A stretch of 64,000 nt of DNA. It comes from Flavobacteriaceae bacterium (GTDB lineage: Bacteria; Bacteroidota; Bacteroidia; Flavobacteriales; Flavobacteriaceae). The stretch lies in the NCBI GenBank assembly GCA_024762795.1, contig JANTGS010000003.1:1-64000 (forward strand). The letters are read 5' to 3'. Shown in pieces: positions 1-64,000 of this stretch (position 1 is its first letter; each line of letters starts with the position of its first letter). Both the position numbers and the translations under genes were made by a program. The notes under the pieces were generated by a model that was not told the DNA's origin, searched no databases, and saw only the letters and a program-made list of their open reading frames with translations.

Positions 1-756
1 AAAAAAAAAAGGTTCTATATGGCTCACAGCAGTATCCATGGCTTTGATCGCTTCGCGAGTAAGCGCTTCAGTTAAAAAGATGTCTTTTCCGTAATATTCT
101 TCCAAATTGGGAACCGCCCAGGGCTCCAGTCTTTTTATGCCGTTTCCATAATTATCTGTACCGAGATAGCTTCCGGGTTGCCCGGCCCCTGTACCCCCGA
201 TATTTACATCAAATCCAATATTTAAAGGATTGGCACCAATGCTTCCTCTGGCACCAAAATGAGCCTTACCAACGTGGATGGTGTAATACCCTGCTTTTTG
301 TAAAAGTTTAGGCAGGGGAGTGGCATATACCGCATGCGGATCTCCGGCAACAGGACTCAAACCGTTCATATTCCATTGAGGAATGATCAGCGATTTATGA
401 TTCTTTTCCATACCATGAATATGATCCTTTGCCGAAGTCCAGTTGGTTGCCCGGTGACTGGCGGCATTCATGCCGGTCATCAAACTAACCCTTGTGGGCG
501 TACAAACCGGTGTGGCATAGGCCTGTGTGAATTTCAAACCGTCTTTTGCCAGGCGTTCCATATTGGGAGTGTGATAGCGCTTATTAAAAGGAGTTATTTG
601 ATCCCAAAAGGGTAAGGAAGTATCCTGCCAGCCCATATCATCTACTAAAAAAACAATGATATTTGGATTTTCCAGATTTCTATTTTTATTTTGAGCTATT
701 CCTGAAATATTGAAAAATATTAAGAACAGGATAAAAATGGATAAAGATATTTTCAT
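1..756 (-). CDS. S1-family (formylglycine-dependent) sulfatase, secreted, C-terminus cut by window edge
   Basis: Not in ORF track (open at the edge). Translating from the ATG at 756 gives MKISLSIFILFLIFFNISGIAQNKNRNLENPNIIVFLVDDMGWQDTSL...AYATPVCTPTRVSLMTGMNAASHR...; signal peptide, metal-binding VDDMGW, and CTPTR (C-x-P-x-R) sulfatase motif at 493-507. Confidence 0.93.
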   Translation of the reverse strand, partial: MKISLSIFILFLIFFNISGIAQNKNRNLENPNIIVFLVDDMGWQDTSLPFWDQITPFNKRYHTPNMERLAKDGLKFTQAYATPVCTPTRVSLMTGMNAASHRATNWTSAKDHIHGMEKNHKSLIIPQWNMNGLSPVAGDPHAVYATPLPKLLQKAGYYTIHVGKAHFGARGSIGANPLNIGFDVNIGGTGAGQPGSYLGTDNYGNGIKRLEPWAVPNLEEYYGKDIFLTEALTREAIKAMDTAVSHIEPFFF

Positions 757-789
757 AATTTTATCAAAGTTAAAATATTTACTATTCCA

Positions 790-1407
790 TTAAAACCAGG
801 TAGAACTAAAATTTTTATAGGTTAGTTTTGGATACACCCATATAGCATGATCTCCGGAAACACCATCGTTCATATCATCAACGATCAGCTCGAGATTATG
901 AATTCCTTTTACAGGGATCTTTACCGGAACAGCTGTCGTTCCGTCAATAATCTTCTTACTTCTCCATAATGTTTTTCCATCGCCTTTGATCTCAAAACGA
1001 ACAGATCCCTTACCGATGGATTCGGGGGTATTTCCAATCCCAAAGAATTTCTTTTTATTTTGATCTTCTCTGTAGAACAGTTTAGTGCCATCCCCCAAAG
1101 CATTAAATTTTAAGTCTTCCGGAATTTTCTGTGGATCCTGTATTCCAACCAATGCTTTAAAGGTATCTGCTTCTCCATTTAAAAAGATAAGGATTCTGCT
1201 TTTGGACAGGGTGCCGATCCCTTTTTTATATTCTTTGCCGCCAATCCTGATTTTTTCACTGTTGATCGCCCTGTCTTTTTGTGGAGTCCACCAGGCTTGG
1301 TCCACATATTTCAGATTGAGATCAGAGAGGTAAATGAATTCCTTTGTCTCCTGTACGAAAAACGTGAACGGTAAAAAGAAAAAGATAAGATTTGAAAGAT
1401 CTTTCAT
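790..1407 (-). CDS. NPCBM/NEW2-domain-like secreted carbohydrate-binding protein
   Basis: 205 aa; RIGGKEYKKGIGTLSKSRILIFLNGEADTFKALVGI and LELIVDDMNDGVSGDHAIW pattern typical of NPCBM; sits within a glycoside hydrolase cluster. Confidence 0.75.
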   Translation of the reverse strand: MKDLSNLIFFFLPFTFFVQETKEFIYLSDLNLKYVDQAWWTPQKDRAINSEKIRIGGKEYKKGIGTLSKSRILIFLNGEADTFKALVGIQDPQKIPEDLKFNALGDGTKLFYREDQNKKKFFGIGNTPESIGKGSVRFEIKGDGKTLWRSKKIIDGTTAVPVKIPVKGIHNLELIVDDMNDGVSGDHAIWVYPKLTYKNFSSTWF

Positions 1408-1409
1408 TG

Positions 1410-3791
1410 CTAATTTGTCAGTTTAAGGTTTTTATCAAGGGAATATGTTTTTCCTTTTTTCATATTCAGAACCGTTTCTTTTCCCTCGTAAACAATTTTC
1501 TTTTTTTGATTGGAATTGCTTTTTAAAGTAAGTTTATCCAGTATTCCGTTTTCCCAGTTAAAACTTACTGTAATATTTCCACGGGCTTTTAAACCGCTGA
1601 TCGTTCCATTCTTCCAGTTAGGAGGCAGGGTGGGCAAAATTCTAATAAAGCCTTCATGAGATTGCATCAGTAGTTCTGCTACGGCAGCTGTATAACCAAA
1701 ATTTCCATCGATCTGGAATGGAGGGTGCATATCGAACATATTGTCGGCAAGAGAGATTTGCATAAATTTCCTGATATTATCTTCAGCTTCCTTCTTTTCA
1801 AACAAACGGGCATTGAGGTTGATCATCCATACCCTGCTCCAGCCGGTACCTGCGCCACCGTATTTTAAGCGGTAAGCAATGGTTTTCTTGGCAGCTTCAA
1901 AAGCTTCCGGATTTTTATCATAGCTGATCTGGTTGCCGGGATGAAGTGCATATAAATGCGACATATGCCGGTGACCTTTTTCCGCTTCTCCATAAGGTTC
2001 ATTCCATTCCAGAATTCTTCCATCATTTCCAATGAGTATTCCGGGATGTAATTTTGATCTTTTCTGTTTGACCTCATTGATAAATTTATCATTATAACCT
2101 AAGATCTCGGCAGCTTTGATCACATTGTCAAAAACTTCTGTAATGATCTGGTGACCCATAGCACTTCCGAAGGAAACGGCGGCTGGTTTGCTATCTTTAG
2201 CAATATAGGAATTCTCCGGTGATGTTTCCGGTGAGGAAACCCAGGTTTGTGTTTTGTCATCCCAAACCAGCCAATCCAGATAAAATTCGGCAATTGATTT
2301 CATAAACGGATAAGCACGATCTTTTAAAAAATCCTCGTCTTGAGTATACTGATAGTGTTCCCAGTAATGTTGAGCGGTCCATCCACCTCCATGAATCCAC
2401 GCGCCCCAGTAAGCTCGTTCTGCACGCATCCAGGGTGTTGCCCAAAGATCGGTTGTATGGTGTATCACAGCCCCTCTGTCGATACCATATTGCTCTTTTG
2501 CTGTAATTTCTCCCCGTTTTTCTACCCTGTCGAGCAGATCAAAAAAAGGCTGATGCAGTTCACTCAGATTGGTTACTTCTGCAGGCCAGTAATTCATTTG
2601 TAAGTTGATGTTCAGATGGTAATCGGCATTCCAGGGTGCCTGAATATTTTTGTTCCAGATTCCCTGTAAATTGGCAGGATTTGTACCGGGCCTTGAAGAG
2701 GAGATCAAAAGATATCTTCCGTATTGAAACAATTTTGCTGCCAGATCAGGATCATCCCGGCCCTCTTTGACCCTTTTTAGCCTTTTGTCTGTTGGTAATT
2801 TATTCAACTCGTGTCCTCCCAAATCCAGTCTGGCCCGGTTGTAAAAGTGCTGATAATCCTTAATATGTCTTTTGAGTAATTCTTCAAAAGATCTGTTACT
2901 CAATGTTTTAAGTATTTTGATATTCTTTTCTTTATAATTATCCTGATAAAATGAAGTGTTGGCAACTAAAAATAAAGTGGCTTTTTTTACTCCTTTTAGG
3001 ATGAGAGTTCCGTTTTTGGCTTCAATTGTACCGGAATTGACATTGACCTTTAATCGACTTTCAAATTTGACGCCGTAATCTATCGGAAAAGGTTTAGAGA
3101 ATTTTTTACCGCCATACTGGGTAACCCTGCCTTCCATGACCAATTCATTTTTTGAAGGTGTTGAAATTTTAACGGTTTTATGACCATGATCATCAGGCCG
3201 GTTCAATCTCAGGGTAAAGTTCATCCCTTTCTTATCTGATGTGGTCAATTCTATCGCTAGCAAATCATCAGCTGCTGAAGAAAAAACACTTTCGGAATAC
3301 CGGTTTCCTTCAGAAGTATAATTTATGGTAACCAGCGCATCATTCAAATTCAGACCCCTTGTGTAGTTCTCAATCTTCCTTTCTTTATCAAAATCTATAA
3401 AAAGATCCCCCAGGGTTTGATGAGATCGTACGATCGATTTGTAGGAGAAATCCTCAACGATCTCTTTATCGGCTTTATGAGCTTCTCCATTTTTAATAAG
3501 AGTTCTTATTCTTTTTAAATCCTCAGCATTCCCTTTGGAGTTTCCCCAGTCTGGCCCTCCTGACCACATAGAATCTTCATTCAATTGAATTCTCTCTTTG
3601 TATGGGGAGCCGAAGACCATAGCTCCGAGTCTGCCATTTCCAACAGGTAAGGCTTGCATCCAGTTTTCTGCCGGTTGCTCATACCAAAATGAGTTCTTTA
3701 ATTTTTGATCCTGTGACAAGGCTGAAACCGAGATCAAAACAGTTGTAAGCAGGATGATCTTTTGGGTTATCCCTATTTTTCTTCGATCCAT
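1410..3791 (-). CDS. Glycoside hydrolase family 95 (alpha-L-fucosidase/alpha-L-galactosidase type)
   Basis: 793 aa; NSFWYEQPAENWMQALPVGNGRLGAMVFG, LNEDSMWSGGP, NLQGIWNKNIQAPWNADYHLNINLQMNYWPAE, GWSRVWMINLNARL are GH95 hallmarks. Confidence 0.92.
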   Translation of the reverse strand: MDRRKIGITQKIILLTTVLISVSALSQDQKLKNSFWYEQPAENWMQALPVGNGRLGAMVFGSPYKERIQLNEDSMWSGGPDWGNSKGNAEDLKRIRTLIKNGEAHKADKEIVEDFSYKSIVRSHQTLGDLFIDFDKERKIENYTRGLNLNDALVTINYTSEGNRYSESVFSSAADDLLAIELTTSDKKGMNFTLRLNRPDDHGHKTVKISTPSKNELVMEGRVTQYGGKKFSKPFPIDYGVKFESRLKVNVNSGTIEAKNGTLILKGVKKATLFLVANTSFYQDNYKEKNIKILKTLSNRSFEELLKRHIKDYQHFYNRARLDLGGHELNKLPTDKRLKRVKEGRDDPDLAAKLFQYGRYLLISSSRPGTNPANLQGIWNKNIQAPWNADYHLNINLQMNYWPAEVTNLSELHQPFFDLLDRVEKRGEITAKEQYGIDRGAVIHHTTDLWATPWMRAERAYWGAWIHGGGWTAQHYWEHYQYTQDEDFLKDRAYPFMKSIAEFYLDWLVWDDKTQTWVSSPETSPENSYIAKDSKPAAVSFGSAMGHQIITEVFDNVIKAAEILGYNDKFINEVKQKRSKLHPGILIGNDGRILEWNEPYGEAEKGHRHMSHLYALHPGNQISYDKNPEAFEAAKKTIAYRLKYGGAGTGWSRVWMINLNARLFEKKEAEDNIRKFMQISLADNMFDMHPPFQIDGNFGYTAAVAELLMQSHEGFIRILPTLPPNWKNGTISGLKARGNITVSFNWENGILDKLTLKSNSNQKKKIVYEGKETVLNMKKGKTYSLDKNLKLTN

Positions 3792-5683
3792 AATCTGTTA
3801 AATTTAATAATGTGATTATCTTTAGGTTTTACCTCAAGTGATATATTGTAAAAACCTGGTTTATTTATATTTATACTGCCGGTATTATAATTGTTAAAGC
3901 TGTCTATTACCCATGCCGAATTGGGTTCACCAACGGTTTTTCCTGTAATTTGTAACTTATGTTTTAATTCTTGTCCGGCTGTTTTTATCAACAGGATATC
4001 TTTACCCGGTTTTTCTTCCTGAAAGCTGTAAGAGGCATCAACTTTATATGTTCCCGGTTTATCAAAATAGATCTTCCATGTATATTTACTATCTTCTTCT
4101 ATAATCAATCGTTGAGGTATCGTACCATATCTACTTGGAGATAAGATCTTTGTGCTGCCTTTAGAATTGATCGTATTTAAAGGGGTTAATGCATAACCTC
4201 CACCGGTAGATTCTCCTACGAGTCCTTTTACTATTTCCGGTTTGTGGTCAAATTCCATAACTAATACCGAAACGTATGGGTCGGGTAAATCAACCGGTAA
4301 GCTGATCCGGGTAACCACAGCCTGATGCGTAAACGGTATAGGTGTTTTTAATTTGTCCTTCAGTAAATAGATCTTAGAGGGTTTTGACTGAATTGCAGTG
4401 ACTCTTAATTGTTTGTCAAGCGGCCAGTTAAACACATGAAGATAGATTTTGGTCTTTCCGTTTTCAGTTTTAGTTGTAATTCTTCCCCAATCGTGCAGAT
4501 CTGAACGCAGATCAAAAGCACCACTCTTATAAACAGATTCGCCATTTGTTTTTAACCAGTTTCCTATTTTTTCAAACCGGTCGGTAATCTCGTAAGGGAT
4601 CTCACCATTAGCACGCGGGCCGATGTTAAGCATATAGTTGCCATTCAAACTTACATTATTGATCAGATTTTGTAATATTTTTGATGTAGCGTTCCACTGA
4701 TTTTCAGTTGCATGAAATCCCCAGGAATGGGCAACAGTACCGGCAGTCTGCCAGGGATAATCTAGCTTTTCTTTTCCCAGCTGGTTATCGCCCAGTGTTC
4801 TGAAATCGATATCGTTGTCTTCATCAACTGAAAGTCCCAGACGAGAATTGATCAGGCAGTTGGGTTGTAGTTCTCTAATCAGATCTTTCAGCTGCAAAAG
4901 CTGTTTTTTAGTAACGATCGTTTTAGAGTGGGGAATCCACATATCAAACCACATGATACTTATATCACCGTAATTGGTCAGCAGTTCACGTACCTGAGGA
5001 ATGACTTTTTCCTGCCAGTATTGATCGTATTCTTTTTGTGTAAGTCCGGAAAGTTCTTTGTTATGATCCCATCCGTATTTGTGTTGCCAGTCGATCCAGT
5101 GCGAATAGTAGAGTCCCAGTTTTATTCCGTGTTTTTTACAGGCAACAGACAATTCTTTAATAAGATCCCTTTTGGGTGAAGTATAATTTCCAAGATCGTA
5201 ATCAGAAACTTTACTGTCCCATAAGGCAAAGCCATCATGGTGCTTGGCCGTAATGGTTAGGTACTTCATTCCGGCTTTTTTAGCCAGGAGTACCCATTGT
5301 TCTGGGTCAATTTCATCCCATTGAATCCGGTTGATCAGAGAAATATAGTCTTTGGTATCTATCCGGTTCCGGTACTGGATCCATTCCGCATAATTATTGT
5401 TGTTTCTTATCTTTTCTCCATGCCAGTAACCTTCAGCTGCGCTGTAAAGTCCGAAGTGGATAAACATTCCAAACCGGTCGTTGACAAACCACTGAACTCT
5501 TTCTGTTGTTTTTTGTGCATTGATCTTCCCAAAGCTCAGAAAAAGAAGCAGGCTTATACTTATTATTCTTTTTAATTGTGAGCACACTTTATATAATTCA
5601 TTTAGGTCAATCAAAAATAAATTAAATTTAATGTTAAAAGAAAAAAATGGTATAAACGTACCTTCTGAGGGGTTAAATGACAT
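3773..5683 (-). CDS. Glycoside hydrolase family 29 alpha-L-fucosidase with C-terminal accessory domain
   Basis: 636 aa; WFVNDRFGMFIHFGLYS, YLTITAKHHDGFALWDSKVSDYD, ISIMWFDMW, LLNIGPRANGEIP. The annotated N-terminus (MSFNPSEG...) precedes the signal peptide (LKRIISISLLLFLSFGKINAQ); a GTG at 5585-5587 is an alternative start. Overlaps the GH95 start by 19 nt. Confidence 0.92.
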   Translation of the reverse strand: MSFNPSEGTFIPFFSFNIKFNLFLIDLNELYKVCSQLKRIISISLLLFLSFGKINAQKTTERVQWFVNDRFGMFIHFGLYSAAEGYWHGEKIRNNNNYAEWIQYRNRIDTKDYISLINRIQWDEIDPEQWVLLAKKAGMKYLTITAKHHDGFALWDSKVSDYDLGNYTSPKRDLIKELSVACKKHGIKLGLYYSHWIDWQHKYGWDHNKELSGLTQKEYDQYWQEKVIPQVRELLTNYGDISIMWFDMWIPHSKTIVTKKQLLQLKDLIRELQPNCLINSRLGLSVDEDNDIDFRTLGDNQLGKEKLDYPWQTAGTVAHSWGFHATENQWNATSKILQNLINNVSLNGNYMLNIGPRANGEIPYEITDRFEKIGNWLKTNGESVYKSGAFDLRSDLHDWGRITTKTENGKTKIYLHVFNWPLDKQLRVTAIQSKPSKIYLLKDKLKTPIPFTHQAVVTRISLPVDLPDPYVSVLVMEFDHKPEIVKGLVGESTGGGYALTPLNTINSKGSTKILSPSRYGTIPQRLIIEEDSKYTWKIYFDKPGTYKVDASYSFQEEKPGKDILLIKTAGQELKHKLQITGKTVGEPNSAWVIDSFNNYNTGSININKPGFYNISLEVKPKDNHIIKFNRLWIEEK

Positions 5684-5738
5684 AGAATTGAAATTTAAGA
5701 TAAAAGAAAAAAGAAAAAGATAAAAGGGTTTGTTTAAT

Positions 5739-5900
5739 TCAAAATAAAAGTTTTAAAATTTGTCTATTGGTACTAGCTTTGGTCAATGTATCGATTGAAT
5801 TGAGCAAATTGTTTTGAGCATAGGCTGGCATAAAACTACCGGATATTATAAAAAAACCAAGAATTATTTTAAGTAGTTTTATAAAAAGAAAATATTTTGA
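5739..5900 (-). pseudogene. Possible decayed 5' end of a secreted-protein gene
   Basis: Minus-strand open frame reads SKYFLFIKLLKIILGFFIISGSFMPAYAQNNLLNSIDTLTKASTNRQILKLLF*; signal-peptide-like with no ATG/GTG/TTG upstream of the hydrophobic core and an early stop. Confidence 0.35.
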
Positions 5901-5911
5901 TCAATGACGAT

Positions 5912-6976
5912 TTATAGTAAGAATCTGTAATTTACAGAAAGAAGATACGATTTTCTGTTGCCTATTAAACCTGCTTCAGAACGTAACATCCAGCGTTTGT
6001 TAATTTGATATTGTAACCCGATCAAACCGTTCCACAATTGTTTTACCTGCTTGTCCATTCCGTAACGGATAATGGCTTCCCCATCAGCAACTACCAGTCT
6101 TTCTCCAATAGCTTTCATCAACAGATATTTGGGTTTAATTTTATCCTGGGGAGGAAGTGACTCATAGAAATCCAGTAATTCCTGTCCTTTTCCATTCATT
6201 TGCTCAACAGGTATGGCATCTCCCAGTTTGATCTCTCCCGAGGATTCAGAGCTCATCTTAACACGCATCCCGCCAACCCAAAGGGCTAGATTACTTTCGG
6301 GTTTGTGTTTAAATACAAAAGTGTGTCCTAAACGAAGTCCTAATACATTTACCATAACGGGTTTGTCAAGAAGTTCGGGTTTGTTCCACGTCCAGTTAGC
6401 ATCTACAGAGATCCATACCGGACCAAGTCCGCCCGCCCCCATGATTCCGATTCCGGCGGTCGAAATACTTTGATCTACAATAGAAGTAAATTCAACCGGT
6501 GCAGTAAGATTGACCTCTGTATGCGATTTTCCCCATCCGAAAATGCCATAAACATTCAGAAAAGGAAAGATCCATAAGTCGGGCCGTACATTCAAGGAGT
6601 AGGAGCTATTAGAATTATCACCAAAACTGATAAAGTCAACAGGGGTTAACGGAATATCTTTTTCATCGGTTTTTAATCCCAGCTGAAAATTATCAATGAC
6701 GATACCTTGTTTGGTCCAAAAATAATTCCCCATAATTCCGGCAGGATAAGGAATATCAAATCCTTTTTCATAGGATTTTTGTCCCCATACCGGAAATTTA
6801 TAATCGTACGTTACATTTTTTAAGCTGTCTTTATAGGCTTCATGTTTGCTCATGATTGTTGTAGATGCGTATTGTGCATTTCCTAAAAGAGGAATCAGCA
6901 TAAAGAGTATAGAAAATTGTAATACTTTATATTTTTGAATGATCATAATGTAAATTTTATTTAAATGGATTTTCAA
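5912..6976 (-). CDS. Outer-membrane beta-barrel-like protein of unknown function
   Basis: 354 aa; signal peptide (KVLQFSILFMLIPLLGNAQ), alternating aromatic/hydrophobic strands and terminal RSEAGLIGNRKSYLLSVNYRFLL. Start may be the internal ATG at 6946. Confidence 0.65.
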   Translation of the reverse strand: MKIHLNKIYIMIIQKYKVLQFSILFMLIPLLGNAQYASTTIMSKHEAYKDSLKNVTYDYKFPVWGQKSYEKGFDIPYPAGIMGNYFWTKQGIVIDNFQLGLKTDEKDIPLTPVDFISFGDNSNSSYSLNVRPDLWIFPFLNVYGIFGWGKSHTEVNLTAPVEFTSIVDQSISTAGIGIMGAGGLGPVWISVDANWTWNKPELLDKPVMVNVLGLRLGHTFVFKHKPESNLALWVGGMRVKMSSESSGEIKLGDAIPVEQMNGKGQELLDFYESLPPQDKIKPKYLLMKAIGERLVVADGEAIIRYGMDKQVKQLWNGLIGLQYQINKRWMLRSEAGLIGNRKSYLLSVNYRFLL

Positions 6977-7679
6977 ATGTAAATTAAAACTTGGGATATT
7001 TTCAGATAAAAGGATAATTTCCTTCTTTTTTTTACCTCGATCTTAAAAGATGAAAAGAGGAAAATTCTTAATCATCTCTGCTGCGTAGGCAGGCGAACTT
7101 TAGAAATAGGGTAAGGTTAAATAATTGCATCTTTTTTATTGTGTTTAAACTATGATTCTTATATCGGATTTAAAGATAATATTTTTTATCAGTTAGACAG
7201 CTCAGAATTTATTGTCTTACTGATCAGTCATGATAATCAGTAGGATTACGAATCAGATCCTCTTCTAAATTACTGACAATCAATATATTCTTTAGGGTAA
7301 GAGGCGAAAATTGATTGTTAGTTATTTACATATTAAAGTTTGTCGGACAACAGTGATAAGGATTATAAAAAAGGAACCTTATTGAAAAAAATATTTTTTT
7401 GGAATACCCTCATCCATCCATTGATAATGATTTTTATAAATAATTTATTGTAAACATTGGTAAATTATACACTTACCCAAAATAAAAGATATTATAAGAA
7501 TTTATTAGCTGCTTTTAACAACTTCATCAACTAAGAAATCGCTTTAAATCTAATTGTTTTTTACAAATCAGACATCTTTTACAGTTTTTTTTCTTAAGCC
7601 AGAAACCCTATAAATAAAAGGATTTCATAACACATTTACATATATCATATAATAATTCATGATTTATTGCCATATTCAT

Positions 7680-7709
7680 TTTGATTATATATTTATTTTA
7701 TTATATTTG
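7680..7709 (+). promoter_or_regulatory. Bacteroidetes-type promoter for the TetR gene
   Basis: TTTG at 7680-7683, 18-nt spacer, TATATTTG (TAnnTTTG) at 7702-7709. Confidence 0.6.
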
Positions 7710-7712
7710 TAG

Positions 7713-7730
7713 ACTGAGTGCTTAGTCAGT
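7713..7730. promoter_or_regulatory. Imperfect palindromic candidate TetR operator
   Basis: ACTGAGTGCTTAGTCAGT: outer ACTGA/TCAGT arms perfect, overlapping the expected transcription start and just before the ATG at 7736. Confidence 0.5.
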
Positions 7731-7735
7731 TTATT

Positions 7736-8308
7736 ATGAAAATAGAAAAATCTGTTAAAGAAAAGAAGAATGCAAAAAAAGATATTGTTCAAATTGCAAT
7801 GAAAATGTTTGCTGAAAATGGATATCATAAAACTTCAACAGCAGCAATTTGTAAAAAACTTAACATTTCTTCGGGACTACTCTTTTATCATTTCAGCAGT
7901 AAAGAAAAATTATTGAATGCAATTATTGATCTTATTATTTCTAAGATAGATATTATATTAAATCAAACTTCAAATTCCGATCCAAGAATTGAGTTAGAAT
8001 ACATTATTGATGCTTTTATGGTTTCCTTAAAAAAGGATAGGCAATTTTGGGATTTGTATATGGCCCTTTTATATCAACCGGACACAAAAGAACTCATATT
8101 AGCAAGGGTGTTGGAACATTCAAAACAATTTAGGAGAGCTATTTATGAATTATTAAAAAAGATGGGGAGTAAAAATCCAAGTATTGACTCTTTTGATTTC
8201 GAGGTTTTTAGGGTTGGAATATTTGCTTCTTATTTAGCAAATCACGATGAGCAATTATTAGAAAAATCTTGTAAAAGACTGAAAAATAAATATTTAATAA
8301 ATTACTAA
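7736..8308 (+). CDS. TetR/AcrR-family transcriptional regulator
   Basis: IVQIAMKMFAENGYHKTSTAAICKKLNISSGLLFYHFSSKEKLLNAIID is a classic TetR HTH. The track start (7718) is a GTG inside the palindrome; the ATG at 7736 (MKIEKSVKEK) fits the promoter better. Confidence 0.9.
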   Translation: MKIEKSVKEKKNAKKDIVQIAMKMFAENGYHKTSTAAICKKLNISSGLLFYHFSSKEKLLNAIIDLIISKIDIILNQTSNSDPRIELEYIIDAFMVSLKKDRQFWDLYMALLYQPDTKELILARVLEHSKQFRRAIYELLKKMGSKNPSIDSFDFEVFRVGIFASYLANHDEQLLEKSCKRLKNKYLINY

Positions 8309-8328
8309 TTCATCTAAATATAATTATT

Positions 8329-10815
8329 ATGACTAAAAATTTATTTGCTTTTCTAATTTTTTCCTTTATTACCGGAATGATCTTCTCTCAAGGAGGAGTA
8401 AAAGGAAAAATTACTGATGAGAATGGGAGTGGGATTCCATTGGTTGACGTCTACATCAAAAGTTTGTCTAAAGGAGTTACGACCGCTGACAATGGAACTT
8501 TTGAAATTTTAAACTTGAATAATGGAACATACGACTTGAATATTTCCTCTTTGGGATATTATACAATATCTAAGAATATTACTATTGATAATAGTGTTTT
8601 AGATCTTGGTACTATTGTTTTACAAACAAGTACACAAGTAATGGATGAAGTTGTTATTTCTGGTTCAAGGAAATTAGAAAAAATAACCGAATCTCCTGCA
8701 ACCATTAGTGTCTTGAGTGTCAAACAAATTCAAAATTTTGCCGGGAGTACCGATGAATTGTTTGCACAACAGAAAGGAGTAGATTTTGGAAGAATCGGAG
8801 CTTTTATTAGTGCTGTTAATATTAGAGGATTCAACAGTGCATTTAATCCAAAAATGTTACAATTAGATGATAACCGTTATTCTACATTGATTGCAACCGG
8901 TTTGGCTTTTGGACCAATGAGTCCTATGATTAAAGAGGATATTGAAAGAATAGAAACGGTATTAGGACCTTCTTCTGCACTGTATGGACCTAATGCCCTG
9001 AATGGTTTAATCAATACAATTTCAAAGTCGCCTTATAAATATGAGGGTACTGATATTGTTTTGGGCGCCGGTTCAAATAGTTTACTCAGTGCAAGACTTA
9101 GACATGCAAAAAAATTAGGTAAAAATGATAGATGGGCTTATAAAATTACTGGAGAATATACAAAAGGTAAAGAAATTAACTGGACAGATTCGGTTTATGT
9201 ACCTGGTGCAGTGCTAGGACAACCTGAAATGGCGAAAGTTGGTAAGCCTGAAGTTGATCTGGACAGAGATGTTGAATTTATTAAAGGACAAGCTTCTTTA
9301 TATTATAGACCGACAGAAACAAGTGAAGTAGGGGTAACTTATGGTGCTAGTCAAAGTAATTTTTTATCTATAACAAATACCGGTAGAAACTCAATCAATG
9401 ACTGGCGAATATCCTTTTTACAAGCAACTTTTAAATCTGATCATTGGTTTGGGCAGTTATATAAAACATGGAGTAAAACAGATGATACATTTAACAACGA
9501 TACAAGAACACAAAACTACTGGATACTTATTGCACAGGGAGTTTCACATGAAGATGCTTTAGAAGAATCCAAAACCGGACCTGGAGCCATTACACCAACC
9601 TTTAAGGATCACTCCAACAGATTGAATTCAGAATTACAGTATAATAATCAATGGAATAATTTAGATTTAATTGTAGGGGTTCAATATCAAAGAGATAATG
9701 CCGACAGTAAACATACCTATTTATTAGATGAAGATGGACCTATTCATATAGATCAACTTGGATTTTATGGACAATTAAGATATGCTTTAGGTGATTCCGG
9801 ATGGAAATTGATTGCGGCAGCACGCGGAGATAATCATGATTTATTCGGCTTTAATTTCTTACCAAAAGCCGGTGTTACCTATACCAGAGAAAATGGAACA
9901 TGGCGTTTGACTTATGGTAAGGGATTTGCAACTCCAACGATTTTAAATACAAATATGAGTCTGTTTGGTGGATTAGTACTTGGTAATGGTGTTGGATTTA
10001 CTTTATCTGATGGATCAAAAGTTAAACCATTGGTTCCGGAAACTGTTCAGACCATTGAAGGAGGGTATAAAGGACACTTCGCTGAAGGTAAGCTATACCT
10101 TGATGTAAATGCTTATTACAATATTTCAGATGATTTCATGAGTCCTCTTACAAATATTGCTCCAAACGCATTTGTTGATGGAACTGTAGTAACCCAGCGT
10201 GGAAATGAACCCATAGAAAACTTTACAGCTGGTTTAGCGCCAGGAGTTTTAGATCCGGGAGCTTTTATTCTAACTTATAAGAATTTTGGTCATGTAAATA
10301 CATATGGTCTTGACCTTGGTTTGGTTTATTATATTTCAAATCATTACAATATCTCAATGAATTACTCATATTTTGATTATATTTTGGATAAAGATGATAT
10401 GGCAAATGATGGAAATGGTGACGGTGAGGTTACTCAATTAGATTTGCCAATAAACACTCCAAAGAATAAACTAAGTACAGCATTTAATGTTACCTATGAT
10501 AAGTTTTATGGAGCCTTGTTATCAAGGTGGGTGCAAAAATATGATTTCTTTTCAGGAGGAGCTGCCGCAGCAAAAACAAACAAAGATCTTATATTCAACG
10601 GAGATCCGGTTATTGAAGATCATTTAGTTGGAAAAAAATGGAATTATGGACAACTGGGAGGATTCTACATGAGTATAAATGCCGGCTACAGATTTAGTAA
10701 AACATTTAGTCTCGGTGCTTACTTAAATAACTTTGTAGGATCAGGAAACTATGAATTTATCACGGCTCCACCAGTTGAAACCTTATATGGAATCGAACTA
10801 AAAATTTCATTGTAG
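8329..10815 (+). CDS. TonB-dependent outer-membrane receptor with N-terminal carboxypeptidase-like regulatory domain
   Basis: 828 aa; GKITDENGSGIPLVDVYIKSLSKGVTTADNGTFEI, VNIRGFNSAF plug, IERIETVLGPSSALYGPNALNGLINTISK; no SusD partner adjacent. Confidence 0.93.
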   Translation: MTKNLFAFLIFSFITGMIFSQGGVKGKITDENGSGIPLVDVYIKSLSKGVTTADNGTFEILNLNNGTYDLNISSLGYYTISKNITIDNSVLDLGTIVLQTSTQVMDEVVISGSRKLEKITESPATISVLSVKQIQNFAGSTDELFAQQKGVDFGRIGAFISAVNIRGFNSAFNPKMLQLDDNRYSTLIATGLAFGPMSPMIKEDIERIETVLGPSSALYGPNALNGLINTISKSPYKYEGTDIVLGAGSNSLLSARLRHAKKLGKNDRWAYKITGEYTKGKEINWTDSVYVPGAVLGQPEMAKVGKPEVDLDRDVEFIKGQASLYYRPTETSEVGVTYGASQSNFLSITNTGRNSINDWRISFLQATFKSDHWFGQLYKTWSKTDDTFNNDTRTQNYWILIAQGVSHEDALEESKTGPGAITPTFKDHSNRLNSELQYNNQWNNLDLIVGVQYQRDNADSKHTYLLDEDGPIHIDQLGFYGQLRYALGDSGWKLIAAARGDNHDLFGFNFLPKAGVTYTRENGTWRLTYGKGFATPTILNTNMSLFGGLVLGNGVGFTLSDGSKVKPLVPETVQTIEGGYKGHFAEGKLYLDVNAYYNISDDFMSPLTNIAPNAFVDGTVVTQRGNEPIENFTAGLAPGVLDPGAFILTYKNFGHVNTYGLDLGLVYYISNHYNISMNYSYFDYILDKDDMANDGNGDGEVTQLDLPINTPKNKLSTAFNVTYDKFYGALLSRWVQKYDFFSGGAAAAKTNKDLIFNGDPVIEDHLVGKKWNYGQLGGFYMSINAGYRFSKTFSLGAYLNNFVGSGNYEFITAPPVETLYGIELKISL

Positions 10816-10842
10816 ATTTATGATAATTTGAGTTAATTTTAC

Positions 10843-10874
10843 TAAAGAATGTCGGTTAAAACCGGCATTCTTTA
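10843..10874 (+). terminator. Stem-loop terminator/attenuator between TonB receptor and symporter genes
   Basis: TAAAGAATGTCGGTT-AA-AACCGGCATTCTTTA: ~15-bp stem with one G-T pair. Confidence 0.75.
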
Positions 10875-10988
10875 ACTTTCAATGTAAACTGTAATTATCA
10901 ACAAGTTTTAGGTAATTAAGTTTCTATCCTTTTTAAGAAGGAGTTTAGGAAATTACTCATTCAATTGTAAACTTTCTAAAAAATAAAA

Positions 10989-12506
10989 ATGGTGTTAGCT
11001 TGGATACTTTTTATATTTTATTTGTTGGGAACTTCTTATTTGGGGTATCTTGGTTATAAAAAAACTGAAGGGTTTAGTAGTTTTGCAATTGGGAAAGGAG
11101 ACCTTTCTCCACTTGTTGTTGGTGTTACACTTGCGGCAAGTACAGCCTCAGCAGCAACATTTATAATTAATCCCGGGTTTGTATATGTAGATGGATTATC
11201 AGCATGGATAAATATGGTGCTGGGAACATTTACAGGTATTATGTTTATGCTGTCAATACTTTCATTTAAATTTAGAAGAATAGGTGAGAAAATGAAGGCA
11301 CTTACAGTACCGGATTGGATAGGGAAAAGATATAATTCAAAAGCCTTTTCTCTTTATTTTGCCTTTATAAACCTTTTGTCATTTGCGTTTGTGGTATTGT
11401 TAGTTGGAGGAATCTCTATAGTGATGCAAAAATTATTGGGTGTTGATAATGTTGTTGCTTTGATTATAACTCTTGTATTTGTAACAGGTTATGTGTTTTT
11501 TGGAGGCACCTACGCTCATGTTTATACAAATATGTTACAGGGTTTTTTAATGATCATCGTGACTTTAGTAATACTTTGGTCGGGAATTCAATTAGTTTTA
11601 AAATCTGGAGATCCTGGTTTTCTTCAACAAATCTATAATGAAGATCCTAATTTATTAGCCTGGATTAATAAAGAAGGTTCGCTATTTAACGATTTCTTTT
11701 CAATCTATGTTACCGGTTTTTTTATAGGTGCAGCAGTCGTCTCTCAACCTCATATCCTAACCAAGGCATTATATGTAAAGTCGGATCAAGCGGTAAAAAA
11801 ATATCTTTGGGTCTTCGGTATAATCTTATTTTTATTTCTTTTATTGGCAACAGTTGGCTTCTTTGCCCATATCAGTGTACCTTCATCAAAATTTATAGAT
11901 GATACCACCGGAATATTCAGGCAAGATCTGGTAATGATTGTTTATCTCTTAAACACATTTCCTGATTGGGTCTTTACGTTGATTAGTATTGTGCTACTGG
12001 CGGCAGCTATGTCTACCTTGGATGGTCTTTTGGTTAGTATTTCAACAATTACGGCAAACGATCTTATCACAAACCTAATAGATAAGTTTTCTAAAAAAGA
12101 AATGAATGAAGAATTAAAAATGAAAATAGCATTTAAATTGAGTCATGTTGTTTTAGTTATCATAGCAATTCTTGTATTCTGGGTTAATCTAAATCCCCCT
12201 AAATTACTAGGTATATACGGACAGGTTGGGGTTTATGGAATGGTATTGGCTGCTTTAGCACCTCTATTGATAGGTATCTTATTCAAAAAAGTATCTTTAA
12301 GATTGGTGTGGATCAGTTCAATTCTTTCAGTTCTAATTCATTTTTTACTTTATTTTTATGGATATGACCTATTTCCTAACTCAAATTTCACTTTTAAAAA
12401 TCCTGCAGTAACTGCAACAATAGCCATTTTAATTGCAGTTATACCGCCCTTAATAATTAGTTACTTTTTTAGTAAAAAAGAATTGAGGTCTGTAATAGTT
12501 GAATAA
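10989..12506 (+). CDS. Sodium:solute symporter family (SSS) transporter
   Basis: 505 aa, multiple TM segments; GVTLAASTASAATFIINPGFVY, FGGTYAHVYTNMLQGFLMI, AAAMSTLDGLLVSISTITANDL. Confidence 0.88.
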   Translation: MVLAWILFIFYLLGTSYLGYLGYKKTEGFSSFAIGKGDLSPLVVGVTLAASTASAATFIINPGFVYVDGLSAWINMVLGTFTGIMFMLSILSFKFRRIGEKMKALTVPDWIGKRYNSKAFSLYFAFINLLSFAFVVLLVGGISIVMQKLLGVDNVVALIITLVFVTGYVFFGGTYAHVYTNMLQGFLMIIVTLVILWSGIQLVLKSGDPGFLQQIYNEDPNLLAWINKEGSLFNDFFSIYVTGFFIGAAVVSQPHILTKALYVKSDQAVKKYLWVFGIILFLFLLLATVGFFAHISVPSSKFIDDTTGIFRQDLVMIVYLLNTFPDWVFTLISIVLLAAAMSTLDGLLVSISTITANDLITNLIDKFSKKEMNEELKMKIAFKLSHVVLVIIAILVFWVNLNPPKLLGIYGQVGVYGMVLAALAPLLIGILFKKVSLRLVWISSILSVLIHFLLYFYGYDLFPNSNFTFKNPAVTATIAILIAVIPPLIISYFFSKKELRSVIVE

Positions 12507-12547
12507 AAAAGAAAAATATAAATATCAGTTTAAAAAGATAAATTAAT

Positions 12548-13729
12548 ATGTCAAAAAAGATACAAATAATAGGAGCATATAATACAAAATTCGGAAATCT
12601 CGAAGAGCAAACTATTTACAGCTTATATGAAGAAGCTGCAAAGGGAGCAATCAAAGATGCCGGAATCAATGTTAATGATATTGACGCTGTTTTTGTTGGA
12701 AATTACAGTGGAGGAAGTTTTAATAATCAGGAACATATTGCACCCTTTGGTGTAAATATATTACCTGAACTTAGGCATAAGCCCATGTATAGAACAGAGA
12801 ATGCCTGTGCTTCGGGTACTTCTGCTATACATTTAGGAGAAATGGCAATTCAATCAGGAAAAGCAAAAAAAGTTTTGGTTGTTGGAGTTGAGAAAATGAA
12901 TTCATTAGATACAAAAAATACGGCTTTGGCCTTGGCAAAAGCATCATATTGGGCAAAAGAAGGAACAAAAGGTTATACTTTTCCCGGATTATTTGCAGAA
13001 TATGCTAAAGGATGGATGAAACATTATGGTTATGATGAGGATTTTCTTAAAGGTTATCTGGCCGAAATATCTTCAAAAGCATACAATTTTGGATCTCAAA
13101 ATCCATTAGCACATTTACAAAAAGCGAGAAGTAAGGAAGAAATATTGAATATTCCGGATGAGAAGAATCCAATGATTGCTTATCCGTTAAGATTACATGA
13201 TTGCTCTTTGATCTCTGATGGTGCTGCAGCGGTAATTTTATCCTCTGATAAAACTGATAAATCAGTTGAAATTGCAGCTACAAGTAGTGCAAGTGATTAT
13301 TTGAATATTGTTGGCAGTAATAGAAATAACTATTTTCTTGATGGTGCTGCCGAAGCTGCAAAAAAAGCTTTTGAAGAGGCAAATATGACTATAAATGATA
13401 TTCAGGTAGCCGAGGTGCATGATTGTTTTACAATCACAGAACTTTTAATATACAGTGCTCTGGGTTTGGCAGAGAAAGGAAAAGAATTTGAGGCCTTAGA
13501 AAACAAAGATGTATACTTAGGAGGGCGATGTGTGATAAATCCCTCGGGAGGTTTAAAGGCTAAAGGTCATCCTGTTGGAGCAACAGGGGTGTCTATGCAC
13601 GCTTTGATGTATAAACAATTAACCGATAATGCCATTGGTGTTCAGGTGGAAAATGCTAAAGCAGGCCTGATATTAAACATTGGAGGATCCGGTGCAACTA
13701 ATATGGTATCTATTTTAAAAAGAAATTGA
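12548..13729 (+). CDS. Thiolase, SCP-x/acetyl-CoA acetyltransferase type
   Basis: 393 aa; active-site motifs NACASGTSAIHLG, VHDCFTITELL, NPSGGLKAKGHPVGATG all intact. Confidence 0.9.
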   Translation: MSKKIQIIGAYNTKFGNLEEQTIYSLYEEAAKGAIKDAGINVNDIDAVFVGNYSGGSFNNQEHIAPFGVNILPELRHKPMYRTENACASGTSAIHLGEMAIQSGKAKKVLVVGVEKMNSLDTKNTALALAKASYWAKEGTKGYTFPGLFAEYAKGWMKHYGYDEDFLKGYLAEISSKAYNFGSQNPLAHLQKARSKEEILNIPDEKNPMIAYPLRLHDCSLISDGAAAVILSSDKTDKSVEIAATSSASDYLNIVGSNRNNYFLDGAAEAAKKAFEEANMTINDIQVAEVHDCFTITELLIYSALGLAEKGKEFEALENKDVYLGGRCVINPSGGLKAKGHPVGATGVSMHALMYKQLTDNAIGVQVENAKAGLILNIGGSGATNMVSILKRN

Positions 13730-13743
13730 TTAAACGATTTAAT

Positions 13744-14736
13744 ATGAACAGGAATGCAAAAATAATAGCTTCCGGAATGTTTGTCCCTGAAAAAATTGTT
13801 CCAAACAGTTTTTTTAATGAATTATTAGGAGAAAATGTTAGTGATTGGCTCGAAGAGAAAGTTGAAATATATGAAAGGAGATGGTGTAGTGAAAATGAGT
13901 CGACAGCTGATTTATGTGTCAATGCTGCAAACGATGTTTTAAAAAATGCCAATTTAGATCCTAATGATATTGATCTAATCATCATATCTACTGATACTCC
14001 TGAATATATTTCACCATCCACTTCAACGATTGTTCAGCATAGAATCGGAGCTATGAATACAGGTACTTTTGATCTGAACTCGGCTTGTGCCGGATTTGTA
14101 ACAGCATTAGATACCGGAGCAAAATATATTCGTGCCGATAAAAAATATAAATATGTGATGGTAATCGGGGCTTATGCCATGTCGAAATATTTAAATCTGG
14201 AAGACAAAAATACAGTTTCACTCTTTGCTGATGGTGCGGCTGCTTTTATTTTGAAATCTGTTGAAGCAGATCACGAGGGTTTTCTTGCCGGAAATTTAAA
14301 AACTCAGGGGCAATATGCCGATTGGATGGGAATTTTTGGCGGAGGGACCAAATATCCTATGGGTCATAAGGCTGTAGATGAAAAGTTGAATAAACTGAAA
14401 TTTGTCAAACGCTTTCCAAGTGAATTGAATCCTACAATGTGGAGTGAAATGATCAAAGAACTTTGCGACGAAATTGGAGTAACCCCTAAGGATATTAACC
14501 ACTTTTTTATCAGCCAATTAAATATTCGTGCTTTAAGAGAGACCATGGATCTATTAGGACTTGATATGAGTAATACCGCAACGATTATGCATAAATACGC
14601 GTATACAGGTTCTGCCTGTATTCCTATGGCTTTTCACCTGACTCAAAAGCAAAATAAGATCAAAAAAGGTGATTTAGTGATGTTTGTTGGTTCGGGTGGC
14701 GGTTTGTCTTTTGCTGCTTCGGTTTTTAGAATGTAA
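13744..14736 (+). CDS. 3-oxoacyl-ACP synthase III (FabH)-like protein with non-canonical active site
   Basis: LNSACAGFVTALDTGAKYIRA (Cys), DGAAAFIL, GSGGGLSFAASVFRM. Track start 13726 is a TTG; ATG at 13744 preferred. His->Ser and Asn->Tyr at the usual triad positions (see findings). Confidence 0.85.
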   Translation: MNRNAKIIASGMFVPEKIVPNSFFNELLGENVSDWLEEKVEIYERRWCSENESTADLCVNAANDVLKNANLDPNDIDLIIISTDTPEYISPSTSTIVQHRIGAMNTGTFDLNSACAGFVTALDTGAKYIRADKKYKYVMVIGAYAMSKYLNLEDKNTVSLFADGAAAFILKSVEADHEGFLAGNLKTQGQYADWMGIFGGGTKYPMGHKAVDEKLNKLKFVKRFPSELNPTMWSEMIKELCDEIGVTPKDINHFFISQLNIRALRETMDLLGLDMSNTATIMHKYAYTGSACIPMAFHLTQKQNKIKKGDLVMFVGSGGGLSFAASVFRM

Positions 14737-14804
14737 TTCATTTAAGATAAGATCTGACCGTAAAATCATAATACTTTAAAATTAATAATTAAAAATATAG
14801 AAAA

Positions 14805-15596
14805 ATGGAAATAAAAAACAAAGTAGCTGTAATAACCGGTGGTGCCAGTGGTATAGGAGCTGCCAGCGCAATTCAACTGGCTCAAAAGGGAGCCAAAATA
14901 GTTATAGCAGATCTGAATGAAGAAGGTCTGAATGAAACCTTAGGTAAAATTAGAGAATCTGGTGGCGAAGCTATTGCAGTAAAAACCAATGTAACTCTTG
15001 AAGAGGATGTAAAAAATTTAATGGATAAAGCCATAGACGCTTTTGGTTCCATAAATATTGTCATTCCTTCTGCAGGAATCTTTAAAGACTCATTTATGGT
15101 CAGTCCAGACAGGGAAACCGGAAAGGTCAAACGTTTTATGAGTACTGAAAATTTTATGGCAGTGATCAATGTTAATCTATTAGGTACTTTTCTAACGCTT
15201 AGAGAAGCTTCTAAAAGAATGATTGATCAAAAATGGGAAGGTATTTTATTTACCATATCATCGATAAATAAAGAAGGACAAATCGGGCAATTAAATTATA
15301 GTTCAACCAAAGCTGCTGTTGCCTTATGGCCTAAAATACTGGTGGGTGAATTTCATGCTAAAAAAGTAAAAGATATAAGGGTTGTTGGAATCGCTCCCGG
15401 TTATGTGGAGACTCCAATTCTGTTGGGTATGAAACCAGAAGTATTAGAATCAATTGTAAAAGATGTGGCTATTGGCAGGTTAGTAAAAACTAAAGAAATT
15501 GTCGATTCAATTGCTTTTTCTATCGAAAATGATGCTGTAACCGGTACGACACTCGAAATAAGCGGTGGAGTTATTTCAAAAGGTCTGGCGAAATAA
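14805..15596 (+). CDS. SDR-family NAD(P)-dependent oxidoreductase
   Basis: 263 aa; VITGGASGIGAASA cofactor motif, ISSINKEGQIGQLNYSSTKAAV (Ser-Tyr-xxx-Lys). Confidence 0.92.
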   Translation: MEIKNKVAVITGGASGIGAASAIQLAQKGAKIVIADLNEEGLNETLGKIRESGGEAIAVKTNVTLEEDVKNLMDKAIDAFGSINIVIPSAGIFKDSFMVSPDRETGKVKRFMSTENFMAVINVNLLGTFLTLREASKRMIDQKWEGILFTISSINKEGQIGQLNYSSTKAAVALWPKILVGEFHAKKVKDIRVVGIAPGYVETPILLGMKPEVLESIVKDVAIGRLVKTKEIVDSIAFSIENDAVTGTTLEISGGVISKGLAK

Positions 15597-15606
15597 TAAG
15601 CATATC

Positions 15607-16557
15607 ATGATGAAAACATCTGTTTTATTAACTCTATTCGGTAGGTCCAAAAAGACAAAAGAATACAGAAACGTTTCTGTAAGCGATTTTGGCAAAAATC
15701 CGGGTAATCTAAAAATGTTTCAATATGTTCCGGAAAGTTTAAAAAATAATGCTCCTTTGGTTATTGTTTTGCATGGGTGCTTTCAAAATGCAAATGCTAT
15801 TGCCGTACAAAGTGGGTGGAATAAACTTGCCGATGAAAACGGTTTTATGGTAATTTATCCTCAACAAAAATTTTCTAACAACTTTAAAAAATGTTTTAAC
15901 TGGTACATGGAAAGTGATATGGAAAGAGGTAAAGGTGAAGTAGCATCTATTAAACAAATGATCGACTTTGCTGTTAATGAGAATAAAATTGACAAGAATA
16001 GAGTCTTTATTACGGGTCTATCAGCCGGTGGAGCAATGACTTCAGTTATGTTGGCTATTTATCCTGAAACCTTTAATGCAGGAGCAGTAATGTCTGGAAT
16101 ACCTTTTGGAGAGGTTAAAGATCTAAAATCAGGATTGAATGCTATGAAAGGTGAACATACTAAAACAGGTAAAGAATGGTCTGAATATATAAAAGCTATT
16201 AACACTGAATTTAAAGGGGATTATCCCAGACTTGCTCTATTTCATGGTATTAATGATCCATTTGTGGCTATTATAAATTCAGAAGAAATGGCAAAGCAAT
16301 ATGTTGATCTACATCATATTAAGACTGATCCTGAAATCATTAAGGATTTTGAAAATAATCCTAAGGTTTTTTTAAAGAGATACAAAAATAACAGCAATGA
16401 GGATATAGTTTTATTGTATTCTATTGATATGAAACATGGAATATCTATAGCTGTAGGTGAAAAGAAGAATTATGGAGGAAAAAAATCAACTTTTGCGTAT
16501 GATACAAATTTTCATGCTCCTTTTTGGGCCTCAAAATTTTTCGGTATTATTAAATAA
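15607..16557 (+). CDS. PHB depolymerase family (Esterase_phd-like) alpha/beta hydrolase
   Basis: LVIVLHGCFQNANAIAVQSGWNKLADENGFMVIYPQQ, KCFNWYMESDMERGKGEVASIKQMI, ITGLSAGGAMTSVM lipase box. Track start 15565 is a GTG inside the upstream gene; ATG at 15607 preferred. No clear signal peptide. Confidence 0.85.
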   Translation: MMKTSVLLTLFGRSKKTKEYRNVSVSDFGKNPGNLKMFQYVPESLKNNAPLVIVLHGCFQNANAIAVQSGWNKLADENGFMVIYPQQKFSNNFKKCFNWYMESDMERGKGEVASIKQMIDFAVNENKIDKNRVFITGLSAGGAMTSVMLAIYPETFNAGAVMSGIPFGEVKDLKSGLNAMKGEHTKTGKEWSEYIKAINTEFKGDYPRLALFHGINDPFVAIINSEEMAKQYVDLHHIKTDPEIIKDFENNPKVFLKRYKNNSNEDIVLLYSIDMKHGISIAVGEKKNYGGKKSTFAYDTNFHAPFWASKFFGIIK

Positions 16558-16617
16558 AACAAGAATCAACATTCAATACTTAATAGAGTATTTTTAAATG
16601 TAAAACAAACTAATTTA

Positions 16618-17103
16618 ATGGAAAATAATTATACGGTTAAAGTTAACAATTCTTCAGAGTTCAATTTTGATCAAGATCATTTAAATGAGCTTAATGCAGT
16701 TAAAGAAAAAGCTTCAGTATACCATATTCTTAATGAACATAAAGCACTGACAGCTGAAGTTACTCACAAAGATTTTGATGAGAGGCTCTATACTATTCGT
16801 TTGAATAATAATATTTACAAAGTAAAGATTGATACTCCACTAGATCAAATGATTAAGGAACTTGGGTTTTCAGTAGGAAGTTCTAAAAAACAAAATGATA
16901 TCAAAGCACCAATGCCCGGAATCATTATTGGAATTGAAGTTAATGAAGGTGATTGTATAAAAGAGGGAGACACGCTTCTCATTTTAGAAGCCATGAAAAT
17001 GGAAAATGCAATATTAAGCACGATAGATGCAACTGTAAAATCTATAAAGGTGAAGGCCGGTGATAAGGTAGAAAAGAACAAACTGCTAATTGAATTAGAA
17101 TAA
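16618..17103 (+). CDS. Biotin carboxyl carrier protein (acyl-CoA carboxylase)
   Basis: 161 aa; IKAPMPGIIIGIEVNEGDCIKEGDTLLILEAMKMENAI biotinyl domain. Confidence 0.93.
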   Translation: MENNYTVKVNNSSEFNFDQDHLNELNAVKEKASVYHILNEHKALTAEVTHKDFDERLYTIRLNNNIYKVKIDTPLDQMIKELGFSVGSSKKQNDIKAPMPGIIIGIEVNEGDCIKEGDTLLILEAMKMENAILSTIDATVKSIKVKAGDKVEKNKLLIELE

Positions 17104-17117
17104 CTTTTGAAAAATAA

Positions 17118-18575
17118 ATGATGAAAAAAATATTAATTGCCAATCGTGGAGAAATTGCCTTACGGGTTATGCAAACAGCAAAAAAGATGGGAATTAAAAC
17201 AGTTGCTGTTTATTCGGATATTGATAGAAATGCACCTCATGTAAGATTTGCAGATGAAGCTGTATGCATTGGGGAAAACCCATCTAATCAATCTTATTTG
17301 TTAGGAGATAAAATAATCGAAGTTGCAAAAAAACTTAATGTAGACGGTATTCATCCCGGTTATGGTTTTTTAAGTGAAAATGCCTCTTTTGCTGATGCTG
17401 TTGAAAAGAGTGATATCATCTTTATTGGTCCTCAATCAACCTCCATTCGTATGATGGGAGACAAGCTCGCTGCAAAGGATGCTGTAAAAAATTATGATAT
17501 TCCAATGGTTCCGGGTGTGGATCATGCCATTACTAATATTAAAGAGGCCAAAAAGATTGCTGAAAAGATCGGTTTTCCAATTTTGATCAAGGCTGCTGCC
17601 GGTGGTGGTGGAAAAGGGATGAGAATTGTTGAAAACACAGAAGAATTTGAATCGCAAATGGAAAGAGCAGTTAGTGAAGCAACATCGGCTTTTGGTGACG
17701 GTTCTGTTTTTATTGAAAAATATGTAACCTCGCCACGTCATATAGAAATTCAGGTTTTGGCAGATAAGCATGGTAATATTGTCCATCTTTTTGAAAGAGA
17801 ATGCAGTGTACAACGCAGGCATCAAAAAGTGGTGGAAGAAGCACCTTCCTCTGTCTTAACACCTGAAATGAGAGAAAAAATGGGAGCAGCCGCAATTAAT
17901 GTGGCAAGATCATGTGATTATGTTGGTGCCGGAACGGTTGAATTTTTAGTAGACAGCAAGATGAATTTCTACTTTTTAGAAATGAATACCCGTTTGCAGG
18001 TAGAGCATCCGGTAACAGAGTTGATTTCGGGAATTGATTTAGTAGAACAACAAATAAAAGTAGCCCGTGGTGAAAAACTGGAAATCACTCAAGAAGATCT
18101 AAAGATCCATGGGCATGCGGTAGAATTACGGATTTATGCCGAAGATTCTTTAAATGATTTTATGCCAAATGTAGGTACACTCGAAGTTTATAAAACTCCA
18201 AAAGGGGAAAATATTAGATTGGATGATGGATATGAGGAAGGAATGGAAATACCCATTTACTATGATCCAATGATTTCAAAACTGGTTACTTATGGTAAAA
18301 ACCGAATAGAAGCTATTCAATTAATGATTGAAGCAATTGAACAGTACAAAGTAGAAGGAGTACAAACTACCTTGCCATTTGGAAAATTTGTTTGCGAACA
18401 TGAGGCATTCCAATCCGGTAATTTTGACACCCATTTTGTAAAGAATTATTACGCTGCAGAGAAATTAAAATCTGAGTTTGATAAAGAAGCAAAAATTGCT
18501 GCTCTTCTTGGATTAAAACTCTATCTGGAAGATCAAAAAAAATTAAGAATTCCTAATTCTACATTAAAAAACTAA
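17118..18575 (+). CDS. accC: Acetyl/propionyl-CoA carboxylase biotin carboxylase subunit
   Basis: 485 aa; [65 protein letters not shown]. Confidence 0.94.
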
Positions 18576-18579
18576 GTCT

Positions 18580-20121
18580 ATGCAAGATAAGAAAGATAAA
18601 CTATTAAAAAGAAGAGTCGAAGCAAAAGTTGGTGGTGGAATTGACCGGATTAAAAAACAGCATCAAAATAAAAAACTAACAGCAAGAGAACGAATTGAGT
18701 ATATTCTTGATGAAGGTTCTTTTGAAGAAATGGATATGTTTGTAACACATCGAACCAGTGATTTCGGCATGGACAAACAACTTATTTATGGAGATGGGGT
18801 TGTTACCGGATATGGTACGATTAACAACAGGTTGGTCTATATTTACTCACAAGATTTTACTGTTTTCGGAGGCTCTTTATCGGAGACCCATGCCGAGAAA
18901 ATATGTAAAATAATGGACCTTGCAGTAAAAGTAGGAGCACCCGTCATTGGCTTAAACGATTCCGGTGGTGCCAGAATTCAGGAAGGAGTTCGATCGCTGG
19001 GTGCTTATGCAGACATATTTTACAGAAATGTACAATGTTCAGGAGTTATACCACAGATATCTGCCATTATGGGACCTTGTGCAGGCGGTGCTGTATATTC
19101 ACCGGCTATGACCGATTTTACACTGATGATCGAAGAATCCAGTTATATGTTTGTTACCGGACCGAATGTGGTAAAAACAGTAACCAATGAAGAGGTGACT
19201 TCTGAAGAATTGGGAGGAGCAAGCTCACATTCAACAAAATCGGGTGTGGCTCACTTTACATCAGCCAATGATGTGCAAGGTTTATTGGATATAAAAAAAT
19301 TATTAAGTTATATTCCTCAAAACAATCAGGAAAAAGCTCCAGATCTTCCTTATGAAATAGGAGATGAGCTTAGAATTGAATTAGAACATATTATTCCGAA
19401 GGACATCCACAAGCCGTACGATATCAAGGATATTATAAAAGGTATCTGCGATGACGATTCTTTCTATGAGGTCCATAAAGATTATGCCGAAAATATTGTG
19501 GTTGGCTTTGCTAGACTTGCTGGAAAGAGTGTTGGGATTGTTGCCAATCAACCATTGTTTTTAGCTGGGGTTTTAGATGTTAACAGTTCAAAAAAAGCTG
19601 CAAGATTTGTTCGTTTTTGCGATTCATTTAATATTCCATTGTTGGTTTTAGAAGATGTACCCGGATTTTTACCGGGAACTGATCAGGAATGGCAGGGCAT
19701 TATCGTCCACGGGGCAAAATTATTGTATGCCTTTAGCGAGGCAAGCGTTCCAAGAATTACTGTGATTATCCGTAAAGCTTATGGAGGTGCTTATGATGTA
19801 ATGAATTCAAAACACATTGGAGCTGATATGAATTTTGCATGGCCAACCGCAGAAATAGCTGTTATGGGAGCAAAGGGAGCCAGCGAGATTATTTTTAAAA
19901 AAGAAATTGAAAATGCTGAAGATCCCGTTGCCAAATGGAAAGAAAAAGAAGCCGAGTATGCTTATAAATTTGCAGATCCTTATCGGGCAGCACGCAGAGG
20001 ATTTGTAGATGAGGTTATATTACCCAAGAATACAAGAAGAAAACTGATCAAGGCTTTTGCCATGCTGGAAGGCAAAAAAATTGACAGGCCCAAAAGAAAA
20101 CACGGTAATATCCCCTTGTAG
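18580..20121 (+). CDS. pccB: Acyl-CoA (propionyl-CoA-like) carboxylase carboxyltransferase subunit
   Basis: 513 aa; [72 protein letters not shown]. Confidence 0.92.
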
Positions 20122-20142
20122 ATAGCTAAGAAAAATAGGATC

Positions 20143-20176
20143 AATTCTGTTTTGGAGAAATAATCCAAAAAGAATT
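20143..20176 (+). terminator. Hairpin in the pccB-mutA gap (attenuator/terminator-like)
   Basis: AATTCT[G]TTTTGGA-gaaataa-TCCAAAAAGAATT: 13 pairs with a single bulged G, followed by TTTA. Confidence 0.5.
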
Positions 20177-20195
20177 TTTAAAAGATGTTTTTAAT

Positions 20196-21560
20196 ATGAG
20201 TGATAAGAAAAATTTATTTAATGAGTTTTCATCTGTAAGCTCTAATCAATGGAAAGAAAAAATCATCGCTGATCTGAAAGGCGCTGATTATAATAAAACA
20301 TTGCTCACGCATACGTTGGAAGGAATTACGATCCTGCCTTTCTATCATCGGGATAATTACAGAGAATTAGAAATTCCTAACGAGAAAAAAGGGTTTCAAA
20401 TTTGTCAGTCAATACTAATTAAGGAAGAAAATGAAGCAAATTATTTAGCATTGAATGCTGTAAAACAAGGTGCGGATTGTGTCCAATTTATTGTAAATAA
20501 GATATTTGACCATAAAACTGTTCTACAGGGACTTGAAGAGGTTACAATCTATTTTCGTTTTCTTTTTTTTGATTCTGTTTTTATTACAGAGCTGGTAAAA
20601 TCATACAAGAAACTAAACCTGTATTTAAATATTGACCCTGTTGGAAATCTTGTAAAAACAGGAAACTGGTTTAATAACAAACAAGCAGATTTTGCAGTAA
20701 TCAAATCTTTCCTTCAGGCAAAGAATGATCATATTACGGTTTTGGGTGTAGATGTTACCCAATATCAAAATGCTGGTGCAAATGCTGTTCAACAGGTTGC
20801 TTATGCTCTTGCCCATGCAAGCGAATACCTGAACTTTATCGATGAAAATAAAATCAATACTGTAAAAAAGATACTTTTTAATTTTTCAACAGGAAGCAAT
20901 TATTTCTTCGAAATTGCCAAATTAAGAGCTTTTAGGTATTTGTGGAACCTTTTAATAAATGAGTACAAATTTGAGATTGAAGCAACTATTTATACCGTAC
21001 CAACAAGTCGTAATAAAACACTTTTCGATTACCATGTGAATATGCTTAGAACCACTTCTGAAAATATGAGTTCAGTTTTAGGTGGAGCAGATATAATAAG
21101 CAATGTTTCCTTTGATCATATTTTTCATAAAAAAAATGAATTTGGCGAAAGAATTGCCCGTAACCAGTTGATTATATTAAAAGAAGAAAGTAAAATCAAA
21201 AATGGCCGTGCAACCCGGGGCTCCTATTATATTGAGGATATTACCTATGAAATAGCAGAAAAATCTTTAGAATTTTTAAAAGATATTGAGAACAATGGAG
21301 GTTTTATAAAACAACTGTATGAAGGGAGTATTCAACAAAAAATCATTAAAAATGCTCATAAAGAACAGGATCTGTTTGACGAGGGTAAGCTGATTTTGCT
21401 TGGAACAAATAAATATCTGAATACAAAAGACAGTATAAAAGATATTCGAAAGAATTATCATTCCAAAACAGAGCATAAATCCAAAACTTTGATACAACCA
21501 ATAGTAACCAAACGATTGGCAGAAAACTTAGAGGCGAAAAGATTGGAGAGTGAATACTGA
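20196..21560 (+). CDS. mutA: Methylmalonyl-CoA mutase small subunit
   Basis: 454 aa, resembles a diverged MCM substrate domain (KDLKGADY-like N-terminus, RATRGSYYIEDITYEIAEKSLEFLKDIENNGGF), no B12 motif; directly upstream of the large subunit. Confidence 0.88.
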   Translation: MSDKKNLFNEFSSVSSNQWKEKIIADLKGADYNKTLLTHTLEGITILPFYHRDNYRELEIPNEKKGFQICQSILIKEENEANYLALNAVKQGADCVQFIVNKIFDHKTVLQGLEEVTIYFRFLFFDSVFITELVKSYKKLNLYLNIDPVGNLVKTGNWFNNKQADFAVIKSFLQAKNDHITVLGVDVTQYQNAGANAVQQVAYALAHASEYLNFIDENKINTVKKILFNFSTGSNYFFEIAKLRAFRYLWNLLINEYKFEIEATIYTVPTSRNKTLFDYHVNMLRTTSENMSSVLGGADIISNVSFDHIFHKKNEFGERIARNQLIILKEESKIKNGRATRGSYYIEDITYEIAEKSLEFLKDIENNGGFIKQLYEGSIQQKIIKNAHKEQDLFDEGKLILLGTNKYLNTKDSIKDIRKNYHSKTEHKSKTLIQPIVTKRLAENLEAKRLESEY

Positions 21561-21565
21561 TATGA

Positions 21566-23638
21566 ATGAGTTATAAAAAAATCAGAATGAATAAAAAAAT
21601 GTCAAGAAGAAATATCCAAAATATAAAAATCAAAAGCCGAGAGGGCAAGAATAGAACCAAAGATTTTGTTGCCGGGATAAAACCGTACCTTCGAGGGCCT
21701 TATTCAACTATGTATGTTCGCCGACCGTGGACTATTAGACAGTATGCAGGGTTTTCTACAGCAGAAGAGAGCAATGCTTTTTATCGAAGAAATCTGGCGG
21801 CAGGTCAAAAAGGTTTATCTGTAGCATTCGACCTGGCCACTCACCGGGGTTATGATTCTGATCATGAAAGAGTACGTGGTGATGTTGGAAAAGCAGGGGT
21901 TGCGATTGATTCTGTTGAAGATATGAAAATCTTGTTCAACGAAATTCCCTTGGAAAAAATGTCTGTTTCCATGACCATGAATGGAGCGGTTCTGCCAATA
22001 TTGGCTTTTTATATTGTGGCAGCAGAAGAACAAGGAGTAGAGCAGGAATTACTTTCCGGAACTATTCAAAATGATATTTTAAAGGAGTTTATGGTACGAA
22101 ACACTTATATCTATCCTCCATCTCCTTCCATGAAAATCATAGCAGATATTTTTAAATACACGGCTAAAAATATGCCCAAATTCAACAGTATTTCCATATC
22201 AGGCTATCATATGCAGGAAGCAGGGGCAACTCCGGTAATAGAGTTGGCATACACTCTTGCTGACGGTCTGGAATATATCAGAACAGGTATCGAATCGGGA
22301 ATGGATATTGATACGTTTGCTCCCCGATTATCTTTTTTCTGGGCAATAGGAATGGATCATTTTACTGAAATTGCCAAATTAAGAGCCGGCAGATTATTAT
22401 GGGCAAAGATTGTTCAGAGATTTAATCCTAAAAATCAAAAATCTCTTGCCTTGCGTACCCATTGTCAAACCAGTGGCTGGAGTTTAACAGCGCAGGATCC
22501 GTTTAATAACGTTACCCGTACAGCAATAGAGGCTATGGCTGCTGCTTTTGGCGGAACACAATCTTTACATACCAATGCCTTGGATGAAGCGATTGCCCTC
22601 CCAACAGATTTTTCAGCAAGAATTGCCAGAAATACACAAATCTATTTGCAAGAGGAAACCAATATCACTAAAACTGTTGATCCATGGGCAGGAAGTATTC
22701 TGTTAGAAAATTATACCAATGAAATTGCTCAAAAGGCGTGGAGTCTGATAGAGGAAGTGGAAAATTTAGGGGGTATGACCAAAGCTATAGAAAAAGGTAT
22801 TCCGAAAATGAGAATTGAAGAGGCTGCAGCAAGAAAACAAGCCAGAATTGATAGCGGAGAAGATATTATTGTTGGTGTAAATAAATATAAATTAAAAGAA
22901 GAAGAACCAATCGATATATTAGAAGTGGATAATGAATCGGTAAGAAATTCTCAGATAAAAAGACTTGAACAGCTAAAAGCCTCGAGAGATAAACTGAGGG
23001 TTAAAGAATCATTAGATACGTTAACCTATGCTGCAAAAACAGGAGAAGGAAATTTATTGGATTTAGCCGTAATAGCAGCCAGAAACAGAGCTACCTTAGG
23101 GGAAATCTCAGAAGCCTTGGAAAAAGTTTTTAAACGGTATAAAGCACATATTAATACAATAACCGGTGTTTACGGAAAAGAGATTGAGGGTGATAAAAGC
23201 TTTCAGGAAACGATGGAATTATCAGATAAGTTTGCAAAAATTGAAGGCCGAAGGCCTAGGATCATGGTTGCAAAAATGGGACAGGACGGCCATGACCGGG
23301 GTGCAAAAGTGGTAGCTACCGGTTTTGCTGATCTTGGCTTTGATGTAGATGTTGCTCCCTTATTTCAAACTCCGGAGGAAGTAGCAAAACAAGCTATAGA
23401 GAATGATGTGCATGTGCTTGGAGTTTCTTCACTGGCCGCAGGTCATAAAACATTAATACCTCAGGTAATTGAAGAACTGAGAAAATTTGGCAGGGAAGAT
23501 ATTCTGGTAACAGCAGGAGGTGTTATTCCTCCTCAGGATCATCAGTTTTTAAAGGATAAAGGGGTAGTTGGAGTTTTTGGTCCCGGAACAAAAATCAGCA
23601 AGTCAGCTAATGATATTTTGAAATGTTTATTAAATTAA
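21566..23638 (+). CDS. mutB: Methylmalonyl-CoA mutase large subunit
   Basis: 690 aa; [52 protein letters not shown], and B12-binding [22 protein letters not shown]. Start may be internal (MNKKMSRRN). Confidence 0.95.
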
Positions 23639-23648
23639 TATATTAAAA

Positions 23649-25190
23649 ATGAATAATATGCATGCAGCAGATTTATTAACCAACAGGGTTAGATTAACGC
23701 CCGATAAAGAGGCTATCTACGATTATGATAATGATAAAAGATATACTTATAAAGAATTTAATGAAAGAGTTAACCGTGTTGCCAATTTTTTAAAAGATAA
23801 ATTAGGAATACAAAAAGGAGATCGTGTTTCGTTCTATGCCTATAATTCAATTACTTATTTGGATGTTCTATATGCTGTTGGAAAAATAGGAGCTATAATT
23901 GCTCCCCTAAACTGGAGGCTGACTGTTCCGGAATTGGCATATATAACAAATGATTCTCTTCCTAAAGTCATTTTTGTTGGGCCGGAATGGATTGAGCAAT
24001 TCAAAGAGCTCCGTAAACTTACTCATATTCAAAATATTGTAGCCATAGATGGGGCAAATATAGATGGTGCTTTGAACTATGATGAAGAGCTTAAAAAATC
24101 ATCGGTCGAAGAACCACTACGGCCTGATGATCTAAATGGGGAAGACACCTATTGTATTATGTATACTTCAGGTACAACAGGACGTCCCAAAGGAGCTATG
24201 ATTCCTCATAGGCAAGTCTTATGGAACGTGATTAATTTACCTGTTTCGTGGGGTTTAAATGAAAATGATGTAACTTTAATTTTTCTTCCTTTATTTCATG
24301 CAGGAGGATTGTTTGGTTATCTTACGCCTTTACTTTATATAGGCGGCAGAATTGTTCTAATCAAAACTTTTGATGCAGATAATACATTGAAATTGATGGA
24401 AAGTGAAGAGTGTACTGTCCAGCTTGGTGTACCTACTATTTACCAAATGTGGTATGAAAGTAATTATTTTAAGAAAGTTGATTTAAGTAAAATGAATTAT
24501 TTTATTGTTGGAGGCGCGCCAATTCCAAAACCACTAATGGAATTATGGGTTCATGATAAAAATATTACTTTCCGACAAGGTTATGGGTTGACGGAAGTTG
24601 GACCAAATTGTTTTTCAATGACCAACAAGGAAGCTAAATTAAAAATAGGCTCAATAGGTAAACCCATCTTTCACAGCCAGGTAAAACTTGTTGATGAAAA
24701 TAATAATGAAGTGCCATTGGGTGAACCAGGAGAATTAATAATAAAAGGTCCGCATGTTTGTAAAGGGTATTGGAATAATTCTGAAGCAACAAAGAAGGCT
24801 TTGGTTGATGGTTGGTTCTATACAGGAGATATGGCAAGAATGGATAATGATGGATTTTTTTATATTGCAGGTAGAGCAAAAGATATGATTATCTCTGGAG
24901 GTGAAAATATTTATTGTGCTGAAGTTGAGGCTGTTTTTAATGATCATGAAGCTGTTAAAAAATGTGCACTGATCGGTAAGCCGCATGAAAAATGGGGTGA
25001 GGTAGGACTTATGATTGTTGAATTGAAACAAAATAAGATGGTAACAAAAGAAGAATTAATCGAATTTACTCAAAAATATATTGCTAAATTTAAGATCCCA
25101 AAAGAGATTGAATTTATTGATAAGTTACCGGAAGTTACATTGGGTAAAACTGATAAAAAAGCACTTAAGGAAAAATATTTAACAATCTGA
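23649..25190 (+). CDS. AMP-dependent acyl-CoA synthetase/ligase
   Basis: 513 aa; IMYTSGTTGRPKGAMIPHRQ, RQGYGLTEVGPN, GWFYTGDMARMDNDGFFYIAGRAKDMIISGGENIY. Confidence 0.93.
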   Translation: MNNMHAADLLTNRVRLTPDKEAIYDYDNDKRYTYKEFNERVNRVANFLKDKLGIQKGDRVSFYAYNSITYLDVLYAVGKIGAIIAPLNWRLTVPELAYITNDSLPKVIFVGPEWIEQFKELRKLTHIQNIVAIDGANIDGALNYDEELKKSSVEEPLRPDDLNGEDTYCIMYTSGTTGRPKGAMIPHRQVLWNVINLPVSWGLNENDVTLIFLPLFHAGGLFGYLTPLLYIGGRIVLIKTFDADNTLKLMESEECTVQLGVPTIYQMWYESNYFKKVDLSKMNYFIVGGAPIPKPLMELWVHDKNITFRQGYGLTEVGPNCFSMTNKEAKLKIGSIGKPIFHSQVKLVDENNNEVPLGEPGELIIKGPHVCKGYWNNSEATKKALVDGWFYTGDMARMDNDGFFYIAGRAKDMIISGGENIYCAEVEAVFNDHEAVKKCALIGKPHEKWGEVGLMIVELKQNKMVTKEELIEFTQKYIAKFKIPKEIEFIDKLPEVTLGKTDKKALKEKYLTI

Positions 25191-25239
25191 AAGGGGCTAA
25201 TAAAATATTAACAATATGTAATTTATAAAATAATTAAAA

Positions 25240-26226
25240 ATGGTAGAAAGAGCAAAACCAACAAAAAGCGGATATCTGAATATCCCTAATGAAAATATTA
25301 GAATATACTGGGACTATTTTGGAGAAGGTAAAAAAGAAGTTTGCGTTTTTATGAATGGTCTGGCTATGCTAACCGAAGGTTGGTATACATCTGTGCCAAA
25401 AGTCTATCCTGAATTTGATGTTCTTCTATTTGATTACAGAGGACAAGGTAAATCAACAAGAGATGATGCGCCATATTCTATTAGTGACTTTGCTGATTAC
25501 TGTGCTATGATATTGGATGAATTAAAAATAGATAAGGTTCATACTCAGGGAGTATCTTATGGAGGTTTTATTGCTGCTGATTTTGGAAGACTACATCCAG
25601 ACAGGCTTTATACACAAACTCTGTCAGGAATACTTTTAACCCCCGAACTGATGTTTCAACCCTGGTATCAGAATCTTTCATTAGATTTTTATAACAATGC
25701 TTTAAAAATTGATAAAGAGTTTTTTAATTTATATACAAAGTATTTATATGAGAAAACCTTTAGTGAGAAATTTATCAGAATGCTAACTGAAGAGAGAATT
25801 GAAAGAATGAGGACTAAATTCTATGAGAACTATAAAGATAGTCTTCACAGTATAATCAGACTTACAGAAGCCCAGGACCCATTCTTTGAGAAGATTAAAA
25901 ACGGTAAAAGTGATTATAGTCAATGTAAAGCACCCACCTTAATTATTGCCGGAGAGCATGATAGAGCGATACCGGTCTGGATGCAGGAAAAACTTTTGGA
26001 TATCTATGAAGATTCCAGAATGTATATTCTTCCTGAAACCGGGCATCTAACCTATTTTGAAGAAAGTGAAATATTTTGGGAAAATTTCTTGGCAGTTGCC
26101 AGAAATAAATCACTGAATTATAATATTGAAATTAATAATAGATTAGACTATTTGGTACCCGGTCAAAGAGCAAAATATATTGGGGTTCCTTCTAATAAAA
26201 TACATGAAAGATTTAATCCTAAATAG
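25240..26226 (+). CDS. Alpha/beta hydrolase
   Basis: 328 aa; LLFDYRGQGKST, nucleophile elbow GVSYGG, IIAGEHDRAIPV, PETGHLTYFE. Confidence 0.88.
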   Translation: MVERAKPTKSGYLNIPNENIRIYWDYFGEGKKEVCVFMNGLAMLTEGWYTSVPKVYPEFDVLLFDYRGQGKSTRDDAPYSISDFADYCAMILDELKIDKVHTQGVSYGGFIAADFGRLHPDRLYTQTLSGILLTPELMFQPWYQNLSLDFYNNALKIDKEFFNLYTKYLYEKTFSEKFIRMLTEERIERMRTKFYENYKDSLHSIIRLTEAQDPFFEKIKNGKSDYSQCKAPTLIIAGEHDRAIPVWMQEKLLDIYEDSRMYILPETGHLTYFEESEIFWENFLAVARNKSLNYNIEINNRLDYLVPGQRAKYIGVPSNKIHERFNPK

Positions 26227-26233
26227 ATGAAAT

Positions 26234-27043
26234 ATGGAATTACAATTAAAAGATGGGGGAACTCTTTATTATGAAATTCATGGAGAAGGTGAACCTCTAA
26301 TTATTATGAATGGTTTAATGATGACTTGTGGGAGTTGGTATGAACTGATCCCTCACTTATCTCGCAACAACCAGTTGATCCTTTTCGATTTTAGAGACCA
26401 GTTGAAGTCTTCCAAGCTAGAGCATGGTTATCAAGCAAATGTTCATAGTGAGGATGTCATTCAATTACTAAATCATTTAAAGATTGATAAGGTCAATATG
26501 TTTGGTGTATCCTATGGAGGGCAGGTTTCTTTAGACTTTGCGATTAAGTATCAGGACAGGTTGAGTAGACTTATGCTAATGTCTATTGGCCCAAAAGCTA
26601 CCAACTATCTTCGGGCAATAGGGGAGTCATGGGAGGAAGCAGCAAAACTGGGTGATGCTGAAAAATTCTTCACAATTGGTATGCCTTTTGTATATGCACC
26701 CAATTTCTATGCTACACATCTTGAATGGCTTGAAACAAGAAAAGAGATGTTTAAAAATTTTCTGAATAAGGAATGGTTTGATTCCTTCCTGCGTCTTTCT
26801 TATAGTGCAAAGAATTTTGATTACACTAATGATATTAAGAAAATTAAGGTTCCGTCTTTGATGGTTTGTGGAGATGCAGATCAATTAACTACGGTTAATG
26901 AAATGAAACAAATGGCTGCTCAGATGGATAATTCAACTGTATTAGTAATTCCGGATGCAGGTCATGGTGCTATTTTAGAAAAACAAAAGTCATTTGTTAC
27001 TGCTATCAATGGTTTTTTAGCCAGTGATTTTAGTAGGAGTTAA
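26234..27043 (+). CDS. Alpha/beta hydrolase
   Basis: 269 aa; LILFDFRDQLKSS, GVSYGGQ, MVCGDADQLTTV, PDAGHGAILE. Confidence 0.88.
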   Translation: MELQLKDGGTLYYEIHGEGEPLIIMNGLMMTCGSWYELIPHLSRNNQLILFDFRDQLKSSKLEHGYQANVHSEDVIQLLNHLKIDKVNMFGVSYGGQVSLDFAIKYQDRLSRLMLMSIGPKATNYLRAIGESWEEAAKLGDAEKFFTIGMPFVYAPNFYATHLEWLETRKEMFKNFLNKEWFDSFLRLSYSAKNFDYTNDIKKIKVPSLMVCGDADQLTTVNEMKQMAAQMDNSTVLVIPDAGHGAILEKQKSFVTAINGFLASDFSRS

Positions 27044-27369
27044 AAAAGTATTTTATATATCTATTTACCTTTTTCAATTTTGATGGAGATATTGAGTAAC
27101 TGTACGGAAATAGTCTCTGAGTAACTCAGTGATTCTTCGTGCAACTTAGTGAAATAATTCTTTTATAGACAAACATAAAAACAAAACAACAAACAGTTTT
27201 TTTTGTGAGATCTTAGGAGATTTATGATACATTGATGCTGTGATACGGTGAAGCAGTGTGCTACCTATGGGGATGTCTCTCAGGTGGCCGGATTTATCGG
27301 AGGAATCTCAACTCTCCTTTTTTTAAAAAGTAATATCCTTAAAGAAAATTTATTGAAAAGAATTAACAA

Positions 27370-27402
27370 TTTGCTGTAATCTATTTTAATACATTATATT
27401 TG
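27370..27402 (+). promoter_or_regulatory. Bacteroidetes-type promoter upstream of parA leader
   Basis: TTTG at 27370-27373, 21-nt spacer, TATATTTG at 27395-27402. Confidence 0.6.
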
Positions 27403-27408
27403 TCATGT

Positions 27409-27470
27409 TATACCCAAAAGGTATAAATTGCTAAGAAGAAGCTGATGGTAAAACGTTGGCTTTTCTTTTT
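27409..27470 (+). ncRNA. Candidate short leader/small RNA ending in an intrinsic-terminator-like stem
   Basis: TATACC-CAAAA-GGTATA hairpin at 27409-27425, then AAGAA(G)AAGC...GCTTTTCTT stem (27433-27442/27459-27467) running into TTTTCTTTTT. Confidence 0.35.
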
Positions 27471-27511
27471 AAATTGGTAAGAATTTGTAAAAAAACAGTA
27501 ATTAATTTGGT

Positions 27512-27530
27512 AACTAAATTTAATTTAGTT
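27512..27530. promoter_or_regulatory. Perfect 19-nt palindrome upstream of parA
   Basis: AACTAAATT-T-AATTTAGTT, 43 nt before the parA ATG. Confidence 0.55.
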
Positions 27531-27573
27531 TTAAATAATTGTATTTTTACACCTTTAAAAATCATAGGATTTA

Positions 27574-28347
27574 ATGGGAAAAATTATAGCAATTGCTAAT
27601 CAGAAGGGGGGCGTAGGGAAAACTACAACTACCGTTAATCTTGCTGCATCATTGGGAGTTCTTGAAAAAAAAGTTCTGCTGATCGATGCTGATCCTCAGG
27701 CGAATGCAACTTCTGGATTAGGAATTGATGTGGAAAGTGTTAAAAAAGGAACCTATCAGGTGCTCCTGCATGAAGCCTCTGTTAAAGACAGCATTCAAAA
27801 AACAACTTCCCCAAATGTGGATATAGTACCTTCGCATATCGATCTGGTTGCCACCGAAATAGAGCTGGTAGATATAGAGAATCGTGAATATATGCTGAGG
27901 GAATCCGTAAAGGAGATCAAAGACCTCTATGATTATATTCTGATAGATTGTGCTCCTTCATTGGGTTTGATCACTCTGAATGCACTTACCGCTGCTGACT
28001 CGGTGATCATCCCGATACAATGTGAGTATTATGCTTTGGAAGGTCTGGGTAAACTGCTCAATACTATAAAAAGTGTCCAGAAAGTTCATAATCCTGATCT
28101 GGAGATTGAAGGAATGTTGCTTACCATGTACGATTCGAGATTACGTTTATCCAATCAGGTGGTCAATGAAGTAAAAAAGCATTTTCAAAATATGGTTTTT
28201 AAAACCATTATTCAAAGAAATATTCGCTTAGGTGAAGCACCGAGTTACGGGGAGAGCATTATCGCTTATGACGCAACTAGTAAAGGAGCCGTGAATTATC
28301 TCAACCTGGCCCATGAAATATTAAAAAAGAACAACAAGGATGGCTAA
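27574..28347 (+). CDS. parA: ParA/Soj chromosome-partitioning ATPase
   Basis: 257 aa; AIANQKGGVGKTTTTVNLAASL deviant Walker A, LLIDADPQANATSGLG. Confidence 0.95.
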   Translation: MGKIIAIANQKGGVGKTTTTVNLAASLGVLEKKVLLIDADPQANATSGLGIDVESVKKGTYQVLLHEASVKDSIQKTTSPNVDIVPSHIDLVATEIELVDIENREYMLRESVKEIKDLYDYILIDCAPSLGLITLNALTAADSVIIPIQCEYYALEGLGKLLNTIKSVQKVHNPDLEIEGMLLTMYDSRLRLSNQVVNEVKKHFQNMVFKTIIQRNIRLGEAPSYGESIIAYDATSKGAVNYLNLAHEILKKNNKDG

Positions 28348-29236
28348 AGCTATAAAGAAACAGGCTCTGGGCAGAGGATTATCTGCTTTATTAAAAGATG
28401 ATACACAGGATATCATGTCGGTAAAAGATAAAAATGCCGATAAACTTATTGGAAATATCATTGAGGTAGAGTTGGAGGCTATTACTGAAAATCCGTTTCA
28501 GCCCCGAACTAATTTTAACGAGGAAGCACTGCGTGAACTGGCAAGTTCTATCAGTGAATTAGGGGTCATACAGCCTATTACAGTTAGAAAACTGGAAGGA
28601 AATCAGTTTCAGCTGGTGAGTGGTGAACGTCGATTTAGGGCGTCAAAGCTTATCGGGCTTAAAACCATTCCTGCTTATATCAGAATAGCCAATGACCAGG
28701 AGATGCTGGAAATGGCCCTTGTTGAAAATATTCAGCGAAGTGATCTTGATCCCATCGAGATTGCACTTTCTTATCAGCAATTGATCGATGAGGTTAAACT
28801 GACGCAGGAAGAGTTGAGCAGAAGGGTAGGAAAAAACAGGTCAACTGTTGCTAATTTTTTACGTTTGTTAAAATTAGATCCTATCATTCAAACCGGTATC
28901 CGTGACGGATTTCTGAGTATGGGGCATGGAAGGGCACTGATCAATATTTCAGACCCTGAAAAACAACTGGAGATCTACGAAAATATCCTTAAAAATAAAT
29001 TATCAGTGCGACAAACGGAGCAACTGGTAAAGAAATTTAAGGAAAATGGTTCAATAGAAACAAAAACTCCGGTTGCAAAAGAAATTCCCAAATTCATTAA
29101 AAAGCATTTAAAAGATATCAATAGTTTTTTTGGTCATAAAATCGATGTGAAGGTGTCAGGAAAAGATAAAGGGAAGATCATTATTCCTTTTCATTCGGAA
29201 GAAGATTTTTTACGTATCAAGAAATTACTTGAATAA
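28340..29236 (+). CDS. parB: ParB/Spo0J chromosome-partitioning protein
   Basis: 298 aa; LGRGLSALL, ENPFQPRTNFNEEALRELASSI, LVSGERRFRASKLIGL, ENIQRSDLDPIE. Confidence 0.95.
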   Translation: MAKAIKKQALGRGLSALLKDDTQDIMSVKDKNADKLIGNIIEVELEAITENPFQPRTNFNEEALRELASSISELGVIQPITVRKLEGNQFQLVSGERRFRASKLIGLKTIPAYIRIANDQEMLEMALVENIQRSDLDPIEIALSYQQLIDEVKLTQEELSRRVGKNRSTVANFLRLLKLDPIIQTGIRDGFLSMGHGRALINISDPEKQLEIYENILKNKLSVRQTEQLVKKFKENGSIETKTPVAKEIPKFIKKHLKDINSFFGHKIDVKVSGKDKGKIIIPFHSEEDFLRIKKLLE

Positions 29237-29815
29237 ATGTTAAAAACCACGGTTTATAGCGCTTTTATAATTTTTCTTTTCTGGAATACTTATTCCGGTC
29301 AGGCACAAAACAATGGTTTAAATATTGATATTGATTCAACTTACCAGGGAGTGGCTATGGATCCGCTTTCCCCTGCAAGAGCTGCCTTTTACTCGGCGGT
29401 TTTACCGGGCCTCGGGCAAGCCTATAATAAAAAATACTGGAAAATTCCTATTGTTTACGGGGCAATTGGTACCGGGGTTTATTTTTATTTAAACAATAAA
29501 AATCTGCTTAAACGCTATCAGACAGCCTATAAACAAAGAATAGCGGGATATCCGGACGAATTTGACGGTGTAGATCCGAATCCGTATGTGAGTAATGATG
29601 GTTTGATCCGGGCGCAGGATGTGTTGACTAAAAACAGAGATCTGGCTTTATTTATTACGATAGGTTTGTATGCTTTAAATATAATTGAGGCCAATGTAGA
29701 TGCGCATCTTGACGATAAAGCCTTCAATACAAACCTATCTTTAAGGCCTTCTTTTTATATACATCCGATTGATAACAATCTGGTATCAGGAATTAGTTTA
29801 AGTTTTGATTTTTAA
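29237..29815 (+). CDS. DUF5683-type membrane protein
   Basis: 192 aa; SPARAAFYSAVLPGLGQAYNKKYWKIPIVYGAIGTGVYFY; conserved position between parB and dapB. Confidence 0.8.
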   Translation: MLKTTVYSAFIIFLFWNTYSGQAQNNGLNIDIDSTYQGVAMDPLSPARAAFYSAVLPGLGQAYNKKYWKIPIVYGAIGTGVYFYLNNKNLLKRYQTAYKQRIAGYPDEFDGVDPNPYVSNDGLIRAQDVLTKNRDLALFITIGLYALNIIEANVDAHLDDKAFNTNLSLRPSFYIHPIDNNLVSGISLSFDF

Positions 29816-29818
29816 TAA

Positions 29819-30538
29819 ATGAGAATAGCATTATTAGGATATGGTAAAATGGGGAAAACCATTGAAAAGATCGCTGAAAAGCGTGGTCATCAAATTGTGA
29901 TTAGGGCTGATAAAGATACAGAGCCTTATCATATCGGTGATGCGGAGGTAGCCATAGATTTCAGTGTGCCCGATTCGGCATTTGATAATATTATAAATTG
30001 TATTGAGCATGGAGTGCCCGTTGTTTCCGGTACCACAGGATGGCTGGAAAAATATGACGAAGTAGTTGATCTTTGTAAGAAAAAAGAAGGAGCTTTTCTA
30101 TATGCTTCAAATTTTAGTGTGGGTGTAAATATTTTCTTTAAATTAAATGAATATCTCGCTCAACTCATCTCAAAAGCTGAGGGCTATCATGCCTCGATCA
30201 CAGAAGTGCATCATATTCATAAATTGGATGCTCCAAGCGGAACGGCTATTTCTCTGGCAGAACAAATTCTAAGCAAGACACATTATAAAAAATGGACCCT
30301 GACCGATGATACCGTTCAGGGAAAGGATCTTTCCGGAGATGATTTACCCATTTATGCAAAAAGAGAAGGCGAAGTACCCGGAATTCACGATGTGAGGTAT
30401 AAATCGGAATTTGACCAGATTAGTATTCGCCATGAGGCAGACTCCCGTGAGGGTTTTGCTCTGGGTGCTGTGATCGCAGCAGAATGGATTGTTGGGAAAA
30501 CGGGTGTTTTTAATATGAATGATGTATTGGATATTTAA
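29819..30538 (+). CDS. dapB: 4-hydroxy-tetrahydrodipicolinate reductase
   Basis: 239 aa; RIALLGYGKMGKTIE, EVHHIHKLDAPSGTAISLAE. Confidence 0.95.
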   Translation: MRIALLGYGKMGKTIEKIAEKRGHQIVIRADKDTEPYHIGDAEVAIDFSVPDSAFDNIINCIEHGVPVVSGTTGWLEKYDEVVDLCKKKEGAFLYASNFSVGVNIFFKLNEYLAQLISKAEGYHASITEVHHIHKLDAPSGTAISLAEQILSKTHYKKWTLTDDTVQGKDLSGDDLPIYAKREGEVPGIHDVRYKSEFDQISIRHEADSREGFALGAVIAAEWIVGKTGVFNMNDVLDI

Positions 30539-30627
30539 GAAAAGAAAGTAATATTGCAGATTCAAATTGTAACAATATCGGTTTGAGTCCTACTAATTAT
30601 TTATAACAGAATTGAAATTATAAAATT

Positions 30628-32169
30628 ATGACATATCAACAGTGGTTTATTTTCTTTTTGGTTGTTCAGTTGATCCATTTTCTCGGAACCTGGAAATTAT
30701 ATGTAAAAGCAGGAAGAAAATCCTGGGAAGCAGCAATACCTGTGTATAATGCAGTTGTGCTGATGAAGATCATCAACCGGCCGAAGTGGTGGGTATTTCT
30801 TTTATTTTTACCTATTATTAATTTACTGATGTTTCCGGTAATCTGGGTGGAAACCATCAGGAGTTTTGGCAGAAACAGCCGTGCAGATACTTTTCTGGTG
30901 ATCTTTACACTGGGATTCTATATTTATTACATCAATTATATGATTGATGTTAAATATATAGAGAACAGAAGCTTAAAACCCAAGAGTGAGGTTGGTGAAT
31001 GGGTAAGTTCTATTGTTTTTGCCATTGTTGCTGCAACTATAGTTCATACCTATATCATGCAGCCCTATACCATTCCCACTTCTTCGCTGGAAAAATCCTT
31101 GTTGATAGGGGATTTTCTGTTTGTAAGTAAATTTCACTATGGTGCCAGGGTGCCTATGACCACAGTGGCGGCTCCTATGGTTCACGATACTTTACCCTTA
31201 TTACATATAAGGTCTTATTTAAATCATCCACAGTTGCCTTATATGCGTTTGCCTGCTTTACAGAAGATCAAACGCAATGAAATTGTGGTATTTAACTGGC
31301 CTGTGGATACGGTGGAACAATTCTTTAAAAAGACCAACAGGAAGATAAGAAAACCTATTGATAAAAAATCTAATTATGTAAAGCGTTGTGTGGGAATACC
31401 GGGTGATTCGCTGCAGATCAAAGACGGGTATATTTACATCAACGGGAAAAGAACTGTATTGCCCGACAGGGCTAAGCCTCAGTATTATTTCGATGTAAAT
31501 ACCGGCGGACAGGCATTGAGTATCAATCAGCTGAAAAATAAATTCCATGTGAGGGAAGGAGGAAGACTTCAAAATGGTAATTATATCTTGAATCTTACCG
31601 AAAATGAAGCAGCCATATTGAAAAAGAATCCTTATGTAAAGAGTATTAAAAGACATCTCACTCCAAAAGGAGAGCGGGAGGAAGTATTTCCAAACGTAAA
31701 ATCTTTAGACTGGAATAAAGATAATTACGGGCCGATTCTCATCCCTAAAAAGGGAATGACCGTTAAGCTTGATTTCAATTCTTTACCCTTTTATAAGAAG
31801 ATCATTACCGAATATGAAAAGAATGATCTTAAGATAAAAGAGGGTAAGATCCTGATCAATGGTACACCGGCCGATATTTATACTTTTAAACAGGATTATT
31901 ACTGGATGATGGGGGATAACCGGCATAATTCGGAAGATTCGCGTTACTGGGGATATGTGCCGTTTAACCACATTGTAGGGAAGCCGGTATTTATTTGGTT
32001 TAGCTGGGATAGTGATGCAAAAGGCCTGGATAAGATCAGATGGAACCGTTTATTTACAACGGTACATGGCAGTGGTAAACCTGTTTCCTATCTTTATTGG
32101 TTTCTGGGGGTAATGGTAGCCTTATGGGGATACAGTTTTTACCGAAGAAAAAAGAAATCTGAAGAATAA
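30628..32169 (+). CDS. lepB: Signal peptidase I
   Basis: 513 aa; YTIPTSSLEKSLLIGDFLFVSKFHYG (catalytic Ser), NYVKRCVGIPGDSLQIKDGYIYING (Lys), YWMMGDNRHNSEDSRYWGYVP. Confidence 0.94.
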   Translation: MTYQQWFIFFLVVQLIHFLGTWKLYVKAGRKSWEAAIPVYNAVVLMKIINRPKWWVFLLFLPIINLLMFPVIWVETIRSFGRNSRADTFLVIFTLGFYIYYINYMIDVKYIENRSLKPKSEVGEWVSSIVFAIVAATIVHTYIMQPYTIPTSSLEKSLLIGDFLFVSKFHYGARVPMTTVAAPMVHDTLPLLHIRSYLNHPQLPYMRLPALQKIKRNEIVVFNWPVDTVEQFFKKTNRKIRKPIDKKSNYVKRCVGIPGDSLQIKDGYIYINGKRTVLPDRAKPQYYFDVNTGGQALSINQLKNKFHVREGGRLQNGNYILNLTENEAAILKKNPYVKSIKRHLTPKGEREEVFPNVKSLDWNKDNYGPILIPKKGMTVKLDFNSLPFYKKIITEYEKNDLKIKEGKILINGTPADIYTFKQDYYWMMGDNRHNSEDSRYWGYVPFNHIVGKPVFIWFSWDSDAKGLDKIRWNRLFTTVHGSGKPVSYLYWFLGVMVALWGYSFYRRKKKSEE

Positions 32170-32184
32170 AAGCTGTAAAACGTT

Positions 32185-32808
32185 TTGAGTCTGATTATTC
32201 ATTCTACTTATTTTTCACCTGTAGTTCAGTATGTTGCCATGGTAAATACTGATGAGGTGATCTTTGAAAAGGAAGATCACTATCAAAAGCAAACTTATCG
32301 AAACCGCTGTTATATATACGGGGCAAACGGGAAACAGATCCTTACGGTGCCTGTATTACATCAACGTAATTTCGAACACCCCAAGACAAGAGATATCCGG
32401 ATAGATAACAGTTTTGCGTGGCAGGTTCAGCATTTAAAATCAATTCAAACAGCATACAGGTCTTCTCCATTCTTTGAATATTACGAGGATGAGTTGATAC
32501 CTCTTTTTCAGGAAGAATTTACATATCTAACCGATCTCAATCTGGCAACAGATCAAGTGATCTCCACAATGCTTGATCTGGAGGTAAAAAAAAGTTTTAC
32601 AGGAACTTACAATGCCGAATATCCGGAAGATCAGGATAACAGGTTTTTGGTAAATGCCAAATCCGGGATAAGGTATGATCTAAAAAAATATCAGCAGGTT
32701 TTTATGGAAAAGTATGGCTTTATCTCAAATCTAAGCATCCTCGATCTGCTTTTTAATGAAGGGACCAATGCTATAAACTATTTGGAGGAGCAAAAATTTC
32801 CTTTTTAA
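32185..32808 (+). CDS. WbqC-family protein
   Basis: 207 aa; LIIHSTYFSPVVQYVAM, YRNRCYIYGANGKQILTVPV; apparent TTG start. Confidence 0.82.
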   Translation: MSLIIHSTYFSPVVQYVAMVNTDEVIFEKEDHYQKQTYRNRCYIYGANGKQILTVPVLHQRNFEHPKTRDIRIDNSFAWQVQHLKSIQTAYRSSPFFEYYEDELIPLFQEEFTYLTDLNLATDQVISTMLDLEVKKSFTGTYNAEYPEDQDNRFLVNAKSGIRYDLKKYQQVFMEKYGFISNLSILDLLFNEGTNAINYLEEQKFPF

Positions 32809-32927
32809 TCTTGAAATTGATTTGTACTATTGTATTTCTTTGATAGAATGAACAGGGGAGATAAATTTTGGCTCTCTTTTTGAAAAAAGGCTTAAATTTA
32901 TCAGCAGTATAAAAATTAAATGTTATT

Positions 32928-33812
32928 ATGAAAAAAGTTGTTTTAGGTCTTGTATTAAGTTTAATAAGTCTTTATGCATTTTCTCAGCAAAAGAGCGAGA
33001 TCAGTAAGTTGTCGTATTCACAAATAGATACCTTATTACGTTCAGTCAGTTATAAAAATTTGACCATTACGGAAAGAATGAATTTTTATTCCAAAATGTT
33101 TATGGGTATGAAATACGATTTGAAATGTGTTGGGGATGGAAAATATTCAATTTATGAGCCCTGGCCATTGGTTAATTTTCAAGGAATAAACTGTATGGCC
33201 TTTTGTGAACATGTACTTGCCATGTCAATTTCAGATAACTGGGATAATTTTTTTAACAATTTACAAAAGATCAGATATAAAGAGGGTATCATTGGGATCA
33301 AAACACGAAATCATTATACCATGGCAGACTGGTTGCCTGAGAACAGCTGGCTTTTAGAAGATGTTTCGGCCACAGTAGGAAAAGAATATGTGAAGGCTGT
33401 TACCAGAACGATCTCTCATAAGAAATTTTTCGCCTCAAAAGGAATAAAAAATCTTGATTATGTAAAGGAAGACCGCACTATGAAGGTGAATTATATTCCC
33501 CTCGCCGAATTTGGTAAAATTACTGATAATTTAAGAACAGGTGATATTCTGGTTTTATTGCTTAAAAATGCCGATGATATTTTTGCGGCCCATATGCTTA
33601 TGGTGATGAATGATCATGGTAAAAAGGTCATTCGTGAAGCAACCAGCAGTGTTATGAAAGTTATTGATACTGATATTGATCAATGGATTCAATATAAGCA
33701 AAAGCATAAATCGGATAAATATATCGGCTTATCGGTAATCAGGGTTAAAGAGAGCATAAATAAAAAAGGTAGGATTATTCTGCCCTGGAGAATAAAGGAT
33801 CTAAAACACTAA
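32928..33812 (+). CDS. DUF1460 (N-acetylmuramoyl-L-alanine amidase-like) secreted protein
   Basis: 294 aa; signal peptide; GINCMAFCEHVLAMS Cys region, RNHYTMADWLPENSWLLEDVSATVG, AAHMLMVMND. Confidence 0.78.
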   Translation: MKKVVLGLVLSLISLYAFSQQKSEISKLSYSQIDTLLRSVSYKNLTITERMNFYSKMFMGMKYDLKCVGDGKYSIYEPWPLVNFQGINCMAFCEHVLAMSISDNWDNFFNNLQKIRYKEGIIGIKTRNHYTMADWLPENSWLLEDVSATVGKEYVKAVTRTISHKKFFASKGIKNLDYVKEDRTMKVNYIPLAEFGKITDNLRTGDILVLLLKNADDIFAAHMLMVMNDHGKKVIREATSSVMKVIDTDIDQWIQYKQKHKSDKYIGLSVIRVKESINKKGRIILPWRIKDLKH

Positions 33813-33859
33813 TCTATCCTTAACAGCTTATAGATATGATTATTCTATAGAAGATTGAA

Positions 33860-34099
33860 TCATTCTTTTAAAGCATTAAAGACCCAGGCCAATACAAAAA
33901 ATCCAATTCCGGTTAGTATGGGGGGCAAAATTACTTTCGGAGCATAGAATCCTCCGATGTAGATCATGGCAATTCCAATAACGATCAGTAGAACAGAAGC
34001 TATTGATAAGATCTTATTTTTATCCAATATAGAGTTTTTATTACTTTTTACTTTCTTTATTTCCGTATTTATGCTTGTTAATCTCGTCCTGAAGTTCAC
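33860..34099 (-). CDS. Small membrane protein of unknown function
   Basis: 79 aa, two predicted TM segments; overlaps the upstream gene by 59 nt if the ATG at 34099 is used. Confidence 0.5.
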   Translation of the reverse strand: MNFRTRLTSINTEIKKVKSNKNSILDKNKILSIASVLLIVIGIAMIYIGGFYAPKVILPPILTGIGFFVLAWVFNALKE

Positions 34100-34667
34100 G
34101 TCTTACCTTTTGTTCTCTTTCTATGGCTACGCGTTTGTAGGTTTCAAATTCTTCTTCTGTTTCATTGAGTAATTTCTGTGCCTGTTTGGTAAGTGTATTA
34201 CTGCTTTTAAAACGGAAAATAAAAAATAACAGAAAGGCGAGTAGACCGAAGATCAATGACCACATTAAAGTATTATAGCTTTCTTTGCTCATTTGAATCC
34301 CTAAAAGATCCATACTGTCCTTTTCTTTGGTAATCTCTATAAGTTTGTCGTTGGTGATCTTAAGATTCTCTTTTAACGAATTGATCTCCTTTTTTTGACT
34401 CTCAATGGTAGCATTGGTTTCGTTTATTTTTTTATAAGCTGACTGCAGTGAATCGAGTACGTTAGCTTTTATTTTAAGGATATCTGCAATCTTTACCGAT
34501 TTAACCGATTTGTAGGTATAGGATTTTTTGTAGAGATAATCGAATTGGCTTTCTATGGTACCGCTGTTCAACGATCCTTTAATAGGTTCTCTTTTCTTTG
34601 TTTGAGCAATTCCGGAAGCAAAAATACCAAGAAAAAGTACGAGTATAAGCTTTTTTAAAAATTTCAT
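34041..34667 (-). CDS. Signal-peptide, coiled-coil, single-TM protein of unknown function
   Basis: 208 aa; MKFLKKLILVLFLGIFASGIAQ, central coiled coil, TM LMWSLIFGLLAFLLFFIF, charged C-terminal tail. Confidence 0.7.
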   Translation of the reverse strand: MKFLKKLILVLFLGIFASGIAQTKKREPIKGSLNSGTIESQFDYLYKKSYTYKSVKSVKIADILKIKANVLDSLQSAYKKINETNATIESQKKEINSLKENLKITNDKLIEITKEKDSMDLLGIQMSKESYNTLMWSLIFGLLAFLLFFIFRFKSSNTLTKQAQKLLNETEEEFETYKRVAIEREQKVRRELQDEINKHKYGNKESKK

Positions 34668-34803
34668 TTTAAGATTGTTATTGTTAAAAGTCTAAAAATA
34701 ATAAAAAAGTTAAATATATTTCAATTTAACTTATAACTTGTCGAAATTTATTAAGCTATTTTCTTTTGCAAAACTACTGAATGATAACGAGAAAATATAA
34801 TTT

Positions 34804-37716
34804 TTATTTTAAAGCTTTTCGTAAAATACTCACCGGATGTTCTGCTGTTCTGTGTGTTCCGTCTTTGATCTGATGACGACAACTGGTTCCTGCCGCAGCA
34901 ATCTTTACCGAACTGACTGTATTTCTGATCTTTGGGAAAAGACTGTCCTCTCCAACCTGCATACTGAACTCATAGTGTTCTTTCTCATATCCGAAGGATC
35001 CTGCCATACCGCAACAGCCTGTGTTCATTACAGTTACCTTATAGTTTTTCGGTAAGTTGAGCATGGTGAATGAATGTGATGTGCCGGATAAAGATTTTTG
35101 GTGACAATGACCGTGTATCTTAATTACTTTCTTTTTATCGCTAAAGGATTGGGCTGTTATTTTTCCTTTTTCTATCTCTTTTTTAAAGAATTCTTCGATG
35201 GTAAAACTGTTTTCGGCTATTTTTTTTGCTGCTTCTTTATCTTCAGCAAGGCGGATGAATTCATCTCTGAATCCCAGAATACCTGAAGGCTCGAGTCCTA
35301 CCAATGGTTTATCAGCAGTTACAAGATCCTTAAAATGACTGATGTTGGCATCAGCTTTTTCCTTGGCTTTATCGAGTAATCCTTTTGAAATAAAACTTCT
35401 TCCGCTTTCTTCATGATTGGTTACGATAACATGATAGTCCAGGGCTGTTAACAATTCCATGGCATCAATACCTACATTCACATCGTAGAAGTTGGTGTAT
35501 TCATCCATAAAGAGGTAAATACTTCCGTTTTTGGCATCTGTATTATTAAATTTCTTTCTGTTTTTCTTATACCAGCTGTGGAAAGTTCTTTTGGCCAGTT
35601 TCGGAATGCTTCTTTCTTTGGCAATACCAATAACACTTTTAGCCATAGGGGTATTTAGAATGGCATTGGTCAGGGCAGGGGTGATACTTCCCAGTTTGTT
35701 CCATTTTACATTCTCGGCAAACATCTTTGTTCTGAAACTCATGCCATTAACTTTCTGATACTGGTATAGAAATTCAGCCTTTAAAGCTGCAATATCCACA
35801 TTACTCGGACATTCAGAGGCACAAGCCTTGCAGCTCAGGCAGAGGTCAAATACTTCTTTTAGTTCTTCATGATCAAACTTATTGATCTGATCAGAATTGG
35901 TCAGGAATTCGCGTAAAGCATTGGCGCGGGCCCTGGTGGTGTCTTTTTCATTTTTACTGGCACGGTAACTCGGACACATGGTGCCACCGGCCGAAACAGG
36001 TTTACGGCAATCCCCCGAACCATTACATTTTTCCGCAGCTCTTAAGATTCCCATAGAATCGGAGAAATCCTGAATGGTTTCAATTTCCGGTTCTACCCGG
36101 TCAGGCTGGTAACGTAGATTTTTATCCATTGGGAGTGCGTCAACGATCTTACCTTTGTTAAAAATATTATCTGGGTCAAAGGTATATTTTACTTTTCTGA
36201 TCAGTTCGTAGTTCTTTTCACCGATCATCAACGGAATAAACTCGGCTCTTACAATACCATCTCCATGTTCCCCACTTAAAGAGCCATTATATTTTTTAAC
36301 CAGTTTTGCCACATCAGTTGTGATGGAACGGAAAAGTTTTACATCCTCCTCTTTTTTCAGATTCAAAATCGGACGCAGGTGGATCTCACCGGCACCGGCA
36401 TGAGCGTAATAAACAGCATCCTGACCGTATTCTTTCATCATGTCGCTAAACTGACTGATATAATCAGGAAGATCTCTGTAATCAACGGCAGTATCTTCAA
36501 TACAGGCCACCGCTTTACTGTCGCCAACAATATTTCCCAGAAGTCCCAGACCGGCCTTTCGCAATTCAATGGCTTTGTTGATATCATCTCCGATCAGCTG
36601 TGGGAAAGCATACCCATATTTATTCTTTTTAAGATCTTTAACCAGATCATCGGCAAGAACCTTCGTTTTTTTAGGGTCATCTGAAGATACTTTCAGCATC
36701 AGTATAGCTTCCGGATCTCCTTCAACAAAAAATCTGTTTTTGGTTTGTTCCCGGTTATTCTTGGTGCAGTCGAGAATAGTCTTATCCATCAGTTCACACA
36801 TGTAAAGATCGTGTTGCATGGCCACAACAACAGCTTTCATACTTTCGTTTACAGATTTAAAATGAGCAGCTACCAAAATACTTTCTTCCGGCGGAATTTC
36901 ATCCAGTTTTAATGTGATCTCAGTTGAAATAGCAAGCGTACCTTCACTTCCGCAAAGGACTTTACCGAGATTTAGTTTTTTATCAGAATCGCTAAAAACA
37001 TCAGTATGGATCAAATAGTCGATCGCATAACCGTTATTTCTTCTGTGTATTCCTTTTTTTGGAAACTCTTTATCAATTTCCTTTTGTACTTCGGGTTGTG
37101 AGAGTTCGCTAAATAGGGTTTTATAGATCTTATTTTCTAAAGTATTTCCCCGGGTCTTTTGCAGGAATTCTTCTTTGCTCAATTCACCGAATTCCACTTC
37201 AGAACCATCTGAAAGTAAAGTCTTTATCGAAATGATCTTATCGCGTGTAACTCCAAATTTAATGCTGGTGGAACCTGAAGAATTATTCCCTACCATACCA
37301 CCGATCATACAGCGATTCGTAGTGGAAGTATCAGGCCCAAAGAAAAGGCCGTAGGGTCTTAGAAAATTATTCAGCTCATCACGGATTACTCCGGGTTGAA
37401 CAGTTACTGTTTTTTCTGCTTCATCAAATGCGAGGATCTTTGTGAAATATTTTGAGATATCAACAATAATTCCGTCGCCCACAACCTGTCCGCCCAGTGA
37501 TGTTCCGGCAGTACGTGGAATTAAGGTGATCTTTTCTTTCCCTGCAAAATCGATTAGGGTAATCAGATCTTTTTTATCTTTCGGATAGCAAACTGCCTTA
37601 GGCAGGATTCTGTAAACAGAACCATCTGTGGCGTAAATACTTTTTAAAAGATCATCATAAAATAATTCTCCGTTTAGCTCTGTATCTAATTGCTGTAATT
37701 TTTTATTTAAAGACAT
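34804..37716 (-). CDS. FAD-binding oxidoreductase fused to 4Fe-4S/CCG domains (D-lactate/glycolate dehydrogenase-like)
   Basis: 970 aa; IPRTAGTSLGGQVVGDGIIVDISKYF, FGPDTSTTNRCMIGGMVGNNSSGS, LCLSCKACASECPSNVD, HGHCHQKSL, NTGCCGMAGSFGYE. Confidence 0.92.
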   Translation of the reverse strand: MSLNKKLQQLDTELNGELFYDDLLKSIYATDGSVYRILPKAVCYPKDKKDLITLIDFAGKEKITLIPRTAGTSLGGQVVGDGIIVDISKYFTKILAFDEAEKTVTVQPGVIRDELNNFLRPYGLFFGPDTSTTNRCMIGGMVGNNSSGSTSIKFGVTRDKIISIKTLLSDGSEVEFGELSKEEFLQKTRGNTLENKIYKTLFSELSQPEVQKEIDKEFPKKGIHRRNNGYAIDYLIHTDVFSDSDKKLNLGKVLCGSEGTLAISTEITLKLDEIPPEESILVAAHFKSVNESMKAVVVAMQHDLYMCELMDKTILDCTKNNREQTKNRFFVEGDPEAILMLKVSSDDPKKTKVLADDLVKDLKKNKYGYAFPQLIGDDINKAIELRKAGLGLLGNIVGDSKAVACIEDTAVDYRDLPDYISQFSDMMKEYGQDAVYYAHAGAGEIHLRPILNLKKEEDVKLFRSITTDVAKLVKKYNGSLSGEHGDGIVRAEFIPLMIGEKNYELIRKVKYTFDPDNIFNKGKIVDALPMDKNLRYQPDRVEPEIETIQDFSDSMGILRAAEKCNGSGDCRKPVSAGGTMCPSYRASKNEKDTTRARANALREFLTNSDQINKFDHEELKEVFDLCLSCKACASECPSNVDIAALKAEFLYQYQKVNGMSFRTKMFAENVKWNKLGSITPALTNAILNTPMAKSVIGIAKERSIPKLAKRTFHSWYKKNRKKFNNTDAKNGSIYLFMDEYTNFYDVNVGIDAMELLTALDYHVIVTNHEESGRSFISKGLLDKAKEKADANISHFKDLVTADKPLVGLEPSGILGFRDEFIRLAEDKEAAKKIAENSFTIEEFFKKEIEKGKITAQSFSDKKKVIKIHGHCHQKSLSGTSHSFTMLNLPKNYKVTVMNTGCCGMAGSFGYEKEHYEFSMQVGEDSLFPKIRNTVSSVKIAAAGTSCRHQIKDGTHRTAEHPVSILRKALK

Positions 37717-37737
37717 ATTTTAATATTTAAAAGCAGA

Positions 37738-38079
37738 TTATGTAACTTTCATGCTGTTTTTTGCATGTTTTTGCGGTTGCAAAAGTACAACATCTTTATC
37801 ATTTTGTATACCTAATATAAGGCATTCACTTAAAAAAATTGAAATTTGCCGTGGTTTTAAGTTGATTACGGCTACCACCTGCTTGTTTAAAAGCTCATTT
37901 TTACTGTAGAGTGTTGTGATCTGAGCTCTTGAAGTTTTAATCCCGAGTCCACCAAAATCAATTTTCATCCGGTAGGCAGGTTTTCTTGCTTCGGGAAAAT
38001 CTTTAACCTCAATAATCGTCCCGATACGGACATCCGTTTTTAAAAAATCATCAAAATGGATACTTGTTTTTGCTTTCAT
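37738..38079 (-). CDS. csaA: CsaA-like tRNA-binding (EMAP-type) protein
   Basis: 113 aa; DFLKTDVRIGTIIEVKDFPEARKPAYRMKIDFG, VVAVINLKPRQISIFLSECLILG. Confidence 0.88.
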   Translation of the reverse strand: MKAKTSIHFDDFLKTDVRIGTIIEVKDFPEARKPAYRMKIDFGGLGIKTSRAQITTLYSKNELLNKQVVAVINLKPRQISIFLSECLILGIQNDKDVVLLQPQKHAKNSMKVT

Positions 38080-38198
38080 AAGGAGTGTAAATTTAATAAT
38101 CTGAACGAAAAAGGTAAAAAAATAGTTTTAAAAAACTGACTTTCTGTATCTTTACAGGGATAAATCTTACTCTATTTAAAACCTAAAATCATATAAAA

Positions 38199-38756
38199 AT
38201 GGCCAATACACCTTCAAATATGCTGGAACTGGGAACTTTGGCTCCCTCTTTTACCTTGCCTGATGCGGTTTCCGGTAAAATAATGTATATGAACAATTTA
38301 AAAGGAGTAAAGGGAACTGTCGTTTTTTTTATATGTAATCATTGTCCGTTTGTAATTCATGTCAATCAGGAGTTGGTTCATTTGGCAAACGATTATAAAG
38401 AAAAAGGGATTTCCTTTATAGCTATATCTTCCAATGATGTAGAGAATTATCCTCAGGACAGCCCTCATCTTATGAAAGAAGTTGCAGAAAAGATGCAATA
38501 TCCCTTTCCTTATCTTTATGATGAAACACAGGAAGTTGCCAGGGCTTATGATGCTGCCTGTACTCCGGACACTTATCTTTTCGATAAGGATTTGAAGCTG
38601 GTTTACAGAGGGCAGATTGATAATTCAAGACCCAATAACGGAATTCCGGTAACGGGAAATGATCTGAGAAAAGCTATGGATCAGCTTCTGGCTGGAGAGG
38701 AGATTTTTAAAGATCAAAAACCCAGTATTGGCTGTAACATCAAATGGAAAAGCTGA
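38199..38756 (+). CDS. Thioredoxin-fold/AhpC-TSA family protein
   Basis: 185 aa; APSFTLPDAVSGKIMYMNNLKGVKGTVVFFICNHCPFV (CxxC), YDAACTPDTYLFDKD. Confidence 0.88.
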   Translation: MANTPSNMLELGTLAPSFTLPDAVSGKIMYMNNLKGVKGTVVFFICNHCPFVIHVNQELVHLANDYKEKGISFIAISSNDVENYPQDSPHLMKEVAEKMQYPFPYLYDETQEVARAYDAACTPDTYLFDKDLKLVYRGQIDNSRPNNGIPVTGNDLRKAMDQLLAGEEIFKDQKPSIGCNIKWKS

Positions 38757-38786
38757 TCAGCCGTTTTTATGATAATATAATTTCAT

Positions 38787-40523
38787 TTAATTCTTTCTGA
38801 TAATCCGGTAAACAGGATATTGCAGATAGGCCTTTTCCTGATATTTAGAGTGTGTATAGATGTAATTTAACTGGGCATACCAGCTTTGTGAGAACTTTTT
38901 ATCACTTCTTTTCTTTGCTTCAAAATTCTTTTTTAATTCAGGATCATTTTTTAGGATCTCAATAGCAAGATCCTCAAATACATAAGGTGAAAAACCTTCT
39001 TTTCTTTGCAATACGGTATCAAAAAAATTCCAGTTAAAAAAGGAATCAGTAGCCTCAGGTTCAAGGGTTTCCATAAGATATCTTATCCCTTTTTGATCGG
39101 TGGGTACCAAAAGGTCACCTTTTTTAAACTGTCTTTTCTCAATGGTTTTAGAAATCTGAGTATTGTAATGTACATAATGTCCTTCAAAAACCTTACCGGA
39201 AGTTTTGTAATCGGCGATATGATAAGACTCAACTTCAATTATCGAATCATTTTGAAGTGGTGAAAGGTTGATATGGTTATTTTTAAGATGTTGAATAATT
39301 TTCCACCAACCTTGCGGAATGAGATAAGCTTTGGGAATTCTAATCTCTTTTTTAGGTTTAAAATAATTGTAATAGGTAATAGGTCTGGTAAAAGGTTTGG
39401 AACGATCGTATTTTAAACGGTCTAAACCAGTTATCTCACTTGTAATACGTTTCCCTTCAAAACCTTTAAATTGTAAAGTATAGGTTTTGCTGCTGTCGAT
39501 CTGCCAGAGTATTGGGTATTTATCTTTACTACTGACTTCTTTATAGGCATACTCTCTGATCTGACTAATCTCATTTCCATTCTTTACGAGCAGATCCAAT
39601 GCAGTCAGCATAAATTGATAGGTCCCTTTTACACGAAGATCATAGGGCTTTAACATATGGGTTTCCACCATCATTCCTATCGAATTAAAAAGTGTAGTAT
39701 ATCCGGTAGAATATCTTGGGGAATCAAAGAACTGAGAGAAACTCCCTTCTGGTACACGATTAAAAACATTTACATAAGGCGTAATATCGTATTTTTTTTG
39801 TTTGAGTTCATGTACAAGCTCCGGTGCAAATCTCTGATGCAGAAATTCTCCTGCTTTTCCTCCGAGTTTATTGTGCTGAGTGAGTAAATGGGTAAGAATA
39901 TATTGATAATCAGCACCATTACTTACATGGTTATCGATAAAAATATCCGGATCAACCCCATGAAATATCTTGCTGAAAGCAACAGAATTTTTGGTATCAT
40001 TTTTTATAAAATCACGGTTCAGATCAAAATTTCGCGCATTTCCTCTGAAACCATAGGCTAAAGGTCCGTTTTGATTTACCCGGCTGTTATTGTTTCGGTT
40101 CAGGCTTCCACCAACATTGTAAACCGGAATTATAGCAATGATTATATTTTTATATTTTTCTTTAAGCGATTTATTTTGAACAATGTCTCTTAACAGCATC
40201 ATAGAAGCATCTATACCATCAGGTTCGCCGGGATGGATACCATTGTTGATCAGGAGGGTGTTTTTCTTTGAATTTTTGATCTGTTCAGGATTGATCTTCC
40301 CATCATAATTGAAAAGGATCAAATGCAGGGGTAAACCCGAATCGGTTTGCCCCACCTCAAACAGAGAGATCTCCCGGTAGGTATCAGCTAATCTTTTATA
40401 ATAATCGATAACCTCATGATAGGTGGCAGTTTTTTTATCATTACTTTTTTCAAATACAGTTGTAAAATTTTGACCCTGAGTAAAATGGAATGTAAAAAAG
40501 AATAAAATAATAATTTTTTTCAT
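38787..40523 (-). CDS. M14-family zinc carboxypeptidase
   Basis: 578 aa; NNGIHPGEPDGIDASMMLLRDI (HxxE), NARNFDLNRDF, DPDIFIDNHVSNGADYQY. Confidence 0.88.
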   Translation of the reverse strand: MKKIIILFFFTFHFTQGQNFTTVFEKSNDKKTATYHEVIDYYKRLADTYREISLFEVGQTDSGLPLHLILFNYDGKINPEQIKNSKKNTLLINNGIHPGEPDGIDASMMLLRDIVQNKSLKEKYKNIIIAIIPVYNVGGSLNRNNNSRVNQNGPLAYGFRGNARNFDLNRDFIKNDTKNSVAFSKIFHGVDPDIFIDNHVSNGADYQYILTHLLTQHNKLGGKAGEFLHQRFAPELVHELKQKKYDITPYVNVFNRVPEGSFSQFFDSPRYSTGYTTLFNSIGMMVETHMLKPYDLRVKGTYQFMLTALDLLVKNGNEISQIREYAYKEVSSKDKYPILWQIDSSKTYTLQFKGFEGKRITSEITGLDRLKYDRSKPFTRPITYYNYFKPKKEIRIPKAYLIPQGWWKIIQHLKNNHINLSPLQNDSIIEVESYHIADYKTSGKVFEGHYVHYNTQISKTIEKRQFKKGDLLVPTDQKGIRYLMETLEPEATDSFFNWNFFDTVLQRKEGFSPYVFEDLAIEILKNDPELKKNFEAKKRSDKKFSQSWYAQLNYIYTHSKYQEKAYLQYPVYRIIRKN

Positions 40524-40540
40524 TTTTATCTGTGATAGAA

Positions 40541-40993
40541 TTATTGGTGAACAGCTTTTGGAACTAAAAGAGAAACATCCCCTTTATTTTTTATAATATC
40601 TCTTACAATACTTGAACTGATATAGGAAGTATCAGCACTGGTTAATAAGAAAACAGTTTCTATTTTAGACATTTTTCTGTTGGTTTGCGCTATGGCTTTT
40701 TCAAATTCAAAATCGGCAGGATTGCGCAATCCTCTTAAAATAAAATCACTGTCAATCTTTTTACAGTAATCAATGGTAAGTCCCTGATAGGTATCTACTT
40801 TGATCTTTGAGATACCGGCATAGGTTTCTTCAATAAATTTTTTTCTTTGTTCAAGTGAGAACATATATTTCTTAGAAGAATTGGTCCCAATGGCAATGAT
40901 GATCTCATCAAAAAGAGGCAGACCTCTATCGATAATATCTGTATGACCTAAGGTAAGCGGATCAAATGATCCCGGAAAAACGGCTCTTCTCAT
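40541..40993 (-). CDS. coaD: Phosphopantetheine adenylyltransferase
   Basis: 150 aa; AVFPGSFDPLTLGHTDIIDRG, LRGLRNPADFEFEKAIAQTN, SSSIVRDI. Confidence 0.96.
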   Translation of the reverse strand: MRRAVFPGSFDPLTLGHTDIIDRGLPLFDEIIIAIGTNSSKKYMFSLEQRKKFIEETYAGISKIKVDTYQGLTIDYCKKIDSDFILRGLRNPADFEFEKAIAQTNRKMSKIETVFLLTSADTSYISSSIVRDIIKNKGDVSLLVPKAVHQ

Positions 40994-41080
40994 GTTGTTT
41001 TCTTTAATTTTATTTCAATTATTCAATCTGTTTAGGATACAATGCTTTAATGATGAATTGCAACAATGTTATAAAATTTA

Positions 41081-41123
41081 TCAAAACTCCTCACTCAAAA
41101 CTCCTCACTAGGGACTCAAAACT
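41081..41123. repeat. 14-nt tandem direct repeat plus partial copy
   Basis: TCAAAACTCCTCAC at 41081-41094 and 41095-41108, partial TCAAAACT at 41116-41123, running into the ddl stop codon. Confidence 0.9.
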
Positions 41124-42099
41124 ATTTCAAAGCCATTTCTATCGCATTGCCAAAAAGTTCTTTTAAGCTAATACCTGCAGCCATAGCCTGTTTAGGCAGT
41201 ATACTTTCGGTTGTAATGCCGGGTACCATATTCAATTCGATAAAATAGGGCTTGTTATCCACAATAATAAAATCGGCTCGTGAGACTCCGCTAAGATTCA
41301 ATACCCGGTATATCTTCTCAGCAGCGATAATTACATTTTTTTCCTGTTCTTTAGAGATACGTGCCGGAGTGATCTCCTGCGATTTTCCCAGATATTTTGC
41401 ATCGTAATCAAAGAATTCATTTTCACTTACGATCTCAGTTATGGGCAGTACCTTGACTTTATTTTTATATTCAATAACGCCTACTGAAATTTCGATTCCG
41501 TCTAAAAATTGTTCGATCAGGATCTCATCATCTTCCTTCATGGCAATGTCTATAGCAGGTTTCAGTTCTTCGTTGGATTTAACTTTAGAAACTCCAAAAC
41601 TGGAGCCTCCATGGTTTGGTTTTACAAAACAAGGTAAACCAACTTCTTTTAAAACAGAATCCGTATCTATATGATCTCCCTTATTCATATAAAATGACTT
41701 TGCAACATCAATTCCGAAAGGCTTTAAAAAACTAAGAGTATCCCTCTTATTAAAAGTTACGGCCATCTGGTAAAAAGGAGCAGAAGTGTACTTTAGGTTT
41801 AATAGATCAAAATAGGCCAGAATCGTTCCATCCTCCCCCGGATGTCCGTGAATGGCATTAAAAACACAATCGAATTTTATTTTATAGCCCTTTACGGTAG
41901 TTGTAAAATCAGCAACATTAACAGGGTGCTCTACGTCATTTTCATCAACATAAACCCATTTTTCTTTTAAAATAAGAATTCTGTAGAGATTGTATTTTTC
42001 AGTATCCAGATTTTGATAAACTATATTACCACTTTGAATAGAGATCTCATATTCACTGGAATAACCGCCCATGATAATGGCAATATTTTTTTTCATCAA
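41122..42099 (-). CDS. ddl: D-alanine--D-alanine ligase
   Basis: 325 aa; IIMGGYSSEYEISIQSG, NAIHGHPGEDG, CFVKPNHGGSSFGVSKV, IELNMVPGITTESILPKQ. Confidence 0.95.
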   Translation of the reverse strand: MMKKNIAIIMGGYSSEYEISIQSGNIVYQNLDTEKYNLYRILILKEKWVYVDENDVEHPVNVADFTTTVKGYKIKFDCVFNAIHGHPGEDGTILAYFDLLNLKYTSAPFYQMAVTFNKRDTLSFLKPFGIDVAKSFYMNKGDHIDTDSVLKEVGLPCFVKPNHGGSSFGVSKVKSNEELKPAIDIAMKEDDEILIEQFLDGIEISVGVIEYKNKVKVLPITEIVSENEFFDYDAKYLGKSQEITPARISKEQEKNVIIAAEKIYRVLNLSGVSRADFIIVDNKPYFIELNMVPGITTESILPKQAMAAGISLKELFGNAIEMALK

Positions 42100-42226
42100 A
42101 GCTTATTTTGTTATAGAAGCAAACTTACAAAAAAAGAATCAATTGAATTATTTATAAAACTGTAACAAAATGAGGTATATATGCGTCTATTTAGTATGTA
42201 TTATTTTAAAAATGATTCTTTTTTAA

Positions 42227-43471
42227 ATGTTTGATTACGATAGTTGGCAGGAAATTTTTGATTCTATTCAGAAAAATAAATTGAGAACCTTTTTAACCGG
42301 GCTTTCAGTAGCTTCCGGAATTTTTATTTTGGTAATTCTTTTAGGATTTGGGCAGGGTATGCAAAATGGAATAAAAAAAGAGTTTGAGGAAGATGCTTCT
42401 AACAGGATTTGGGTATGGACACAGGCAACTACTAAAGAGTATAAAGGTTTAAATCCCGGGCGCACTTTCTGGTTAATGAATAAGGATTTTGAGCATATTG
42501 AAAATGCTTATGAAGATGTTCTGGAAACTAAGTCCAGAGTTTATCGTGTAAGAGGTGATATTAATTATAAAAATGAATCAGGATCTTATGGTGTCCTAGG
42601 TGTAAGCCCTGATTATCAGCATATTGAAAATATTAAAATGATAGAGGGCCGTTTCCTTAACCAGAATGATATGGACTATCTGGAGAAGGTTGTTGTAATC
42701 AGCTCAAAGGTTCAACGCGAACTGATGAAGAAGGTGGAGAATCCTTTACAGGAATATTTAAAGATCAGTAATATAAGTTTTAAGATTATTGGTGTTTACA
42801 CGGATGAAGGAGGTGAACGGGAAGAGAATCGGATCTATATCCCCACAACTTCTGCTCAAACCATTTTTAATGGAAAGAATCACGTAAATAATCTGGCTTT
42901 TACACTTTTGCCTGAAGCTACATTTGAAGAAACTGTCAAAGCATCCAGTAAATTCAGTAAACAGATTGAGAGTTTTTTAAAGAAAGAGCATATTGTATCT
43001 CCGGATGATAATAGTGCTGTTAATATTTATAATACGCTTGAAAATGCAAAACGTTTTTTTACTTTAACAAAAAATATTTCACTCTTTTTTTGGATTGTAG
43101 GAATTTTTACAATAATTGCCGGAGTGGTAGGTGTAAGTAATATCATGTTGATCATTGTTAAAGAAAGAACCAAAGAGATTGGCATAAGAAAGGCCTTAGG
43201 GGCAAAACCCTGGTCGATTATCTGGATGGTTCTTAAGGAGTCAATTTTTGTTACAACAATTTCAGGATTTGTAGGACTTATTTTAAGTATGGCCTTACTT
43301 GAATTTGTAGGGCCTAATATACAGGTTGATTATATATTGAACCCTTCGGTGAATTTTAATATGGCTATTACCATGGTATTTTTATTGATAATTGCGGGTG
43401 CTCTTGCCGGATTCTTCCCGGCATGGCGGGCAGCAACCATTCACCCTATTGAAGCATTAAGAGACGAATAA
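42227..43471 (+). CDS. ABC transporter permease (MacB/FtsX type)
   Basis: 414 aa; LRTFLTGLSVASGIFILVILLGFGQGMQNGI, GVVGVSNIMLIIVKERTKEIGIRKALGA. Confidence 0.92.
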   Translation: MFDYDSWQEIFDSIQKNKLRTFLTGLSVASGIFILVILLGFGQGMQNGIKKEFEEDASNRIWVWTQATTKEYKGLNPGRTFWLMNKDFEHIENAYEDVLETKSRVYRVRGDINYKNESGSYGVLGVSPDYQHIENIKMIEGRFLNQNDMDYLEKVVVISSKVQRELMKKVENPLQEYLKISNISFKIIGVYTDEGGEREENRIYIPTTSAQTIFNGKNHVNNLAFTLLPEATFEETVKASSKFSKQIESFLKKEHIVSPDDNSAVNIYNTLENAKRFFTLTKNISLFFWIVGIFTIIAGVVGVSNIMLIIVKERTKEIGIRKALGAKPWSIIWMVLKESIFVTTISGFVGLILSMALLEFVGPNIQVDYILNPSVNFNMAITMVFLLIIAGALAGFFPAWRAATIHPIEALRDE

Positions 43472-43478
43472 AAAAGAT

Positions 43479-44738
43479 ATGTTTAACAGAGATAGATGGA
43501 TAGAAATATTAGAGGTACTCTCCAATAATTGGTTGAGAACACTACTTACGGCCTTTGGTGTCATCTGGGGGATATTTATTTTAATTCTATTGCTTGCAGC
43601 AGGAAAAGGTCTAGAGAATGGAATAAGGCAGGATTTTGGTGATATTGCCACCAATACCATGTTCATGTGGACTCGTAAAATCACCAAGCCTTATCAGGGA
43701 ATGCCAAAAAACAGACGCTATAATTATCGATTGGGTGATGTTCAGGATATTCTCCAGAATATACCTGAGATCAGATTTGTTTCTCCCAGAAATCAGCTGG
43801 GAGGTTTTAATGGCACCAATAATGTGATAAGAGGTTTAAAAACAGGAGGTTTTAATGTTTACGGAGATTACCCCGAGATAATAAAACAAGAACCTATGGA
43901 AATTGTAAAAGGTAGGTTCCTGAACTACGGTGATATAAATGAAAAAAGAAAAGTAGCTATTATTGGTCAAGGAGTAAGTAGTAGTTTATACGATAAAGGA
44001 GAAGAAGAGATAGGTACCCAAATTAAAATACAGGGGGTCAACTTTATGGTGATCGGTGTGTATAAAAAGAAATCCAGTGGAGGGGATAGTGAGGAAGAAC
44101 AAAAACAAATATTTGTGCCTTTTACGTCATTTTCTCAGGCCTTTAATATGGGTGATAAAGTTGGCTGGATGGCTATTACAGCAAATGACGGTACTCCCAT
44201 TACAAGTATAAAGGAAAATATTTTTAATATCATCAGGAAGAATCATAAAATTCATCCTGATGATGAAAGAGCCATAGGTTTTTTTGATCTTTATCAGGAA
44301 TTCAGCAGGGTGGAAAATCTGTTTATGGCCTTAAAAGTGATTGCCTATTTTGTAGGAATTTTGGTTTTATTATCCGGGATTATCGGAGTAAGTAATATCA
44401 TGTTGATCGTGGTGAGGGAACGTACCAAAGAGATAGGAATTAGAAGAGCTATTGGCGCAACACCCTGGAATGTAAGAGGTCAGATTTTAAGTGAATCAAT
44501 TTTTCTAACCATACTTTCCGGAATGTTTGGTATTGTTTTAGGAGCCATTGTGATCTTTGTGATCAATTATGTGCTTGAGATGAGCGGACCCGTGGAAATG
44601 TTTATCAATCCAAGCGTGAATATAGGGGTAGTACTAATCGCTTTAAGTATCTTGATTATTTCAGGTTTATTTGCCGGTTTGATTCCGGCACAAAATGCGA
44701 TAAAAATAAAACCGGTAGAAGCTTTAAGAACAGAATAA
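43479..44738 (+). CDS. ABC transporter permease (MacB/FtsX type)
   Basis: 419 aa; LRTLLTAFGVIWGIFILILLLAAGKGLENGIRQDF, GIIGVSNIMLIVVRERTKEIGIRRAIGA. Confidence 0.92.
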   Translation: MFNRDRWIEILEVLSNNWLRTLLTAFGVIWGIFILILLLAAGKGLENGIRQDFGDIATNTMFMWTRKITKPYQGMPKNRRYNYRLGDVQDILQNIPEIRFVSPRNQLGGFNGTNNVIRGLKTGGFNVYGDYPEIIKQEPMEIVKGRFLNYGDINEKRKVAIIGQGVSSSLYDKGEEEIGTQIKIQGVNFMVIGVYKKKSSGGDSEEEQKQIFVPFTSFSQAFNMGDKVGWMAITANDGTPITSIKENIFNIIRKNHKIHPDDERAIGFFDLYQEFSRVENLFMALKVIAYFVGILVLLSGIIGVSNIMLIVVRERTKEIGIRRAIGATPWNVRGQILSESIFLTILSGMFGIVLGAIVIFVINYVLEMSGPVEMFINPSVNIGVVLIALSILIISGLFAGLIPAQNAIKIKPVEALRTE

Positions 44739-44762
44739 GAAATAAAATAAATTTATAAGAAC

Positions 44763-45866
44763 ATGAAAAAAACAATCACCATTATCCTTATAGTTTTAAT
44801 ACTGCTCAGTTTTTCGGGGGCAATGTATTATTTATACTCGAAAAATGCAGAAGATCCTGTAGTTTATAAAACAGAAAAACCCTATAAAAAGACCATTACA
44901 AAAAAAACGGTTGCCACGGGAAGTATCTTGCCCCAGGAGGAGGTTTTGATCAAGCCGAATATTTCGGGAGTGATCGATGAGATTTTTGTGGAAGGTGGTG
45001 ATATTGTAAAAGCAAATGATCTGATCGCTAAGATCAGGGTTATTCCCAATCTTTCTGCTTTGAACAATGCCAAAAATAATATCAGCAAAGTAAAGATCTC
45101 TTTAGATGATGAAACACGAAAATTCAAGCGTCAGAAATCTTTATATGATAAAGGAGTGATCTCAAGGCAGGACCTTGAAAATGCAGAGGTAGCATTTCAG
45201 CAGGCTCAACAGGCTTATAATGCTGCACTTCAGAATTATGAGATCATCAAAACAGGTTCTACTAAAGGCCTGGGTAAATCGGCCAATACCCTGATCAGGT
45301 CTACCGTCTCCGGAATGGTGCTCGATGTGCCGGTTGAGGTTGGTAATCAGGTTATTGAAAGCAATACTTTTAATGAAGGGACCACTATTGCAGCCCTGGC
45401 TGATGTTTCCAGGCTGATCTTTGAAGGAAAGATCGACGAATCTGAAGTAGGAAAGATCAAAGAAGGTATGCCCGTCGAGATCTCGGTAGGGGCTATAGAA
45501 GGAAAGAAATTTGATGCAGTGCTCAATTATATCGCTCCCAAAGGAGTTTTAGAAAACGGAGCCATTCAGTTTGAGATCAAAGGAACACTTAAAAAACAGG
45601 ACTCAACCTTTATCAGAGTGGGATTGAGTGCCAATGCTTCGATTATTCTGGCCAAAGCCGATAGTGTACTTGCGATTAAGGAAGCCTTGGTTCAATACGA
45701 TAACAAGACCAAAAAACCTTATGTTGAGGTACAAACCGGTGATCAGAAGTTCGAAAGAAGAGATGTTGAACTCGGTATCAGTGATGGTATAAATGTTCAG
45801 GTGCTCGATGGGATCAAAGAAGAAGATGAGGTTAAGGTTTGGAATATTTTAAAGAAAGCTGATTAA
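44763..45866 (+). CDS. HlyD/RND-type periplasmic adaptor (membrane fusion) protein
   Basis: 367 aa; TVATGSILPQEEVLIKPNISGVIDEIFVEGGDIVKANDLIAKI, coiled coil, STVSGMVLDVPVEVGNQV. Confidence 0.92.
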   Translation: MKKTITIILIVLILLSFSGAMYYLYSKNAEDPVVYKTEKPYKKTITKKTVATGSILPQEEVLIKPNISGVIDEIFVEGGDIVKANDLIAKIRVIPNLSALNNAKNNISKVKISLDDETRKFKRQKSLYDKGVISRQDLENAEVAFQQAQQAYNAALQNYEIIKTGSTKGLGKSANTLIRSTVSGMVLDVPVEVGNQVIESNTFNEGTTIAALADVSRLIFEGKIDESEVGKIKEGMPVEISVGAIEGKKFDAVLNYIAPKGVLENGAIQFEIKGTLKKQDSTFIRVGLSANASIILAKADSVLAIKEALVQYDNKTKKPYVEVQTGDQKFERRDVELGISDGINVQVLDGIKEEDEVKVWNILKKAD

Positions 45867-45878
45867 TCGAAGAGAATT

Positions 45879-46014
45879 CCTCGACGCTCCTCTGCGTCGG
45901 GGTTCCAATAAAATGTCATCCCCGTAGGGGATCTAAATAATAAATTTCGGTTTTTGTACCTTTAGGTCAAAATAAAACAAGCGAAATACCCCTATGGCTC
46001 TGCCTAGGGGGATA
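45879..46014. repeat. Cluster of three GC-rich palindromes/hairpins
   Basis: CCTCGACGC-tcctct-GCGTCGGGG (45879-45902); ATCCCC-gta-GGGGAT (45918-45932); TACCCCTAtGGC-tct-GCCTAGGGGGATA (45987-46014). Confidence 0.75.
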
Positions 46015-46241
46015 CTTGGTTTTAAGAAATTTTTATTGCTTGTCTGATAATGTCCGATTTCCTCGATATTACCCCGATCTCAAACATTTAAGCCCGGGTA
46101 TTTTACTTTTATGTACAGATCTTAAATATGAAACATTATCTTTTCTGATGATGGTTTTTAAAACTCGGTAAAATAAAACTCTGTAAAAGCATTCTTTAAA
46201 GTTTGTAAAAATAAATTATCTTTGAGATCTAAAATTTTTCT

Positions 46242-46844
46242 ATGGGATTTCTTAAATATTTAACCAGTAAAGAGTTTTTGGTAACCTTGATCTCAATTGT
46301 AGCTATTGTTGTTCTTGCGATCTTTGGTTTAGGGAAATGGATGAACAGTTATACACATCATGATGAAAAGATCGAGGTGCCGGATCTTAAAAAATTATCA
46401 CTGGCAGAGACCGGGCAGGTACTCTCTAAAAAGGATCTGAGCTATGTGGTGATCGATTCGGCAAGTTTTAATCCCGAGTATCCGCCAAGATCCGTTATTG
46501 AGCAAAATCCGGAACCCGGAGATATGGTTAAAATGAACAGAAAGATCTATCTGACCTTGAATCCTGCAAATTACCGTAAAATAAAAGTGCCTGAAGTTTT
46601 TCGCCAGCCAACTCGTCAGGCGATTTCTCATTTAAAAGCTGCCGGATTTAAGATTGGGAAAAAGACCTATGTTGAAGGAAAATGGAAAGGACTTGTAAAA
46701 GGACTTGAATTTAAAAATAAACAGATCAATCCCGGTGATATCCTGCCAAAATATTCTGTGATCGATATGGTGATATGGGATGATGCTCCTGATCAGGCAA
46801 TTCTTGACAGTATTGCTCAGCTAAAAGCTACTCCTAATGAATGA
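46242..46844 (+). CDS. PASTA-domain membrane protein
   Basis: 200 aa; N-terminal TM then EVPDLKKLSLAETGQVLSKKDL and KVPEVFRQPTRQAISHLKAAGFKIG repeats. Confidence 0.88.
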   Translation: MGFLKYLTSKEFLVTLISIVAIVVLAIFGLGKWMNSYTHHDEKIEVPDLKKLSLAETGQVLSKKDLSYVVIDSASFNPEYPPRSVIEQNPEPGDMVKMNRKIYLTLNPANYRKIKVPEVFRQPTRQAISHLKAAGFKIGKKTYVEGKWKGLVKGLEFKNKQINPGDILPKYSVIDMVIWDDAPDQAILDSIAQLKATPNE

Positions 46845-47859
46845 TAATGCTGAGGAAATACTAAATGATGATCTATACGAACATTATCGGTTTACTGCGG
46901 CGATAGGTCAGGAACCGCTTCGTGTTGATAAATTCCTGATGAACTTTATCGAAAATGCCACACGTAACAAGATACAACAGGCCATAAAAGCAGGTAATGT
47001 TCTGGTTAACGATCAAGTGGTAAAAGCCAATTATAAAGTAAAACCGCATGATGTTATAAAGATCGTCCTTGCTCATCCACCTCATGAGAATCTTTTGGTT
47101 GCTGAAGATATCCCCATTGATATTGTTTATGAAGATGATGAGGTGATCGTGGTGAATAAACCGGCCGGTATGGTGGTACACCCCGGTCATGGGAATTACA
47201 GTGGAACCCTGGTAAACGGATTGATCTATCATATTGAAAATTTGCCTAAGAACTCAAATGAACGTCCCGGACTGGTGCACCGAATCGATAAAGATACCAG
47301 CGGTTTGCTGGTTGTAGCAAAAACAGAATTTTCTATGGCCAACCTGGCAGGTCAGTTTTTCGACAGAACCACGCAACGGTTGTATTATGCCCTGGTTTGG
47401 GGGAATATGGAAGAGGAGGAAGGGACCATTGAGGGAAATATTGGAAGAAGTTTTAAGAACCGTTTACAAATGGATGTATTCCCGGAAGGCGATTTCGGTA
47501 AACATGCAGTAACCCATTATAAAGTAATCGAAAGATTTAATTATGTTACCCTGGTTCAATGTAAACTTGAAACAGGTAGAACTCATCAAATAAGAGCTCA
47601 TTTTAAGCATATTGGCCACCCGTTATTTAACGATGCCCGTTATGGAGGAGATAGAATTGTTAAAGGGACTACCTTTACCAAATACAAGCAGTTCGTTGAA
47701 AATTGTTTTAAAATTCTTCCACGTCAGGCTTTACATGCCAAAACGCTTGGTTTTACACACCCTACTACTCAAGAGTTTTTAAATTTCAATTCTGAAATAC
47801 CTGAAGATATGCAGTTGTGTATTGAAAAGTGGCGTAATTATACCGTAAATCAGAAATGA
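46837..47859 (+). CDS. rluD: RluD-type 23S rRNA pseudouridine synthase
   Basis: 340 aa; S4 domain (LRVDKFLMNFIENATRNKIQQAIKAGNVLVND), RPGLVHRIDKDTSGLLVVAKT, ETGRTHQIRAHFKHIGHPL. Confidence 0.94.
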   Translation: MNDNAEEILNDDLYEHYRFTAAIGQEPLRVDKFLMNFIENATRNKIQQAIKAGNVLVNDQVVKANYKVKPHDVIKIVLAHPPHENLLVAEDIPIDIVYEDDEVIVVNKPAGMVVHPGHGNYSGTLVNGLIYHIENLPKNSNERPGLVHRIDKDTSGLLVVAKTEFSMANLAGQFFDRTTQRLYYALVWGNMEEEEGTIEGNIGRSFKNRLQMDVFPEGDFGKHAVTHYKVIERFNYVTLVQCKLETGRTHQIRAHFKHIGHPLFNDARYGGDRIVKGTTFTKYKQFVENCFKILPRQALHAKTLGFTHPTTQEFLNFNSEIPEDMQLCIEKWRNYTVNQK

Positions 47860-47895
47860 TTAGGGATTACTTTAAAAAAAATGTAAGTTAAAACC

Positions 47896-48522
47896 ATGAA
47901 AGAATTTGATTTAGATAATTGGAACCGAAAAGAATTATACCAATTCTTTAAATCGTATGATGATCCTTTTTTTAATTTAACAACTACCTTAGAGGTAAGT
48001 AATTTATATGATTATTGTAAAAAAAATGATCTTTCTTTTTTCTTGGCCGGATTATATCTTTCATTAGAATCTGCCAACGAGATACCTGAATTTAGATTAA
48101 GGATAATCGATGATACATTGATTGAATATGAGTCGATCAATATTGGCTCAACGGTGTTAAATGACGATAATTCATTTTCATTCTCTTTCTTTAGCAGAAA
48201 AGATTCCATTTTTGAATTTGACAGAGTTGGTAAGATCAACCTCAATCGGCAAAAAGAGAAAAAAGATCTGGGAGCCAATGAAGGGGGAGATAACATCATC
48301 TACTGTTCTTTTATTCCATGGTTTAGTTTCACAAGTATTAAACATGCACGAAGTATTGAAAAAGAAAAGAGTGGAATTCCTAAATTTGTTTTTGGTAAAT
48401 TCTTTAATCAAAAAGGTAAAAAAATAATGCCTTTTTCTATCGAAGTTCATCATGCCATTATGGATGGATATCATGTAGGAAAGTTCCTGGAGATTTTTCA
48501 ATCTAAGATTAATAACCTTTAA
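47896..48522 (+). CDS. Chloramphenicol acetyltransferase (CAT, type A-like) family protein
   Basis: 208 aa; PFFNLTTTLEVSNLYDYCKKNDLSFF, IPWFSFTSIKHA, catalytic EVHHAIMDGYHVGKFLE. Confidence 0.85.
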   Translation: MKEFDLDNWNRKELYQFFKSYDDPFFNLTTTLEVSNLYDYCKKNDLSFFLAGLYLSLESANEIPEFRLRIIDDTLIEYESINIGSTVLNDDNSFSFSFFSRKDSIFEFDRVGKINLNRQKEKKDLGANEGGDNIIYCSFIPWFSFTSIKHARSIEKEKSGIPKFVFGKFFNQKGKKIMPFSIEVHHAIMDGYHVGKFLEIFQSKINNL

Positions 48523-48540
48523 AACAAGTATTTTATAAAT

Positions 48541-49299
48541 ATGAAAATTGTTATTTCACCTGCAAAATCTCTCGATTATACAGCAAAAGTTCCCACAGAA
48601 AGATATTCTGAAGCTCAATTTCTTGATTCAGCATCAAAACTGAATAAAGTTTTAAAGAAGAAAAGTCCGAAACAGCTTTCCAAACTGATGTCGGTTTCTG
48701 AAAAGCTGGCCGATTTAAACTGGGAGAGAAATCAGGAATGGCATTTACCTATTACACCGGAAAACGGGCGTCAGGCAGTATTTGCTTTTAAAGGTACAGT
48801 TTACGAAGGCTTGGATGTTTATTCTTTACCTGAAGAAAAATTGGGGATTTTACAGGAAAAATTACGAATTCTTTCGGGCCAGTATGGAATTTTGAGGCCT
48901 CTTGATCTGATACATCCTTATCGTCTTGAAATGGGAACAAAGCTTAAAGTAGGAGCCAAAGAAAATCTATATCAATTCTGGGGAAATATTTTAACAGAAG
49001 CGCTGAATGAAGAGATGAAAATAGGGGAAGAACTGATTAATTTGTCCAGTAATGAATATTTTAAAGTGTTGAATAAGAAATTATTAAAAGCACAACTTGT
49101 AACTCCTGTTTTTAAAGATCTTAAAAATGGAAAACTCAAAGTGATCAGTTTTTTTGCCAAAAAAGCAAGAGGAATGATGGTGCGGTTTATTTTGGATAAC
49201 AATATAGAAAAATCGGAAGATCTAAAGCTTTTTGATCGTGATGGCTATGCTTTTGATGCTAATCTGTCTTCTGGAAATGATTTAGTATTTACGAGATAA
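48541..49299 (+). CDS. yaaA: YaaA family peroxide-stress protein
   Basis: 252 aa; MKIVISPAKSLDYTAKVP, FKGTVYEGLDVYSL, LSGQYGILRPLDLIHPYRLEMGTKL, FFAKKARGMMVRFI. Confidence 0.95.
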   Translation: MKIVISPAKSLDYTAKVPTERYSEAQFLDSASKLNKVLKKKSPKQLSKLMSVSEKLADLNWERNQEWHLPITPENGRQAVFAFKGTVYEGLDVYSLPEEKLGILQEKLRILSGQYGILRPLDLIHPYRLEMGTKLKVGAKENLYQFWGNILTEALNEEMKIGEELINLSSNEYFKVLNKKLLKAQLVTPVFKDLKNGKLKVISFFAKKARGMMVRFILDNNIEKSEDLKLFDRDGYAFDANLSSGNDLVFTR

Positions 49300-49309
49300 A
49301 AAAAAGGTT

Positions 49310-50830
49310 TTACCTTTTGAAATACACCGGGTTACTGATGTTGTTATTTCTATTAACTGCCAGTATAACAAAGATGCTGCCTTTTTTAAAGTTTTTTTTA
49401 TTAAAATCAAAATGATGCTCTCCTGTAAGGGCCACAATTTTATTGCCGTTATCAAGGTCTACCTGATCTCCTTTATGAAACCTATATATTAAAAATTTTA
49501 CAGCTTCCTTTTCTGCATTTTCAGGCATACTTTTCCAAGTGAGTCGTTGTTTTCTTGAGCTAAGTTTTAATATTTCAACATCGTTTACAGGTTCCGGATG
49601 ATATTTGATTCCTTTTTGAAGTCCGGGGGGTAATACAGGATTCTGATAATAATTTTCCTTCAGGATCTTGTTGATATTTAAGGGATCTTTTAAAAATACA
49701 TTGGCACTAAAATAGACACTGCCTGAAATTAATGGAAGTGTTTTATTCAGGTTAAGCTGTTTTTCAATTTCTGTGGGTTTCTTTTTCTTCCAGGCACGAT
49801 GCTCTTTTTTCCGGTCAAGCCGATAGAGTCCGTGACCGATATACAGATTTGCATCATAAGCATGGTGAGTCCACCATTCTGCAACAGCTTTATAATCGGC
49901 TTTTTTATGGCCAATATGCCAGTAAGCCTGTGGTAAAATATAATCCAGCCATCCCTTTTGCAACCAGTGTAGAATATCGGCATAGAGATCATCGTAATTG
50001 GTTTGTCCGGCATGCGTTTCAGATCCTTCCGGATCAAGGCTTTTGTTACGCCAAACGCCAAATGGGCTAACCCCGAATTGTACCCAGGGTTTGATACTTT
50101 TTATAGTATGATATAATTCAGAAATGATTTGATTCACATTTTCTCTACGCCAGTCACCTAAATGATCGGGGTAAAACTTACCCCCGTATTTTTGAAAAGC
50201 AAGAGAATCCGGAAATACCTGATCTTTTATTTTATACGGATAGAAATAATCGTCAAAATGTACGGCATCAATATCATATTGCTGAACAATATCGGCAACC
50301 ACTTTGTTCGTGTACTTTCTTACATCGGGAATTCCCGGATTAAAATATTTATTATCACCATAGTTGATAAACCACTCCGGTTTGTTGTAGCTAAGGGGCA
50401 GAGGATTAGATTGAAAATCTTTATAATCTACAATGGCACGGTACGGATTCAGCCAGGCGTGAAATTCCATTCCCCGCTTATGGGTCTCTTCTATAGCAAA
50501 AGCCAATGGGTCATAATAAGGAGTTGGTGATTTCCCGTTCTTTCCGGTAAGATATTTCGACCATTGTTCGTATTTAGAATGATAAAAAGCATCCGCTGAA
50601 GGACGAATCTGAAAGATTACAGCATTGAGATTTAAATCTTTAAACTTGTCGAGAAGCAGGATCAGTTCTTTCTTTTGATCTTCTGTGCTCAGATTATCCT
50701 TGCTCGGCCAGTCGATATTATTTACTGTTGCTACCCATACCCCTCTGAATTCCCTGTTATTATTCTGCTGGGCAGATAAGAATTGAGAAACAACAAATAA
50801 CAGGAAAAATAAGATATTAATTTTTTTCAT
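49310..50830 (-). CDS. Glycosyl hydrolase-like 10 (GHL10/DUF187) family lipoprotein/secreted protein
   Basis: REFRGVWVATVNNIDWPSKDNLS, NAVIFQIRPSADAFY, HAWLNPYRA, DAVHFDDYFYPY. Track start (50881) is 17 codons before the signal-peptide ATG at 50830 (MKKINILFFLLFVVSQFLSAQ). Confidence 0.9.
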   Translation of the reverse strand: MKKINILFFLLFVVSQFLSAQQNNNREFRGVWVATVNNIDWPSKDNLSTEDQKKELILLLDKFKDLNLNAVIFQIRPSADAFYHSKYEQWSKYLTGKNGKSPTPYYDPLAFAIEETHKRGMEFHAWLNPYRAIVDYKDFQSNPLPLSYNKPEWFINYGDNKYFNPGIPDVRKYTNKVVADIVQQYDIDAVHFDDYFYPYKIKDQVFPDSLAFQKYGGKFYPDHLGDWRRENVNQIISELYHTIKSIKPWVQFGVSPFGVWRNKSLDPEGSETHAGQTNYDDLYADILHWLQKGWLDYILPQAYWHIGHKKADYKAVAEWWTHHAYDANLYIGHGLYRLDRKKEHRAWKKKKPTEIEKQLNLNKTLPLISGSVYFSANVFLKDPLNINKILKENYYQNPVLPPGLQKGIKYHPEPVNDVEILKLSSRKQRLTWKSMPENAEKEAVKFLIYRFHKGDQVDLDNGNKIVALTGEHHFDFNKKNFKKGSIFVILAVNRNNNISNPVYFKR

Positions 50831-50905
50831 ACAATGATCATAAAGAATTTCAAAAATACAGGTCAAATTTTCAAAACACAAATATCAACCCGTTTATTTC
50901 AAAAA

Positions 50906-52825
50906 TTATGGATTTAACTTGATCTTGATCTCTTCAAGGCTTTTTTTAGAGCCTACCAATGTAATTACATCGCCAATGCGTAAACGTGTATATCCATGAG
51001 TAATAAGCATTTGTCCTCTTCTTTTGATCGATAAGATGATCAGATCGGTGGGCAGGCGTAGTTCCCGGATGCGTAAACCATGATAATCTTTATTTTTGAT
51101 CTCAATATCCATGGTATCCTGATTGTCATCCATACCTAAGAGCAGAGAAGTGGCATTGGGGGATCTTACAAAATGGTCGAGCAGACTTACAATAGCTGTT
51201 GATGGCTCAATGATCAAAGCGCCGAGTTTATAGAATTTTTCAAAATTTTCATGCTGATTCAATCTAACGATGATGTCTTTTGTGCCAAAATTCTCATAGA
51301 TCATTTCTGCAAGGATATAGTTCTTTTCATCGGTTAGCATAAGAACCACCGCTTCAACTTTATCAAGATCAAGCGTTTTTAGATTTGCAACTGTCGGGTT
51401 GAAATTATTGATGATCTCACATTTATGTTCCCCTTTAATGGCATAATCATCTACAGAAATAATCCGGGTAGTCCAGTTTTGTTTTTCCAGTTGTTTTGCC
51501 AGGGCGATAGACTGACTTTCGAGTCCGAAAATAACAGCATCTCTTGTACTTTCTTTAAGATCAGATTTTGCTTTCAAGTGACTCTCTTTTACATAATTCA
51601 ATACCCATTTAAAGAGTGGGGGACCCAGCAATTGATTGATCACTATAATGGCAATGACAATGGTTTCAAAATGATGACCCCATTCGGGGAATTCTTTTGA
51701 AATAATTGTAGCAAGTCCAAGGGCAACACCAGCCTGGGTAAGATAGGGCATCCAGGCAATAAAAAGATATTTTTTTGGATCTTTGGCAGCAATTACACCA
51801 AACATTCCGCCAAGGACCATGGTAAATAAACGTAAAAAGAAAAGGCTTACCGCGATGCCAAAAACCTGCACCAGTGTTTCAAAGGATAAAGAAGCTCCGG
51901 TAAGGGTAAAAAATACAATATAAATTACAGGGCTGATATATTCAAGTACTTCTTTAAATTCAATGCGGTGTTTACTGTAGTTAGTTAATACAAAGCTTCC
52001 AATAATGGCAATTAATAGGGGTTCAAGTATGAATTCATGACCAAAATGATCTTTACTGAAAACCATTGTATAATCTGTAAAAACATAAACAGCCCATCCT
52101 ATAAAAATAATCAGGATTCCTTTTAAAATTTTATCGATCTTAAATTGTAATGGTATTTCAAGAACTTTTCCTACAACATAGCCTATTCCAACTGAAGTAG
52201 CGAGTTCGGCAATAAGAATAAGTAAAAAACTCAAATTAATCGGTTCGCCGTTAACAAGGGTTTTAGCCACAGAAAAACTAATTGCAAATAAAATGATTAC
52301 TAAAACATCTTTCACTACTGTAACCCCCATTACAGTTTTTGTAAAAGGTCCATTGGCGCGCATTTCATTAATAACGGCTATAGCTGATGAGGGTGATCTG
52401 GCAACAAAAATGGTACCAAATAGTATGGATACAGCTATACGTGAATTCTGATCCATTTCCTTCATAAAAGGAATGATGTCGGCTGCAAAATAAATAACAA
52501 AACTAGAGACGAGAAAAGTAATCACCAGTTGACCGATCGTCATCCATTTAATACTACGTAATCTGCTTCTAAGATCATCAAGAAATAATTCTGCTCCGGC
52601 AGAAAAGGCAATGATAGACAGGGCAATTTCATTTAGAAATTCTAAGTTATCAATAGCTCTTTTAGGAATGAAATTTAAAAATGAAGAACCGGCCAATATA
52701 CCGGTAATGATAAAACCGGTAATCAGCGGAAACTTTATCCTTTGGAAAACTTTAGCGATCTGATTGGAAGCAATAGCCACAATCATAAAACCAATCAATA
52801 AGATAAAAAGGGTTTTTAGATCCAA
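50906..52825 (-). CDS. Monovalent cation:proton antiporter-2 (KefB-like) with TrkA-type regulatory domains
   Basis: 639 aa; ITGFIITGILAG, FGTIFVARSPSSAIAVINEMRANGP, VIFGLESQSIALAKQLE, C-terminal TrkA-C-like RIGDVITLVGSKKSLEEI. Confidence 0.9.
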   Translation of the reverse strand: MDLKTLFILLIGFMIVAIASNQIAKVFQRIKFPLITGFIITGILAGSSFLNFIPKRAIDNLEFLNEIALSIIAFSAGAELFLDDLRSRLRSIKWMTIGQLVITFLVSSFVIYFAADIIPFMKEMDQNSRIAVSILFGTIFVARSPSSAIAVINEMRANGPFTKTVMGVTVVKDVLVIILFAISFSVAKTLVNGEPINLSFLLILIAELATSVGIGYVVGKVLEIPLQFKIDKILKGILIIFIGWAVYVFTDYTMVFSKDHFGHEFILEPLLIAIIGSFVLTNYSKHRIEFKEVLEYISPVIYIVFFTLTGASLSFETLVQVFGIAVSLFFLRLFTMVLGGMFGVIAAKDPKKYLFIAWMPYLTQAGVALGLATIISKEFPEWGHHFETIVIAIIVINQLLGPPLFKWVLNYVKESHLKAKSDLKESTRDAVIFGLESQSIALAKQLEKQNWTTRIISVDDYAIKGEHKCEIINNFNPTVANLKTLDLDKVEAVVLMLTDEKNYILAEMIYENFGTKDIIVRLNQHENFEKFYKLGALIIEPSTAIVSLLDHFVRSPNATSLLLGMDDNQDTMDIEIKNKDYHGLRIRELRLPTDLIILSIKRRGQMLITHGYTRLRIGDVITLVGSKKSLEEIKIKLNP

Positions 52826-52881
52826 ATTTTTTCGGGTTTAAAATTTCTCTAAAGATAGTAAAAGAAAGGCAATAGAAAAAC

Positions 52882-54633
52882 TTAAAGATCCAGTTTAAAA
52901 GTGTCTTTAAGTTTCTTCAGGTTAGGGTTTTTACTTTTAAGAAGGTCGTATTTTTCGAGGGTGGTATAAGCCACTTTTGCAGCTTGCTCCTCATTTACAT
53001 TAACTTTAAAATCAATGTTGTAGTTGTTGAGTTTTTCACGTAGATATTTTAAAACCTTTGGTTTGATCCTGTTAAGCTCATCAGCCATCAGCTTATTGGA
53101 ATAAGTTACGTGGATCAGGTTGTCTTTAATTTTGGGTTTGTCGGCATTGAGTATGGAAGCATAGATCTTTTTTCCATCCTGAAGTAATAGATCGATAAAA
53201 TCATTCCATACCTTAAAAAAGCTTTCTTCAGTAAATGGATCTGAAGGAAGATCTTTTTTATCCTCATGAATACGGGTACGTGCCAAAAGCGCGGCTTCTT
53301 CTTCCTTTTTTCTGTTTAAACTATTGATACTCAGTATTGAATTTCGCTTTCTGCCTTTCTCTGTTTTTTTTAGGACCGGAGGTTCGGGTTTTATCACCTC
53401 ACTTGTAACAGTTTGTTTTTTTTGTACAGATTCTTTTGGAGGGATGGCAGTAGTTTCTTCTTGTTCATCAGAAGGAGAAACATCAATTTTTGTATCAGAT
53501 TTTTCTTCTACAATCCTTCCTGCAAAATGAGAAGCGGGTATTATAAAGTATTTAGGCTTTTTTTTTTCTCCATCGAAATCGATAGAGGCAATCTGCATCA
53601 GGCTAAGCTCAACCAGCAGCCGCTGATTTTTACTGGTTTTGTATTTCAGATCACATTCGTTTGCCAGATCCAGGGCCTGCAACAAAAACCTAAGATTTGT
53701 CTTTAGGGCCTGTTTGAGGTATAACTTTTTAGTGTTATCACCAACTTCAAGTAATGAAACTGTTTCTTTATCCTTGGCCACCATTAGATCTCTGAAATGA
53801 GAAGCCAGTCCTGCGATAAAATGGTGCCCGTCAAAACCTTTGTCGAGAATCTCATTAAAAACCAGTAAAACCTCAGGAATCTTATGCTCTGTTAGCAGAT
53901 CAGTTACCTTAAAATAATAATCGTAATCGAGTACATTTAAATTTTCTGTAACTGCCTGCCGGCTCAGATCCTTTCCGGCAAAGCTTACCACACGATCAAA
54001 GGTGGATAGCGCATCGCGTAAAGCTCCGTCAGCCTTTTGTGCAATGATATGCAGGGCATCATCATCGGCTTTAATTCCTTCTTCATTGGCAATTTTATGC
54101 AGATATTTTTTGGTATCCGAAACCCCAATCCTTTTAAAATCGAAGATTTGACATCTGGATAGAATTGTTGGAATGATCTTGTGTTTTTCGGTTGTAGCCA
54201 AAATAAAAATAGCATGTGCCGGTGGTTCTTCAAGTGTTTTTAAAAAAGCATTGAAGGCAGATTGGGATAACATGTGAACCTCATCGATGATATAGACTTT
54301 GTATTTGCCTGTTTGAGGTGGAATTCTTACTTGTTCTGTGAGGGTTCTGATATCGTCAACAGAATTGTTGGAAGCGGCATCCAGTTCGAAAATATTAAAG
54401 GCAAAATCTTCATCTTCTGAGATGTTCTTACTGCTTTCCTGATTGATCCTTTTGGCCAGAATACGTGCGCAGGTGGTTTTTCCAACACCTCTCGGACCGG
54501 TAAACAACAAAGCCTGAGCCAGATGGTTACTTTTTATAGCATTTTCAAGCGTATTGGTAATAGCTTGTTGTCCAACCACATCAGAGAATTTCTGAGGGCG
54601 GTATTTTCTTGCAGATACTATAAAAGGTTCCAT
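52882..54633 (-). CDS. dnaX: DNA polymerase III subunit gamma/tau
   Basis: 583 aa; SARKYRPQKFSDVVGQQAITNTLENAI, LFTGPRGVGKTTCARILAK, YIIDEVHMLSQSAFNAFLKTLEEPPAHAIFILATTE. Confidence 0.95.
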   Translation of the reverse strand: MEPFIVSARKYRPQKFSDVVGQQAITNTLENAIKSNHLAQALLFTGPRGVGKTTCARILAKRINQESSKNISEDEDFAFNIFELDAASNNSVDDIRTLTEQVRIPPQTGKYKVYIIDEVHMLSQSAFNAFLKTLEEPPAHAIFILATTEKHKIIPTILSRCQIFDFKRIGVSDTKKYLHKIANEEGIKADDDALHIIAQKADGALRDALSTFDRVVSFAGKDLSRQAVTENLNVLDYDYYFKVTDLLTEHKIPEVLLVFNEILDKGFDGHHFIAGLASHFRDLMVAKDKETVSLLEVGDNTKKLYLKQALKTNLRFLLQALDLANECDLKYKTSKNQRLLVELSLMQIASIDFDGEKKKPKYFIIPASHFAGRIVEEKSDTKIDVSPSDEQEETTAIPPKESVQKKQTVTSEVIKPEPPVLKKTEKGRKRNSILSINSLNRKKEEEAALLARTRIHEDKKDLPSDPFTEESFFKVWNDFIDLLLQDGKKIYASILNADKPKIKDNLIHVTYSNKLMADELNRIKPKVLKYLREKLNNYNIDFKVNVNEEQAAKVAYTTLEKYDLLKSKNPNLKKLKDTFKLDL

Positions 54634-54669
54634 TCAGCTTTTTTTAGGCTTGACAAAAATAATAAAATA

Positions 54670-56448
54670 TTACAGTTCGTAAATCTTATTGTAAAGATGT
54701 TTGTATTTTTTCAGTATGGTTTCTCTTTTGGGTTTAAAAGTAGGAGTGAGCAGTTCGTTGTCTACACTCCAGATCTCTGGTGTAAGTTCGATCTTTTTAA
54801 TGGTTTCCCATTTTCCGAACTTTTTATTTCCGATCTCGATCTCCTGCATGATCCTTTCTTTAACTTTCGGATTAGAGATAATCTCTTTCAGGCTGTCTCC
54901 GAGTTTGATGCTATGACGGTTTGCCCATTCATTTATAAAATCAAAATTGGGCTGGATAATGGCTGCCGGCATTTTTTGTCCTTCACCAATTACAAGAATC
55001 TGCTCAATAAATCTCGATTGTTTCATTTCATTTTCAAGAGCGGCAGGAGCTATATATTTTCCTCCGGAGGTTTTAAAGATCTCTTTTTTTCTTCCAGTAA
55101 TTTTCAGGAACCCATCTTTATCTACCTCTCCTTTATCCCCTGTATGGAAATACTCTCCGGTCATTACCTCGGCGGTTCTTTCTGGGTCTTTATAATAACC
55201 TTGCATTACATTAGGTCCTTTGATCAGTATTTCACCGTCTTCAGCAATCTTTACCTCAACGTGATCAATGGGTTTTCCAACCGTACCGATCTTAAACATA
55301 TGATCTTTATACATATTTACAGAAACCACGGGTGAAGTCTCTGTAAGTCCGTAACCTTCCATTACCTGCATTTGTGCTGCGGCAAAAATCCGGGAAAGAC
55401 GGGGTTGTAACGGAGCACTTCCCGAAACCATTGTTGTGAGGTTTCCACCAAGGGCTTCTCTCCATTTACTGAATATGAGTTTATTGGCAAGAGCCAGTTG
55501 TTTTTCATACCACCAGCCGTTAGCTTCATAAGGTTCATATTTTAGGCCGAGCTCAACAGCCCAAAAGAAGAGTCGTTTCTTGGTTCCGGTCAACTCTGAA
55601 CCTTTGGCAATAATACTGTCGTAAATTTTTTCGAGTAATCTCGGTACAACACTCATAAAATTGGGTTTTACATCTTTGATGTTGTCCGATATTTTTTCTA
55701 TACTTTCTGCAAAATAAATGGTTAATCCATTGTGTATATACAAATAGTGAAGCATTCTTTCAAAAATATGACATACCGGTAAAAAACTAAGTACCTTGGT
55801 TTTGCCTTCTGCAATGGGCAGTCTTGGTTTACTGTCAACTACGTTGGATACAATATTACTGTGCGACAACATAACTCCTTTTGGTACACCGGTTGTTCCG
55901 GAAGTATAAATAATGGTAGCGAGATCGTTGTATTTAACTTTATCCATCAGTTTTTTTACCTGATCCTGATTGCTGTTGTCTTTCCCAAGTTCAATCACTT
56001 CCTGCCAGTTCTTGCAGCCTTTTATATCTTCAAAAGAATAGATCTCTTTAAGTGAAGGTACTTCATCCTTAATGGAGTTGGCTTTCTCAAAAAGAGCTTC
56101 ATCTGAAAGGAAACAGTATTTAACTTCAGCGTGATTAAAGATATATTTATAATCTTCTTTACTGATCGTAGGATAAATAGGTACATTTATAGCCCCTAAT
56201 TGTAGAACTCCTATATCCAGTAAATTCCATTCGGTACGGTTTGTAGAGGAGATCACAGCAATTTTATCGCCTTGTTTTATACCTATTCTCAAAAGACCCC
56301 GGCTTATAGCATTGGCCTGATCAATGAATTCCTGAGTTGAAGTGGCCACCCATTTACCATTGTATTTGGTTACCAGAGATTTTTCCAGATTGAATTTTTC
56401 TTTTTGGTAGTAAACAAAGTCAAAGAGTCTTTTTATTTCGATAGGCAT
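54670..56448 (-). CDS. Long-chain fatty acid--CoA ligase
   Basis: 592 aa; TIIYTSGTTGVPKGVMLSHSNI, EGYGLTETSPVVSVN, EYFHTGDKGEVDKDGFLKITGRKKEIFKTSGGKYIAPAALE. Confidence 0.93.
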   Translation of the reverse strand: MPIEIKRLFDFVYYQKEKFNLEKSLVTKYNGKWVATSTQEFIDQANAISRGLLRIGIKQGDKIAVISSTNRTEWNLLDIGVLQLGAINVPIYPTISKEDYKYIFNHAEVKYCFLSDEALFEKANSIKDEVPSLKEIYSFEDIKGCKNWQEVIELGKDNSNQDQVKKLMDKVKYNDLATIIYTSGTTGVPKGVMLSHSNIVSNVVDSKPRLPIAEGKTKVLSFLPVCHIFERMLHYLYIHNGLTIYFAESIEKISDNIKDVKPNFMSVVPRLLEKIYDSIIAKGSELTGTKKRLFFWAVELGLKYEPYEANGWWYEKQLALANKLIFSKWREALGGNLTTMVSGSAPLQPRLSRIFAAAQMQVMEGYGLTETSPVVSVNMYKDHMFKIGTVGKPIDHVEVKIAEDGEILIKGPNVMQGYYKDPERTAEVMTGEYFHTGDKGEVDKDGFLKITGRKKEIFKTSGGKYIAPAALENEMKQSRFIEQILVIGEGQKMPAAIIQPNFDFINEWANRHSIKLGDSLKEIISNPKVKERIMQEIEIGNKKFGKWETIKKIELTPEIWSVDNELLTPTFKPKRETILKKYKHLYNKIYEL

Positions 56449-56554
56449 AATATAAGTTTTTATTCTGCAAAATAATTATTTTGATTGAATTAGAAAAAGT
56501 TTTTTTGTTTTAAATATTTCTAATTCTAATTTATTTCCAGTCGATACAATTGTA

Positions 56555-56562
56555 TATCTTTG
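56555..56562 (+). promoter_or_regulatory. TAnnTTTG -7 element upstream of pheT
   Basis: TATCTTTG, 22 nt before the ATG. Confidence 0.5.
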
Positions 56563-56584
56563 CACATTCTTAAAAAATTAAAAA

Positions 56585-59014
56585 ATGAAGATATCATATT
56601 CTTGGTTAAAGCAATTCTTAGATATAGATCTTGATGTAGTTGAAGTTGGAGAGATTCTTACAGATCTTGGGCTTGAGGTGGAAGGAATAGAAGATTTTGA
56701 AAGTGTTAAAGGAGGCCTTAAAGGTGTTGTGGTTGGAAAGGTGCTTACTTGTGAAAAACACCCCAATGCTGACAGGTTAAAAGTAACAACTGTAGACCTG
56801 GGTACCGGGGAACCGGTTCAAATTGTTTGTGGAGCCCCCAATGTCGCTGCTGGTCAGAAAGTACCTGTAGCTACTGTAGGAACAAAATTATATGATGATA
56901 AAGGGGAAAGTTTTACCATAAAAAAAGGAAAGATCAGGGGAGAAGTAAGTTTTGGAATGATCTGTGCAGAAGATGAACTGGGCCTTGGTGTTGATCACGA
57001 TGGAATTTTGGTGCTTGATGAGGAAGTAGAAACAGGAAAAGAAGCCGCTGAGATCTTTGAGGTTGAAACCGATAAGGTTTTTGAAATCGGCCTTACGCCG
57101 AACCGGGCAGATGCCATGAGTCATTTAGGTGTTGCCAGAGATCTGCGTGCCGGTTTGCTGCAGATTAAAGATATCAATAAAGAACTGATCACTCCTTCAG
57201 TTAGTGATTTTCATGTGGATGAACGTACTTTTAAGATCAATGCAGAAGTGGAAGATCATAACCTGGTGCCAAGATATGCCGGAATTACTTTAATTGATCT
57301 TACCATTGGTGAATCCCCGGTGTGGCTTAAAAACAGATTGCTGGCCATCGGCCTGAAGCCGATCAATAATGTAGTGGATATTACCAATTATATTTTACAC
57401 AGTTTGGGACAACCCTTACACGCTTTTGACGCTGATAAGATCAAAGGAAATAAGATCGTTGTTAAAACTTTACCGAAAGGTACCAAATTTACTACACTTG
57501 ATGGGGTGGAAAGAAAATTACACAAGGATGATATCATGATCTGTGATGATGAGAGCAATCCGTTGTGTATTGGAGGTGTATTTGGAGGAGAAACCTCGGG
57601 GGTAACAGATAGTACAACCAGTATTTTTCTTGAAAGTGCTTATTTTAATCCGGTTTCTGTGCGTAAAACAGCAAAACGTCATGCCTTGAATACTGACGCT
57701 TCTTTTAGATTTGAAAGAGGAATTAATCCGGATACTGTTGTTTATGCCTTAAAAAGAGCTGCTATTCTGATCAAAGATATTGCGGGAGGTAAGATCGTTT
57801 CAGATGTAATTGATATCTATCCTCATAAAATTGAAGATTTTCAGGTGCATTTATCCTATGAAAAAGCTTTCCGGTTGATCGGGGAAGAGATCTCAACGGA
57901 TGCCATTAAAAATATTCTTGCTTCACTGGATATCAAGATCAATAACCAGACAGAATCAGGTTTAGGACTTACAATACCATCTTATCGTGTTGATGTTACC
58001 CGGGAAGCGGATATTGTGGAAGAGATCTTAAGAGTTTACGGGTATAACAATATTAAAACCTCCGATAAACTAAATACTTCACTGTCCTTTTCAGGAAAGA
58101 ACAATGAAAAACTTGAAAATATCATTTCTCAGATCCTGATTGCTCAGGGATTTTATGAAACCATGGCCAATTCGCTGACCACACCTGAATATGTTTCTTT
58201 ATCGGAAAATCTTAATAAAGAGCACAATGTAAAAATGCTCAATGCCCTGAGTTCTGATCTTGAGGTAATGCGACAGTCATTGTTGTTTAGCGGACTTGAA
58301 GCGGTAGCCTACAACATCAACAGAAAGAACAATAATATCAAATTTTTCGAATTTGGTAAAACCTATCATAAGTTTCAAAGTGGATACACCGAGCAAAAAC
58401 ATATGAGTCTGATCGTAAGCGGTAAAAGGTGGAATGAATCCTGGAATGTTCAAAATAAAGTGTCTGATTTCTTTTTTTTGAAAGGAATCGTGGTTTCCGT
58501 ACTTTCACGATTGGGATTTGAAAATTTGAAGGTCTCTGCTACAAAAAACGATATCTTCTCGGAAGGAATTACACTGAGTGATAAGAAGATCCGTTTGATT
58601 GAAATGGGAGTTGTAAAGAACAGTGTTTTAAAGAAATTCGGTATCAAACAAGAGGTTTTATATGCTGATTTCAATTGGGATAATGTGTTGGAACACGCAG
58701 GAAATAAAGAGATAAGCATCTCTTTATTGTCTAAATATCCCGAAGTAAAAAGAGATTTGGCTCTGTTGCTCAATGAAGATGTGAAATTTTCCGATCTGTA
58801 TCAGGCAGCTTTCCAAAGTGAAAAGAAATTCTTAAAAAATATAGATCTTTTTGATGTTTATACCGGTGATAAATTACCAAAAGGTAAGAAGTCTTACGCT
58901 TTGAGTTTTATTCTTCAGGATGAAAGTAAAACCCTTAACGATAAACAGATCGATAAAATTATGAATAAGCTTCAGCAAACATTTATCAAACAATTTGGTG
59001 CTGAACTCAGATAG
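56585..59014 (+). CDS. pheT: Phenylalanine--tRNA ligase beta subunit
   Basis: 809 aa; MKISYSWLKQFLDIDLDVVEVGEILTDLGLEVEGIE, HPNADRLKVTTVDLG, FGMICAEDELGLG, C-terminal SYALSFILQDESKTLNDKQID. Confidence 0.96.
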   Translation: MKISYSWLKQFLDIDLDVVEVGEILTDLGLEVEGIEDFESVKGGLKGVVVGKVLTCEKHPNADRLKVTTVDLGTGEPVQIVCGAPNVAAGQKVPVATVGTKLYDDKGESFTIKKGKIRGEVSFGMICAEDELGLGVDHDGILVLDEEVETGKEAAEIFEVETDKVFEIGLTPNRADAMSHLGVARDLRAGLLQIKDINKELITPSVSDFHVDERTFKINAEVEDHNLVPRYAGITLIDLTIGESPVWLKNRLLAIGLKPINNVVDITNYILHSLGQPLHAFDADKIKGNKIVVKTLPKGTKFTTLDGVERKLHKDDIMICDDESNPLCIGGVFGGETSGVTDSTTSIFLESAYFNPVSVRKTAKRHALNTDASFRFERGINPDTVVYALKRAAILIKDIAGGKIVSDVIDIYPHKIEDFQVHLSYEKAFRLIGEEISTDAIKNILASLDIKINNQTESGLGLTIPSYRVDVTREADIVEEILRVYGYNNIKTSDKLNTSLSFSGKNNEKLENIISQILIAQGFYETMANSLTTPEYVSLSENLNKEHNVKMLNALSSDLEVMRQSLLFSGLEAVAYNINRKNNNIKFFEFGKTYHKFQSGYTEQKHMSLIVSGKRWNESWNVQNKVSDFFFLKGIVVSVLSRLGFENLKVSATKNDIFSEGITLSDKKIRLIEMGVVKNSVLKKFGIKQEVLYADFNWDNVLEHAGNKEISISLLSKYPEVKRDLALLLNEDVKFSDLYQAAFQSEKKFLKNIDLFDVYTGDKLPKGKKSYALSFILQDESKTLNDKQIDKIMNKLQQTFIKQFGAELR

Positions 59015-59039
59015 AAATAATTTGAAATTATAGATCCAG

Positions 59040-59076
59040 CCCTCTGAATTTTTTAAGTTGATCCAGAGGGTTTTTT
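59040..59076 (+). terminator. Intrinsic terminator downstream of pheT
   Basis: CCCTCTG...CAGAGGG followed by TTTTTT. Confidence 0.8.
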
Positions 59077-59111
59077 AATTGTTTTTTTTGAAACAAAAAC
59101 TCAAATTAATC

Positions 59112-59119
59112 TATCTTTG
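59112..59119 (+). promoter_or_regulatory. TAnnTTTG -7 element upstream of pyrD
   Basis: TATCTTTG, 11 nt before the ATG. Confidence 0.45.
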
Positions 59120-59130
59120 CAAAAATTTCA

Positions 59131-60147
59131 ATGATGTACAAGTCTGTAGTTCGTAAAGCTCTTTTTAAACTAGATCCTGAGGTTGCTCATAATTTCACTT
59201 TTTCTATGATCAAAACTGTGTTTAAAACACCTTTAAGATCTGCGATCAGGAATAAATTTAAAATGGAGAATAAAAGTCTGGAAAGAGAACTTTTCGGATT
59301 GAAATTTAAAAATCCTGTAGGTCTTGCTGCCGGACTCGATAAAAATGCAGAGGTCTTTGATGAATTTGCCGATCTTGGGTTTGGATTTGTTGAAATAGGT
59401 ACCGTTACCCCAAAACCACAACCCGGAAATCCCAAAAAACGTTTGTTCAGACTTGTGGAAGATGAAGCCCTGATCAACAGAATGGGATTTAATAATGAAG
59501 GGGTAAAAAAGGTTGCTGAAAGACTGAGGCATAAAAGAACTGATGTGATCATCGGAGGTAATATAGGGAAGAACAAAGTGACTCCTAATGAAAATGCGGT
59601 TGATGATTATGTGATCTGTTTTTATGAGCTATTTGATGTGGTTGATTATTTTGTAGTTAATGTGAGCTCTCCCAATACGCCAAATCTCAGGGCTTTACAG
59701 GATAAAGAGCCTTTGACCAGGTTGTTAAACACACTTCAGAAGGAAAATAAAAAGAAAGATAAACCCAAACCAATTCTTTTAAAAATAGCCCCGGATCTTA
59801 CCGATGAACAGCTTTTGGATATTATTGATATTGTTAAGAAGACCAAAATAGCAGGGGTTATCGCCACCAATACCACCATTTCAAGGGAAGGCCTTAATTC
59901 AGTGCATAAAAAAGAAACCGGGGGAATGAGTGGAAAACCTCTTGCTGAAAGATCTACTGAGGTGATCAGGTTCTTATCGGAAAATTCGGGTAAAGCATTC
60001 CCGATTATTGGAGTAGGAGGTATACAATCTGCCAAAGATGCAATAGAGAAAATGGAAGCCGGAGCAGACCTTATTCAGCTTTTTACAGGTTTTATTTACG
60101 AAGGTCCTGAATTGGTAAAACAGATCAATGAGGCCCTGATAAAATAG
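59131..60147 (+). CDS. pyrD: Dihydroorotate dehydrogenase (quinone), class 2
   Basis: 338 aa; [110 protein letters not shown]. Confidence 0.96.
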
Positions 60148-60272
60148 CTTTCAAGTTTTTTTTATTCCTTTTCTTCTTCAGGATTGATCTTATAATGGTA
60201 AAATCATTCTTTAAGCCGGAAATATTCCGGATCTTGATGAGTATTATCCTTTAAAAAGAGGCTAAAATTCAG

Positions 60273-60280
60273 TATATTTG
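60273..60280 (+). promoter_or_regulatory. TAnnTTTG -7 element upstream of the L,D-transpeptidase gene
   Basis: TATATTTG, 48 nt before the ATG at 60329. Confidence 0.5.
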
Positions 60281-60328
60281 TAATAATAGTTGCAGATCCA
60301 TCTTAAAGATTTTTAAAGTTTAATTGTT

Positions 60329-61912
60329 ATGAAGTATCCCCTCAGCTTATTAACAATATTATTGTTTGTACTTCTTTCCCTGGGGTTTAGAAACGAACTT
60401 TATCGATGCGATAAGATGTCAAAGTCTGTTCTCTCTTTTCAGATCCCCGATACTTCCCTTGTCGATTCATTATATACTTTAAATCACAATAAATATATCT
60501 GGATCAATGATGAACAGAAACTTAACGAGAGAGGAGATTCATTTTTGGAATTTATTAAAAATGCAAGGTATTACGGACTCGAACCGGAGTATTACAACTA
60601 TAAAGAGATAAAAATAAAATCAGAAAAACTTGATAAGATCAGCAATTTAAATAAGAGAAGAACAATTGCTGAAAATTTAGAGAAAAAGCTGAGCTTAAGT
60701 TATTTTCAGATGAGCAAGGATCTGAATTATGGAAGGATTGACAGTGTGCAGAAGTTTACAAGACTGCCTCGTAAAAAGTTTACTGTTGATCTGCTTAAAT
60801 ATGTTCAGGATGCCATTAAAAATGATAGCCTTTTGGAATACCTTGTCGATCTTCAGCCTAAACAGATTGAATATAAAAAACTCCGGAAAGCTTTGGTTAA
60901 ATATCTGGAGAATACTATCCTATCTGAAGAGAAAGTAAAGGTCGATCCATATCATACCGATTCAATTCGTTCGTATGATCAGGCCGGGAAAGCCTTGTTG
61001 TTACATCAGTATATTTCAGATGAAAAAGTGTCGGATACTTTGTTTCTGGTAGCTTTAAAGAAATTCCAACACGACCATGGTTTAAGTCCCGACGGTATCA
61101 TTGGTAAATATACTGCACGAGCGCTTTCTAAAAGCACTTTTGATTATTACCGGGATGTAGCAGCAAGCATGGAACGCTGGCGATGGAAGATTCCCTGGGA
61201 AAAGGATTTTCTGTATGTAAATATTCCTGCCTATCAATTAAAATTTTATATAGATAACAATTTGCAGGAGGTTTACAGGGTTGTTGTGGGTAAAAGAAGC
61301 AGGAAATCTCCTGAGGTTTATAGCAGATTAAGTTATCTGGTAGCCTATCCTTACTGGCATGTACCTAAAAGTATCTCGGTAAATGAGATCTTAGTCAAAG
61401 CTAAAAAAGATCCTGAATATATGTGGCGTAATCATTATGAAATGTTTACAAAAAAATTACAGCCTGTCAATCTTGCAAATGTTAAATGGGATACCCTGAG
61501 TGGGGAGAATTTCAATTATTATATTCGCCAGAAAGGAGGTTATTCTAATGCGCTTGGGCTTGTAAAATTCATTTTTAAGAATAGATATTCAATTTATTTA
61601 CATGATACACCAACCAAATATCATTTTAAAAGAGATATCAGAGCTTACAGCCATGGGTGTATCCGGGTTCAGAATGCTCTTGATCTGGCCGAAAGAGTTT
61701 TGAAGTACGATGAGAATGAATATAACAAAGACAGTATAAAAGTTTATGTAAAGAGGAAGATTGAAAAGAAGATTGCTTTGAACAGGCACTTGCCGGTTTA
61801 TATACAATACATTACCTGTGATACAGATGCTGAGGGCAACCTGATCTTTTGTTATGATATTTATAACAGAGATAAAAAACTAAAAGAAATGTTGTTTAGC
61901 CCCTCTTTTTAA
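60329..61912 (+). CDS. L,D-transpeptidase (YcbB/LdtD-like) with peptidoglycan-binding domain
   Basis: 527 aa; LKKFQHDHGLSPDGIIGKYTARAL, YVNIPAYQLKFYIDN, IYLHDTPTKYHFKRDIRAYSHGCIRVQNALDLAERVL. Confidence 0.93.
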   Translation: MKYPLSLLTILLFVLLSLGFRNELYRCDKMSKSVLSFQIPDTSLVDSLYTLNHNKYIWINDEQKLNERGDSFLEFIKNARYYGLEPEYYNYKEIKIKSEKLDKISNLNKRRTIAENLEKKLSLSYFQMSKDLNYGRIDSVQKFTRLPRKKFTVDLLKYVQDAIKNDSLLEYLVDLQPKQIEYKKLRKALVKYLENTILSEEKVKVDPYHTDSIRSYDQAGKALLLHQYISDEKVSDTLFLVALKKFQHDHGLSPDGIIGKYTARALSKSTFDYYRDVAASMERWRWKIPWEKDFLYVNIPAYQLKFYIDNNLQEVYRVVVGKRSRKSPEVYSRLSYLVAYPYWHVPKSISVNEILVKAKKDPEYMWRNHYEMFTKKLQPVNLANVKWDTLSGENFNYYIRQKGGYSNALGLVKFIFKNRYSIYLHDTPTKYHFKRDIRAYSHGCIRVQNALDLAERVLKYDENEYNKDSIKVYVKRKIEKKIALNRHLPVYIQYITCDTDAEGNLIFCYDIYNRDKKLKEMLFSPSF

Positions 61913-62684
61913 AGGGTATGCCTTTATCAAAGATTTTTTGAATGCTGCTGTTGATTAAGGTAGAACTGCTTAAATAATGTTTATGGGGATAATAAATAAA
62001 GAGAATACTGCCTTCTTTGATCTTATCGATCACACCTGAAAATCCTTCCTTTGGAAGAGCGGGGCAACCCAGACTCCTTCCCAGTCGGCCGTAACTGGCA
62101 ATAAATTTATCGCTAACATAATCGGCGGAATGAATAACAATGGCTCTTTTACGTGCATTACTGTTTGAATCCTCCAATCCGTCAAGGCGTAAGGATTTTC
62201 CATGTTTACCTGTATAAACTTCGGCGGTTTTATAAAAACCCAGACTGGTTTTATAAGAACCCGATTTATTAGAAAAGGATTTTGCATATTTTCCACCGGA
62301 ATTTCTTCCATGGGCCACTTTGCTTTTTCTGATGATTCTTTGTTCTTTTAGATCGATAAGAAAAAAGCGGTCGTCATTGGCCGAAAGACTCATATCTATA
62401 ATGCTCAGATATCTTTCATTTTTTAATTTTTTATCTTTTTCAAGCTTAAAGAAGCCCTTCATAGCCATTTCAAAAGCATCAATTTTAAGATCAGGATCAT
62501 TGAGTTTTTGATATAGGGATAATGTATATTCTTCAAAAAGATTGGGTGGATTTACGGGATCAGGGTTGTTACCCGCAATAACCGGGGTATTTATAAAGGC
62601 GATCAGAAGTAGGATCGCAATGATGTGTTTATTTAGTTTCATATTTTCCTCAAAATAGCAGGTAATCCGATTGTTTTCAGTCAC
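61896..62684 (-). CDS. Murein L,D-transpeptidase catalytic-domain family (YkuD_2-type)
   Basis: 262 aa; DLKEQRIIRKSKVAHGRNSGG, RAIVIHSADYVSDKFIASYGRLGRSLGCPALPKEGF; convergent with and overlapping the upstream gene's 3' end by 17 nt. Confidence 0.87.
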   Translation of the reverse strand: MTENNRITCYFEENMKLNKHIIAILLLIAFINTPVIAGNNPDPVNPPNLFEEYTLSLYQKLNDPDLKIDAFEMAMKGFFKLEKDKKLKNERYLSIIDMSLSANDDRFFLIDLKEQRIIRKSKVAHGRNSGGKYAKSFSNKSGSYKTSLGFYKTAEVYTGKHGKSLRLDGLEDSNSNARKRAIVIHSADYVSDKFIASYGRLGRSLGCPALPKEGFSGVIDKIKEGSILFIYYPHKHYLSSSTLINSSIQKIFDKGIPFKKRG

Positions 62685-62860
62685 TTTTAGTATTTAAAAC
62701 CTTAACTTTTGAGGGGAAGATCAAAATTAATAACTGCAAAATTAATAAAATATTATTATCCAAAAGTCTTTTTAAGAAAACTTTAAGCTTCTTGTTTAGA
62801 TCTGGAAAAAGTGAATTAACTATTTGGGTATAAGTTTTTTAAGGATATGCAAATAAAAAA

Positions 62861-62893
62861 CCCTTTGTTTTGAATAATTTTAAAAACAAAGGG
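62861..62893 (-). terminator. Intrinsic terminator for the minus-strand oxidoreductase operon
   Basis: CCCTTTGTTTT...AAAACAAAGGG; on the minus strand it is followed by TTTTTT. Confidence 0.8.
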
Positions 62894-62976
62894 CTGAGAA
62901 TTGTAGTAAACAAATTAGATAATATCTATAAAGTGCTTGATTTTTTCAATTCGATGATTTTATCTACAGACACTAA

Positions 62977-63549
62977 TTAATTCATTGTAGCAACTTTTCT
63001 TAGATCCTGAATAATCTTTAGCTTTTCCATTCCAATAGTGATCGCCTTTTCATTTATAGGGATCATATGGTGATGTCTTTGTGGAAGTGATTTTTCGAGT
63101 CCTTTATGAACATTTACCATTTTTACAACGGGATGTAATTTTAAAAAGGCCCCCAAAACAATCATATTGGCTGTTTTATTGGTTTTTAAAATTGAAGATT
63201 CTTTTGCCCCTTCAATGGTGGCGATCGTGATGTCTTTTCGTTTGGGGTGATTTGTAATTCCATTCGGATCATAAAGAAGTAAACCTCCGGGTTTAACCGT
63301 ATTTTCAAATTTATCCATGGATTGCTGGTTTAAGATAATTGCAGTATCAAATTCATTCAAGATCGGAGAGCTGATCCGCTCATCACTGATGATCACAATT
63401 ACATTTGCGGTGCCTCCCCGCATTTCCGGGCCGTAAGAGGGCATCCAACTTACTTCTTTGTTCTCCATGATACCGGAATAGGCAAGGATTTTACCCATTG
63501 ATAGTACACCTTGTCCGCCAAAACCTGCAATAATTATTTCTTCAGTCAT
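62977..63549 (-). CDS. 2-oxoacid:ferredoxin oxidoreductase subunit gamma
   Basis: 190 aa; EEIIIAGFGGQGVLSMGKILAYSGI, VSWMPSYGPEMRGGTANVIVIIS. Confidence 0.92.
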   Translation of the reverse strand: MTEEIIIAGFGGQGVLSMGKILAYSGIMENKEVSWMPSYGPEMRGGTANVIVIISDERISSPILNEFDTAIILNQQSMDKFENTVKPGGLLLYDPNGITNHPKRKDITIATIEGAKESSILKTNKTANMIVLGAFLKLHPVVKMVNVHKGLEKSLPQRHHHMIPINEKAITIGMEKLKIIQDLRKVATMN

Positions 63550-63618
63550 TTGTTAAAAATTTAAAAGGAAATAAGAAACTTTAAAAAAAATCTATATTAA
63601 AAATCTCTTTTTTAATTT

Positions 63619-63667
63619 CACTAAACACTAAACACTAAACACTAAACACTAAACACTAAACACTAAA
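63619..63667. repeat. Heptanucleotide tandem repeat (CACTAAA) x7
   Basis: Seven exact consecutive CACTAAA units, followed by degenerate ACTCAAA/ACTAAAC-like copies to ~63722. Confidence 0.95.
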
Positions 63668-63721
63668 CATTCAATACTCAAAACTCAAAACTAAACACAA
63701 AACACTCAAAACACTCAACAC

Positions 63722-64000
63722 TCACTTCTTAATATCTCCCAGGGGGAAATAATCAAGCATATTTTCATCCAACCACTTATTTGCCTCAACAGGTGATAAT
63801 TTCCATCCGGAATTACAATTGGAAACGATCTCAATGATCGAAGTCCCTTTTTTATCACGTTGATTTTCAAAAGCCTTTTTTATCGCATTTTTTGCTTTTC
63901 TAACATATTTGGCTTCATGAACAGCTTGTCTTGTGGCATAGGCAACTCCCGGTAACATGGCTACCATTTCTGTGATTTTTATGGGGTAACCCATAGTTTG
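63722..64000 (-). CDS. 2-oxoacid:ferredoxin oxidoreductase subunit beta, C-terminal part (5' end beyond window)
   Basis: Frame stays open to the window edge (QTMGYPIKITEMVAMLPGVAYATRQAVHEAKYVRKAKNAIKKAFENQRDKKGTSIIEIVSNCNSGWKLSPVEANKWL). Confidence 0.88.
   Translation of the reverse strand, partial: QTMGYPIKITEMVAMLPGVAYATRQAVHEAKYVRKAKNAIKKAFENQRDKKGTSIIEIVSNCNSGWKLSPVEANKWLDENMLDYFPLGDIKK

Follow-up and report, generated by a model that had tools for sequence, protein, structure and literature searches.

The window (the whole 64,000-nucleotide stretch analysed, from a Flavobacteriaceae bacterium) contains a run of genes at 7718–27043 which all lie in the same direction and include a KASIII-fold protein, hereafter KAS (Table 1). 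Three members of this run, the biotin carboxylase, the propionyl-CoA-carboxylase-type beta subunit and the methylmalonyl-CoA mutase large subunit, were named by sequence recognition and are presumed to be what these names say. The mutase small subunit (20196–21560) is short, with 454 aa against a 620-position model of which the last ~130 positions are unmatched. Upstream of the run, genes on the minus strand (790–5683) resemble alpha-L-fucosidases/glycosidases by eye.

Table 1. Genes and active-site codons of the KAS locus, in positions of the window
Feature	Position	Strand	Remarks
TetR-family regulator	7718–8308	+	heads collinear run
TonB-dependent receptor	8329–10815	+	
Sodium:solute symporter (SSF)	10989–12506	+	weak similarity to PanF
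SCP-x/archaeal-type thiolase	12548–13729	+	NACAS, HDCF and GHP motifs
KASIII-fold protein (KAS), "Asp-Cys-Thr/Ser-Tyr" family	13744–14736	+	330 aa
Asp84 codon	13993–13995	+	aligned with presumed catalytic Glu of HMG-CoA synthase; E. coli FabH Thr81; invariant in family
Nucleophile Cys115 codon	14086–14088	+	on FabH Cys112 (HMMER, MAFFT)
Ser257 codon	14512–14514	+	FabH His244; Thr in 113/115 members
Tyr287 codon	14602–14604	+	FabH Asn274; Tyr in 115/115
Ser317 codon	14692–14694	+	FabH Phe304; Ser in 114/115
Classical SDR, FabG/3-hydroxyacyl dehydrogenase type	14805–15596	+	
Type-1 scl-PHA-depolymerase-family esterase	15607–16557	+	NF050058, 264.5 bits, cut-off 150
Biotin carrier, biotin carboxylase, propionyl-CoA-carboxylase-type beta subunit	16618–20121	+	last two by sequence recognition
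Methylmalonyl-CoA mutase small and large subunits	20196–23638	+	large subunit by sequence recognition
Acyl-CoA ligase of KAS-co-occurring family	23649–25190	+	E 2.3e-131
Two alpha/beta hydrolases	25240–27043	+	

KAS has the KASIII fold and is homologous to FabH over its full length. It contains the Pfam domains ACP_syn_III and ACP_syn_III_C, and its top match among PDB chains is the FabH 2ebd, at E 4.7e-46 with the single sequence and 2.1e-69 with the family profile (HMMER). It passes the cut-off of NCBIfam model PRK09352 by less than 1 bit (249.7 vs 249) and stays 70 bits short of that of the narrower FabH model TIGR00747. The AlphaFold2 model, calculated as a monomer while KASIII enzymes are dimers, has a mean pLDDT of 93.8, a confident value, and its Foldseek TM scores to FabH and BioZ are 0.89–0.93. 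KAS is not a thiolase by domain content, as it gives only a partial Thiolase_N match (28.5 bits) and has a KASIII C-terminal domain instead of full Thiolase_N/C domains with the GHP histidine. No relatives were found in the viral contigs searched, a viral fold library gave nothing beyond distant type III PKS and ketosynthases, and a literature search found no biochemically characterised member of the family or its operon.

The first-pass annotation had proposed, from an alignment by eye, that the active-site cysteine is kept while the catalytic histidine and asparagine of FabH are replaced by serine and tyrosine. This is confirmed by HMMER and MAFFT, both of which put Cys115, Ser257 and Tyr287 on FabH Cys112, His244 and Asn274. 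HMMER pairs fisqlNi of the window protein with iphQaNv of FabH and hkyaYTgsa with qkygNTsaa, and MAFFT places C/S/Y at positions 112/244/274 of an E. coli FabH reference sequence, in accord with the alignments to PDB chains. The codon positions proposed for the three residues are also exact by codon arithmetic. In the family (115 proteins) the cysteine and Tyr287 are present in every member and position 257 is Thr in 113 and Ser in two; after removal of redundancy at 90% identity, 91 proteins remain with Cys and Tyr in all, Thr in 89 and Ser in two. All 21 proteins of the FabH-type comparison set contain C-H-N. The family state is Thr-Tyr, and Ser257 of the window protein is a rare variant (2/115). 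Both Ser257 proteins (those of the window and of locus L064, no close kin) have Ala286 for Gly, a substitution found in two other members only, and this pairing hints that positions 257 and 286 may be in contact. Pseudogene formation, decay and sequencing error are ruled out by the open frames and by identical residues in 115 proteins.

A substitute histidine elsewhere in KAS is not supported, the best His column among the 115 members being conserved at 83%. The positions of K214, R249 and K256, the positively charged ACP-docking residues of FabH, are occupied in the family by Glu (103/115), Asn (103/115) and Asp (92/115), respectively, so that most are reversed in charge or neutral; the window protein follows this pattern at 214 (Glu) and 256 (Asp), and keeps Arg at 249. 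An acyl-CoA:ACP transacylase was considered and judged unlikely, as the docking charges are gone. In FabH, the cysteine takes the acyl group, while histidine and asparagine carry out malonyl decarboxylation (PMC4807248). Standard decarboxylative condensation, already doubted in the first-pass annotation, is thus unlikely for KAS, given the family-wide loss of His and Asn, the lack of any His column above 83% and the loss of the docking charges; the sequences support well the view that FabH-type chemistry has been lost.

Relatives of KAS with 43–60% identity are encoded by 57 of 396 genomes of the phylum at E 1e-60, the window's own included, and by 4 of 149 in its class, counts that are anchored on the window protein because relatives were gathered by similarity to it. 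The family is accessory in Bacteroidota. Carriers include Lutibacter, Maribacter, Muricauda, Pseudozobellia, Lewinella, Phaeodactylibacter, Nafulsella, Ignavibacterium, Balneolaceae, Thermochlorobacter, and Calditrichota and KSB1 MAGs, and a Chloroflexota plasmid encodes a protein of 39% identity with the same motifs. In species-representative genomes, two peptide motifs of the family located relatives at no fewer than 563 loci, of which the best 80 were examined. In a FastTree of KASIII proteins with E. coli FabH as the root, an analysis of the kind that the first-pass annotation had suggested, the 115 members, with Tyr in all and Thr (113) or Ser (2), form one clade free of intruders; its support is 0.76 and its stem measures 0.46 substitutions per site. 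KAS may still be a FabH whose pocket is rearranged so that decarboxylation falls to a different residue, as its fold and overall score are FabH-like; this is most improbable, however, in view of the absence of a strictly conserved histidine, the lost docking charges, the accessory distribution and the three other KASIII proteins of the host genome, each with Cys-His-Asn intact.

Two features had been missed by the first-pass annotation, namely the invariant Asp84 and the change of FabH Phe304 to Ser317. Asp84, Tyr144 and Trp233 are present in all 115 members, and Asn112 and Ser317 in 114, while the FabH-type comparison set has mostly Ala at 84, Asp/Glu at 144 and Phe at 317. Cys115, Asp84, Tyr287 and Thr/Ser257 belong to the best-conserved positions in the family. 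Such conservation argues against KAS as a dead subunit with a purely structural role beside another enzyme, a role for which FabH-like subunits with lost residues, PqsB (PMC4807248) and PhlA (PMC6392133), are precedents; partners of this type have lost the cysteine, and no constant thiolase-fold partner accompanies KAS, so that this reading can nearly be dismissed. When aligned by hhalign with a profile of three Bacteroidota HMG-CoA synthases, Asp84 falls on the glutamate of ATES (STDTPE opposite ATESAL), in a match that is modest overall and badly aligned in its C-terminal half. We take this glutamate to be the active-site residue described as Glu82 in the archaeal HMG-CoA synthase (PMC6392133). 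HMG-CoA synthase and OleA, which are non-decarboxylating, both employ a glutamate (PMC6392133, PMC7064751), and KAS, lacking His/Asn but having a putative acid/base carboxylate, appears to be arranged like them. By homology, Asp84 and Tyr287 are predicted to lie near Cys115. In OleA the carboxylate added to the KASIII-like site, Glu117, appears to stand elsewhere in the sequence and works across the dimer; by residue offset from the cysteine, the KAS family has Ser90 near that site.

Neighbouring genes were counted within eight genes of KAS, at the 79 loci where 6 kb or more of sequence is available on either side. A ligase is found in 78, a porin/TonB receptor in 78, an alpha/beta-hydrolase in 72, an SSF/MFS transporter in 71, an SDR in 67, a GbsR-like regulator in 33 and all five core functions in 62, numbers that are upper bounds of true linkage, TonB receptors and hydrolases being common families. 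The ligase link was checked independently at genome level, where the ligase family occurs in 55 of the 57 KAS-positive genomes and in only two KAS-negative ones of the 396-genome sample (Fisher 2e-62, a value inflated by shared ancestry). The porin of Ignavibacteria-type operons has no Pfam family above threshold but models as an AlgE/Occ-like barrel, and by this model it would belong to a porin group that includes carboxylate channels. This outer-membrane barrel family, tied to the KAS operon, comprises L053:3010-4554 and about 47 homologues. The transporter of Chlorobi-type operons resembles organic-acid MFS permeases, and the conserved operon looks built for the import of a carboxylic acid and its attachment to CoA. 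Neither an acyl-CoA dehydrogenase nor an enoyl-CoA hydratase was recognised in the families that recur in the operons, so the substrate is probably already oxygenated at entry.

The first-pass annotation had also suggested KAS as an acyltransferase, a non-decarboxylating condensing or cleaving enzyme, or a partner of the adjacent thiolase. The first two ideas fit the present data, whereas the third does not hold in general, as a thiolase lies within eight genes in 17 of the 79 loci against 78 for the ligase; an obligate partnership is therefore rejected as a general rule, and about four-fifths of the operons have no thiolase close to KAS. Lutibacter-type loci share the order TetR-TonB-SSF-thiolase-KAS-SDR-esterase with the window (thiolase identity 82–84%), and several Bacteroidales loci have an AtoB-type thiolase. 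Rhodobacterales plasmids encode a 44–45% identical thiolase with a ligase and a TRAP transporter, in one case with an SDR, and no KAS was found beside it within the stretch read. The thiolase module thus occurs apart from KAS, and most KAS modules have no thiolase. Plasmid operons of Sulfitobacter and Rhodovulum (L191:8001-13759 and L190:1122-7711, respectively) contain an SCP-x-type thiolase, an AMP-ligase and a TRAP transporter adjoining a helix-turn-helix regulator, and the Rhodovulum one also an SDR.

Where KAS and thiolase are neighbours, a condensation of the HMG-CoA synthase type may be envisaged, in which Asp84 would deprotonate acyl-Cys or acyl-CoA and the carbanion would add to a keto group, with the thiolase acting as in the archaeal thiolase/HMGCS/DUF35 complex. 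The acidic residue before the nucleophilic cysteine is common to both enzymes, the best PDB match of the window thiolase is the acetoacetyl-CoA thiolase 6esq, known from the complex with HMG-CoA synthase (PMC6392133), and KAS, a thiolase and a DUF35 protein occur together on the Chloroflexota plasmid and in locus L091. Nevertheless, we consider this possible but rather unlikely, as Thr/Ser stands at the position of the HMG-CoA synthase histidine throughout the family, the NCBIfam HMGCS models give the window protein 34–60 bits against cut-offs of 244–360, most loci lack a nearby thiolase and the operons resemble uptake and degradation systems. KAS also differs from HMG-CoA synthase in its short KASIII length.

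Leaving the exact reaction aside, KAS is very probably a CoA-dependent, non-decarboxylating enzyme of a catabolic operon. In the scheme with the best support, a carboxylic acid is taken up, activated with CoA and oxidised by the SDR before a C–C bond step; this last step is assigned to KAS because it is the only thiolase-superfamily enzyme recognised in most operons. Our preferred, still tentative reading is that KAS cleaves 3-oxoacyl-CoA (retro-Claisen) in hydroxy-acid catabolism. A released hydroxy acid would be imported and converted to its CoA ester by the ligase, and the 3-hydroxyl would be oxidised by the SDR. Cys115 would then attack the keto carbonyl of the 3-oxoacyl-CoA, Asp84 would give a proton to the leaving acyl-CoA enolate, Tyr287 and Thr/Ser257 would hydrogen-bond in place of His/Asn, and CoA would free the acyl group from Cys115; in net terms, FabH-like machinery would run in reverse with a proton instead of CO2. 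This exact reaction is what we infer, and its direction (cleavage or condensation) is not readable from sequence. Against cleavage by KAS, both the window and the Lutibacter-type loci have a competent-looking thiolase next to it, and several Bacteroidales loci have an AtoB-type one, so that KAS may not be needed for this step there.

KAS may instead be an acyltransferase, in which Cys115 would take the acyl group from the acyl-CoA made by the ligase and pass it to an alcohol, an amine or another thiol in the manner of CerJ and ChlB3, with Tyr287 replacing their base. The nearly obligate KAS-ligase pairing agrees with this, and recalls PqsBC/PqsD, FabH-like enzymes supplied by a dedicated acyl-CoA ligase. 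That ligase is PqsA. PqsC, like KAS, lacks the asparagine, for which it has Val, but its His is retained and its cluster is biosynthetic. The H269A variant of PqsBC, FabH-like without the decarboxylation residue, still forms the acyl-enzyme (PMC4807248). CerJ and ChlB3 likewise have the KASIII fold and keep the cysteine with other residues changed; they possess a Cys-His-Asp triad, which is absent from the KAS family, and are encoded in secondary-metabolite clusters. Phe266 in the pocket list of ChlB3 (PMC9573744) suggests, by our mapping of positions, that residue 244 is not His there. Acyl transfer appears somewhat doubtful for KAS, as the operons showed no recurring gene recognisable as a dedicated acceptor, a carrier protein or a glycosyltransferase, the SDR and uptake genes indicate catabolism, and simple transfer has no need of an invariant Asp84.

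An Ole-type hydrocarbon/beta-lactone cluster was considered as well, since OleA, OleB, OleC and OleD match the operon in four enzyme classes (KASIII-like, alpha/beta-hydrolase, AMP-forming ligase and SDR), and was judged unlikely from the SDR, which is of the FabG type (247–263 aa), and from the uptake genes. The replacement of catalytic residues by tyrosine has a parallel in the thiolase-fold steroid aldolases Ltp2/Sal (PMC12329534), which belong to the thiolase rather than the KASIII lineage and use other residues. With FabH, KAS shares fold, length, cysteine nucleophile, the Gln/Asn of the HQxN motif and the top sequence and fold matches; it differs by His to Thr/Ser, Asn to Tyr, Phe304 to Ser, Thr81 to Asp, the lost docking charges and the setting of its gene, a catabolic operon that includes an acyl-CoA ligase.

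Three additions mark the window operon as a variant: a thiolase, an esterase of the PHA-depolymerase type and a propionyl-CoA module. The NF050058-type esterase is absent from most other versions. Esterase, SDR and propionyl-CoA genes together suggest 3-hydroxyalkanoates as the window substrate; the KAS module combined with the esterase, a second thiolase and the propionyl-CoA module is what one would expect if odd-chain or alpha-methyl compounds were among these 3-hydroxyalkanoates, and the identity of the substrate is a guess. For the clade as a whole, a possible though more speculative reading is a FabH-fold beta-ketothiolase for 3-hydroxy-acid catabolism with a Cys-Asp-Tyr-Thr site, a nearly obligate ligase of its own and carboxylate uptake in Bacteroidota, Calditrichota and KSB1, and a CoA-transferase version in Chloroflexota.

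The family is large and so far unnamed, keeps the cysteine and probably forms or cleaves carbon bonds of CoA esters differently from FabH. The window protein passes the NCBI beta-ketoacyl-ACP synthase cut-off, and so automatic annotation files proteins of this kind under fatty-acid synthesis. Should the interpretation hold, the family would mark a widespread catabolic pathway for a carboxylic acid and would be a natural case of a decarboxylating condensing site turned non-decarboxylating through exchange of His/Asn for Asp/Tyr.

A protein of ~465 aa (L059:16047-17441 and 31 other loci) is conserved near the KAS operon, often adjoining the SDR, and has no NCBIfam match and only sub-threshold TPR hits. 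In five loci (L066:13101-14132, L065, L073, L076 and L127) a second KASIII-like gene, of the PRK06840 family, directly follows the ligase; it contains Cys-Leu-His at the FabH triad positions and Glu at the position of Asp84, another non-standard site. The Chloroflexota cold-seep plasmid (L177:11185-17183, CP069395.1) contains a KAS/SDR cluster in which a CoA-transferase replaces the ligase, together with a thiolase, a DUF35 protein, a hydrolase and an ABC transporter, a layout that recalls the bbs benzylsuccinate operon.
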